A stretch of DNA of 40,792 bases from a gamma proteobacterium HIMB30 (GTDB taxonomy: Bacteria > Pseudomonadota > Gammaproteobacteria > Pseudomonadales > Litorivicinaceae), in the NCBI GenBank assembly GCA_000227525.2, contig AGIG01000036.1:1-40792 (forward strand), given 5' to 3'. The notes under the pieces were generated by a model. That model was not told where the DNA came from, ran no database searches, and saw nothing but the letters and a program-made list of their open reading frames with translations. A program made the position numbers and the translations under genes. Positions 1 to 40,792 of the stretch are shown here, piece by piece; position 1 is the stretch's first letter, and each line of letters starts with the position of its first letter.

Positions 1-92
1 AAAATGCACCATTTACCTTTCGATCATTTGCGTTACTATGACGAGGTTCATTCGATTAAGAGTGTGCGTAAAAAATATAAAAAGGAGAGCAA
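1..92. other. Window edge upstream of the first gene
   Basis: No complete gene is visible here. All that can be supported is the AT-rich leader of the first gene, ending in a strong ribosome-binding site (AAAAGGAGAGC) just before the ATG at 93. A forward frame is open from the window edge to a stop near 39-41 and could be the tail of an upstream gene, but it is too short to judge. The promoter of the operon may lie here or beyond the edge. Confidence 0.4.
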
Positions 93-1079
93 ATGCGATT
101 CCCAAAACTTAAACTGCTAGCCGCGCTGACCTTTGGCGCATTCGTACAAACCTCAGTCGCCGCTGACTATCCAAATAAGCCTGTCACCATGGTGATTCCA
201 TACGGCTCTGGGGGTGCAACAGATATCTCAGCACGAACACTATCTGATCCGCTGGGCAAGTTGGTCAACCAACCATTATTGATGGTCAACCGAACAGGCG
301 CTGGTGGGGCGACCGGTTCTGTGTCAGTCAAAAATGCCAAAGCAGATGGCTACACATTACTGTTTGCACGTGTCGGATCTCATTCCGTGAATCCTGCAAT
401 GAAGGCGACCCTTCCCTACACACTCGATGATTTTGAATTTATCGGTGTCTATGAAATTAACCCTGTTGCCTGTGCAGTAAAAGCGGATTCTGATATCAAT
501 TCGATGGACGATCTAATTGCAAAAGTGAAAGCCAATCCCGGTCAAGTCAGTTACTCATCGTCAGGTGTCGGATCTTTACTCCACTTGGCAGGTGCGTATG
601 TTTTGAGTGAATTCGGTGTTGCCAACCCAACCAAAGACGTTGTCCATATCCCATTGAAGGGAGGTGGCGCTGCCGCAACTGCGGTACTTGGTGGTACAGC
701 GACATTCATCTGCACCAACTCATCTGCGCTGGCTAGCTTCATCAAAAACAAGCAGCTAAAGCCACTGATGGTGACAACTGCAGAGCCGGTTGCCGGATTT
801 GATGCGCCAACATCGGTCGATTTGGGCAAGCCAAACCTGCAAAAGCTAGTCGGATGGACTGGTCTCGCGGGGCCAAAAGGGATGCCGAAAGAAGTCGGCG
901 ACACATGGCGCGGCATTCTACAGAAAGCGACTGATGACAGTGGCTTCCGTTCAAAAATGGAAGCACGGGGCTCAGTTATTGAGATGATGGATCCCGACAC
1001 TGCCAAAGCCTTCATTAATGATCAATACAGCACGTTCCGTGCGTTAGTTGACGAACTCGGTATGCGTATCGAGGGTTGA
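93..1079 (+). CDS. tctC: Tripartite tricarboxylate transporter substrate-binding protein (TctC/Bug family)
   Basis: Periplasmic binding protein of a TTT importer, which captures a carboxylate and passes it to the TctAB membrane pair. The 328-residue length is normal for the Bug family. A Sec signal peptide is visible (basic start, hydrophobic run, cleavage near VAA at about residue 24), followed by the Bug N-terminal pattern YPNKPVTMVIPYGSGGATD. The ATG is preceded by AAGGAG at good spacing. It is the first gene of an operon running to 7160, separated from tctB by a perfect hairpin, and should be expressed more strongly than the membrane subunits. The ligand cannot be read from the sequence. 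The related SlcHFG system carries sulfolactate in Chromohalobacter, so a sulfonated carboxylate is plausible given the neighbouring sulfonate genes. Confidence 0.9.
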   Translation: MRFPKLKLLAALTFGAFVQTSVAADYPNKPVTMVIPYGSGGATDISARTLSDPLGKLVNQPLLMVNRTGAGGATGSVSVKNAKADGYTLLFARVGSHSVNPAMKATLPYTLDDFEFIGVYEINPVACAVKADSDINSMDDLIAKVKANPGQVSYSSSGVGSLLHLAGAYVLSEFGVANPTKDVVHIPLKGGGAAATAVLGGTATFICTNSSALASFIKNKQLKPLMVTTAEPVAGFDAPTSVDLGKPNLQKLVGWTGLAGPKGMPKEVGDTWRGILQKATDDSGFRSKMEARGSVIEMMDPDTAKAFINDQYSTFRALVDELGMRIEG

Positions 1080-1089
1080 TGATAGGCCC

Positions 1090-1117
1090 GTAAGACCCTT
1101 TTTCGAAAGGGTCTTAC
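1090..1117 (+). promoter_or_regulatory. Intercistronic stem-loop between tctC and tctB
   Basis: A perfect 12-bp inverted repeat (GTAAGACCCTTT, 1090-1101, against 1106-1117) closes on a TTCG tetraloop at 1102-1105, with no T-tract behind it. It starts 10 bases after the tctC stop and ends 17 bases before the tctB ATG. It looks like an RNA-stabilising or partly terminating element that raises binding-protein mRNA over the membrane subunits, rather than a full terminator. Confidence 0.8.
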
Positions 1118-1134
1118 CTTCTTAAGGAATCCCC

Positions 1135-1614
1135 ATGTCGAACCGCGCACTTGGCATTCTGTGCTGTGTACTGGCTATTTTTTTATGGTTTTATGCGATC
1201 CCAACCTGGGTATCCGCACCGTCAAATGTGTCCAAAGTCGTCCTCTCACCAACGTTTTGGCCTCTGATCATCGCTGCTCTCATCGGACTATCTGGCATCT
1301 ATTTGGTCGCAATGGAAGCAGTGCAGGCAACTCATGACACAGAAACGTTAGAACAACCAGAAAGCGCAATGGCTGGATCGATACGCCTGATTTTGGGCGC
1401 AGTCGCCATGGTGATATTCCTTTTCAGTGTAGAGACGACAGGATTGGTCATTGGTTCCATGGCGTTGTTCTTAGTCATCGCAATCATTATCACGCAGACC
1501 ATATCGTTACGCTTTGTGCTCATCGCGATCTGCCTACCGATCGCCCTCTACGGCTTTTTCGCACATGTCGCCTCAGTTGCAGTGCCACAAGGTGAATGGA
1601 TCCAACTCCCATGA
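1135..1614 (+). CDS. tctB: Tripartite tricarboxylate transporter small membrane subunit (TctB family)
   Basis: The 159-residue protein has about four hydrophobic helices, at roughly residues 7-25, 38-58, 83-103 and 106-150 (the last stretch probably two). This fits the poorly conserved small TctB subunit that pairs with TctA. The ATG follows AAGGAA at suitable distance. Its stop overlaps the tctA start as ATGA at 1611-1614, implying translational coupling and equal subunit production. The family call rests on topology, length and position between TctC and TctA more than on motifs. Confidence 0.87.
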   Translation: MSNRALGILCCVLAIFLWFYAIPTWVSAPSNVSKVVLSPTFWPLIIAALIGLSGIYLVAMEAVQATHDTETLEQPESAMAGSIRLILGAVAMVIFLFSVETTGLVIGSMALFLVIAIIITQTISLRFVLIAICLPIALYGFFAHVASVAVPQGEWIQLP

Positions 1615-3116
1615 TTGATAATATTCTGGCTGGCATTTCAGTTGTTGCGAATTTCGAGAGTATTTTAGCGCTCGCTGGTGGTGTACTTATCGGAGTGATC
1701 GCAGGAGCAATCCCGGGAATGTCAGCGACCATGGCCGTCGCCCTCACCTTACCCTTCACCTTTTCATTAAGTCCGATTACCGGAATTCTGTTGTTACTGG
1801 GCGTCTATAAAGGTGGGATCTTCGGCGGATGCATACCGGCGATTTTGATTAAAACACCGGGAACGCCTGCTTCAAGCGCCACCGTCTTGGATGGCCATCC
1901 AATGGCCGAACAAGGTGAGTCTGGAAGAGCGCTGGGAATGGCATTGTATGCATCCTGCACAGCTGACTTAATCTCGAATCTTGCATTGATCTTATTTGCT
2001 GGATGGCTCGCTTCTTTCGCGCTGAAATTTGGCCCTCCTGAATTTTTCACATTGATTCTTTTTTCACTAACAATCATCGCCGGTGTCTCTGGCGCTAGTC
2101 TCGTACGCGGGATTTTCTCGGCACTTCTTGGATTGTTGTTCGCAACCGTTGGCCTCGATTTGGTGTATGGGACCAACCGATTCACCATGAATGATCCCAA
2201 TTTAATGGGTGGACTCAACTTTATTGCTGTGTTGATCGGGTTATTTGCAATCCCAGAAATTCTCAACATGATTTGGAGTCCGGATAAAAATAGTGGCCAA
2301 GCCCGCAAACTGAGTTCAGCTTGGGTGTCCTTTGCTGAATACAAACGCTGCTTCAAGTCGATTATTCGAGGTTCCTTCATCGGCGTATTCCTGGGCAGTA
2401 TTCCCGGTATCGGTGCCGCGCCTGCTGCATTTTTGTCCTACAGTGAAGCAAAACGAAACTCACCAAATAAAGAGAACTTCGGGAAAGGTGAGATCGAGGG
2501 CGTTGCCGCATCCGAAGCAGGTAACAACGGGGTCGCGGGTGCAACATTGATACCATTGCTGGCATTAGGAGTTCCCGGGGATGTGATTACCGCGATCATC
2601 ATCGGCGCGTTCATGATTCACGGTCTACAACCCGGTCCAATGATGTTTCTCTCGAATGTGGACATTATCTACGCGCTGTTTGTTGGCCTCATCCTCAGTT
2701 CAATTTTTCTGTTTGGCATTGGAAGCTTCGCGATCCGTGGTTTTCGATTTATCTCGAAAATCCCAAAAGCGGTATTACTGCCATCCGTACTGATTCTGTG
2801 TATTTACGGATGCTATGCGATCAACAACACCTTATTTGATGTCGGTGTGATGTTCGCGATGGGTTGGCTTGGGTTCTTGATGTATCGAGCATCCATTCCA
2901 GCACCGCCTTTTTTAATTGCCTTCATTCTTGGTCCTTTGTTCGAAGATAACTTCCGACAAGCCATGCTGATGTCCAACGGCGACATGGGTATTTTATTCC
3001 GAAGCCCAATTACGTGGTTCTTCTGGGCGGCCACACTGCTCACAATTGTTGCCATCTCGAAAAAAGTTCGAGAACTCGAGAACAAACCCGGTCAACTGAC
3101 CAAGGACGCCAAATGA
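1611..3116 (+). CDS. tctA: Tripartite tricarboxylate transporter large membrane subunit (TctA family)
   Basis: Main permease subunit of the TTT importer, about 501 residues and 11-12 membrane helices, the usual size. It carries the family glycine/proline-rich segment IAGAIPGMSATMAVALTLPF near residues 30-50, a second similar segment GSIPGIGAAPAAFLSY near 265, and the ASEAGNNGVAGATLIPLL motif near 300. I chose the ATG at 1611, coupled to the tctB stop, over the in-frame ATG at 1596, because TctA proteins begin just before the first helix. The stop overlaps the next start as ATGA (3113-3116), so importer and ThDP enzyme are translationally linked. Confidence 0.93.
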   Translation: MIDNILAGISVVANFESILALAGGVLIGVIAGAIPGMSATMAVALTLPFTFSLSPITGILLLLGVYKGGIFGGCIPAILIKTPGTPASSATVLDGHPMAEQGESGRALGMALYASCTADLISNLALILFAGWLASFALKFGPPEFFTLILFSLTIIAGVSGASLVRGIFSALLGLLFATVGLDLVYGTNRFTMNDPNLMGGLNFIAVLIGLFAIPEILNMIWSPDKNSGQARKLSSAWVSFAEYKRCFKSIIRGSFIGVFLGSIPGIGAAPAAFLSYSEAKRNSPNKENFGKGEIEGVAASEAGNNGVAGATLIPLLALGVPGDVITAIIIGAFMIHGLQPGPMMFLSNVDIIYALFVGLILSSIFLFGIGSFAIRGFRFISKIPKAVLLPSVLILCIYGCYAINNTLFDVGVMFAMGWLGFLMYRASIPAPPFLIAFILGPLFEDNFRQAMLMSNGDMGILFRSPITWFFWAATLLTIVAISKKVRELENKPGQLTKDAK

Positions 3117-4660
3117 ACTGTGCTCATTGGTTAACCCGATTTATTAAAGCACAGGGTATCGATACGGTCTTTTCGGTCTCAGGCAATCAGATCATGCCGG
3201 TATATGACGGTTGCCTTGATGCCGAGGTTCGTATCATTCACGCGCGTCATGAAGGCGCATGTGTTTTCATGGCTGACGGATACTCCCAAATCGCGAGGCA
3301 ACCAGGGATTGCGCTAGTCACTGCTGGGTCTGGATTTATGAATGCACTCGGTGCTGCGTTTGCGGCGAAAAGTGCACGCGCACGGGTGCTTCTTTTGAGC
3401 GGTGATTCACCGGTCAAATTGGACGGACAGGGCGCATTTCAGGAAATGCAACAAACTCGAGTATTTGAGGCTGAGTTCGATTTTACTCGGCGGCCGCGCA
3501 CCGTACCTGAGTTTATCTCAGCAATTGAGGCGGCATATCAATACTTGATTTCAGATACCTGCAATGGTCCTGCCCATGTTGCGCTTCCTGCCGATATCTT
3601 ACTCGCTGAGTGTGACAACCACCCAGTTCGCCTTAAGACGACAAATACTCTGTCAGCGACAGCCCAAACAATCGCGCGAAGCATGCAAGAGGCAGTACAA
3701 GCCGCGGCGTATCCAGTCGTTCTGTTAGGGCCACAACTGAATCGGACGCGTCATCCAGGGCTTCGCGAGTCACTTAGTGATTTATTTGACTGCCCAGTGC
3801 TGTGCATGGAAAGTCCAAGGGGCATCGCCGACCCAGCAGAACCAGAGTTGGCCGATCATTTGGCTCAAGCCGATCTGGTCATCCTCTTGGCAAAGCCGAT
3901 CGATTTTACACTGAAGTTTGGTCGTGGAGTTGCAGACGACTGTCGATGGATTGTGATCGACCATGACTCACGCTTGATCAGTCAGGCGAAAGCGAATCTC
4001 TCGCACACAGACTTTGAGACTCACACCGTCTCAGCCGAGCAGGTGATACAGTCACTCGCAATCACGCCGACTGTCAAACAATCACAGGTCGCGAGTCATC
4101 AGAAGATTGAAGCGCATGCTGAATTATTTGAAGCGATCACATCTGTCTGTCAAGAGCAGTCACGCGACGTCATTCTCATCAGTGATGGCGGTGAATTTGG
4201 GCAATGGGTTCAGGCTGCACTCCATGCGTCCCTTCGTGTCATTAATGGAGTGTCCGGAACCATCGGGGGCGGACTCGCTTATGGAATGGGCGCTCAAATA
4301 GCGCGCCCAGATGCACTGGTGATTGCATGCATGGGCGATGGAACAATCGGATTCCATCTTGGTGAATATGAGACCGCAGCACGAGAAGGTCTTCCAGTCG
4401 TTACCCTGATCGGTAACGACCATCGCTGGAATGCGGAATATCAGATCCAAGTCCGAGAGTTTGGCTTGGAGCGTGCCTATGCATGTGAGTTAAGTGACGC
4501 CAAGTACGGTGAGGCAGTGTCTGCACTGGGGGGTTATGGTGCTGATATAGATGAGGTTAGCACACTTACTGCCAGGTTAAGGGACGCGATCAATCATCGA
4601 ACAGTTGCATGCTTGAATGTCACAATTGATCCGATCGCCTACTCCAGAGGCGCGAAGTGA
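3113..4660 (+). CDS. Thiamine-diphosphate-dependent enzyme, acetolactate synthase/benzoylformate decarboxylase-like
   Basis: The 515-residue protein has the three-domain layout of ThDP decarboxylases and synthases. An N-terminal PYR domain contains the catalytic Glu47 in HARHEGACVFMADGY. A central domain covers about 190-330. A C-terminal PP domain holds the metal/diphosphate motif GDG at 408-410 with Asn435 in LIGNDHRWN. The start at 3113 overlaps the tctA stop (ATGA); an open extension upstream to 3014 lies within tctA and lacks family similarity. It is shorter than sulfoacetaldehyde acetyltransferase (about 590) and longer than ComDE-type sulfopyruvate decarboxylase. The general chemistry, cleavage or decarboxylation next to a carbonyl, is secure; the substrate is unknown. 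Being next to a mandelate-racemase homologue recalls the mandelate/benzoylformate pairing, but a 2-oxo-sulfonate such as sulfopyruvate is an alternative. Confidence 0.85.
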   Translation: MNCAHWLTRFIKAQGIDTVFSVSGNQIMPVYDGCLDAEVRIIHARHEGACVFMADGYSQIARQPGIALVTAGSGFMNALGAAFAAKSARARVLLLSGDSPVKLDGQGAFQEMQQTRVFEAEFDFTRRPRTVPEFISAIEAAYQYLISDTCNGPAHVALPADILLAECDNHPVRLKTTNTLSATAQTIARSMQEAVQAAAYPVVLLGPQLNRTRHPGLRESLSDLFDCPVLCMESPRGIADPAEPELADHLAQADLVILLAKPIDFTLKFGRGVADDCRWIVIDHDSRLISQAKANLSHTDFETHTVSAEQVIQSLAITPTVKQSQVASHQKIEAHAELFEAITSVCQEQSRDVILISDGGEFGQWVQAALHASLRVINGVSGTIGGGLAYGMGAQIARPDALVIACMGDGTIGFHLGEYETAAREGLPVVTLIGNDHRWNAEYQIQVREFGLERAYACELSDAKYGEAVSALGGYGADIDEVSTLTARLRDAINHRTVACLNVTIDPIAYSRGAK

Positions 4661-5247
4661 AAACAATCGTCATTCAGGGTGAAGATCGGTCGATCGCCGC
4701 CGACGTCTTTGAGTCCAGTGATCGATGGGTTTTACTCTGTCATGGAAAGGTATTTGATAAAAGCGACTGGGGCCTCCTGCCGCAAACGTTAGAACGTTCT
4801 CAGGTGAGCGTTCTAGCGATCAATTTTTCGGGCTATGGTGAATCCTCCGGCGCTCAAGACTCCAATCAATATCCCTACGATATCGAGACAGCCCTCACTT
4901 GGTTACAACAGCAAAACCCTTCATCAATCTCTGTAATCGGCGCTTCGATGGGTGCAATCGCGCTCCTTCACTGGGCTCAGTCCATACCAACACCAATAAC
5001 ACTCGAGACAACTGTCTTGTTTGCCCCACGCGCAGCGCCAAAGGCCATCATCCCCACCCGGTCATTGTATTGTGTATTTAACGAATGCGAGGATGATGTC
5101 GCAGACCACACCCAGTCTGTTGAAGCCAATCTACCAAACGCACAATTGCACTTTATTCCGGGGACAGCCCACGCACAAAACAACTTCAAACAAGCGCAGG
5201 CCGATCAGGTTGTGAACACCCTCACCTCACTCATCCTCGGCTCCTAG
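4657..5247 (+). CDS. Small alpha/beta hydrolase
   Basis: The 196-residue alpha/beta hydrolase fold is minimal. An oxyanion-type HG occurs in LLCHGKVFDKSDW (about residues 27-39). The nucleophile elbow GASMGA carries the Ser near residue 96, a likely acid Asp sits in NECEDDVAD, and the final His is in GTAHAQ near residue 169. It starts with GTG overlapping the previous stop (GTGA, 4657-4660) and ends directly against the next ATG. There is no signal peptide, so it is cytoplasmic. It may hydrolyse an ester, thioester or beta-diketone made by the neighbouring ThDP enzyme or enolase homologue; nothing in the sequence fixes the substrate. Dienelactone-hydrolase-like esterase is the nearest description. 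Confidence 0.8.
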   Translation: MKTIVIQGEDRSIAADVFESSDRWVLLCHGKVFDKSDWGLLPQTLERSQVSVLAINFSGYGESSGAQDSNQYPYDIETALTWLQQQNPSSISVIGASMGAIALLHWAQSIPTPITLETTVLFAPRAAPKAIIPTRSLYCVFNECEDDVADHTQSVEANLPNAQLHFIPGTAHAQNNFKQAQADQVVNTLTSLILGS

Positions 5248-6018
5248 ATGCTGGGAGATCTACCCAATCTCTTCGGGATCAGCTGGGTACAACTTGTGTT
5301 GATCCCACTTGCGTTTATTGTCGGTGGAACAGCGAAAGGCGCGCTCGGTTTTGGGCTTCCCTTCGTGACTGTATCAATCATCCCGTTATTCGCGCCGCTC
5401 GAGATAGCGCTCGCAGTGAACGCAGTGGTGTTACCGATTTCAAATTTCATGCAATTCACCCAAAGCGGAGTGATTCGGCCAACACTCAAGCGATATCGTT
5501 TGGTTGTCTTCGGGATTTTGGTGGGAGCGCCATTCGGAGCTTATCTCCTGAATGCGATGGATGTGCATATTATCGAACTGATCCTCGGCATCTTCGTGAT
5601 GTGCTTTGTATTCATCACGCTGTACAACCCAAGCATGCAAGTTCCTCCTGAAAACGAAAAACAGCTTGGATTAGGTGTTGGCCTGTCTGCGGGCGTGATC
5701 GGTACCATGACTACCGTCAACGGTCCATTCTTCATCATGTATCTACTTGGTTTACATGTCGATCGCAAAGAAATGCTGGCAGCGCTCGGTTTATTATTTA
5801 TTGTGTCCGGTCTTTGCTTCGCGGCATTTTTCAGTTTCTTCGGAATTCTCAACGTGGAGCGGGCAATCCTTGGCTTGGTCTGTGCACTGTTTGCCATGGC
5901 TGGCATGCGCTTGGGTGATTGGGTGGTGCAATTCATCGATCGCGATTTCTTCAGAAAACTCGTCCTCTGTGGACTGTTTATCCTCGGATTCAATATCTTT
6001 CTCAGGGGCCTTGGATGA
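5248..6018 (+). CDS. TauE/SafE family anion exporter (operon 1 copy)
   Basis: This 256-residue membrane protein has about eight helices in two repeated halves, each opening with the family glycine-rich pattern (VGGTAKGALGFGLPFVTV near residue 25 and AGVIGTMTTVNGPFFIMYLL near 150). TauE/SafE members export sulfite, sulfoacetate or similar anions and are common in sulfonate operons. The ATG abuts the hydrolase stop with no gap, and the end overlaps the next gene as ATGA. Its presence in the TTT/ThDP operon is the main sequence hint that the pathway releases an anionic product, possibly sulfite. The family also contains proteins of unrelated function, so this is not proof. Confidence 0.86.
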   Translation: MLGDLPNLFGISWVQLVLIPLAFIVGGTAKGALGFGLPFVTVSIIPLFAPLEIALAVNAVVLPISNFMQFTQSGVIRPTLKRYRLVVFGILVGAPFGAYLLNAMDVHIIELILGIFVMCFVFITLYNPSMQVPPENEKQLGLGVGLSAGVIGTMTTVNGPFFIMYLLGLHVDRKEMLAALGLLFIVSGLCFAAFFSFFGILNVERAILGLVCALFAMAGMRLGDWVVQFIDRDFFRKLVLCGLFILGFNIFLRGLG

Positions 6019-7160
6019 ATATTCAGAACATTACGCTCTATCCGTGCAGCATTCCATTAGCGAAGCCAGTGGTCACCTCGTTCGGCAAAATGATCGCTCG
6101 ATCGTCATTACTGATTGCAGTCACTGACTGCGATGGCCAAACTGGATGGGGAGAATGTTGGTGTAATTTTCCAAGCGGTGGAATGGCTTATAAGGTTCGG
6201 CTGTATCAGGACACGGTCGCACCACGGATTCCAACACAAGCCGATTTAACGCCGTCACAACTATTCAATCACCTCACCGAGGCCTTGCGCGTGATTGCTT
6301 GCCAGACAGGAGACCAAGGTGCCATTGGGCAAGTGATCGCAGGTCTTGATATTGCTCTTTGGGATTTAGCAGCGAGGCAGCAACAGCAACCACTGGCAGC
6401 TCTACTCAATCCAAATTTTCATCGGCAACTACCAATGTACGCATCAGGTGTTGATCGTAAAGAAATTGAACAACGGATTGCATCCGCTCGCTCTCTTGGT
6501 ATTACCGACTACAAACTCAAAGTGGGTTTTGAGCCACGCGATGATCTCGATGCAATCGAATATTTTTTGAGTCAACTGACGACCGAGGAATCGTTAGCAA
6601 TCGACGCCAACCAGGGCTGGTCAGTCGCCAAGGCTCGCTCAGTATTACCAGAAATACCCAATGAGATTCATTGGATCGAAGAACCGATTCTGGCAGATGA
6701 ACCCTTTGAACAGTGGGCTGAATTGCAGGCCCTAACCGCCGTTCCCTTCTCAGGCGGCGAAAACTATTTGCACAAAGGCGCTTACACTGCCTATTTTGAG
6801 AGCATCCAGAAGCCCTTCCATATTCTGCAACCGGATGCGTGTAAATGGGGTGGTATTACAGGAGTCAGCGACCTGTTTCCCGCGATTCGTCATGCCGGTA
6901 TCGCCTATTATCCCCATTTTCTGGGGAGCGCTGTCGGCCTAGCGGCATCAGCGCATCTTCTTGCCGCTGAAGGTGGCTCGGGCTTGCTGGAATATGACAT
7001 TCAACCCAATCAACTCCGTGACGGATTGGCAATTGAACCGTTACCCGTCGCAGATGGCTCATATCAAATCAGCGATCACGTCGGGCACGGTATTGATCCC
7101 AACCCTACGGTGCTCAGACAATGGTGCCAAGAGTCAATCGTTCTCGAATTAACTCACTAG
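6015..7160 (+). CDS. Mandelate racemase/muconate lactonizing enzyme family protein
   Basis: Enolase-superfamily barrel enzyme of 381 residues that abstracts a proton alpha to a carboxylate using Mg2+. Visible are the KxK catalytic pair (Lys167, Lys169 in YKLKVG), metal ligands Asp197 (IDANQGW), Glu222 (WIEEP) and Glu249 (GGEN), and a mandelate-racemase-like Asp274/His301 dyad (QPDACKWGG; YYPHFLG) with Glu326 in LLEYD. This set fits the racemase/acid-sugar-dehydratase branch better than muconate cycloisomerases. The start at 6015 overlaps the exporter stop (ATGA); upstream extension runs into the exporter and lacks similarity. The 3' end overlaps the opposing ComC gene by 12 bases. Racemisation of a 2-hydroxy acid or dehydration of a dihydroxy acid are both possible; sulfolactate is an attractive candidate by context only. 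Confidence 0.87.
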   Translation: MNIQNITLYPCSIPLAKPVVTSFGKMIARSSLLIAVTDCDGQTGWGECWCNFPSGGMAYKVRLYQDTVAPRIPTQADLTPSQLFNHLTEALRVIACQTGDQGAIGQVIAGLDIALWDLAARQQQQPLAALLNPNFHRQLPMYASGVDRKEIEQRIASARSLGITDYKLKVGFEPRDDLDAIEYFLSQLTTEESLAIDANQGWSVAKARSVLPEIPNEIHWIEEPILADEPFEQWAELQALTAVPFSGGENYLHKGAYTAYFESIQKPFHILQPDACKWGGITGVSDLFPAIRHAGIAYYPHFLGSAVGLAASAHLLAAEGGSGLLEYDIQPNQLRDGLAIEPLPVADGSYQISDHVGHGIDPNPTVLRQWCQESIVLELTH

Positions 7161-8153
7161 CTGCTTGACTTCATCCAGTAACACGTTGGAGACAGCAATC
7201 CCTTGGCTGTCCGCTTGCGCACGCAGACTGAGTCGCCGAGTACCGGGTAGACGCGTTCCTTCCTGATCCAATACCTCTGATATCAGAATCTCCAGTCGCT
7301 GACTGAAGTGCCCTCCAGAAAATAATTGAGGGTCAATACAGATTAATGTTTGACCCACTGCTGGCGAGTCCCCTACTGCCTCAAAAAATGACGTTGCTTC
7401 AAAGCCAAAATTAGCGCCACTGAGTGCTGCAGATAAAATTTCGACAAGGAGAACCAAGGCTGCCCCTTTGGCGCCGCCCATTGGCAGCATCGATCCTGCA
7501 AGCACTGCATGTGGATCTGTCGTCGGATGTCCCTGTTGGTCGAGACCCCAACCTTCTGGAATGTCCCGCCCCTCTTTCGCAGCAACCATCACCTTACCTC
7601 GGGCCACCTCACTTAGAGACATATCAATCACAAGCGGTTCAGCGTTCGAACGAGGTGCTGCAAACGCGATCGGATTGGTGCCAAAGATTGGCTTTGATCC
7701 ACCATAGGGAGCAATCGCTGCCGGGCTGTTACCGACGATTAAGGCGATGAGGCCTTGCTCGGCTAATCGCTCAACGTGCCAGCCGGCAACACCAAAATGA
7801 TGTGATCGAAAAATAGAGGCTGCCGCAATACCGATCGATCTCGCTTTATTCGATAACTGCTGAAGTGCAACATCAATTGCCGGGAACGCAAATCCATATC
7901 CTGCATCGATTCGCAAAGCACTTGCAGTTTCGGCAACGACATGTGGTGTCGCATGACCTTGTACCTTCCCTGTTCGAGCTTGCGCACAATAGCTTGCCAC
8001 TCGAGAAACCCCATGCCCTATCTGCCCATCCAACTGCGCTTGCGTTAACGCCCGCGCAACACTGGTTGCATTAGGCTCTGACACATTCGATTGAATCAAT
8101 GCCTGTGTAATGAGCTGCTCGAGCTCGTGACGTGGAACGAACATATCACTCAT
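7149..8153 (-). CDS. comC: Malate/L-lactate dehydrogenase family protein, probable ComC (sulfolactate dehydrogenase)
   Basis: NAD(P)-dependent 2-hydroxyacid dehydrogenase of the LDH2/MDH2 family, 334 residues. The family motifs GQIGHGVSR (near 45), the catalytic-His region RSHHFG (near 118), and FGTNPIAFA (near 160) are present. In Chromohalobacter, ComC with SlcC racemises sulfolactate through sulfopyruvate; this gene lies directly behind slcC and suyAB, which supports that role. The ATG at 8153 overlaps the slcC stop by 8 bases, and I prefer it to a TTG at 8159. The C-terminal end overlaps the opposing mandelate-racemase homologue. Other members reduce malate, ureidoglycolate or sugar acids, so the name depends on context. 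Confidence 0.85.
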   Translation of the reverse strand: MSDMFVPRHELEQLITQALIQSNVSEPNATSVARALTQAQLDGQIGHGVSRVASYCAQARTGKVQGHATPHVVAETASALRIDAGYGFAFPAIDVALQQLSNKARSIGIAAASIFRSHHFGVAGWHVERLAEQGLIALIVGNSPAAIAPYGGSKPIFGTNPIAFAAPRSNAEPLVIDMSLSEVARGKVMVAAKEGRDIPEGWGLDQQGHPTTDPHAVLAGSMLPMGGAKGAALVLLVEILSAALSGANFGFEATSFFEAVGDSPAVGQTLICIDPQLFSGGHFSQRLEILISEVLDQEGTRLPGTRRLSLRAQADSQGIAVSNVLLDEVKQLVS

Positions 8154-9075
8154 AACCAAGTGCCCTTAATACATTTTCAGCTGTGACCTGGCTCACTCGA
8201 TGATTGGATTCGTGAGTCACTCCTGCGATGTGTGGTGTCAGAATCAGTTGATCAATCCCCTCGAATTGGGCGCCCCGCAATTGATCAAGCGGTTCATCTT
8301 CGAACACATCGAGAGCCGCACCACCGATGTGGCCGGTTTTCAGGTGGTGAATCAGTGCTCTCTCATCAACGATACCGCCGCGCGACGTATTGATCAGAAT
8401 TGCGCCTGTTTTCATCTGCGCAAAGCGCTCAGAATCAATTAATCGGTACGTTTCATCATTCAATGGCACATGAATACTGACGCAATCGGCGATCGCCAGT
8501 AACTCATCCAAACTTCTCGATCGCAAGGCCCCAAGCGCCGTGTTCTCTGATGTCAGGTAAGGATCAAAATAGGCGATCCGCATACCGAAAGCAGCCGCTC
8601 TGAGTGCCACAAACTGAGCAATCTGCCCAAAACCGACGAGGCCAATCGTTTTTCCGGAAATTTCACCGCCGATAAACTGCTCTCGTGGCCAATCACCGCC
8701 AACCATTGCTTGAAAACCAGTTGTCATCGGACGCCGCAGATGAAGCATGGCACTCATAACATATTCAGCGACTGCGATCGCATTGGCGCCAGTCGCAGGG
8801 AGTACCTGAATGTTCGCGATCGCCGCTGCTTGTTGATCGATATTATCAAGACCAACACCAAGCCGACCAATTGCTTTTAAATGCTCTGCCGCAGCCAGTA
8901 GATCAGAAGTCACGCGTGTTCTATTACGCACGATCAACGCATCTGCTGTTTCAACACGCTGCAATAATTCATCATGACGTTCGAAAAGGTCAGGCACATA
9001 GTCCACCTGGACTCTGTTTTTCAGAAACGCGAGTGCTGAACCATCCATGAATTCAGTCACGAGAACCCTGGTCAT
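8146..9075 (-). CDS. slcC: D-3-phosphoglycerate dehydrogenase-like 2-hydroxyacid dehydrogenase, probable SlcC ((S)-sulfolactate dehydrogenase)
   Basis: The 309-residue D-isomer-specific 2-hydroxyacid dehydrogenase has the NAD-binding motif GLVGFGQIA near 145 and the catalytic Arg in INTSRGG near 230. The catalytic Glu region DVFEDEP follows, then His in LTPHIAG near 280. The ATG at 9075 follows GGAG 8 bases upstream; the open frame to 9114 crosses a terminator and is not protein. SlcC oxidises (S)-sulfolactate to sulfopyruvate, which ComC reduces to the (R) form used by SuyAB. It is translationally linked to comC. The rho-independent terminator directly before its ribosome-binding site means it is read only by polymerases that pass suyAB's terminator or from a local promoter. 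Confidence 0.87.
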   Translation of the reverse strand: MTRVLVTEFMDGSALAFLKNRVQVDYVPDLFERHDELLQRVETADALIVRNRTRVTSDLLAAAEHLKAIGRLGVGLDNIDQQAAAIANIQVLPATGANAIAVAEYVMSAMLHLRRPMTTGFQAMVGGDWPREQFIGGEISGKTIGLVGFGQIAQFVALRAAAFGMRIAYFDPYLTSENTALGALRSRSLDELLAIADCVSIHVPLNDETYRLIDSERFAQMKTGAILINTSRGGIVDERALIHHLKTGHIGGAALDVFEDEPLDQLRGAQFEGIDQLILTPHIAGVTHESNHRVSQVTAENVLRALGYE

Positions 9076-9085
9076 CTGATACTCC

Positions 9086-9112
9086 AAAAAAAAAGGGGAC
9101 CATTGAGTCCCC
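9086..9112 (-). terminator. Rho-independent terminator/attenuator between suyB and slcC
   Basis: Read on the minus strand, a 6-bp stem GGGGAC/GTCCCC (9112-9107 with 9100-9095) around a 6-base loop is followed at once by nine T residues (9094-9086). It starts 13 bases after the suyB stop and its T-run touches the slcC Shine-Dalgarno GGAG. It probably lowers slcC-comC expression relative to suyAB. Confidence 0.85.
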
Positions 9113-9125
9113 AAACAAGTGCAGA

Positions 9126-10298
9126 TTAGGCGCTTCGGTAGAGCTTGGTCATCACGAACTCGCGATGCTTCAAAACCTCCGCTGCAGTCATACGACCGTT
9201 ACACGTCCGAATTGTCATATCGATAAGCGCATCACCAGCCTGATCGAGGTTCAACTCACCACTCAAAATGCCAGATACATCGACATCGACATGCTCGCCC
9301 ATCGTACGGACTGTTTTCGGATTAGCAGTCAACTTAATGACTGGCTCGATTGGATTACCAATAATGTTTCCCTGCCCCGTTGGGAAGAGGTGCACAACGA
9401 AGCCAGCAGCAGCCTGCAAGGTGACACACTCTGCAGCAGCTGAGGATGTATCCATGAAGTAAAGGCCCTTGCCCGCTGACGGCATTTCTGCTGGCTCGAG
9501 GACATCGATAAATTGCGTTTTCTTACCGATTTTTTGGAGGTTACCAAATGCCTTTTCTTCGATGGTCGTCAAGCCACCTGCGATGTTACCTTTGGTTGGC
9601 TGACTGTCTGATAAGTCAGAGGTTTTGTGTGGCTCAATGACTTCATCCATGTACGACTGCCAAGTCTTCATGAATTTTTCACCGATTTCTGGTGTTACAC
9701 CACGCTTAGCACACTCATGTTCAGCGCCAGTCAGTTCTGATGTCTCTCCGAAGCAGGTTGTCACTCCGAGTGGATCCAACTTATCGATCAAATTCCCGAC
9801 AGTTGGGTTGGACGCAAGTCCAGACGTTGTATCTGATTCACCACATTTCACACTGATCCAGAGTTCGCTGACATCACATGGCTCACGTTGCAGTTCAGAG
9901 GCCCAATGGACCATTTCTTTTGCCCTACGGGATGCATCAGCAACGACCTGAATCTCGCCATTTCCAGAGATTCCGAAGCCTTCAACTGGTTTACCAGTCG
10001 CGCGGATCCCTTCAACCACTTTACCCGTCCAACCGGCTTCGATACCGATCACAATCACCGCAGCAACGTTCGGGTTACAACCGGTACCAATCAGCGTTCT
10101 AAAGTGAAGATCCAAATCGGCACCGAATTGTAGACGCCCATAATGGTGTGGCAATGCAATACAGCCTGCTGTATTGGCAGCGACTTTTTCTGCTGCCGCG
10201 TTTGAGAGGTCATCTAACGGTAGGATAACGACGTAATTACGAATACCAACACGACCGTTCTCGCGGCGATAACCAAGGAAACTTTTTGGAAGACTCAT
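9126..10298 (-). CDS. suyB: (2R)-sulfolactate sulfo-lyase large subunit SuyB
   Basis: The 390-residue protein of the altronate/galactarate dehydratase (UxaA C-terminal) family opens with the typical [21 protein letters not shown]. Conserved cysteines occur in GTGCNPN (near 75), [11 protein letters not shown] (near 153) and RTCNGR (near 368). Together with SuyA it eliminates sulfite from (R)-sulfolactate, giving pyruvate. The ATG at 10298 lies 2 bases after the suyA stop with GAGGTGG upstream; an in-frame GTG at 10307 overlaps suyA and is less likely. Without SuyA, HpsN and Soe nearby it might be called a sugar-acid dehydratase, but this neighbourhood makes SuyB the strong choice. Confidence 0.93.
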
Positions 10299-10300
10299 GC

Positions 10301-10588
10301 TTACCACCTCTTTGTTTTGCAGTTGTGAACGTGGACGTGGTTACCAATTTTGGCACCAGCGATCATCCGGCCGATGTCACTTGAGTACTTCAGCACGGTG
10401 TCATCTTCATTCATGTCAATCAGTGCGATTTTATGCCCCAACGGAATCGCGTCGAGCGCCTGAACTTCGACATTCTCACCTGTCTCCATCACTAACCCAC
10501 GCAGGGTTTTCCCCGCCTCGACTGTTTCAACAACAATCACACCGACATTATCTGCCTTGTCGTGCACTAGAAAATCAGGTTGCGACAT
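10301..10588 (-). CDS. suyA: (2R)-sulfolactate sulfo-lyase small subunit SuyA
   Basis: This 95-residue SAF-domain protein matches the small UxaA N-terminal half found as a separate chain in SuyAB. Visible features are [13 protein letters not shown] at the start, [12 protein letters not shown] in the middle and the C-terminal [11 protein letters not shown]. It begins at ATG 10588 behind a very strong GGAGG and runs 2 bases from suyB, so the two subunits are made together. It is the first gene of suyAB-slcC-comC and diverges from the GntR regulator, with a 152-base shared control region. Confidence 0.93.
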
Positions 10589-10740
10589 AAAACCTCCATA
10601 CGTGAACCAGATTATGTTAGACCAAGGTTATAGACTTTGTGTGTTCAATACAACTAAATCATCTATGTCTTATATATGAATTATATGAATCTGCGAGAAA
10701 TTCAGTTAGGCTACGACTGAACTTGCGATAGGGTTACGGC
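10589..10740. promoter_or_regulatory. Divergent control region between suyA and the GntR gene, with a tandem repeat
   Basis: This AT-rich intergenic stretch must carry the promoters of both suyAB and the regulator. The most obvious structure is an exact tandem repeat of TATATGAAT at 10673-10681 and 10682-10690, a candidate regulator site and/or -10-rich promoter for the + gene. No clean -35/-10 pair could be assigned on either strand. Confidence 0.5.
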
Positions 10741-11454
10741 ATGCAAAAGCTTTTTACGGCGCCACTTTACGTTCAAATCCGCGAGGAAATCTTTGCTGCA
10801 TTACGCTCGGGACGTTGGTCAACAAACGAGCCACTACCCTCAGAGACAAAGCTCGCGTCAGAGTTTTCAGTCAGCCAAGGAACCATCCGCAAAGCGATCG
10901 ATGACTTAGTGGCACAAAACATCTTATATCGCCATCAGGGTCGTGGAACTTTCATCAGAAGACATGACGAGCAACAAAGCCTGTTCCGATTTTTTAACCT
11001 GGCACGCGAAGATGGAAGTAAGCCTGTCCCCGCGAGTGTGAATATTCACTGCAAAACCCGCAAAGGCCTAAAACATGAGTGTTCCGCGCTGGGCGTCGCG
11101 ACAGGAGAACGACTGATTGAAATACTCAGACTCAGGCACCTCGACCACCAACCGATGATTCTTGAAACCATTCTCGTGAGTCAGCAAAGATTCCCTGATC
11201 TCAACAAGCGCGATTTACCCAATACGCTGTATGAGCTCTACGGAGATGAATACAACATTCATATCACGCGTGCTGAAGAGCAAGTGACCGCGATCAGCGC
11301 TGATATCAACGTGTCAGGACATCTCAAAGTGAAAGCCAAAACGCCACTGATTGAGATTCGTCGCATCGCATTCGATCTGCATGATCAACCGGTTGAGCTC
11401 CGCATCAGTCAATGTGTGACGGGTCCTTACGTGTACGCCTGCTCTCTTAACTAG
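10741..11454 (+). CDS. GntR family (HutC-type) transcriptional regulator beside suyAB
   Basis: The 237-residue regulator has an N-terminal winged helix (about residues 8-72: PLYVQIREEIFAAL, LPSETKLASEFSVSQGTIRK and the wing RHQGRGTFI) and a C-terminal UTRA ligand domain (about 90-235). HutC-type proteins are usually repressors released by a pathway metabolite. It diverges from suyA, so the likely target is suyAB-slcC-comC and itself, with sulfolactate or sulfopyruvate as a plausible effector. The end overlaps the opposing IclR gene by 8 bases. Confidence 0.9.
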   Translation: MQKLFTAPLYVQIREEIFAALRSGRWSTNEPLPSETKLASEFSVSQGTIRKAIDDLVAQNILYRHQGRGTFIRRHDEQQSLFRFFNLAREDGSKPVPASVNIHCKTRKGLKHECSALGVATGERLIEILRLRHLDHQPMILETILVSQQRFPDLNKRDLPNTLYELYGDEYNIHITRAEEQVTAISADINVSGHLKVKAKTPLIEIRRIAFDLHDQPVELRISQCVTGPYVYACSLN

Positions 11455-12214
11455 GATCGTCTGGCCGCATGAGTACCTCGAGCCGCTTTGCTGCCTCCCG
11501 GAGAACCGGCAAGCAGTTTTCAATACTTTCGACTGGTAGACGGAAGACCGGAGCCTGAACAGTCAACACTAATGACATACGTTTCTTAATATCGAAAACT
11601 GGCACTCCGAGAGCCACAGTTCCCGCCAAAAATTCCTGATTATCGATCGCATATCCGCAGTTACGAATCTGCGCCAATTCAGTCGCCAATTGCTCCATTG
11701 AGGTTATTGTATCGACACTGAATTGCGTCAGCGTAGACCCTCCAATCAGACCCTCAACTTCATCGTCAGACAAGGTCGATAAAAACAGCTTGCCGGAAGC
11801 TGTGCAATGAAACGGTACGATACTTCCAACCGGGAAAGTGATTCGGAGAGGCGAATCGACCTCCGCTCGATCGATGTACCGCATGCCCTCGTCTGATGGA
11901 ATCGCTAGGGTGCAGGTTTCTTTCAGTTGATCACGCAACCAAAATAAGACTTGCCGGCGTGATGTCTGCGCTCGGCGTGATGCCAGCGCATTGACCGCAA
12001 ATAACTGGGAACGTTCGCCAAGCGCGTAGAAACGGCCACCATCGATCTGTCTTAAAAATCCCTGCCGCTCAAGCAATTGCAGCAGACGATGCACTGTTGG
12101 CTTTGGCAACCGAAGTCCGTCAGCAATCTCCGTCAAAGTCAAATCACCCTCGTGATCCGCGACAAACTCAAGGATCATCAAAGGTTTTAGATTGGATGGA
12201 ATCTCAACATCCAT
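11447..12214 (-). CDS. IclR family transcriptional regulator behind soeABC
   Basis: This 255-residue IclR protein has an N-terminal winged helix with LTLTEIADGLRLPKPTVHRLLQ cut across residues 25-46 and a C-terminal effector domain beginning near 75 with the PFHCTASGKLFLS motif near 130. The ATG at 12214 lies 25 bases after the soeC stop and has no strong Shine-Dalgarno, so it is probably co-transcribed as the last gene of soeABC. Candidate targets are the soe operon or the facing suy/hps operons; the sequence does not decide. Confidence 0.9.
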   Translation of the reverse strand: MDVEIPSNLKPLMILEFVADHEGDLTLTEIADGLRLPKPTVHRLLQLLERQGFLRQIDGGRFYALGERSQLFAVNALASRRAQTSRRQVLFWLRDQLKETCTLAIPSDEGMRYIDRAEVDSPLRITFPVGSIVPFHCTASGKLFLSTLSDDEVEGLIGGSTLTQFSVDTITSMEQLATELAQIRNCGYAIDNQEFLAGTVALGVPVFDIKKRMSLVLTVQAPVFRLPVESIENCLPVLREAAKRLEVLMRPDDPS

Positions 12215-12239
12215 CGCATCTGATAACGCATAGATTTGA

Positions 12240-13142
12240 TTAATGACGCTCTCCGTAAAACAAAGTCACAACGTGCTTCGCTTCTGCAAAAAACAACCAA
12301 CGCTCAATTAAAATTCCGGCAAAATGGATGATCGGAATCAATACGATTAACCAGGAAACCCCAGACCATAACGCCGCTAGCGGCAAAACAAATGCCAGTG
12401 CAACTGCGATCTGTGACAGTCGATGGATATGCCGCCTCGCCACAACAAATCCCATTTCATGTTGCAACCAGTTCTCTTCAGTGTGCGGGGACATCAGTAG
12501 ATCGACCTGACCAAGCGATCCGAGACCCGTGGCAGTTTCTGGAGTCGATTCTGATTGCTGATTTCCGGCCCGTTTCCACCAAATCAACTTCACCGCAAAA
12601 GCGATAACTAATCCAATTGTTGTGATTTCAGTCAGACTCGACTGCCCGACAATGACCTGCTCCCACGCATTCAGAGCGAGCAACCCTCCGCAAACTGAGA
12701 GCGCGAGGTATACCCAAGGTGTGAGCGGATGATACCAACGCAACACCGTCCTTAAGCTGGCGTAAATCATTGCGGTTGTCCACACCGTCACAAGGCTCAA
12801 TGTCGCAACGACCAGACCTAAGGTTGACGGACGCTCACCGTCGATATACCAGACTACCGAATAAATGAGTGTGCAGAGGATGGTCGCCACGGCACAGACA
12901 CCTTCCCGAGATAACCATGACGAACGCCACTGCGACAAGGCTCGCCAAGCGCGCTCCGGATGCCCAAGATGTAAAAGCGAAGACATGAGACCGACCGAGA
13001 CCGCCATCACCCCGAGGACGGTGAAGAGGATGACGTCTATCGGGTCATTGATGGCAACGAACCCAAGCCCAAACCAAAACAACAGCCCGAGACCAAGGCC
13101 AGACAAGGATGTAAAAACAATAATTGACCATGCAGGACGCAT
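12240..13142 (-). CDS. soeC: SoeC, membrane anchor of sulfite dehydrogenase (DmsC/NrfD-like)
   Basis: The 300-residue protein has about eight hydrophobic helices and the DmsC hallmark SSLLHLGHPERAWRAL near residues 54-69, followed by WRSSWLSREG. DmsC-type subunits anchor the Mo/Fe-S pair to the inner membrane and exchange electrons with quinone. It follows soeB with a 14-base gap. In this context it should pass sulfite-derived electrons to the quinone pool. DmsC of DMSO reductase is the closest alternative name, but the partner lacks a Tat signal and the locus generates sulfite. Confidence 0.86.
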   Translation of the reverse strand: MRPAWSIIVFTSLSGLGLGLLFWFGLGFVAINDPIDVILFTVLGVMAVSVGLMSSLLHLGHPERAWRALSQWRSSWLSREGVCAVATILCTLIYSVVWYIDGERPSTLGLVVATLSLVTVWTTAMIYASLRTVLRWYHPLTPWVYLALSVCGGLLALNAWEQVIVGQSSLTEITTIGLVIAFAVKLIWWKRAGNQQSESTPETATGLGSLGQVDLLMSPHTEENWLQHEMGFVVARRHIHRLSQIAVALAFVLPLAALWSGVSWLIVLIPIIHFAGILIERWLFFAEAKHVVTLFYGERH

Positions 13143-13156
13143 TCAATTGACCTCCG

Positions 13157-13912
13157 TTAACCCAATTTCGCCAGAGTGGTATCAACCCAACCCCAAAATC
13201 CATTCATATCTGGTGATTGCTGTTCAGTTGAAGACTCGGACTGCGATCGATCAGAAGCGATCAAATGACGCTTCTCACGGGGAGGGAGGTACTTATTCAC
13301 CGGGGATGTCTCTTGTTCAGGCATCAGATCGAAGCCACCACGATCTCGAACCAATTGGCTCACATCAGATTCTGGATCGCCAAGATCACCGAATGCTCGT
13401 GCCCCTGTTGGACACGTCCGAACACATGCTGGAACACGGTCCTCTTCGGGCAGATTCTCGTTATAGATTCGATCGACACACAGCGTGCATTTTTTCATCA
13501 CCTGCTCGACTGGGTCCATTTCCCGAGCTCCGTAAGGACAGGCCCAAGCGCACAAACCGCAACCGATACAATGGTCTTCGTTAACCAGCACAATGCCATC
13601 GTCTACGCGTTTGTATGAGGCACCTGTCGGACATACAGTCACACAAGGCGCATCAGTGCAGTGGAGGCATGACTTTGGAAAATGCACAACTTGAGCGGTG
13701 GAATCGGTTTTCACCTCGAAGGTATGGATTCGATTTAACCAAGCGCCAGTCTGTTGCGCTCCGTAGGCATTCACATCCGATAATGGTGCGCCCTCCGACC
13801 CGGTATTCCACTCTTTGCAATTCACCACACAAGCGTGGCAGCCAACACAGATATCGAGATCAATGACCAGTCCAAGCTTTTTTGCACTTGGTTCTTCCGG
13901 CAACATTGTCAT
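13157..13912 (-). CDS. soeB: SoeB, four-cluster iron-sulfur subunit
   Basis: This 251-residue electron-transfer subunit shows the four ferredoxin-type cysteine groups. They begin at CVGCHACVVNC (near 22), CTDAPCVTVCP (near 82), CIGCGLCAWACP (near 115) and CTLC with CVRTCP (near 140-165). This is the standard DmsB/PsrB/SoeB pattern linking a molybdenum subunit to a membrane anchor. The start overlaps the soeA stop (ATGA at 13912-13909). There is no signal peptide. Confidence 0.92.
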   Translation of the reverse strand: MTMLPEEPSAKKLGLVIDLDICVGCHACVVNCKEWNTGSEGAPLSDVNAYGAQQTGAWLNRIHTFEVKTDSTAQVVHFPKSCLHCTDAPCVTVCPTGASYKRVDDGIVLVNEDHCIGCGLCAWACPYGAREMDPVEQVMKKCTLCVDRIYNENLPEEDRVPACVRTCPTGARAFGDLGDPESDVSQLVRDRGGFDLMPEQETSPVNKYLPPREKRHLIASDRSQSESSTEQQSPDMNGFWGWVDTTLAKLG

Positions 13913-16776
13913 GAACGCTCTCCTTTCTTGGTCTGGAACTGCACGCCATAAGTCACGGTTGATGCGGGTTTAATTAAATTTCCTGGCGCTTCGATGGTTG
14001 GAAACTCGGGATAGACACCTGGATCGTTCGGATCAGCTTTTTCGATCGATACTTTCAGGTCGTACCATGCGGCCTGCCCAGTAATCGGATCCGAATTAGC
14101 CCATCGGAGACCATCACCTCGCTCTGGTAATAATTCATGAATCAGATGATTGAGCAGAAATCCTTTGGTCGCTTCCGGAGCATCAGGATCCAGTTGCCAT
14201 GCACCCTTCCGCTTCCCGATCGCATTCCAAGTCCAAACGGTATTTGGATTCAACGCGTGCATCACCACCGCCTGCACTTTAATACGGCCGTGATGAGAGC
14301 GGACCCAAACCCAATCACCATCCGTGATTGCATGCTGTCTGGCAATCTCTGAAGACACAAACAACGGATTATGACCATGAATCTGTCGTAACCATGGATT
14401 TTGAGATCCCCATGAGTGATACATCGCCATCGGACGTTGTGTCAGCGCATAAATCGGGAACTCACTCTCTGAGACCATTTCACCCTCAAATGGCGCGTAC
14501 CATTCAGGAAGCGGCGTGAAGCTTTGATGCACTCGTTCACGGAGATGTTCTGGTGGTTGTGTTGAGCCAAAGCCTTCGGCGGCGAGCCGGAATTTCTGTA
14601 ATTCTTCGCTGTAAATCTGGTAAACATAGGGGGCGGGCGCATCATAAAACCCCATCTCGACCGCAAACTGCTGATAATCCGCGTTCTGTGCCTTGTAGTA
14701 GCGAGCCGCATCGGGTAACTCGTGCATCCAGAATCCGCCATTCTCAATGTAAGCATCCAACTGCTTTGCATTGGGCTCTCCACGTCCGGATTCGCCTCCT
14801 GTCCCCCGAAAGCCAGCCAATGGACCGACTCCCGGTTTACGCTGATGGTTCATTATGTAGTCAGCATAGTCGCGATACATCGGCGCACCAGACTCATCCA
14901 CCATCCCAGGCAAACCCAGTCGTGCGCCCAAATCCAACAACACAGACTGGAAACCACGCACATTGCGTTTCAATTCGACCACAGGCCAACGGATCGCGTC
15001 AGCAACAGCATCAGGCTCACAGATCGGACGATCCAGTAGAGAAATGCAGTCATGCCGTTCAAGATACGTCGTATCAGGCAACACCAGATCTGCATAGGCG
15101 ACCATCTCAGACGCATATGCATCGGAATAGATCAATTTCGGTATCTTGTAATCGCCAGTCTCGGCATCAATGTCAGTCAACATTTCAATGACACCGGCTG
15201 AATTCATCGACGAATTCCAGGCCATATTCGCCATGTACATGAATAAGACATCGATCGGATAAGGATCACCAGCATGCGCATTTGAAATCACCATATGCAT
15301 CAGCCCATGAGCCGATAATGGCGCGTCCCAAGAAAACGCTTTATCAATACGGACTGGTCGACCTTCATCGTCAATCAATAAATCATCAGGGCTCCTTGGG
15401 TATCCAAGCGGTGCTCCCGACAACGGCTGGCCGGGTTGAATGGTGTTGGCGTGCCCAGCCGGTTTTGGATGCATCTCGACGGACTTTGGATACGGTGGTT
15501 TGAAGCGAAATCCACCAGGCACATCAACGCTTCCAAGCAGCAATTGCAGGATATGTAACGCCCGGCATGTCTGAAACCCGTTCGAGTGCGCCGAGATTCC
15601 TCGCATCGCATGCATTGAAACTGGACGCCCTTTCATTGATTGGTGCTTTTCACCCTTCCAATCCGTCCATTCAATCGGGATCTCAATTTCCTGCTCGAAA
15701 GCGACTTGAGCAAGCTCAGCAGCTAATTGTCTCACCCGAGAAGCCGGCACTCCGGTTCGGCTCTCAGTCGCCTCCGGTGCGAATTCCTCCGACAACCAGG
15801 CCTCAATCATCAGTGAAAAAACAGAGACCAAACGGACACCATCTGGATCCACTGTCGCATCCGTGAGATTCGGAATAATTCCTCGGCCTCGATGAGAAAT
15901 CAGTTGTCCTGTGGTTCGACATAAAACCTGCGGGTCACCATCCGCATTACGCGAAAACAGGCCATGCTTTTCAGTTCCTGGGGCATCGATCACCAGCCAA
16001 GCAGCGTTCGTATAGCGGATGAGATAGTCGAGATCGATCTGATTGGTTCGCAACAGTTCATAAATCAACGATTGGATCAAAAGACCATCTGTGCCTGGCG
16101 TAATTGATACCCAGTCATCAGCGACCGCTGAGTAGCCGGTCTGGACAGGGTTCACAGAAATTACTCGGACCCCGCGATCCTTTAATCGTCCGATGCCCAT
16201 TTTGATTGGATTTGAATCGTGATCTTCAGCGACACCAAACATCATAAATAGCTGGGTTAATTCCCAATCAGGACTGCCAAATTCCCAGAAGGCACCGCCT
16301 AATGTGTAAATACCAGCAGCAGCCATATTGACCGAACAAAATCCGCCGTGGGCTGCGAAATTCGGGGTGCCATATTGTTGCGCCCACCAACCAGTCAAAG
16401 CCTGACTTTGATCACGACCTGTAAAAAATGCGAGTTTTCTCGGGTCTTTCTGTCGAATTTCACCAAGCCACTGTGTCGCTGTTTCCAACGCCTCATCCCA
16501 GCTGATCTCTTCGAACTGACCGGATCCTCGCGGACCCACGCGCTTTAGGGGCGCACGCAGCCGAGCGGGAGAATTGTGTTGCATGATCCCGGCAGACCCT
16601 TTAGCGCAGAGGACTCCTTGATTGACCGGGTGATTCCGATTCCCTTCGATGTATCGAATGTCACCATCTTTGAGGTGTACATTGATCCCACAACGGCACG
16701 CACACATGTAGCAGGTGGTTTGACGGACCTCATCGCTGACTTTTGGTTGAGTATTAATCGCTGGCTGGGCTTTCAT
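13909..16776 (-). CDS. soeA: SoeA, molybdopterin catalytic subunit of sulfite dehydrogenase
   Basis: The 955-residue molybdopterin-guanine-dinucleotide oxidoreductase has an N-terminal [4Fe-4S] site (Cys22, Cys25, Cys29, Cys57) and a probable molybdenum ligand Cys147 in HGGFCSVN. The C-terminal dinucleotide-binding domain begins near 790. There is no twin-arginine signal, so the enzyme should face the cytoplasm like SoeABC of Allochromatium and unlike periplasmic DmsA, PsrA or SorAB. Sulfite made by SuyAB in the cytoplasm would be its substrate. The ATG at 16776 has GGA upstream and the gene leads soeA-soeB-soeC-iclR. A polysulfide/thiosulfate reductase-like function is the main alternative. 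Confidence 0.88.
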   Translation of the reverse strand: MKAQPAINTQPKVSDEVRQTTCYMCACRCGINVHLKDGDIRYIEGNRNHPVNQGVLCAKGSAGIMQHNSPARLRAPLKRVGPRGSGQFEEISWDEALETATQWLGEIRQKDPRKLAFFTGRDQSQALTGWWAQQYGTPNFAAHGGFCSVNMAAAGIYTLGGAFWEFGSPDWELTQLFMMFGVAEDHDSNPIKMGIGRLKDRGVRVISVNPVQTGYSAVADDWVSITPGTDGLLIQSLIYELLRTNQIDLDYLIRYTNAAWLVIDAPGTEKHGLFSRNADGDPQVLCRTTGQLISHRGRGIIPNLTDATVDPDGVRLVSVFSLMIEAWLSEEFAPEATESRTGVPASRVRQLAAELAQVAFEQEIEIPIEWTDWKGEKHQSMKGRPVSMHAMRGISAHSNGFQTCRALHILQLLLGSVDVPGGFRFKPPYPKSVEMHPKPAGHANTIQPGQPLSGAPLGYPRSPDDLLIDDEGRPVRIDKAFSWDAPLSAHGLMHMVISNAHAGDPYPIDVLFMYMANMAWNSSMNSAGVIEMLTDIDAETGDYKIPKLIYSDAYASEMVAYADLVLPDTTYLERHDCISLLDRPICEPDAVADAIRWPVVELKRNVRGFQSVLLDLGARLGLPGMVDESGAPMYRDYADYIMNHQRKPGVGPLAGFRGTGGESGRGEPNAKQLDAYIENGGFWMHELPDAARYYKAQNADYQQFAVEMGFYDAPAPYVYQIYSEELQKFRLAAEGFGSTQPPEHLRERVHQSFTPLPEWYAPFEGEMVSESEFPIYALTQRPMAMYHSWGSQNPWLRQIHGHNPLFVSSEIARQHAITDGDWVWVRSHHGRIKVQAVVMHALNPNTVWTWNAIGKRKGAWQLDPDAPEATKGFLLNHLIHELLPERGDGLRWANSDPITGQAAWYDLKVSIEKADPNDPGVYPEFPTIEAPGNLIKPASTVTYGVQFQTKKGERS

Positions 16777-16836
16777 TATTTTTCCGCTTCAATCTTTCAC
16801 ACAAGTAAACACTAACTAGACTTTTATTTCCATTGA

Positions 16837-17652
16837 GTGATAATAATTTTTCCATTGATTGGAATAAGTACCTTGGAATTTATTAATTTCTACGCCAGCG
16901 CAGCTGGTTTTTGTTTCGCGCTTTTGATTTTATGGTCGGGCGTTGGCGCCGGCGTTCTCGTCATTCCCACGCTCATTACGCTGTTTCACCTCGATCCGTT
17001 AGTTGCTATCGCATCAGGCAGTGCATTCGCATTTATTTCAAAAATCATGATGACTATTGGTCATGCCACACAAGGCTCTGTCGATTGGGCCGCTGCTTAT
17101 CACTTCCTACGCATCTGTCTACCAGTCACAGTCATCACTGCTGCCTTGATGGCGTATCTTTCAACAAGCCAGCCAAGTGTCACTCTCGAACTTTTTCTAA
17201 TCGGTGCCATTTTAGTTGCTGGATGTCTCGCACTGTTTGCTCTCTTAAGTGCCCGAGTCAAAGCGATCATTTCCCATTGGCCGATGGTGCGGCTCAGCGG
17301 AACAACCGGCCTTCTGATGGGGCTTACAGGCGTCGGTGGCGGTGTCATGGTGGTCCCGGCACTGGCAACCAGCGGAGGCCTTGCGATCAAGGCCGCAGTT
17401 GCCACATCAATCCCCGTCGGACTGATATTGTCACTTGCCGTATCAATTACACTCGGATCCAGCGGACATCTCGACTACGGACTGGTCGCCTCACTTGTGA
17501 TCGGGGCCGCCGTTGCAATTCCAATCGGTACACGCCTTTTTCATCGTTTTTCCGACGATCTTGTGCGACGTGTTACCTGCCTTTTAATTTCGATCGCACT
17601 TATTGATCTCGCTCTCAAAGCGATCAACCTCGCTCTTCAGTTGTCACGATGA
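16837..17652 (+). CDS. TauE/SafE family sulfite/sulfate exporter (second copy)
   Basis: This membrane protein of up to 271 residues has eight or so helices in two halves, with family segments WSGVGAGVLVIPTLITLF near 33 and GLTGVGGGVMVVPALATSGG near 162. No ATG lies near the start. The listed GTG at 16837 lacks a ribosome-binding site, while a TTG at 16873 has GGAA 8 bases upstream and is equally likely. It diverges from soeA and ends 1 base from the opposing dehydrogenase. It differs clearly from the 256-residue copy in operon 1. A role in exporting excess sulfite or the sulfate made by SoeABC fits the setting. Confidence 0.83.
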   Translation: MIIIFPLIGISTLEFINFYASAAGFCFALLILWSGVGAGVLVIPTLITLFHLDPLVAIASGSAFAFISKIMMTIGHATQGSVDWAAAYHFLRICLPVTVITAALMAYLSTSQPSVTLELFLIGAILVAGCLALFALLSARVKAIISHWPMVRLSGTTGLLMGLTGVGGGVMVVPALATSGGLAIKAAVATSIPVGLILSLAVSITLGSSGHLDYGLVASLVIGAAVAIPIGTRLFHRFSDDLVRRVTCLLISIALIDLALKAINLALQLSR

Positions 17653-17653
17653 G

Positions 17654-18646
17654 TCAGTTGGGCTTGAGTAATATTTTTGGTACACCGACCTGTCCCTTTG
17701 CCAACCGCTCGAAACACTGAAGTCCTGCATCCAAGGGCGCTTCTTCGAACCAGTCAAGTGATCCCAATTGGCCGTCTATCATCGCAGTGACGGTTTCTCT
17801 GAAATCTTTCATCGTATATGTATAACTGCCGGAAACACGGAGTTCTTGAAGCGTCATGCGCCGAATATCGATTCCAGAATCCGCATCGCCGAGGCCGATA
17901 TGTATCAATGTTCCACCGGGCCTCAAAATTTGGCTTGCAAGCTCGCGGGTTGGACGAATACCGACGGCATCAATGACAGCATCGACACCGTGATCGATTG
18001 CAGTGCTGAGCGTTGAGGCCTCAAGGCAATCAAAACCGGCCTCAATCGCTGTCTGACGCCTGCCGGAATTATTCTCCACCACCTTCAGGGGCTCCATACC
18101 CAGCGCGCGGCACGATAATGCAGCCCCAAGCCCAACTGCTCCTGCGCCAATCACAACGATTCGTTGTCCTACCACACTGTGACCAGACATCCGCTCAACT
18201 AGCCGTGTGGCATGCCATCCACAGGCGATCGGTTCTGCGAGCGCAGCTTGTCCTAAATCAAACGTTGTTGGTAACTCAATCACGTTTTTCTCGGGAATTG
18301 AAAACAACTCAGAAAACGCACCTGGCCGAGGAGGCATCGAAATGATCTGACGATCTGGGCACAGATTTTCCTCTCCGCGCTGACACGCAAAACAATGACC
18401 ACAGGTGACGAGAGGATTCACCACGACCGGCGTTGATTTTCCGTGATCGATTCGATGTCCGGACACCTCATGGCCCAAAACCAAAGGCGGCGGTCGACGC
18501 TCATCATGACCATGATACGCATGCAGATCGGAACCGCAGATTCCAACCGAATGCACTTGAATCAACGCGTCCGATTCACCAACCGTTGGTTCTTCAACAT
18601 CACGAACGGCAAGTGACTGATTTCCTTCGTACACCAATGCTTTCAT
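17654..18646 (-). CDS. Zinc-dependent alcohol dehydrogenase, HpsO/HpsP-type DHPS dehydrogenase
   Basis: The 330-residue medium-chain dehydrogenase has catalytic-zinc residues Cys37 in GICGSDLH and His in VLGHEVSG (near 60). A structural-zinc cysteine cluster CGHCFACQRGEENLC lies near 83-97 and the NAD motif GAGAVGLG near 167. It ends the hps operon and overlaps the preceding SDR stop (ATGA, 18646-18643). In Cupriavidus pinatubonensis HpsO and HpsP together epimerise DHPS through a ketone so that HpsN can oxidise the (R) form. I am not certain which letter this member bears. Threonine- or sorbitol-dehydrogenase-like activity is the non-contextual alternative. Confidence 0.83.
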   Translation of the reverse strand: MKALVYEGNQSLAVRDVEEPTVGESDALIQVHSVGICGSDLHAYHGHDERRPPPLVLGHEVSGHRIDHGKSTPVVVNPLVTCGHCFACQRGEENLCPDRQIISMPPRPGAFSELFSIPEKNVIELPTTFDLGQAALAEPIACGWHATRLVERMSGHSVVGQRIVVIGAGAVGLGAALSCRALGMEPLKVVENNSGRRQTAIEAGFDCLEASTLSTAIDHGVDAVIDAVGIRPTRELASQILRPGGTLIHIGLGDADSGIDIRRMTLQELRVSGSYTYTMKDFRETVTAMIDGQLGSLDWFEEAPLDAGLQCFERLAKGQVGVPKILLKPN

Positions 18647-19389
18647 TTCGCTGTGAAACCTCCATCGACGTAAAGAATCTGTCCTGTCACGTAGGCCGAC
18701 GCGTCAGAACATAGAAATAATAACGGACCATCCATATCTGACATCTGTCCATTTCGGCCGATACAGGTTTGCTGTGCTAAGCGTTGCACTGTCGCCGCAT
18801 CGCCGAACACTGGCGCTGTCAATTGGGTTGGAAAAAATCCGGGTGCCAAGGCATTGCTGTTTACACCGGTTGATGACCAAGCCTCCGCCATCGCCCGTGT
18901 CATCTGAGCCACACCACCTTTTGTTGTGCCGTAAGCGAGCCCGTTGTTAAATGCGCGTTCGCTCTGCAGTGACGCAAAATTGACGATCCTGCCAAACCCC
19001 TGATGCTTCATGGCAGGGACCAATGCCTGCGCCAGAAAAAACGGCGCTGTCAGATTCAAGGCAATTGTTGTTTCCCAATCAGCGGCTGAGGTCTCATCGG
19101 CGTGCTTTCTCAAATTCACACCTGCCGCATTGACTAGAATCTGTGGTGCGCCAAAGCACTGCGACACAGTCCTCGCAAGGGCATCCCACTCGTGCGCGTC
19201 AGTCAGGTCCGCTTCGATAAACTCAGCCCCTCGATTCATCGATACGTCGGCAAACTCACCGATCGACCGAGACAAGCCGACAACCGACGCGCCGTTCTCA
19301 ACTAACAAACGAGCGCAATGGGCTCCGAGCCCACTGGAAGCCCCAGTGACCAATGCAATCTTCCCCTCAACAGAGAAGAGATCAGCCAT
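18643..19389 (-). CDS. Short-chain dehydrogenase/reductase, HpsO/HpsP-type DHPS dehydrogenase
   Basis: This 248-residue classical SDR has the cofactor motif TGASSGLG at 15-22, a structural NAAG near 88, catalytic Ser in FASLQS near 138 and YGTTK near 151, and C-terminal VDGGF. The start overlaps the hpsN stop by 8 bases and the end overlaps the Zn-dehydrogenase. Paired with that enzyme it should interconvert (S)- and (R)-DHPS via the ketone. Gluconate-5-dehydrogenase-like SDRs are similar in sequence, so the substrate rests on operon context. Confidence 0.84.
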   Translation of the reverse strand: MADLFSVEGKIALVTGASSGLGAHCARLLVENGASVVGLSRSIGEFADVSMNRGAEFIEADLTDAHEWDALARTVSQCFGAPQILVNAAGVNLRKHADETSAADWETTIALNLTAPFFLAQALVPAMKHQGFGRIVNFASLQSERAFNNGLAYGTTKGGVAQMTRAMAEAWSSTGVNSNALAPGFFPTQLTAPVFGDAATVQRLAQQTCIGRNGQMSDMDGPLLFLCSDASAYVTGQILYVDGGFTAK

Positions 19390-20695
19390 TGTCTGTGCCC
19401 GTCAAATCAAACACTTCTTCAGGAAAGTACTTTTGTAAGCGGATGTCTGCGGAGCGTGCATGGGCCTCCATCCCTTCAAGACGAGAAATACGTGCTGTTG
19501 CTTCAGCCACTGATTTCATCGCGTCCGTATTCGAACGCTGCCAGGTCACCAATTTCATATATTTATGAACTGAAAGACCGCCGGTATATTTGGCTGCACC
19601 TGACGTTGGCAACACGTGGTTTGGACCCGATGCCTTATCACCAAAGGCCACAGTTGTCTCGTTACCTAAAAACAGTGAACCGTAACAGGTTAAGCGATCG
19701 AGCCACCAATCCAAGTCGTCTGCTTGAACCGTTAGATGCTCTGGTGCATAGCGATCTGATGTGGCGGCCATTTCTTCGCGATCGGCGCATACAACGACTT
19801 CTGCGTAATCATTCCAAGCTTTGGTCGCGTTATCACGATTGAGCTCGGGTAGTGTGCTGATGTATTCGGGGACCAAGTCCATCACGCGTCGCGCCAACGG
19901 TTCATGATCGGTGACCAACCACACAGGTGAGTTGTACCCATGCTCAGCCTGACCCACGAGATCAGCAGCAACGAGCTCAGGGTCCGCTGATGCATCCGCT
20001 AAGATCAGCGAATCCGTTGGACCTGCAAACATATCGATTCCAACACGACCGAATAAAATTCGTTTCGCTTCAGCAACAAACTGATTTCCTGGACCAACCA
20101 GAATATCGGCTTTCGGCAATCCAAAGAGCCCAAAGGCCATTGCCGCAATACCTTGTACCCCACCAAGGGCCACAATATGATCCGCACCACAAATGTGAGC
20201 GGTATACACAATTGCTGGGTGGATGCCGACCCCTGGACGCGGTGGCGAGCAAGCAACAATATTTTGACAACCTGCGACCTTCGCTGTCGTAACAGTCATC
20301 AATGCTGACGCGATGTGTGCATATCGTCCGCCAGGGGCATAACACCCAGCAGCATTGCAGGGGATCGCTTTCTGTCCAGCAATTAGACCAGGAATGACTT
20401 CGACTTCGGTATCAACAATCGTCGATTTTTGGGCTTCAGCAAACCGTTTCACATTGCCGTGTGCAAATTGAATATCACGCTTTAGTTTCTCAGGAACCTG
20501 GTCGCAGGCCGCTTGAATTTCATCGGCCGTCAGCACCACGTTTCCATCGTATTTGTCAAATTGATCACGAAACTTCAAACACGCATCTTCGCCACCTGAT
20601 TCGATATCATTCAGGATTCCCTGGACAATTTTTGTGACGTCAGACGCATCGCTGGTCGATGTCTTTTTGGCCTTCTTTAAATACTCGATAGTCAT
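19382..20695 (-). CDS. hpsN: HpsN, sulfopropanediol 3-dehydrogenase (histidinol dehydrogenase family)
   Basis: The 437-residue Zn/NAD enzyme oxidises DHPS at C3 in two steps to (R)-sulfolactate. It keeps histidinol-dehydrogenase landmarks: GPGNQFVAEAKR, metal-binding Gln/His in VGQAEHG, GPNHVLPTSGAAKYTGGLSV, and the late His in EGMEAHARSAD. There are no other his genes nearby, and TRAP, SDR, ADH and suyAB genes surround it, which separates HpsN from HisD. The ATG at 20695 has AGGAGA upstream; an open extension to 20767 runs into the dctM end. It lies 19 bases after the TRAP gene. Confidence 0.93.
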   Translation of the reverse strand: MTIEYLKKAKKTSTSDASDVTKIVQGILNDIESGGEDACLKFRDQFDKYDGNVVLTADEIQAACDQVPEKLKRDIQFAHGNVKRFAEAQKSTIVDTEVEVIPGLIAGQKAIPCNAAGCYAPGGRYAHIASALMTVTTAKVAGCQNIVACSPPRPGVGIHPAIVYTAHICGADHIVALGGVQGIAAMAFGLFGLPKADILVGPGNQFVAEAKRILFGRVGIDMFAGPTDSLILADASADPELVAADLVGQAEHGYNSPVWLVTDHEPLARRVMDLVPEYISTLPELNRDNATKAWNDYAEVVVCADREEMAATSDRYAPEHLTVQADDLDWWLDRLTCYGSLFLGNETTVAFGDKASGPNHVLPTSGAAKYTGGLSVHKYMKLVTWQRSNTDAMKSVAEATARISRLEGMEAHARSADIRLQKYFPEEVFDLTGTDNG

Positions 20696-20714
20696 CTGAC
20701 TTTCTCCTCTGAAA

Positions 20715-22046
20715 TCACTTGTAAATATCTGGTAACAACGTGGTTGAAAGTTCGGGGATGTAAGCAATCATCAAAACAACAACCAACATGGTCAGAACGA
20801 ACGGAACTGCTCGCGCTGAAATTTTCAGTATCGACTCGCGAGTCAAGCCCGAGACGACAAAAAGATTAAGACCAAGTGGTGGCGTGATAAACCCAACGCC
20901 GAGTGTGGTAATCATCATCACGCAAAATTGAATCTCGTTCATACCGATTTCGTCGGCGAGCGGCTTCAAGAGTGGTGCGAGAATTACGATATTAGGTGTC
21001 GTCTCCATCACACAGCCAGCAGCAATTAAGATGCCGATCATCAGCAAGATAATGAGCTCTGGTGAGTCAGTTAACGTGGTGATGGCGTAGACAAATCCCT
21101 GCGGTACACCCATCGCTGCGAGCGCTTGAGCCAGAGGTAACGAGAAAGCAATAATCGGGATGATCACACCGTTGACCTTGGCGGAGCTAAGGAGCATCGA
21201 TGGAAAGTCACTTAACTTCAAGGTGCCGAGAATGAAGCCCAAGATAATCGTAACGACCACCGCTGTGGCACCCGCTTCCGTCGGTGTCAGGCTTCCCGAA
21301 AAAATCCCCCAGAAAATGATTACTGGGACGATGAAAGCGTACCAACCTGATTTCAATGCGCGCGCGACATTAATTAACCACTCTTTCCCGGTCAACCGCT
21401 CAGAATTCTCGTAATTCGAGATTCGATTAACCACGGTATTGGTGATCAAGATTGACAACAGGATCAGAACGCCAGGAATGAGCGCTGCCTGGAACAGGGT
21501 GCTTGCGGAAATGCCGAGTACAAGTCCAATCACAATGTAGGCAATGGATGGCGGGATTAATATCCCTGTACAGGCACCACTAGCGACCAAAGCGCAAGCA
21601 TAGGGTCTCGGATAACCCGACTCCACCAAACGCGCAATCGTCATCCGCCCGACGGCTGCTGCCCCCGCGGCATCAGACCCCGAAATCGCACTGAACATTC
21701 CACACACAAGCACGGTCGCTGATCCGAACCCACCACGCGTCCAGCAAGTCAGCGCTTCAGCCACATCCAAAAATTTCTTACTTAATCCGGTTCGGACTAG
21801 GACGTCACCAGTCAAAATAAACAGCGGCACTGCGGTCAGGGCGAAGTGATCAATGCCGTCAAAAAGCGACTCCCCCAACAGTGATAAAGGTAAGGCGCCT
21901 GACCAAATCAACAAAGCACTTGTGGCGACACCAATTGAGGCCCAAATCGGAACGCCTAAAACAATCAAGGCGACGAAAATCAGCAGTGGCCCATAAAAAT
22001 CCCATCCGAGTTCAACAGATTGCATGAGCAGTGCTTGGTACATCAT
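20715..22046 (-). CDS. hpsM: TRAP transporter large permease (DctM/HpsM type)
   Basis: This 443-residue membrane protein has about 12 helices and DctM landmarks such as SIGVATSALLIWSGALPLSL at the start, GGFGSATVLVCGMFSAISGSD near 115 and a late TPPLGLNLFVVSG near 395. It forms the Na+-driven channel subunit of the DHPS importer. The ATG at 22046 overlaps the dctQ stop (ATGA). The HpsKLM letters follow the Cupriavidus naming; letter assignment to individual subunits is from memory and less certain than the family. Confidence 0.88.
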   Translation of the reverse strand: MMYQALLMQSVELGWDFYGPLLIFVALIVLGVPIWASIGVATSALLIWSGALPLSLLGESLFDGIDHFALTAVPLFILTGDVLVRTGLSKKFLDVAEALTCWTRGGFGSATVLVCGMFSAISGSDAAGAAAVGRMTIARLVESGYPRPYACALVASGACTGILIPPSIAYIVIGLVLGISASTLFQAALIPGVLILLSILITNTVVNRISNYENSERLTGKEWLINVARALKSGWYAFIVPVIIFWGIFSGSLTPTEAGATAVVVTIILGFILGTLKLSDFPSMLLSSAKVNGVIIPIIAFSLPLAQALAAMGVPQGFVYAITTLTDSPELIILLMIGILIAAGCVMETTPNIVILAPLLKPLADEIGMNEIQFCVMMITTLGVGFITPPLGLNLFVVSGLTRESILKISARAVPFVLTMLVVVLMIAYIPELSTTLLPDIYK

Positions 22047-22564
22047 GAGGAGCGCTCCTCATCAAATAACTGACCACCCTCGAAAGGCGCCTCACTCCGC
22101 CTCCAGCTATCGATGTCAAACCGGATGGATTGAATCAAGCGATAGGTCATCAGCGAAAAGCCGACGGGCACTGCGAATAAAAACAGTGCGAAAGGAACTC
22201 GAAGCCCATGGGTGACAGACCCAAACTTGACAGCCGTCAGGACAGAATCCATCGACCAGATCAACGCGATCACGGCAACACTCAGCATGATGAGATCACC
22301 AAAAATGTACAGAGCTGCCTTGACTTTGGTCGGACAAAAATTGAACAGGACATCGATACGAATATGCGCTCTTTCACGGACAGCCGCAGACGCTCCAATC
22401 CAAGCGAGATAGATAAAGCTGTAACGGACAATTTCTTCGCCCCAAATTGATGAGTAAGCAAATATTTCGCGCCGTAACACTTCAATCGCCATGGTGATAA
22501 CGAGCATCGTATAAAAGACGAGTAAAGCCCAAGCCTCGATGTTTTGGTCCGATCGAGATCGCAT
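22043..22564 (-). CDS. hpsL: TRAP transporter small permease (DctQ/HpsL type)
   Basis: The 173-residue protein with four membrane helices shows the DctQ signature region RYSFIYLAWIGASAAVRERAH near residues 50-70 and FFxxPVGFSLM-like C-terminal pattern. I chose ATG 22564 because GGAG lies 6 bases upstream. The open frame to 22612 passes through the intercistronic hairpin. It is coupled to the large permease by ATGA. Confidence 0.88.
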   Translation of the reverse strand: MRSRSDQNIEAWALLVFYTMLVITMAIEVLRREIFAYSSIWGEEIVRYSFIYLAWIGASAAVRERAHIRIDVLFNFCPTKVKAALYIFGDLIMLSVAVIALIWSMDSVLTAVKFGSVTHGLRVPFALFLFAVPVGFSLMTYRLIQSIRFDIDSWRRSEAPFEGGQLFDEERSS

Positions 22565-22587
22565 AAAATTCTCCAGAACTAAAGGGA

Positions 22588-22609
22588 GCTGGCGGCGGAA
22601 GCCGCCAGC
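22588..22609 (-). promoter_or_regulatory. Intercistronic stem-loop between dctP and dctQ
   Basis: A perfect 9-bp stem (GCTGGCGGC at 22588-22596 against 22601-22609) with a four-base loop sits 15 bases after the dctP stop. No T-run follows on the minus strand. As with the tctC hairpin, it probably stabilises binding-protein mRNA or reduces read-through. Confidence 0.75.
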
Positions 22610-22624
22610 CACTAGTTACTCAGA

Positions 22625-23767
22625 TTAGGCATCGTGGACGTAGTATCGACCACGAGTATCAGCTGCATTTTCGAGTTCATTGAAAATGTCCATCGAACCA
22701 GCAAGTTCAACCTTGAAGGTATCCCATTCAGATCTCTGATAACCGCCAGCTTGTCTCCATTGATCCAACTGCGCATCAGACAGCGAATGGAACTCAACGC
22801 CAGCCTTGGTCAACTCTGCCATCGCGTAGTTACGCGCACCTGGCACTTTCGCAAGGTTTTGTTGAGTTGAGATTTCTGAACCAAACATGACGCCATCCTG
22901 CACCTTCGCAGGCAAGCTCTTAAACCATTCCATGTTGCACGAGTACACCTGCGCATCGGGTACGGCTTGAGTGAAAGTCACGTGGCTGAGAATATCTTTG
23001 AATCCGAATGTCAACAACGCGCCGACCGATGGATCCAGCGCATCTGCGACGCCCTGCTTAATCGCTGATGGTGTTTCACCCCAAGCGATAGGTGTTGGGT
23101 TCGCGCCAACCATTTTATAGTACTGTTGCAACATCTTCGAACCAGGCACTCGGAATTTTACTCCACTCAGATCGTCTGGAGTAATCACCTTGTCGCCGCC
23201 TTTGCGAACCGCCACAACGCGTGGGTCGATCACGACATACATGAGTGGCTTGAAGCCATTCTGCTCGACCTTCGGATGGACGTGTTTTTTCCAAGCATCA
23301 GATTGCACCAGGTTCACAAACCGCTGATTCGCGCCACAGAAATATGGCATGTTGATCAAATCAACTGCAGATGCGAACGGGGCGAAGTTTGATAGCGAGT
23401 GCTGAGCGCACTGAATTGTACCGTTTTGTACTTTCTGGACCAACGCACCACCGGCACCCAATTGCTTATTTGGAGCTAACTTGACGTAAACGGCACCGTT
23501 CGTCGCGTTTTGAATGTTTTCTTTCATATCCAATTGCATGATTGGATATTCGCGACTCGCGCCCAATTTGTAAGCGGTCGCAATCGTCATGGTGTACTTT
23601 GCAGCTTTTTCGCGCTCTTTCTCTTCTTTTGCTGTGACAGCCATCGCTGGTGAAGACAGCAGTGCACCACCTGCTCCTGCAACAACCGCAGCTGTGAAGC
23701 CTGCGGAACCAGACAATTTCAGGAAGTTACGACGCTCAAGCGACTTAATCTCATTATTATCAGTCAT
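22625..23767 (-). CDS. hpsK: TRAP transporter substrate-binding protein (DctP/HpsK type), Tat-exported
   Basis: The 380-residue periplasmic binding protein has a twin-arginine signal, with ERRNFLKLSG at about residues 11-20, a hydrophobic alanine-rich region and likely cleavage after SSPAMA near 41. The mature part has the DctP pattern, including GVKFRVPGSKMLQQYYKMVGA and the Arg in KFRVPGS that usually grips the substrate acid group. The ATG at 23767 has GAGGAG upstream; a more distal ATG at 23797 lies at the end of the preceding small gene. The substrate is inferred to be DHPS from the operon. Confidence 0.9.
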   Translation of the reverse strand: MTDNNEIKSLERRNFLKLSGSAGFTAAVVAGAGGALLSSPAMAVTAKEEKEREKAAKYTMTIATAYKLGASREYPIMQLDMKENIQNATNGAVYVKLAPNKQLGAGGALVQKVQNGTIQCAQHSLSNFAPFASAVDLINMPYFCGANQRFVNLVQSDAWKKHVHPKVEQNGFKPLMYVVIDPRVVAVRKGGDKVITPDDLSGVKFRVPGSKMLQQYYKMVGANPTPIAWGETPSAIKQGVADALDPSVGALLTFGFKDILSHVTFTQAVPDAQVYSCNMEWFKSLPAKVQDGVMFGSEISTQQNLAKVPGARNYAMAELTKAGVEFHSLSDAQLDQWRQAGGYQRSEWDTFKVELAGSMDIFNELENAADTRGRYYVHDA

Positions 23768-23796
23768 TGTTACCAACTCCTCAAGGTTTGGATTCA

Positions 23797-23988
23797 TTAG
23801 TCGAAAGTGGTGGTCTTCTCAGCAACCAAAATTGCTACCACGAAACAGATCACGCTGACGAATAAGACAAGCGCTTCCTGGACATCGGATAGAAAAGAGG
23901 CTGTGAAATATGCACCGAGAACAACATTAAAAAAGAACACACCAAAAAAGAGAGCGGACAGAACCAGACTGGTATGAAGTAGTTTCAT
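23797..23988 (-). CDS. Small membrane protein leading the hps/TRAP operon
   Basis: This 63-residue protein is almost entirely two hydrophobic helices (about 5-28 and 37-57), joined by a short loop SFLSDVQ and ending in KTTTFD. It is the first gene of the operon, 29 bases before the dctP start, on the same strand, and its start faces the LacI gene across tandem operators. The ribosome-binding site is weak (AGGTGC). I do not recognise a family function; an accessory to the TRAP importer or sulfonate stress is a guess. Its position and membrane composition make it a probable real gene. Confidence 0.75.
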   Translation of the reverse strand: MKLLHTSLVLSALFFGVFFFNVVLGAYFTASFLSDVQEALVLFVSVICFVVAILVAEKTTTFD

Positions 23989-24030
23989 TGAGCACCTATT
24001 TTTTAACGTTATTTAATGCTGCAGATTGAA

Positions 24031-24066
24031 TGTAAGCGATTACAAAAGTAGATGCAAGCGTTTACA
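24031..24066. promoter_or_regulatory. Tandem LacI-type operators in the lacI-hps divergent region
   Basis: Two near-palindromes of LacI/GalR style, TGTAAGCGATTACA (24031-24044) and TGCAAGCGTTTACA (24053-24066), share a TGYAAGCG...TTACA form. Their centres are 22 bases apart, about two helical turns. They lie between the + regulator at 24099 and the - operon starting at 23988, so one dimer pair could control both. Confidence 0.78.
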
Positions 24067-24098
24067 TCGCATAAGGTACACAAAAAAGGAAACGATCG

Positions 24099-25130
24099 AT
24101 GGATGTGGATGAACCGAAAAAATCGGCGCGAGTAACGTTACTGGACGTTGCCACCGCCGCACGCGTCTCAACCGCGACCGTATCGCGCTACTTCAATAAT
24201 CGAGACGCCCTACGGCCTGAAACAATCATCCAAGTCGAGCAAGCAATTAATGCGCTTGGATACTACCCTGATCTGAATGCCAGAGCGCTCGCCAGCCGTC
24301 GTCCCTCCACACTGGGTGCCATTATCCCAACGACCGAAAACGCAATTTTCGCTGAGGGTGTCGAATCGATGCAGTCCTGGTTGATGGCTCGCGATATTAT
24401 GTTGATGACCGTCAGTACACGCTACCAATCTGAGGTTGAATTCGAGCAAGTTCGGCGACTAGTCGCCCATGGCGTGGGTGGTTTGATGCTGATTGGTAAT
24501 GCCCGACCTGAAGAAACGATTGAGTTTATCCGCACTCACAATATCCCGTTTTGCACTGCCTGGAGCTTTCAGAGCGAATCTGATAATCCACAGATTGGAT
24601 TTAATAATTTTGCCGCTGCTTACAAAATGGGCAAGCGGATTATACAAGCTGGCCACACTGCGATTGGAGTAATCGGCGGGATCACACAACACAATGATCG
24701 TGCAACCGACCGCATCCGCGGGATTTCCCAATGCTTCTCAGACCATGGGTTCCCGATCCCTGAAGACTTAATCATAGAAACACCGTATCAACCGGAAGAA
24801 AGCGCAACCGCGCTCGATGAACTACTGACTCGCAATCCAGATCTAACCGTCATTTTTTGTGGCAACGATGTTCTCGCAGCTGGTGCTTTACATCGCGCGC
24901 AAGATCGAGGTGTCGATGTTCCTAGGCAACTCTCAATTACCGGGTTTGACGACATTGCGTTGGCGAAAATTCTTCAGCCTCAACTAACGACCGTACATCT
25001 ACCGCATCGATTCATGGGTGAAATGGCGGCACAAGCGCTTTACGATGCCGTGATCAACAACGAACCTGTCAAAAGCCTCGAGATGCCCTTCTCAATTCGG
25101 GATCGCGGAACCCTCGCCGTCATCAATTAA
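24099..25130 (+). CDS. LacI family transcriptional regulator of the hps operon
   Basis: The 343-residue LacI/GalR repressor has an N-terminal helix-turn-helix at about 12-34 (LLDVATAARVSTATVSRYF) and hinge near 60-68 (ARALASRRP). The periplasmic-binding-like effector domain follows, ending in TGFDDIALAKILQPQLTTVH. AAGGAA precedes the ATG. It diverges from the TRAP/hps operon and faces tandem operators, so it most likely represses hps genes until DHPS or a product binds. The end is 6 bases from the opposing uspA stop. Confidence 0.9.
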   Translation: MDVDEPKKSARVTLLDVATAARVSTATVSRYFNNRDALRPETIIQVEQAINALGYYPDLNARALASRRPSTLGAIIPTTENAIFAEGVESMQSWLMARDIMLMTVSTRYQSEVEFEQVRRLVAHGVGGLMLIGNARPEETIEFIRTHNIPFCTAWSFQSESDNPQIGFNNFAAAYKMGKRIIQAGHTAIGVIGGITQHNDRATDRIRGISQCFSDHGFPIPEDLIIETPYQPEESATALDELLTRNPDLTVIFCGNDVLAAGALHRAQDRGVDVPRQLSITGFDDIALAKILQPQLTTVHLPHRFMGEMAAQALYDAVINNEPVKSLEMPFSIRDRGTLAVIN

Positions 25131-25136
25131 TGCAGG

Positions 25137-25991
25137 TCATCTCAAAAGCAGGAGCGGCGTGATCGAATTTGCGAGCATGCGTGTTGTTTGACTGCCGACA
25201 AAAAACTGGCGAATTCTCGAATGTCCATAAGCACCCATGATCGTCAGATCGATCGCTTGCGCTTTCTGATACTCGATCAGGGAATCGACAACGGCACCCT
25301 CGAGCATGGCCGTCGACACTGAGAATCCAGCTGTATCCAACTGCATGGACGCTCGTTCTAATGCGTCCTCAATCGCTCCTGATGATTGCGTTTTGACAGC
25401 AACCAAATGGCATTCCAATGCATTCAGCAGGGGGCTTTCCGACACCAGTTGTAACGCTTTGTTCGCTGTCTCACTTCCATCATAGGCCAGCATAAAACGG
25501 GTTGGCGTTGTGAAGCCCTCCGCGACAACCAAAACAGGCCGATGCAAGGTTCGAATGACACTTTCAATATGACTACCAATTGCATTGCTAAACGCCTCAT
25601 GCGCTTCACCTTGGCGCCCAATCACCAGCACACGAATCTGCTCCTCAAATTCGCTCAGAGTGTCGGTAAGGGACCCGTGACGTTGCATTGACTGGATCTG
25701 ATCAACCCCCTGCTCACGCGCTCGATTCGAGACTGCTTCAAGTACAAGCTTGCCCTGCTTTAATTCGAGTGCTGCTTTTTGCGCCTCGAGTTCGATCATT
25801 TCAGAGAGCAAATCTTCACGCGCACCAAGTCCGATCGATCCAGATAAATCACCTGCCACTGGTGCGTTCTCATGCTCGAGTGCATGCAAAAAAGTCAGAG
25901 GAACATCAACCCGCGTAGCGACCCATACTGAGGCGTCGCAGACGGATTCAGTGACACGCGATCCATCAACACATGCAAAAACTTGTTTCAC
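25137..25991 (-). CDS. Tandem-domain universal stress protein (UspA family)
   Basis: This 284-residue cytoplasmic protein carries two Usp domains, about 1-155 and 158-284. The second has a good ATP-type loop GAYGHSRIRQFFVGSQT near 255; the first has a weaker loop around VLVIGRQGEAHEAFSNAIGS. It starts 9 bases after the SulP gene stop, so the two are an operon. SulP plus UspA pairs recur in bacteria, suggesting the Usp protein modulates or reports on the anion transporter. Direct function is unknown. Confidence 0.87.
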   Translation of the reverse strand: MKQVFACVDGSRVTESVCDASVWVATRVDVPLTFLHALEHENAPVAGDLSGSIGLGAREDLLSEMIELEAQKAALELKQGKLVLEAVSNRAREQGVDQIQSMQRHGSLTDTLSEFEEQIRVLVIGRQGEAHEAFSNAIGSHIESVIRTLHRPVLVVAEGFTTPTRFMLAYDGSETANKALQLVSESPLLNALECHLVAVKTQSSGAIEDALERASMQLDTAGFSVSTAMLEGAVVDSLIEYQKAQAIDLTIMGAYGHSRIRQFFVGSQTTRMLANSITPLLLLR

Positions 25992-26000
25992 GACCGCTCC

Positions 26001-27485
26001 TTAATGCGACTCAAGAATGTCAGAGACATCATCTTTATCATGGACACCAAATCGATCAACGATCGTTTGACTTGCTTCATTCATGCCAATGAGCGCAACC
26101 TCAGCACCCTCGCGACGAAACTTCATCACGACTTTATCGAGTGCCGCAACCGCCGTCACGTCCCAAAAATGCGCGTGATGCAGATCGATGATGACTTTTT
26201 CGTTGACTTCTTTAAAGTCAAATGAATCAGTAAATGCGGCAGATGACGCGAAAAAGACCTGGCCCACTACGTTGTATTGCCTGGTCACGGAATCGACGCG
26301 TTCGGAGCGGATACCCATAAAACGTCCGACCTTATTGGCAAAGAAGAGCGACGCGAGCAAGACACCGACAAACACGCCCAAGGCTAAATTATGCGTCAAC
26401 ACCACAACCACGACGGTCGCAACCATGACCAAACTTGATGACGGTGGATATTCACGAATCTTCCGAATCGAATCCCAAGAAAATGTGCCAATTGAGACCA
26501 TGATCATGACAGCAACCAGCGCAGCCATCGGAATTTGAGAAATCAGATCATCAAGGAAGACAACCATGATGATTAAAAACACACCTGCAACGAAGGTTGA
26601 TAAACGACCGCGACCTCCGGATTTCACGTTGATCACCGACTGACCGATCATGGCACAACCGGCCATACCACCAAAGAAGCCAGCAACGATGTTTGAAATT
26701 CCTTGCCCGCGGCATTCCTTGTTTTTATCACTCTCGGTGTCAGTGAAGTCATCAACAATTGTCGCAGTCATCAGCGATTCGAGGAGACCTACAACGGCCA
26801 TCGATACTGAATACGGCAGGATGATCATCAGTGTCTCAATTGTCAGAGGAACATCAGGCCACAAAAAGACAGGTAATGAATCAGGTAAAGCACCCAGATC
26901 TCCAACGGTCCGAATATCAATATCGAAGAGCAAGACAGCAGCTGTCACTGCGACGATACAAACCAATGGTGACGGAATAATCCGGCCAATTACTGGAACA
27001 TATGGGAATCCATAAATGATGCCTAAACCGATTCCTGTAAATGCATAGACATGCCACGTCACTCCTGTCAATTCGGGCAATTGAGCCATAAAAATCAGAA
27101 TCGCTAAGGCGTTGACAAATCCAGTGACAACAGAACGTGAGACAAAGCGCATCAGGCTACCAAGACGCAAATAGCCAGCCGCGATTTGGAGTCCTCCGGT
27201 CAATACAGAGGCAGCGAGCAGATACTCAAGACCATGATCTTTAACTAGAGTTACCATCAGCAACGCCATTGCACCGGTGGCAGCTGAGATCATTCCGGGA
27301 CGCCCGCCCGTGATTGCGATAACAACCGCAATACAGAATGAAGCATAAAGGCCCACTTTCGGGTCGACACCTGCGATGATCGAAAATGCGATCGCTTCTG
27401 GAATTAATGCGAGTGCAACCACCAAACCAGACAATAAATCACCGCGGGTATTGGACAACCAATCCCGACGAAATGCATGCAGCAT
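26001..27485 (-). CDS. SulP family anion transporter with STAS domain
   Basis: The 494-residue protein has about 12-14 helices, the N-terminal SulP segment [20 protein letters not shown] near 18-37, and a C-terminal STAS domain from about 395 ([20 protein letters not shown]). SulP proteins move sulfate, bicarbonate or other anions, often with Na+ or H+. The ATG follows AAGGAAG. It is upstream of uspA in a two-gene operon. Proximity to sulfite oxidation could mean sulfate handling, but bicarbonate import of the BicA kind is just as likely. Confidence 0.88.
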
Positions 27486-27551
27486 GAAACTTCCTTACTC
27501 GTTGCTTTTGATGTAGGCCAAGACGACTGCTGTTAACGGCTCGCTAAAATA

Positions 27552-27566
27552 TTGTGCACCGCACAA
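27552..27566. promoter_or_regulatory. Candidate palindromic operator upstream of the thiolase gene
   Basis: TTGTGC and GCACAA form a perfect 6-bp inverted repeat around a 3-base centre, 75 bases before the thiolase ATG and 66 bases from the divergent SulP start. It looks like a regulator site for one or both genes. It faintly resembles TGC-N-GCA sites of polyhydroxyalkanoate regulators, which is only a suggestion. Confidence 0.45.
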
Positions 27567-27641
27567 CAGGAGATGTTACCATAGATTTCGTATTAATTTT
27601 CAAACAAATGAACATGTACAGAATTCGAATGGAGCGAAACT

Positions 27642-28823
27642 ATGTCAAATGAGGTGGTTGTATTATCAGCAGCACGCAGTGCGATTGGGTCATATGGAGG
27701 TGGTCTCTCATCATTTGAGCCCCAAGAGCTGGGGGCTACTGTACTCGCAGAAGCAATCCGCCGCTCAGGGGTTGACGCATCAAAACTCGAATCCCTGACC
27801 TGCGGTAACTGTATTCCGACCGATTCACGTTTTGCATACGTCTCGCGTTGCGTTGCTGTGGGTGCAGGCATGCCAATGGAATCCATCGCGCTGACCGTAA
27901 ATCGGCTTTGCTCCTCAGGTTTGCAAGGCGTCGTAAATACCGCGCAACAAATCCTGCTCGGTGACATTCAGTATGGTGCCGGTGGCGGCGTCGAAGTGAT
28001 GTCAAAAGGTGGCTACATGTCTCCTAACCTCCGATTCGGTCAGCGGATGGGCGATGCGCAAATGATCGATCTGATGGTCGCGACTCTCACCGATCCCTTT
28101 GGTGCTGGGCATATGGGGATCACTGCGGAAAATCTGGCCGAAAAATGGAATCTGACGCGTGAGGAGCAGGATGCATTTGCCGTCGAATCGCATCGGCGTG
28201 CAACAGCAGCGATTGAAGCAGGACGCTTCAAAGAACAAATCGTTCCAATCATCAAGTCGTCGCGCAAAGGCGACATCACGATTGATACCGATGAACATGT
28301 TCGTCCGGGAACCACGATGGCTGATCTGGCCAAAATGCGTCCAGCATTCAAGAAAGATGGCACTGTCACAGCAGGTAACGCTTCCGGGATCAACGATGGT
28401 GCAGCTTTCCTCGTTCTGGCCAATCGAGAGCAAGCCGAAAAAGACGGACATCAACCGATGGCGCGACTCGTGTCCTATGCCTTAGCGGGTGTTCCCAATC
28501 ACATCATGGGCGAAGGACCAATTCCGGCAAGTCAACGTGCGCTTGCGAATGCGGGTTTAAGCGTCGAGGACATGGATGTCATTGAATCCAATGAGGCGTT
28601 TGCGGCTCAAGCGCTGGCAGTGGCCAAAGGCCTCAATCTTGATATGGATAAAACCAATCCAAATGGGGGCGCGATCGCGCTCGGTCATCCGGTCGGTTGC
28701 TCAGGTGCGTTTATCGCCACAAAAGCGCTGTACGAGCTTCAGCGTATCAATGGTCGTTATGCTTTAGTCACCATGTGTATCGGTGGTGGTCAGGGTATTG
28801 CTTGCGTCTTTGAGAATCTGTAA
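27642..28823 (+). CDS. Acetyl-CoA acetyltransferase (thiolase)
   Basis: The 393-residue thiolase has the acyl-binding nucleophile Cys90 in VNRLCSSGLQ, the NEAFAAQ motif near 313, GGAIALGHPVGCSGA near 345-359 with catalytic His, and the C-terminal base Cys in MCIGGGQG near 380. Full length for PhaA/AtoB/BktB types. GGAGCG lies ahead of the ATG. It could condense acetyl-CoA for polyhydroxyalkanoate or degrade 3-ketoacyl-CoA; no other genes of either pathway are adjacent. It converges with the sulfurtransferase 3 bases away. Confidence 0.92.
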   Translation: MSNEVVVLSAARSAIGSYGGGLSSFEPQELGATVLAEAIRRSGVDASKLESLTCGNCIPTDSRFAYVSRCVAVGAGMPMESIALTVNRLCSSGLQGVVNTAQQILLGDIQYGAGGGVEVMSKGGYMSPNLRFGQRMGDAQMIDLMVATLTDPFGAGHMGITAENLAEKWNLTREEQDAFAVESHRRATAAIEAGRFKEQIVPIIKSSRKGDITIDTDEHVRPGTTMADLAKMRPAFKKDGTVTAGNASGINDGAAFLVLANREQAEKDGHQPMARLVSYALAGVPNHIMGEGPIPASQRALANAGLSVEDMDVIESNEAFAAQALAVAKGLNLDMDKTNPNGGAIALGHPVGCSGAFIATKALYELQRINGRYALVTMCIGGGQGIACVFENL

Positions 28824-28826
28824 CGC

Positions 28827-29675
28827 TCAACTACTTGTCGCAATTGGGAGGTCATCACGACCTCCCCATTCCGACCATGATCCGTCGTAGAGCTTCGGCT
28901 CCGGTAAACCAGCAAGCTCAAGACCCAGCGCAAGTACGCAAGCTGTCACACCAGAACCACAACTCACAACGACAGGCCGATGATCCACACCCGCCTCAGT
29001 AAACCGCTCGCGTACTGCCTCACTTGATTGAAAACACCCACTCTCAGCGTCTAATAAATCACTGAACGGTACATTTGCACTGCCAGGAATATGGCCCGCA
29101 CGCATCCCTGGTCTCGGTTCTGCCGCTTCGCCTCGAAACCGAGGATTGGCACGGGCATCAAGAACCAAGTACTCATTGGAATTGATATTTTCAAGGAGAT
29201 CTTGAGCATCAACGATCCAATTCGAATGCACCTGTGATTTAAACGGATATGGTGGCGGGATCACTCGACTTCGACCAGATTCGACCGTTTGTCCTGCATT
29301 GATCCAAGCGGGCAAACCCCCATCGAGAATCGCGACATCATCATGCCCAAAATATCGGAACATCCACCACGCACGAGCCGCTGAAAACAGACCAAGGCTG
29401 TCATACACGATGACCTGCATCCCTGCACCGACCCCCAAATCCTGCATTGCCTCATCGAATTGATCGGCCGTTGGCAACATATGTGGAAGCTCAGCGTCGT
29501 GATCGGAAATCTCATCGATATCAAAACGTAAAGCGCCTGGAATGTGTTGTTTCACAAATTCAGCATCGGGATCACGTTTTGCCGTCGGCAGATGATAAGA
29601 CGCATCCAACACAATGACATTTGAATCATCGAGGTGCTCAAGTAACCAATCAACAGAAACCAGCGTATTAGCCAT
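28827..29675 (-). CDS. sseA: 3-mercaptopyruvate sulfurtransferase (two-rhodanese-domain)
   Basis: The 282-residue protein has two rhodanese domains, inactive (about 5-135) and active (about 155-277). The active loop CGSGVTA begins at Cys239; this sequence is typical of mercaptopyruvate sulfurtransferases, while thiosulfate-specific rhodaneses usually have CRKGVT. It transfers sulfane sulfur to cyanide, thioredoxin or other thiols. AAGGA lies upstream of the ATG. It diverges from the MFS gene with 69 bases between. Any link to sulfonate metabolism is only by proximity. Confidence 0.9.
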   Translation of the reverse strand: MANTLVSVDWLLEHLDDSNVIVLDASYHLPTAKRDPDAEFVKQHIPGALRFDIDEISDHDAELPHMLPTADQFDEAMQDLGVGAGMQVIVYDSLGLFSAARAWWMFRYFGHDDVAILDGGLPAWINAGQTVESGRSRVIPPPYPFKSQVHSNWIVDAQDLLENINSNEYLVLDARANPRFRGEAAEPRPGMRAGHIPGSANVPFSDLLDAESGCFQSSEAVRERFTEAGVDHRPVVVSCGSGVTACVLALGLELAGLPEPKLYDGSWSEWGGRDDLPIATSS

Positions 29676-29744
29676 AGCAGTGAGTCCTTTATTCGAGATA
29701 CCATCACCTTAAGCTCCTTCGCTCCTCTTCTCAATGGATTCTGT

Positions 29745-30956
29745 ATGACTAAGGTCAACACGCATCAAAGGCCTGGTGAATTTATTGCGCTCGCGGCGTT
29801 TTTGATGGCAACAATCGCGCTTGCGATTGACATGATGTTACCGGCTATGGGCTCAATGGCAGTCGATTTAGAGCTCACCGAACCACACCGGATTTCGTGG
29901 GTCATTCTCGGTATATTCGCAGGATTGATCTTTGGGCAGCTCGTTTTTGGACCTCTGTCTGATGCCATCGGTCGCCGTGGTGCTATCCAAATTGGCATGC
30001 TGATTTTTCTAGTCGGCACCGCGATATGCGCCTGGACTGAGTCGTTTACCGTGCTGATCGTTGGCCGGATTCTCCAAGGCTTTGGTGGTGCCGCAACGCG
30101 TATTGTGACGCAAGCGATGGTCCGTGATCGATTCGCTGGTCGCGAAATGGCCCGCATCATGTCATTTATCATGACCATCTTTATCCTGGTCCCAATTTTT
30201 GCTCCAATGATTGGACAAGTGGTGCTTTGGTTTGGCAGCTGGCATCTGCTCTTTCTGACGCTCGGTGGTTTTTCCGCAGTCATCCTGACTTGGTTCAGTA
30301 TCAGGCAACCTGAAACACTCTCAGAACGACAAGTCATCACCACCAAACACCTCATCAATGCGATCACTACCGTGGTATTGCATCGGAAAACGATCCGATT
30401 CACCGTCGCCGCTGGATTTAGTTTCGGGGGCTTGGTCAGTTATTTAAGTAGCGCACAATTCATCTTTCAGGACATCTATCAAACTGGCGACTGGTTTTCT
30501 GTGTTATTCGGATCGACTGCAGCATCGATTGCGATTTCATCACTTGTAAATGCGCGCTACGTCAAGCGTTTTGGGATGGAGGTGATTTGCAAGATCGCAT
30601 TCTCCATGCAAATTGTCTGGTCCGGTCTTTTTTGTCTCTACCACTTCAGCGGGTTTGAAATCACACTGATGGATTGGCTGATTTACATTGTTCCTGTGTT
30701 GTTTCTGATGGGTCTGACGTTTGGTAACCTGCAATCGGTGGCAATGGAACCAATGGGCGCGATCGCCGGGACAGCCTCAACTGTCATTGGATCACTCATG
30801 ACAGCGATCAGTCTGGGCGTCGGCGTTATTTTTTCTCAGTTCATGGTTGGTCAAAGTGCCAGTCCCTTGATCGTCACCTTCTTCGTGACAGGTCTGGTCG
30901 CGCTGTTGTTAATCAATACTCAGGATCCATCGACTCATCCTGCTGAATCCTTTTGA
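29745..30956 (+). CDS. Bcr/CflA-type MFS drug-efflux transporter
   Basis: This 403-residue DHA1-family exporter has 12 helices. It opens with FIALAAFLMATIALAIDMMLPAM cut over residues 13-33, which resembles Bcr/CflA proteins, and has the loop motif GPLSDAIGRRGAIQIG near 68 and RILQGFGGAATRIV near 108. The 3' end overlaps the opposite HugZ-like gene by 22 bases. Substrate cannot be predicted. Confidence 0.87.
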   Translation: MTKVNTHQRPGEFIALAAFLMATIALAIDMMLPAMGSMAVDLELTEPHRISWVILGIFAGLIFGQLVFGPLSDAIGRRGAIQIGMLIFLVGTAICAWTESFTVLIVGRILQGFGGAATRIVTQAMVRDRFAGREMARIMSFIMTIFILVPIFAPMIGQVVLWFGSWHLLFLTLGGFSAVILTWFSIRQPETLSERQVITTKHLINAITTVVLHRKTIRFTVAAGFSFGGLVSYLSSAQFIFQDIYQTGDWFSVLFGSTAASIAISSLVNARYVKRFGMEVICKIAFSMQIVWSGLFCLYHFSGFEITLMDWLIYIVPVLFLMGLTFGNLQSVAMEPMGAIAGTASTVIGSLMTAISLGVGVIFSQFMVGQSASPLIVTFFVTGLVALLLINTQDPSTHPAESF

Positions 30957-31456
30957 GGTCCAGTTGGTCCCTGTAAATGATGATCAATGGTGGTCAAAGA
31001 CCCTGGTTTCAGCTCATAGGCCTGACCAAACCCCACGATGTAACGACCCGATTGGGGAAGCAAATGAAATAAGCGAAAATCGCTAAGAGTGATCAGTGTA
31101 TCGACCAACCCACCGTGTCGATCACGTAAACCTACAATACCCCGATCCCAACGCACATCGCCTCTGATGACCTCAACCGCACGCATCTCAAACTGCAGCC
31201 GCTCTCTCACATAAATTTGGGCAGCATCTTGTTCATCACGAATCACAAGCACCGAACACTGTTGCGTTCGGTCAAGATTCTGCGCATGACCGGCAAGGTC
31301 ACTCACCAAAATCCAAAAACCAGCCCGGTCACTGTCAACTGCATAAGGTGTATAGGATGCCAATGGAGAGCCATCTCTGTGCACTGTCGCAAGCAGAATG
31401 CTTTGTATTTCAGCCAATAGCTGATCGATGCGATCTTGATGTTCCAATGGAGACAT
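30935..31456 (-). CDS. HugZ-like heme-utilisation/pyridoxamine-oxidase-fold protein
   Basis: The 173-residue split-barrel FMN/heme-binding-fold protein shows LATVHRDGSPLASYTPYAVD near 22-41, LSDLAGHAQNL near 51 and the characteristic FHLLPQSGRYIVGFGQAY near 127-144. These match proteobacterial HugZ/HutZ-type heme degradation proteins and related uncharacterised pyridoxamine-oxidase-like proteins. The ATG shares one base with the channel gene's stop (TGATG), so the two are co-translated. No heme-transport genes are nearby, so heme use is uncertain. Confidence 0.8.
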   Translation of the reverse strand: MSPLEHQDRIDQLLAEIQSILLATVHRDGSPLASYTPYAVDSDRAGFWILVSDLAGHAQNLDRTQQCSVLVIRDEQDAAQIYVRERLQFEMRAVEVIRGDVRWDRGIVGLRDRHGGLVDTLITLSDFRLFHLLPQSGRYIVGFGQAYELKPGSLTTIDHHLQGPTGPQKDSAG

Positions 31457-32313
31457 CAGTTACCTCGTCCTTTTTCTTTTTGGCTGTCTCTAGCGAGCAT
31501 TTCGAGTGTCTCAATTTTAGCCAGTAATGCATCGAAATCCTTCCGGGTGACAGGTTGATCACCCTGCTTACCTTCCTCTTCCGCTTCAAGTTTCTGCGCA
31601 ATCTGCATCGAGTCGACAATAATCCCGATAAAAAAATTCAACACTGCAAAGCTTGTGATGATGATAAAGGGTAAGAAGAATGACCAAGCCCACGGAAAGA
31701 GCTCCATGGTTGGGCGGACAACTCCCATTGACCAACTCTCAAGCGTCATGATTTGAAATAACGTGTAAGCCGACGCGCTGATCGAACCAAACCACTCTTG
31801 CATATTCGGATCTGGATGCATGCCAAATAGTCGGGTCGCGAGAACCGATGACACATAAAAAATGAGACCTAGAACACCGACGACTGAAATCATCCCCGGA
31901 ATCGAATGACCGATTGCTGAAATGACACGGCGCATCTGTGGAACCACTGAAATCAGACGTAGAACGCGTAATACACGAAGCGCTCGCATCACTGACAGAT
32001 TACCGCTTGCTGGGATCCAAGCAATACCGACGATGATCAGATCAAACCAATTCCAACCCGACCTGAAAAATGACAGTCGATAGGCGTAGAACTTCAAGAT
32101 CAGCTCAGCGGTAAAAACCAGCAAAATGACGGTGTCGAAGACATGTAATTGAGGGCCGATCGATGCCATGACATCGCGATCAGTCTCAAGACCCAAAGTC
32201 ACGGCATTGACGAGAATCAGTATGGTGATAATCGCGGTAAAATATCGGTGTTCGACAAAGTGTTCGATCTTTGCCCGAAATCCAAAGATTGAGGATTGAG
32301 ATTCTGTACTCAT
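31456..32313 (-). CDS. Bacterial voltage-gated sodium channel (BacNav)
   Basis: The 285-residue single-domain six-helix channel has voltage-sensor S4 arginines spaced by three (Arg110, 113, 116, 119 in MRALRVLRVLRL). The pore filter is TLESWSM at 190-196, identical to NavMs/NavAb-type sodium filters, and helix S6 is near 210-238. A charged C-terminal region (about 240-285) likely includes the tetramerising coiled coil. It conducts Na+ after depolarisation and is common in marine and alkaliphilic bacteria. It is the first gene of a two-gene operon with the HugZ-like protein. Confidence 0.94.
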   Translation of the reverse strand: MSTESQSSIFGFRAKIEHFVEHRYFTAIITILILVNAVTLGLETDRDVMASIGPQLHVFDTVILLVFTAELILKFYAYRLSFFRSGWNWFDLIIVGIAWIPASGNLSVMRALRVLRVLRLISVVPQMRRVISAIGHSIPGMISVVGVLGLIFYVSSVLATRLFGMHPDPNMQEWFGSISASAYTLFQIMTLESWSMGVVRPTMELFPWAWSFFLPFIIITSFAVLNFFIGIIVDSMQIAQKLEAEEEGKQGDQPVTRKDFDALLAKIETLEMLARDSQKEKGRGN

Positions 32314-32470
32314 CGATACGGTTTTCCCTGATTTGTTAGTCTGTATGAACTGATGCAGTCAGCTAAGAATGTTGACGCGGAAAGCTTCACGAAGAAACCC
32401 TCAGCTCTCCATTCTTTCTCCATTGTATTTCGGAATACTCACAGCATGAAATTCACGCGAGGAGCTGACG

Positions 32471-32551
32471 ATGACTGACGAATTGAGCCGCATTATGTTT
32501 GGAATTTGTTTGATCGCCAGTGCCTTGGTTATCAACTTGCAGTTGCCCTAA
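32471..32551 (+). CDS. 26-residue putative single-helix membrane peptide
   Basis: Very short ORF starting ATG ACT GAC GAA with a strong GAGGAG 7 bases before and a TAA stop. The peptide has a polar N-terminus (MTDELSR) and then about 17 hydrophobic residues (IMFGICLIASALVINL), ending QLP. A strong rho-independent terminator follows 36 bases after the stop, so this forms a self-contained monocistronic transcript in an otherwise empty 400-base gap. Function unknown; no family recognised. Ribosome site, composition and terminator make chance unlikely. Confidence 0.68.
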   Translation: MTDELSRIMFGICLIASALVINLQLP

Positions 32552-32586
32552 GTGGACGCTCCGATGAGCCACAATTGAAGGCTCTT

Positions 32587-32612
32587 ATCCCCGGTCCTCC
32601 GGGGATTTTTTT
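32587..32612 (+). terminator. Rho-independent terminator after the small ORF
   Basis: An 8-bp perfect stem ATCCCCGG (32587-32594) against CCGGGGAT (32599-32606), loop TCCT, is followed by a T-run to 32612. It is oriented for the + strand and has no other gene than the 26-residue ORF before it. Confidence 0.92.
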
Positions 32613-32710
32613 GTTTCGATTGACTAACGAATTCTGTCCAAAAAACCATCACAGAATACACAGTTTCAAGACCAGCACGAGGATTCACGATTCAACGCCG
32701 AGTCATCCGG

Positions 32711-33904
32711 TCAAAATGTGACTGCCACTGTATTTGCCACCTCTTTTGCCTTCTCTATCGCGTCATCAATCGTTGCACCACGTGCGAGACCGACACCCAT
32801 GCGACGTTTACCCTTGATGACTGGCTTCCCAAACAAACGAATCTGAGTATCCGGTTCGGAAAGCGCCTGATCGATATTTGAGAACGCTGTTTGCTCAGAA
32901 TCTCCCCGAGGCAAGATCACCGCAGACGCACTCGGGCCATGTTGCGTAATATTCGGGATTGGCAATTCAAGGATTGCACGCACATGCAGTGCGAACTCCG
33001 ACAAATCCTGAGAAATCAACGTCACAAGGCCCGTGTCATGTGGCCGTGGAGATACCTCGTTGAAGAACACGTCCTCTCCCTTAATGAAGAGTTCAACGCC
33101 GAAAATACCACGGCCATGATCGCCACATAAGGCGCCAGTGACCTGATCTGCGATGTGTTGAGCCGCCTTTCGTGTTGCGTCTGACATTGGATGCGGTTGC
33201 CAGCTTTGCTGATAATCACCAGATTCTTGAACGTGACCGATCGGATCGCAAAACGACACCCCATCTTTATGACGGATCGTCAGCAGCGTGATTTCATAAT
33301 CAAAATCGATGAGCGATTCGACGATCACTTCACTCACGTCCTTTGTACGGCCTCCGCTCTGCGCATATTCCCACGCTGATTCAACATCAGTCAGATCTCT
33401 TACGATACTTTGGCCTTTGCCTGAACTACTCATAATGGGCTTGACGACAAATGGGATCCCAACAGCCTGAACTGCCTCAAGATACGAATCATGTGTCTTT
33501 ACAAACCAGTATTTCGAGGTTTTCAGACCCAGCTCTTTCGCGGCAAGCTCCCGAATCCCTTTGCGGTTCATTGTCAATTGAGTCGCGCGAGCCGTAGGAA
33601 CCACCCGAAAGCCCTCACTCTCTAACTGAACCAGTGTCTCTGTCGCGATCGCTTCGATTTCGGGAATGATGAGATGCGGATTTTCAGCTTCAATCACAGT
33701 GCGCAGAGCAACTGGATCGAGCATATTCAGAACGTGGCTACGATCGGCCACTTGCATTGCTGGCGCATTGGCATAGGAGTCGAGCGCAATGACTTCAATT
33801 CCGAGACGTTGCAATTCGATCACAACCTCTTTGCCGAGTTCACCTGAACCGCACAACAGTGCGCGTTTGGCGGTTGCAGTAAATGGGGTTCCTATTGTGC
33901 TCAC
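32711..33904 (-). CDS. purT: Formate-dependent phosphoribosylglycinamide formyltransferase PurT
   Basis: The 397-residue ATP-grasp enzyme makes formyl-GAR from formate, GAR and ATP in purine synthesis. It aligns by eye with E. coli PurT from [12 protein letters not shown] through [44 protein letters not shown] and [17 protein letters not shown] chose the GTG at 33904, with GGGAG upstream, because it gives the usual N-terminus; an in-frame ATG at 33967 would add 21 residues of no family similarity. The 3' end is followed by the 400-base gap. Confidence 0.95.
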
Positions 33905-34010
33905 GAATTCACTCCCGGAGTCTAATGAGTAACCAACACAGCGATCTGACACGCTGAGTTCGCGCATTAATCAGATACTGGTCGATCCAGTTGGTTCTGA
34001 TATCAGGTCG

Positions 34011-34097
34011 TTAAGAGATCATATTGATGTAGGCCACAAAACACACTGTTTTGATGGCTAAAAGAGAACATGCAAATACAAACCATGGATTATGCAT
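34011..34097 (-). CDS. 28-residue putative single-helix membrane peptide
   Basis: Short ORF between gamma-glutamyltransferase and purT on the same strand. The ATG at 34097 is preceded by AGGGAGC at good spacing, and the frame closes with TAA at 34011. The product starts MHNPWF and continues with a mostly hydrophobic stretch (VFACSLLAIKTVCFVAYI) with one lysine. It begins 18 bases after the upstream stop, a normal operon spacing. No family recognised. The good ribosome site and placement make it a credible small membrane protein. Confidence 0.62.
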   Translation of the reverse strand: MHNPWFVFACSLLAIKTVCFVAYINMIS

Positions 34098-34115
34098 ATC
34101 AAGCTCCCTAGCCTA

Positions 34116-35912
34116 CTATCGGCCCCGAGCGATCCCCTCACGACGAGGATCGGCGCCACCTGTCAATTGATCAGGTTCTACTTTAATGACGTGGATTCCA
34201 CTATTCAAATCACGTGCTTTGACGGCGTTTCCTTTGCTCATTAATGCGGATCCAAACGCCATCATTTCAGTTCCTTTTTCAATATCAATAGATCCGTTCC
34301 GGCTACTGATCCGCCCTTGGTTCACGGCTTCTTGTGGCGACATATCAAAATCAATCAAAGCAACGATTGTTTGTGCGACGTAACTGATGATTCGGCTGCC
34401 GCCAGGCGATCCGAGCACGTATTTCAAAGACCCGTCGGGCCCATAAATGATAGTCGGAGCCATCGAACTCCGGGGCCGTTTTCTCGGCTCGACTCGGTTA
34501 GCAACCGGCTTTCCGTTCTTTTGCGGACGAAATGAAAAATCAGTCAATTCGTTATTCAAGAGAAATCCCGATGTGAATAATCCAGATCCGAAGCCACTTT
34601 CAATGGTCGTTGTGAGAGAGACCGCATTACCATCACGATCGATAATTGAAACATGACTCGTTCCAGGCAATCCGTCTGTTGTATCTGGTGATAGACTCAC
34701 GGTATCAACTGGCGTACCAGCTTTCACCGGAACAGCCATCGCTCCATTCAAATCGATCAAGGCGGCTCGATTCCGCAGATATTCTCTTGCAAGCAACGCA
34801 TCGATGGGAGCCTCAGTGAAATCGGGATCTGCCAAAAACAAATTGCGGTCTGCAAAGGCTAATTTGCCCGCCTCGACGAATAGATGCCAGGTCATCGGAT
34901 GCTCCGGGCCAAGCATCTCCAAATTAAAGAACTCGAGAATGCCGAGTATCTGGGCCACGGTCACGCCACCCGATGAGGGTGGGCCCATACCGCAGATTTG
35001 ATGCCCGCGGTACTGTGAGCAAACCGGGGTACGCTCGATCGTTTGATATGCCGCAAGATCTTCCCGATCCATGAGGCCTGCGTTGAGAACAGATTCTTTA
35101 ACAGAAGCAACAATCTCACCGGCAATCTGCCCACGGTAGAATGACTCGCCCCGATCGCGTTGAATCGTTCTCAAGGTCTCCACGAATTGTGGGTTTTTCA
35201 ATAAGTCTCCAGGTTGCAGCGGGCGACCGTTTGGAAAGAAATAATCGGACGCTTCGGTGAATTGTTGTAGCCGTTTTCCGCCGTAACCATCGAGCGACTT
35301 CGAAAGCCGTGGAGACACCGAGAACCCATTTGTCGCGAGGGCAATCGCCTGCTCGAACAATGTGTCCCACTCAAGTCGACCAAACCGAGAATGTGCATGA
35401 TCCATCAGGGCAAGTGTTCCCGGAACACCGACCGAAAGCCCGCCGGGAACCACATCAAACCAACGACGGGGCTTTCCGTCATCGTCAAGAAACAGGGTTT
35501 CATCAGCGCGTTGTGGCGCAAACTCTCGTCCGTCGAGTGAAATCAAGGATTGCGTTTGTGCATCGTGATAGAGCAAAAACGCACCACCGCCGATTCCGGA
35601 ACTTTGGGGTTCAACCAAATTGAGTACCATTTGTACCGCGACCATGGCATCGATCGCGGTCCCTCCACGCTCGAGAACGTTCAAGCCGGCATCGACTGCT
35701 AACGGATGGGCCGCGACGACCATCTCATGTGTGGCGACGACCGAGTCTTTAGACGTCAATGCGACAGTCTGTTCTGGCTGGATATCGTTTTGTGCAACAC
35801 TTATCGGAACCGGACAAAGCAACACGAAAGCAAGCGACCGCACAACAACCGATCGAACAAAACCAATTGTCTGCTGGGTGAATGCACGGGCTCTGATCGC
35901 GACCAATCTCAT
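34116..35912 (-). CDS. ggt: Gamma-glutamyltransferase (periplasmic)
   Basis: The 598-residue Ntn-hydrolase precursor cleaves gamma-glutamyl bonds of glutathione and related compounds. A signal-like N-terminus (basic, then VVVRSLAFVLLCPVPISVA) ends near residue 41. The autocatalytic Thr in GTSHVSI (about residue 418) splits it into two subunits; upstream are ERGGTAIDAM and PQSSGIGGGAF, downstream GSPGGSRII. The ATG at 35912 is 4 bases after the dioxygenase stop; a longer frame to 36014 would overlap that gene. The mature enzyme should be periplasmic. Confidence 0.92.
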   Translation of the reverse strand: MRLVAIRARAFTQQTIGFVRSVVVRSLAFVLLCPVPISVAQNDIQPEQTVALTSKDSVVATHEMVVAAHPLAVDAGLNVLERGGTAIDAMVAVQMVLNLVEPQSSGIGGGAFLLYHDAQTQSLISLDGREFAPQRADETLFLDDDGKPRRWFDVVPGGLSVGVPGTLALMDHAHSRFGRLEWDTLFEQAIALATNGFSVSPRLSKSLDGYGGKRLQQFTEASDYFFPNGRPLQPGDLLKNPQFVETLRTIQRDRGESFYRGQIAGEIVASVKESVLNAGLMDREDLAAYQTIERTPVCSQYRGHQICGMGPPSSGGVTVAQILGILEFFNLEMLGPEHPMTWHLFVEAGKLAFADRNLFLADPDFTEAPIDALLAREYLRNRAALIDLNGAMAVPVKAGTPVDTVSLSPDTTDGLPGTSHVSIIDRDGNAVSLTTTIESGFGSGLFTSGFLLNNELTDFSFRPQKNGKPVANRVEPRKRPRSSMAPTIIYGPDGSLKYVLGSPGGSRIISYVAQTIVALIDFDMSPQEAVNQGRISSRNGSIDIEKGTEMMAFGSALMSKGNAVKARDLNSGIHVIKVEPDQLTGGADPRREGIARGR

Positions 35913-35916
35913 CGGC

Positions 35917-36531
35917 CTATCCGAGGACTGGATCAAAACGTGCAACCAGTTCTGATTCGGCTGGATCCCGCGAGGCTTCAAAAGCAACCTCCAGTGACTG
36001 TCTCGACTGCTCATTGCGGATCGCGTTTAAGAGAAAATCCCGTTTGTTCGCGGGCTCACCCCGAATATAGATTTGCGTCACCAGCTCTCGTGAACCATCG
36101 ATCACCTTCATGTGAATGTGTGGCGCCCGTCCGGGGTAGGCCACAGGCTTGATGGTTTTAAATCGATAATTACCGTTGTTATCTGTGGTAGTCTGCCCAT
36201 ATCCCTGAAAGAAAGGATCCACACCACCTCCGTCGCGGGGGTGATGATATGCACCGAACGCATCACATTGCCATATTTCGACTCGGGCGTTCTTGATCGG
36301 CGCGCCACTCTGATCCGTCACACGACCCGACAATCGCGTGAATTGACCCGTGGCTTGGCCGTTTTTGCCGTCCACAAATGTCAGATCGGCATCACTGTCG
36401 ACCGGCAGTTTGTGCGGATAAAACGGCCCGAGACTCTGCCAAGGTGTGACGCGCGCACGAGCCGAACTCGCGATTGAATACAGTGTAAGACCTGAAAATC
36501 CTGTCAGAAAGGTCCGTCTTGATAGGCTCAT
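35917..36531 (-). CDS. Tat-exported intradiol ring-cleavage dioxygenase-like protein
   Basis: The 204-residue protein of the protocatechuate/catechol dioxygenase fold begins with a twin-arginine signal SRRTFLTG (residues 4-11). The non-haem Fe(III) ligands are visible as Tyr in FGAYHHPRD (near 95), a Tyr in VAYPGRAPHIHMK (near 131) and the two His of PHIH. Cytoplasmic catabolic dioxygenases lack the signal; exported members are a poorly characterised group. No aromatic catabolism genes lie nearby. It is followed 4 bases later by gamma-glutamyltransferase, so both products act outside the cytoplasm. Confidence 0.87.
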   Translation of the reverse strand: MSLSRRTFLTGFSGLTLYSIASSARARVTPWQSLGPFYPHKLPVDSDADLTFVDGKNGQATGQFTRLSGRVTDQSGAPIKNARVEIWQCDAFGAYHHPRDGGGVDPFFQGYGQTTTDNNGNYRFKTIKPVAYPGRAPHIHMKVIDGSRELVTQIYIRGEPANKRDFLLNAIRNEQSRQSLEVAFEASRDPAESELVARFDPVLG

Positions 36532-36900
36532 CTCTCACTCCTTATCAAATCCTCGTCGATCGTTCTGGTGATGCCTCTTCATTGTTTTTAATAGAGGCTC
36601 TGTCACTGGAACCAAACGATCAGATCAATCACTCGGCTACACCAACGAGATCAACGCGAGACACAAGGCTTGTCAAGGCAACGACGCTTGCCGATATCCT
36701 CTGGTCATCCGCGATGCGACTCAAACGACTGCCCACAAATTGTGCATTTTTTATACTGCGTGACACAGCAATACACATTATTCTACTAATGTCGATTGCC
36801 CGTCGACGCAATGCTTTGTATTCGCCTTGAGCATTGCTATTCCAATCCGGGGACATATCGGATGTGTCCTTCTTTTTGTCCGACAATACAAGAGGAAGGC
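36532..36900. other. Gap between the dioxygenase and the next small ORF
   Basis: About 370 bases without a certain gene. It should contain the promoter for the dioxygenase operon on the minus strand and for the ABC operon on the plus strand. The only coding candidate is the weak minus-strand ORF at 36629-36856, listed separately. Confidence 0.5.
36629..36856 (-). CDS. Uncertain 75-residue hypothetical protein
   Basis: Minus-strand ORF in an otherwise unassigned gap. The ATG at 36856 has AAGGA about 10 bases upstream; an in-frame TTG at 36886 would add 10 lysine-rich residues. The product is basic in its first half (GEYKALRRRAIDISR) and ends SRVDLVGVAE. Codon use includes several rare ATA/AGA/AGG codons, so it may be chance. 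No family recognised. It would precede the dioxygenase by 97 bases on the same strand. Confidence 0.3.
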   Translation of the reverse strand: MSPDWNSNAQGEYKALRRRAIDISRIMCIAVSRSIKNAQFVGSRLSRIADDQRISASVVALTSLVSRVDLVGVAE

Positions 36901-36903
36901 CGT

Positions 36904-36996
36904 GTGTCTGATGATCAAATTTTCTACGTCATAGCGGTCTCGCTTGCACTCACAGTGTGTTGGATCGGAGCCAGTATGATTTTTGGTCCATTCTGA
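36904..36996 (+). CDS. 30-residue putative single-helix membrane peptide ahead of the ABC exporter
   Basis: GTG-started ORF with a strong AGAGGAAGG a few bases upstream and a TGA stop, 6 bases before the ABC exporter ATG. The product has a short acidic start (SDDQ), then a hydrophobic helix (IFYVIAVSLALTVCWIGASM), ending IFGPF. The ABC gene has no good ribosome site of its own, so translation of this small ORF may feed it. Function unknown. Confidence 0.62.
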   Translation: MSDDQIFYVIAVSLALTVCWIGASMIFGPF

Positions 36997-37002
36997 ACCA
37001 AT

Positions 37003-38805
37003 ATGGACCTCGCCAAACAAGCACGCGTCTTAAAACCCTATTTTTGGACGCATCAGCGCGATGATTTAAAGCTCAAATTGATTGCAGCCCTTGGATGCTT
37101 GGTGTTAGCCAAAGCCAGTAATCTTGCCACCCCTTGGTTACTCGGCTTGTTGGTTGACAAATTAAACGGCGAGGCACTTGTTTCGACATGGGTACTTGGC
37201 GCAATTGGGCTGGTTGTGGTCTACGCCATCAGTCGACTGTTGGCTTTGGTCTTCTCTGAGTTACGAGAGGTCTTGTTTACCCATGTTTCGCAACATGCCA
37301 TCCGTGTTTTAACGCGTCAGACTTTTGCACACCTGCATCAATTACCGCTCGATTTCCATTTGTCACGGCACACAGGGTCACTCGATCGGCTGGTCGACCG
37401 AGGCACCAAAGCGATTGATTTTCTCCTGCGATATATCGTATTTAACGTGGGTCCGACGTTGATCGAGCTGGCTTTGGTCTGTGTCATTGTCTGGAGTCTT
37501 TTTGGAGGACTCTACGCACTGATCATCACAGCGACTGTCCTCGTCTATATCGTTTTGACGCTCAAAGTCACAAGCTGGCGATTGCGTTTTCGGCGTGAAA
37601 TGAACTCCGCCGATAACCTCGTTGCTGGCCGAATGGTCGACAGTTTCGTGAATGTCGAAAATGTGCGCTTATTCACCAATGAACATTACGAGACTGACCG
37701 CCTTGATCGCGGGCTGGCTGAGTATGAGCGCGCAGCCAATCAGAGCAGAATGTCCCTTTTGTATCTCAATTTGAGTCAAACACTTGTTGTCTTAGCTGGG
37801 GTCACCGCAGTCCTGATCTTGGCAGCACGCAACGTCGAGAGTGGCCTATTAACAGTTGGTGGGTTTGTCACGCTGAATACTTACATCTTACAAGCGTTCC
37901 AACCACTCAATTTCTTAGGATCAATTTATCGTCAAATCAGACAATCATTGATCGATATGGAAAGCCTTTTTGATGTGCTTGAAGAACCGACCGAATCTGA
38001 TGCAATCAATGCGAGGACAGAGATCAAGGGGTCAACTATTACGTTCGACAATGTCCACTTCGCGTACGAGGCCGAACGCCCCATTCTTCGAGGCGTTTCA
38101 TTGACAGTGCAACCGAAACAGACAGTCGCCATTGTTGGAGAGACTGGTTGCGGTAAGACCACAATCGGGAAGTTATTGTTAAAAATTATCGAGCCCGACC
38201 AGGGTGTCATTCGCTTTGGTTCGAACGAGTTATCACAATTACAACGGCATGCTGTCCGCGACGCGATCGGAGTCGTGCCCCAAGATACCGTCCTCTTTAA
38301 CGATACACTCGGCTATAACGTCAGATATGGCAATATCGACGCCAGTGATGACGAAGTGCGTGAGGCACTTAAGGCAGCCGGCATGGGTGAATTCCTTGAA
38401 CACCTCTCCGCTGGACTCGAGACAGAGGTCGGCGCAAGAGGACTGAAGTTATCTGGCGGAGAAAAGCAACGCATCGCGATCGCTCGAGTGATCCTAAAAA
38501 ATCCTGACATCTTATTGCTTGATGAGGCCACTTCATCGCTCGATATCTCCACCGAACGGCAAGTCCAAAAAAACCTGGACGATCTCGCAAGTGACCGGAC
38601 AACACTTGTCATTGCACATCGCCTCAGTACGATTCGACATGCTGATTTAATCCTTGTGATGCGAGACGGCATGATTCAGGAGTCAGGAGACTTCGAAGCC
38701 CTGATTGCGAAGAAGGGACAATTTAAATCACTATGGGATCTGCAACAAATTGCCAACCAAAAGCACACCAGCGATTCGACTCACCATCCGACTCATGCAT
38801 ACTAA
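37003..38805 (+). CDS. Atm1/HMT1-type ABC exporter (fused membrane and ATPase domains)
   Basis: This 600-residue half-transporter has six membrane helices in residues about 20-310 and a nucleotide-binding domain from about 345. Visible are Walker A GETGCGKTT (near 381), Q-loop GVVPQDTVLFNDT (near 424), signature LSGGEKQRIAIARV (near 484), Walker B DILLLDEATSSLD (near 503) and switch His in IAHRLSTIRHAD. The FTHVSQHAIRVLTRQTFAHL segment before the membrane core matches mitochondrial Atm1 and bacterial NaAtm1-like exporters, which move glutathione and metal-thiol conjugates. The dimer sits in the inner membrane. A nearby gamma-glutamyltransferase is consistent with glutathione traffic, though that is inference. 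Confidence 0.9.
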   Translation: MDLAKQARVLKPYFWTHQRDDLKLKLIAALGCLVLAKASNLATPWLLGLLVDKLNGEALVSTWVLGAIGLVVVYAISRLLALVFSELREVLFTHVSQHAIRVLTRQTFAHLHQLPLDFHLSRHTGSLDRLVDRGTKAIDFLLRYIVFNVGPTLIELALVCVIVWSLFGGLYALIITATVLVYIVLTLKVTSWRLRFRREMNSADNLVAGRMVDSFVNVENVRLFTNEHYETDRLDRGLAEYERAANQSRMSLLYLNLSQTLVVLAGVTAVLILAARNVESGLLTVGGFVTLNTYILQAFQPLNFLGSIYRQIRQSLIDMESLFDVLEEPTESDAINARTEIKGSTITFDNVHFAYEAERPILRGVSLTVQPKQTVAIVGETGCGKTTIGKLLLKIIEPDQGVIRFGSNELSQLQRHAVRDAIGVVPQDTVLFNDTLGYNVRYGNIDASDDEVREALKAAGMGEFLEHLSAGLETEVGARGLKLSGGEKQRIAIARVILKNPDILLLDEATSSLDISTERQVQKNLDDLASDRTTLVIAHRLSTIRHADLILVMRDGMIQESGDFEALIAKKGQFKSLWDLQQIANQKHTSDSTHHPTHAY

Positions 38806-38884
38806 GCCACTGAAACGCACGTGACGATGAGTTGTGAGCGTATCAATGGCACGAACTGAAGACGATCAGCGGAGATAGCAAACC

Positions 38885-39358
38885 ATGCGTATCGAAAATC
38901 CATCTGAATTGAGCCAATATGCCGATGACTTGACTCAGGCGTTTCCAGATGTGTTGGGACTTGCTCGTGGCCTTGATCAGACTGAAGCGGTTGCTGACGC
39001 CATCGCCTTTCATCCTGTCGTTCTCGGATTTTTTAACGGATTTGGTCGAACCATGGTCCGTGTCGCTTCGTTAAGGCTCAAACTCGATACGGAAGCACAA
39101 GCACTTGTGACCTATCGAGCGATCGCCAACATCATGAACCGATTTGGTGAAATGGAGCGGATCGAACAGGCGATTCATGAGCTGACGAACGAGCCAACTG
39201 ATGATTTCCTCCGTTACCAGGAACTTGGCATCCAGTACTTGCGTGCGGTCTCGACGTCAGGCAATCAGGCGATCACAGAACAGATTCTCAAGCTCGTTAA
39301 TCAACAGATCTCAATGTTGCTTGATGAACACGGCCTTCATCCCATTCCCAAGCACTAG
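38885..39358 (+). CDS. Unrecognised helical protein
   Basis: The 157-residue soluble protein follows the ABC exporter by 79 bases with GGAG before its ATG. It lacks signal peptide, membrane helix or metal motif. Most of it looks alpha-helical, with heptad-like hydrophobic spacing in 60-150 (VASLRLKLDTEAQALVTYRA; LKLVNQQISMLLDEHG). Codon use and ribosome site support a real gene. It ends 5 bases from the opposing transporter gene. I do not recognise a family. Confidence 0.75.
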   Translation: MRIENPSELSQYADDLTQAFPDVLGLARGLDQTEAVADAIAFHPVVLGFFNGFGRTMVRVASLRLKLDTEAQALVTYRAIANIMNRFGEMERIEQAIHELTNEPTDDFLRYQELGIQYLRAVSTSGNQAITEQILKLVNQQISMLLDEHGLHPIPKH

Positions 39359-39363
39359 TTATC

Positions 39364-40792
39364 TCAGTCTGTTGATCGGAGCGGACTCCGCTGAATCACG
39401 GCAACAACCGCGATCGGAAGCACAATGGTAATCAGAGCCACAGCAATCAATAACAAGCCAAGTTCAGAATAATCAGCCGCCGTTGTGACTTGTTGAGTGA
39501 CCGGATCAATGATTTGCCGTGATACCTCAAAGATTTGATTGATGTACTTCGTCGCCAAAGCACTTGCTGATAACGCTAAATTGGTAAAGGATGCAAAGAC
39601 TGCGAAGAAAGTCGCCTTCAACTCATCGGGTGCATTTTTCGCGATCCACGCCAATAACGGAATCATTGAGATTTGACCGAGAGGTGATTCGAGAGCCGTA
39701 TTCAGGATCGCGATAAAGCGCGCATCAACGACCCCACCCGTCAGTGCTGCGGTCCATTGATGCAACCCGTAATACATGCCGATGCTTGGCAAGAACAGAC
39801 ATCCACCAATCAATGACAATACAACAATAATTCGAGCGATCGAGTAATGCGCGACCAGCGGCCTCAACAGAATGATACCAAGCAGCGTCAAGGCCGACGA
39901 TATCGCCGCCAAGATCGACAAAAACTGCTCATCGAATAAAAGCACATCGATTTCGAACCAGGTCAAACCGGGGCCGGGTGAAGGTACCGCCCGAAAGACA
40001 AAGATCGCAATCGCTGTACCAACAACCATCAGCCGCGTTTCTGCACTCAAATAGCCCAATAGTTGGCCCATTAAATAGACAATAATCGCCATCGAGCCGA
40101 GGAACACAATTTCCTGAGCAAAGGGGATATCAAAGCTGCCAACGGAGACTGAAAAAATGACAAACAGTAAACTGCCATTCAGTACCGCCCAATTCGGACG
40201 GATCTTTGACGTCGTTTCACGATTTTGAGATTGGGCATGATGAAGATACTTCGCCAAAATCACGCCCGCTATCGAGACACAGGGTATGGCTAATGCATAT
40301 AGATAGATACTTGCATACACCGAGCGCTTGGCATCATCGGTCAATGATTCAACATCACTGAACAAAACCACATTCAGAAGTGCGACTAGCAAACTTCCGC
40401 CAATCACTGCAAAGCGACCCAATGCCTGCATTGTCGTATGCATCTCTTTGATGTCTGACGCTGGAAGCGGTCGACCGGATTCATCGTTTGTCGGTACCGC
40501 CTCGACGGTCATAGCGTCTGCCACAACATCCTGCAGCACATAACCCACCGGGGCTAGGATCACGCTGATGACATACCATACCTCAACAGACATCACCGCA
40601 CGCATCGTCTCGGTATGCGCGATGAGACCAAACATAATCAGCAAACTCGAAGTAATGACGAGCGCACCGAGGTAAACAAAATACGTCTTGTGTCGCCAAA
40701 ACAGATCCACCAGATGACCGAGAGGCATCTTGAGAGCCCAGGGAAGTCCAGCCCAAAATCCAAGACCCGCCAAAAATGCGGCCGACAGACCT
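39364..40792 (-). CDS. Folate/biopterin-type (BT1) MFS transporter, 5' end cut by the window
   Basis: At least 475 residues of a 12-helix transporter. The opening region AGLGFWAGLPWALKMPLGHL resembles BT1 folate-biopterin carriers of cyanobacteria, plants and marine bacteria, and a DVVADAMTVEAVP motif near residue 90 supports the family. The frame remains open to the window edge, so the true start lies beyond 40792. The substrate (pterin, folate or other) is unproven. It converges with the helical protein gene. Confidence 0.8.
   Translation of the reverse strand, partial: GLSAAFLAGLGFWAGLPWALKMPLGHLVDLFWRHKTYFVYLGALVITSSLLIMFGLIAHTETMRAVMSVEVWYVISVILAPVGYVLQDVVADAMTVEAVPTNDESGRPLPASDIKEMHTTMQALGRFAVIGGSLLVALLNVVLFSDVESLTDDAKRSVYASIYLYALAIPCVSIAGVILAKYLHHAQSQNRETTSKIRPNWAVLNGSLLFVIFSVSVGSFDIPFAQEIVFLGSMAIIVYLMGQLLGYLSAETRLMVVGTAIAIFVFRAVPSPGPGLTWFEIDVLLFDEQFLSILAAISSALTLLGIILLRPLVAHYSIARIIVVLSLIGGCLFLPSIGMYYGLHQWTAALTGGVVDARFIAILNTALESPLGQISMIPLLAWIAKNAPDELKATFFAVFASFTNLALSASALATKYINQIFEVSRQIIDPVTQQVTTAADYSELGLLLIAVALITIVLPIAVVAVIQRSPLRSTD

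Follow-up and report, generated by a model that had tools for sequence, protein, structure and literature searches.

An operon with a TTT importer and a ThDP enzyme is probably one half of a widely conserved, apparently undescribed gene cluster with a possible role in 3-sulfopropanoate catabolism

Gene content and organization of the window

Seven open reading frames on the + strand (93–7160) were verified at the start of the window, by which we mean the whole stretch of 40,792 nucleotides analysed here; they are listed with their neighbours in Table 1. Pfam assigns TctC, TctB, TctA, TPP_enzyme_N and TPP_enzyme_C, Hydrolase_4, TauE, and MR_MLE_N and MR_MLE_C to them. The gaps from tctC to the racemase homologue are 55, –4, –4, –4, 0 and –4 nt, which confirms the ATGA/GTGA coupling of these same-strand genes from tctB onwards described in the initial annotation. 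None of the seven proteins scores at or above the cut-off of an NCBIfam model, and searches of an open-access library found no publication on such a cluster, in agreement with the earlier statement that the operon matches no named pathway. As the window begins at base 1 of its contig (C1), the 5' neighbour of the operon is absent from it.

Table 1 Features of the window and of the related gene set on contig C21
Feature	Position	Strand	Evidence
tctC-like solute-binding protein	93..1079	+	Pfam TctC 127 bits
tctB-like small permease subunit	1135..1614	+	Pfam TctB 41 bits
tctA-like large permease subunit	1611..3116	+	Pfam TctA 478 bits
ThDP enzyme, 515 aa	3113..4660	+	Pfam TPP_enzyme_N + TPP_enzyme_C
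Small alpha/beta hydrolase, 196 aa, GTG start	4657..5247	+	Pfam Hydrolase_4 38 bits
TauE/SafE exporter	5248..6018	+	Pfam TauE 91 bits
Enolase-superfamily protein, mandelate-racemase type, 381 aa	6015..7160	+	Pfam MR_MLE_N + MR_MLE_C
comC-like sulfolactate dehydrogenase (Ldh_2 family)	7149..8159	-	NF040650 best, 226 bits, cut-off 500
slcC-like 2-hydroxyacid dehydrogenase (PGDH family)	8146..9114	-	Profile matches; 52% to L148 gene
suyB-like sulfolactate sulfo-lyase large subunit (GD_AH/UxaA family)	9126..10307	-	Pfam
suyA-like small subunit, 95 aa	10301..10588	-	46% identity to L148 suyA-like
GntR regulator, divergent from suyAB	10741..11454	+	
Molybdopterin oxidoreductase + Fe-S + DmsC-type anchor subunits, SoeABC-like	12240..16776	-	
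Second TauE/SafE exporter	16837..17652	+	Pfam TauE 107 bits
hpsO/sdr/hpsN-like dehydrogenases + TRAP transporter	17654..23797	-	
SdhA-like + FumA-like genes	C21 55747-58442 of 60028		

The ThDP enzyme forms its own clade close to 2-hydroxyacyl-CoA lyase (HACL) and benzaldehyde lyase, which are also the top Foldseek matches of its structure model (pLDDT 89.5), at 21–23% identity. Glu47 and the GDG motif are invariant, and GND nearly so, among 34 aligned ThDP sequences. Assignments as Xsc (TIGR03457, 125.7 bits against a cut-off of 676.4) and as 2-hydroxyacyl-CoA lyase proper (NF058623, 184 bits against 600) were rejected, as was the SpyDE/ComDE-type sulfopyruvate decarboxylase, which has two subunits (TIGR03845/TIGR03846) whereas the window enzyme is a single chain. 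The nearest PDB entries are 2dvz and BugD (2f5x) for the TctC-like protein and 3ddm for the racemase homologue, in which KxK 167–169, Asp274, His301 and the metal-ligand motifs, whose roles are presumed here, are all present. The hydrolase carries a GASMG nucleophile elbow and a GTAHA histidine motif.

The operon had been described as running into the sulfolactate genes, which is true of its position and not of its transcript: the suyA, suyB, slcC and comC homologues form one operon on the – strand (7149–10588), which meets the seven genes tail to tail with a 12-nt overlap (7149–7160), so that the two sets are separate transcripts. The suyB-like protein is 72% identical to the product of a UxaA gene near sdh-fum-ThDP in Methylobacterium (L148), and the comC-like one 50% identical to the Ldh of the same locus; the former and its suyA-like partner match no curated SuyAB model, and the latter stays below the cut-off of the L-sulfolactate dehydrogenase model NF040650. 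The sulfolactate genes of loci L024 and L148 have a GntR gene next to them as well. Further along the window, the SoeABC-like complex is presumably a sulfite dehydrogenase, and we take the hpsO/sdr/hpsN-like set to lead from DHPS to sulfolactate; in L064, L123 and L128, homologues of the three dehydrogenases share a locus with the sdh-fum module.

A complementary gene set on contig C21

The end of another contig of the same genome (C21) carries genes for a succinate-dehydrogenase-like (SDH-like) complex and a fumarase-like hydratase, the FumA-like gene being followed by a fumB-like gene and a divergent LysR gene that starts 45 nt from the contig end. The SdhA-like and FumA-like proteins are 68% and 77% identical, respectively, to their counterparts in ThDP loci L028 and L031. 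The placement of these sdhBDCA and fumAB-like genes is compatible with adjacency to the window start. In relatives, including Sulfitobacter S190, fum genes, LysR and a divergent tctCBA lie in one stretch, and LysR directly precedes tctC in 28 of 80 ThDP loci. Contigs C21 and C1 probably abut, since the sdh/fum genes of relatives run into tctCBA and thdp; the contig ends share no identical stretch of at least 10 bases, and adjacency rests on this order. The operon is therefore not the self-contained unit it was first taken for, as the SDH-like complex and the hydratase also belong to it, and its seven genes are apparently one half of a widely conserved cluster.

The SDH-like flavoprotein is 31–32% identical to the two other flavoproteins of the family in the genome, whose labels SdhA and NadB were assigned by motif. 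The SDH catalytic residues His232, Glu245, Arg287, His355 and Arg390 (presumably in E. coli FrdA numbering) are kept in all 69 SDH-like sequences, and Glu replaces the SDH Thr of the substrate site in 69/69. At the site of the covalent FAD His, a Cys is found in 67 of the 69, namely the 67 that cover this site, and the assignment as a true SdhA with covalent FAD was rejected because of this replacement. Enzymes with non-covalent FAD are usually poor at oxidising succinate-type bonds. The Cys, which points to non-covalent FAD, thus counts against oxidation of 3-sulfopropanoate, and the additional Glu would be unexpected in a site that binds a dianion.

Both changes would suit a low-potential dehydrogenase of 2-hydroxy or 2-amino acids (an oxidase of cysteate or sulfolactate, similar to L-aspartate oxidase) with no desaturase activity, given that the genome's NadB-like protein has non-covalent FAD, that cysteate is the sulfonate analogue of aspartate, and that a gene resembling aspartate transaminase (475 bits against a cut-off of 617) lies near ThDP in Sulfitobacter THAF37. 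We nevertheless consider this decidedly unlikely, since sulfolactate oxidation is already covered by ComC and SlcC, and the hydro-lyase-type gene constantly found beside sdhA is a better fit to a C=C intermediate. Such a gene accompanies sdhA in 46/46 ThDP loci having sdhA, in 10/10 genome loci fetched by sdhA and in all 13 sdhA plasmid loci that were viewed (from 17 records), in 11 of these as a fumarase-like gene and in two as an ArgH-like one. The fumarase-like hydratases are of two types, 30–37% identical.

Conservation and association with sulfonate genes

Linkage was counted within 10 kb of the ThDP gene in the best 80 loci. The sdh/fum module is found in 53 of them, a sulfite/sulfate exporter or sulfite dehydrogenase in 49, a TauE of the window subfamily or of a second one in 45, and tctA in 40 (61–79% identity), 17 of the 80 having it directly upstream of ThDP; TctC is 50–71% identical in the 38 loci also having window-type TctA. 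The racemase homologue (at least 33% identity) is near 16, and the hydrolase (at least 40%) near one (L026), so that the seven genes are not conserved together; judging from these sequences, the hydrolase is lineage-specific. Homologues of suy/slc/com (at least 40% identity) occur in only 3/80. When the 53 longer loci are considered, sdh/fum is present in 42, with none nearby in 11.

The content of individual loci also favours sulfonate catabolism. One run of genes on a Methylobacterium plasmid comprises sdh-fum-ThDP, TauE, a UxaA pair (SuyAB homologues), an slcC-like gene, Ldh (a ComC homologue) and GntR, and the module of M. nodulans is surrounded by SoxC, a second molybdenum oxidoreductase, a putative sulfate exporter and TauE. 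Strain NT-26 has a sulfolactaldehyde-reductase-like gene and SSADH downstream of sdh-fum, and Sulfitobacter THAF37 has a 3-sulfinopropanoyl-CoA desulfinase about 3 kb past tctA. Two haloarchaeal plasmids have an ArgH-like gene at the position of the fumarase; the one scanned matches XcbC, below cut-off.

At the genome level, the sdhA-like gene occurs in 11 of 398 Pseudomonadota genomes, all of which have Xsc over cut-off (8/11) or SuyB at 66% identity or more (5/11), Xsc or SuyB being found in 37/398 overall (hypergeometric 1e-12, kinship ignored). A ThDP orthologue at E <= 1e-70 is present in three genomes, all among these 11, the other eight having none at this threshold.

Taken with gene content, the linkage supports the initial suggestion that a carboxylate-like anion is taken up, and the TauE and sulfite modules of relatives that of anion export, with a sulfite-type anion as the cargo; the operon's TauE/SafE protein is a probable sulfite or organosulfonate exporter. 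The available text of PMC11489063 names a TauE protein as a probable 3-sulfopropanoate exporter, so TauE need not imply sulfite release. The guess of a sulfonated acid as substrate is likewise strengthened by linkage and by the Xsc or SuyB of the 11 genomes. The same genome association, with the sulfur genes near 49 of 80 ThDP loci and around the M. nodulans module, makes it highly improbable that the cluster degrades a non-sulfonated C4/C5 dicarboxylate (such as a 2-hydroxyglutarate-like acid) next to incidental sulfur genes, even though a relative of L-2-hydroxyglutarate oxidase (217 bits against a cut-off of 299) is found after ThDP at four loci, SSADH is near it in two, and TauE proteins can export other anions.

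Proposed pathway and alternatives

We propose, with a probability of roughly one half, that the operon is the transport/entry half of a sulfonate-catabolic cluster whose sdhB-sdhC/D-sdhA-fumA-fumB-like and LysR half lies on C21, and which converts 3-sulfopropanoate via sulfoacrylate to sulfolactate. The substrate is most likely a C3 sulfonate mimicking succinate, 3-sulfopropanoate foremost; this and all other substrates, as well as the contig junction, are what we infer from the genes. TctCBA would take up a small carboxylate bearing a sulfonate group. 3-Sulfopropanoate, which resembles succinate, would be oxidised to 3-sulfoacrylate by the SDH-like complex in the membrane and then hydrated to sulfolactate by the fumarase-like enzyme. 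SlcC and ComC could interconvert the sulfolactate enantiomers through sulfopyruvate, and SuyAB would cleave (R)-sulfolactate to pyruvate and sulfite, the latter leaving by TauE or being oxidised by the SoeABC-like enzyme. The steps of the ThDP enzyme, racemase homologue and hydrolase are likewise inferred: the first most likely feeds the path with a semialdehyde, which it would release from a larger sulfonated compound of the 2-oxo (or 2-hydroxyacyl) type, and the second may adjust a 2-hydroxy acid. Besides the Cys and Glu of the flavoprotein and the other possible cargo of TauE, several points count against this proposal: the SDH-like dehydrogenase and hydratase genes are outside the window, suy/slc/com homologues are near so few ThDP loci, 11 of the 53 longer loci lack sdh/fum nearby, eight of the 11 genomes with the sdhA-like gene have no ThDP orthologue at the threshold used, and genome G000 has neither Xsc nor SpyE (TIGR03846) over cut-off, which would leave sulfoacetaldehyde from the ThDP enzyme no obvious outlet.

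Alternatively, the TTT system could be an SlcHFG-like sulfolactate importer and the ThDP enzyme might make sulfoacetaldehyde, either by decarboxylating sulfopyruvate or, together with a CaiB CoA-transferase, as a sulfolactyl-CoA lyase, with sdh-fum serving another sulfonate. Sulfolactate is imported by SlcHFG TTT systems (PMC5812351, available text), the ThDP enzyme comes closest in fold to 2-hydroxyacyl-CoA lyase, a CaiB-type gene is near 13/80 ThDP loci, and genome G391 has ThDP, Xsc and SpyE. We regard this as unlikely, since G000 and G433 combine ThDP and SuyB without Xsc or SpyE over cut-off, SpyE is present alongside ThDP in G391, and sdh/fum in 42 of the 53 longer loci would stay unexplained.

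Sulfosuccinate would call for the same reaction types, the SDH-like complex giving sulfofumarate and the fumarase-like enzyme sulfomalate or, after sulfite loss, oxaloacetate; TTT systems carry di- and tricarboxylates, and genes for sulfite export and oxidation are present. It is a very unlikely substrate, as it would bring an additional negative charge into a site that gained Glu and leaves the SSADH, sulfolactaldehyde-reductase-like and malonate-semialdehyde dehydrogenase partners unexplained; no open-access paper was found joining sulfosuccinate, degradation and sulfolactate.

A wider extension of the 3-sulfopropanoate route, which we hold to be quite doubtful, is that many Pseudomonadota and, with the hydratase replaced, haloarchaea possess a sulfonate mirror of a citric acid cycle arm. 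The ThDP enzyme would then convert 2-oxo-4-sulfobutyrate to 3-sulfopropanal and SSADH would give 3-sulfopropanoate, followed by sulfoacrylate (SDH-like) and sulfolactate (fumarase-like). In lineages with malonate-semialdehyde dehydrogenase, not SuyAB, hydration at the sulfonated carbon might directly yield malonate semialdehyde and sulfite, which would be a desulfonation without Xsc, SuyAB or CuyA.

The anaerobic breakdown of sulfoquinovose and of DHPS yields 3-sulfopropanoate. According to the available text of a 2024 paper, its degradation by bacteria was unreported earlier, a thesis excepted, and Bilophila uses it as electron acceptor (PMC11489063). If the cluster degrades 3-sulfopropanoate, a missing aerobic link of the organic sulfur cycle gains genes, a direct test and a genomic marker, namely an SdhA paralogue that has Cys for the FAD-binding His and whose active site reads [VI][LI]EEG. 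On the plasmids whose annotation was viewed, genes of the sdhA-, fum- and ThDP-like kinds are mostly just called “FAD-binding protein”, “fumarate hydratase” and “thiamine pyrophosphate-binding protein”, so genome surveys based on names would miss the pathway.

Relation to known systems

The C21 set shares its subunit make-up, catalytic residues and succession of dehydrogenation and hydration with SDH and class I fumarase, and differs from the SDH of the citric acid cycle in lacking the covalent-FAD His, in the Thr to Glu change and in being encoded inside sulfonate clusters. The ThDP enzyme has the fold and catalytic Glu of 2-hydroxyacyl-CoA lyase and benzaldehyde lyase, from which its low identity, its length and its NCBIfam scores set it apart. 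With the sulfolactate system of Chromohalobacter and Roseovarius (SlcHFG, SlcC, ComC, SuyAB or SpyDE-Xsc, gene names in part as we take them to be), the window has the suyA-suyB-slcC-comC set and a TTT importer in common, to which the window/C21 cluster adds the SDH-like complex, the fumarase-like hydratase, the ThDP enzyme and the racemase homologue. In SlcHFG, tctB is downstream of tctA (PMC5812351, available text), whereas the window order is tctC-tctB-tctA. XcbC1 of coenzyme M biosynthesis is, in the available text of PMC8727900, a sulfoacrylate maker of the ArgH superfamily, a member of which replaces fumarase in the two haloarchaeal clusters. Its pathway runs in the biosynthetic direction, unlike the present cluster. 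We know of no SDH-like partner in that system. For the 3-sulfopropanoate route of Roseovarius nubinhibens via sulfoacrylate and sulfolactate, which PMC11489063 credits to the Mayer thesis, the available text of that paper names no genes; the intermediates of this route are those expected from the present gene set.

Organisation of the operon and its partner genes

The seven open reading frames lie where the initial annotation placed them and are coupled as it described (gaps of 55, -4, -4, -4, 0 and -4 nt). Pfam assigns the first three to TctC, TctB and TctA; the fourth has two ThDP domains, the fifth is an alpha/beta hydrolase, the sixth a TauE protein, and the seventh carries MR_MLE domains. 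None of the seven proteins reaches an NCBIfam cut-off. The operon does adjoin sulfolactate-type genes, as had been proposed, but it does not continue into them on the same strand, the comC-, slcC-, suyB- and suyA-like genes all being on the other one. The SoeABC-like enzyme in the table is probably a sulfite dehydrogenase.

Features beyond the operon in the window, and side observations at loci of relatives (L-handles)
Feature	Position	Strand or setting
comC-like, slcC-like and suyB-like genes		directly beyond the operon, opposite strand
suyA-like ORF, 95 aa	10301-10588	opposite strand to the operon
SoeABC-like molybdenum oxidoreductase (catalytic, Fe-S, DmsC-type anchor)	12240-16776	between sulfolactate- and DHPS-type genes
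Second TauE/SafE gene	16837-17652	beside the SoeABC-like genes
hpsNOP/TRAP-like genes		further along, past the SoeABC-like and second TauE genes
SulP-type sulfate permease, BktB-like thiolase, 3-mercaptopyruvate sulfurtransferase	26001-29675	near the sulfonate island
Homocysteine S-methyltransferase-family gene	L129:12088-13002	between fumA-like and fumB-like; ORF of equal length there in L130
Amidohydrolase-like protein, 278 aa	L075:16678-17514; L121:6159-6992; L122; L158	immediately after fumB-like; three other loci 57-83% identical to the L075 copy

The window begins at a contig end (C1:1-40792, in a genome of 36 contigs). Among the neighbours of the ThDP gene in relatives, a block recurs which consists of sdhB-sdhD-sdhC-sdhA-fumA-fumB, a TauE, a LysR gene and TctCBA. 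When one representative of each was scanned, the SdhB-type and FumA/TtdA-type proteins exceeded their cut-offs (dhsB for the former), and the SdhA/FrdA-like and TtdB-type proteins scored below theirs. In the source genome, the end of contig C21 encodes adjacent SdhA and FumA proteins (68% identical to that of locus L028 and 77% to that of L031, respectively); fumB comes next, and then a divergent LysR gene that starts 45 nt short of the contig end. Several relatives (L056, L066, L071, L090, L092, L103 and others) carry the continuous order fumB, reverse TauE, reverse LysR and forward tctC-tctB-tctA-thdp, in some with the mandelate-racemase (MR) gene between, and LysR immediately precedes tctC in at least 28 of the best 80 of 483 ThDP loci. 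Sulfitobacter S190, where fumB is followed by a reverse LysR and forward tctCBA, without TauE or ThDP, comes closest in gene arrangement to C21 plus C1. The two contig ends have no common sequence, and their adjacency is therefore inferred from gene order. The reading of the seven genes as a closed, self-contained unit is thus rejected, given the partner sdh, fum and LysR genes on C21 and their linkage in relatives; the conserved, sulfonate-linked cluster is real, and the operon is probably one half of it. No description of the cluster was found in the open-access papers searched.

Linkage across ThDP loci

A ThDP relative is encoded in 483 candidate stretches, of which the best 80 were examined, with a tblastn map in place of neighbourhood clustering, which took in many antisense ORFs in high-GC genomes. 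Many of these 80 loci are on short contigs, so that the counts within 10 kb, which omit matches below set identity floors, are lower bounds: at least 46 for sdhA, 53 for the fum genes, 42 for LysR, 21 for a sulfite dehydrogenase, 7 for a sulfate exporter, 6 for MMSDH and 2 for SSADH. A sulfite dehydrogenase, a sulfate exporter or a TauE was near at least 49. Of the seven families of the operon, tctA (55% identity or more) is near at least 40, and immediately upstream of thdp in at least 17, TauE of either subfamily near at least 45, the MR homologue near at least 16 and the hydrolase near at least 1 (L026); conservation of all seven is not supported. The suy/slc/com genes are near at least three of the 80 loci (L024, L025, L026) and hpsN near at least one. 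Fifty-three of these loci exceed 19 kb, and in them sdh/fum is present in 42, tctA in 30 and the sulfite module in 39; the 11 without sdh/fum nearby are counted against our reading. In the window's genus, a close ThDP relative (71-100% identity) occurs in only 2 of 22 genomes (G000, the source, and G015), best matches elsewhere being near 1e-15 or weaker and absent from two; the trait is therefore patchy, and several of the 22 genomes are incomplete.

Association with sulfonate lyases

The sdhA-like (E <= 1e-180), Xsc, ThDP and SuyB sweeps covered 398 Pseudomonadota genomes each, with the same handles where listed, and we assumed identical draws. The sdhA-like gene occurs in 11 genomes, of which 8 have Xsc over the cut-off and 5 have SuyB (66% identity or more), every one of the 11 having one or the other. 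In all 398, Xsc was found in 26 and SuyB in 15, with 4 having both and hence 37 either, which gives a chance of 1e-12 for 11 out of 11 if kinship is ignored. The 11 genomes span six families; five belong to f84, a family rich in Xsc (15 of the 26 Xsc genomes). Weak SuyB homologues (31-35%) in G391, G442 and G440, and second copies elsewhere, were left out of the count. Together with the sulfite module near the ThDP loci, the association with Xsc and SuyB supports the sulfonate link that had been proposed. Around sdh-fum in the 10 other sdhA-like genomes, hpsN/sdr/hpsO-like genes occur in L123 and L128 and comC/slcC/suyA-like genes in L123; the SpyE of G102 maps inside L128.

A ThDP orthologue (E <= 1e-70) is present in 3 of the 398 genomes (G000, G433 and G391), all within the 11, and L122 (G195) has a 35%-identical copy below that threshold. 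SpyE exceeded its cut-off in 6 of 12 genomes tested. One of them is G391, where ThDP and Xsc are present too; G000 and G433 combine ThDP with SuyB and have neither Xsc nor SpyE over cut-off, a distribution that weakens the idea of the ThDP enzyme as a stand-in for SpyDE. The protein scores far under all cut-offs for Xsc, acetolactate synthase and HACL itself, and these identities were rejected.

The catalytic Glu is present in the ThDP enzyme, and the fold is of the HACL/benzaldehyde-lyase type. L055 and L052 have an SSADH gene beside it, above the cut-off in the former and just under it in the latter, and an L-2-hydroxyglutarate-oxidase-like gene (LhgO, cluster c35) is found in at least 4 of the best 80 of 483 loci. 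These neighbours suggest that the product may be a semialdehyde, whose precursor would be a 2-oxo acid with one more carbon. The racemase homologue, with its KxK and His-Asp motifs, could interconvert a 2-hydroxy acid. Nitroreductase (cluster c33, in at least 5 of the same 80), GST, amidohydrolase-like, NIPSNAP and CaiB genes recur near the module without an assigned pathway step, and the homocysteine S-methyltransferase-family gene of L129 likewise has none; between fumA-like and fumB-like, the Marivita and Litoreibacter loci have a gene for a CaiB CoA-transferase.

Proposed reaction sequence

A succinate-type dehydrogenase and a hydratase would act on a compound X-CH2-CH2-COO-. With a sulfonate as X, 3-sulfopropanoate would be oxidised to sulfoacrylate and hydrated to sulfolactate, which the adjacent comC/slcC/suyAB-like operon would consume. 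A substrate of the 3-sulfopropanoate type is a reasoned guess. Sulphoacrylic acid is the product of XcbC1 (PMC8727900), and according to PMC11489063 3-sulfopropanoate degradation had gone unreported except in a thesis, with a route via sulfoacrylate and sulfolactate. The open-access papers searched offered nothing useful on sulfosuccinate in combination with sulfolactate, or on how homocysteate is degraded. The hydro-lyases of the second step differ in origin, being fumarases of two types (30-37% identical) or an ArgH-like protein; of the two haloarchaeal ArgH-like proteins, the one scanned scored 323 with the argH model (cut-off 279.5) and 257 bits with XcbC (cut-off 575).

Two changes in the SdhA-like proteins (69 aligned) count against this reading: Cys replaces the FAD-binding His of SDH in all 67 covering the site, and Glu replaces the substrate-site Thr in 69 of 69, while His232, Glu245, Arg287, His355 and Arg390 are unaltered (E. 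coli FrdA numbering). FAD is likewise non-covalent in aspartate oxidase, and oxidation of cysteate or sulfolactate by an aspartate-oxidase-like enzyme therefore stays a live rival to the dehydrogenation of 3-sulfopropanoate. MMSDH partners suggest that in some lineages sulfite may instead be lost at the hydration step, yielding malonate semialdehyde, which is our boldest reading. An Enterococcus TauE protein is termed a probable 3-sulfopropanoate exporter in PMC11489063, so that TauE by itself is no proof of sulfite release; sulfite dehydrogenases and sulfate exporters are a firmer sign.

Plasmid-borne clusters and comparison with the window

The SdhA-like protein is found on 17 plasmid records (13 viewed) and the ThDP enzyme on 7. 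Sulfitobacter THAF37 has ThDP, sdh-fum, MR, TauE, LysR and TctCBA, with a 3-sulfinopropanoyl-CoA desulfinase about 3 kb past TctCBA (635 bits, cut-off 600). In M. nodulans, SoxC occurs together with a second molybdenum oxidoreductase, a sulfate exporter and TauE, and in Pseudomonas MPC6 the MMSDH start lies on the fumB stop, accompanied by a sulfate exporter and sulfite oxidase. Downstream of the block in Pseudorhizobium NT-26 are TRAP genes, a sulfolactaldehyde-3-reductase-like gene (324 bits, cut-off 348) and SSADH (691, cut-off 646), the last two of which could equally serve the conversion of DHPS to sulfolactate. Two haloarchaeal plasmids encode SdhA-like and SdhB-like proteins, with an ArgH-like gene in the fumarase position, TauE and UxaA genes adjoining and Ldh in one; their suyB-like protein is 33-35% identical to the window's. 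The SdhA-like family extends to two haloarchaea and Rhodococcus jostii RHA1 (L152, L153, L159; 48-51% identity). The distribution suggests wide spread by horizontal transfer.

Paracoccus versutus pTAV3 and P. ferrooxidans carry sdh-fum, YeiH, NIPSNAP, TauE, LysR, Ldh, a hydroxyacid dehydrogenase and a TTT system; the TctC of pTAV3 is 29% identical to the window's, so its transporter may be another system. In Methylobacterium radiotolerans pMRAD01, a single run holds sdhB-D-C, fumA-B, sdhA, ThDP, TauE, two UxaA, DctA, an NAD(P)-dependent oxidoreductase, Ldh and GntR. The UxaA pair is 72 and 46% identical to the suyB- and suyA-like proteins of the window, the oxidoreductase 52% to slcC and Ldh 50% to comC. 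This plasmid thus brings together sulfolactate genes of the window's type and the genes of C21, although its transporters differ from those of the window.
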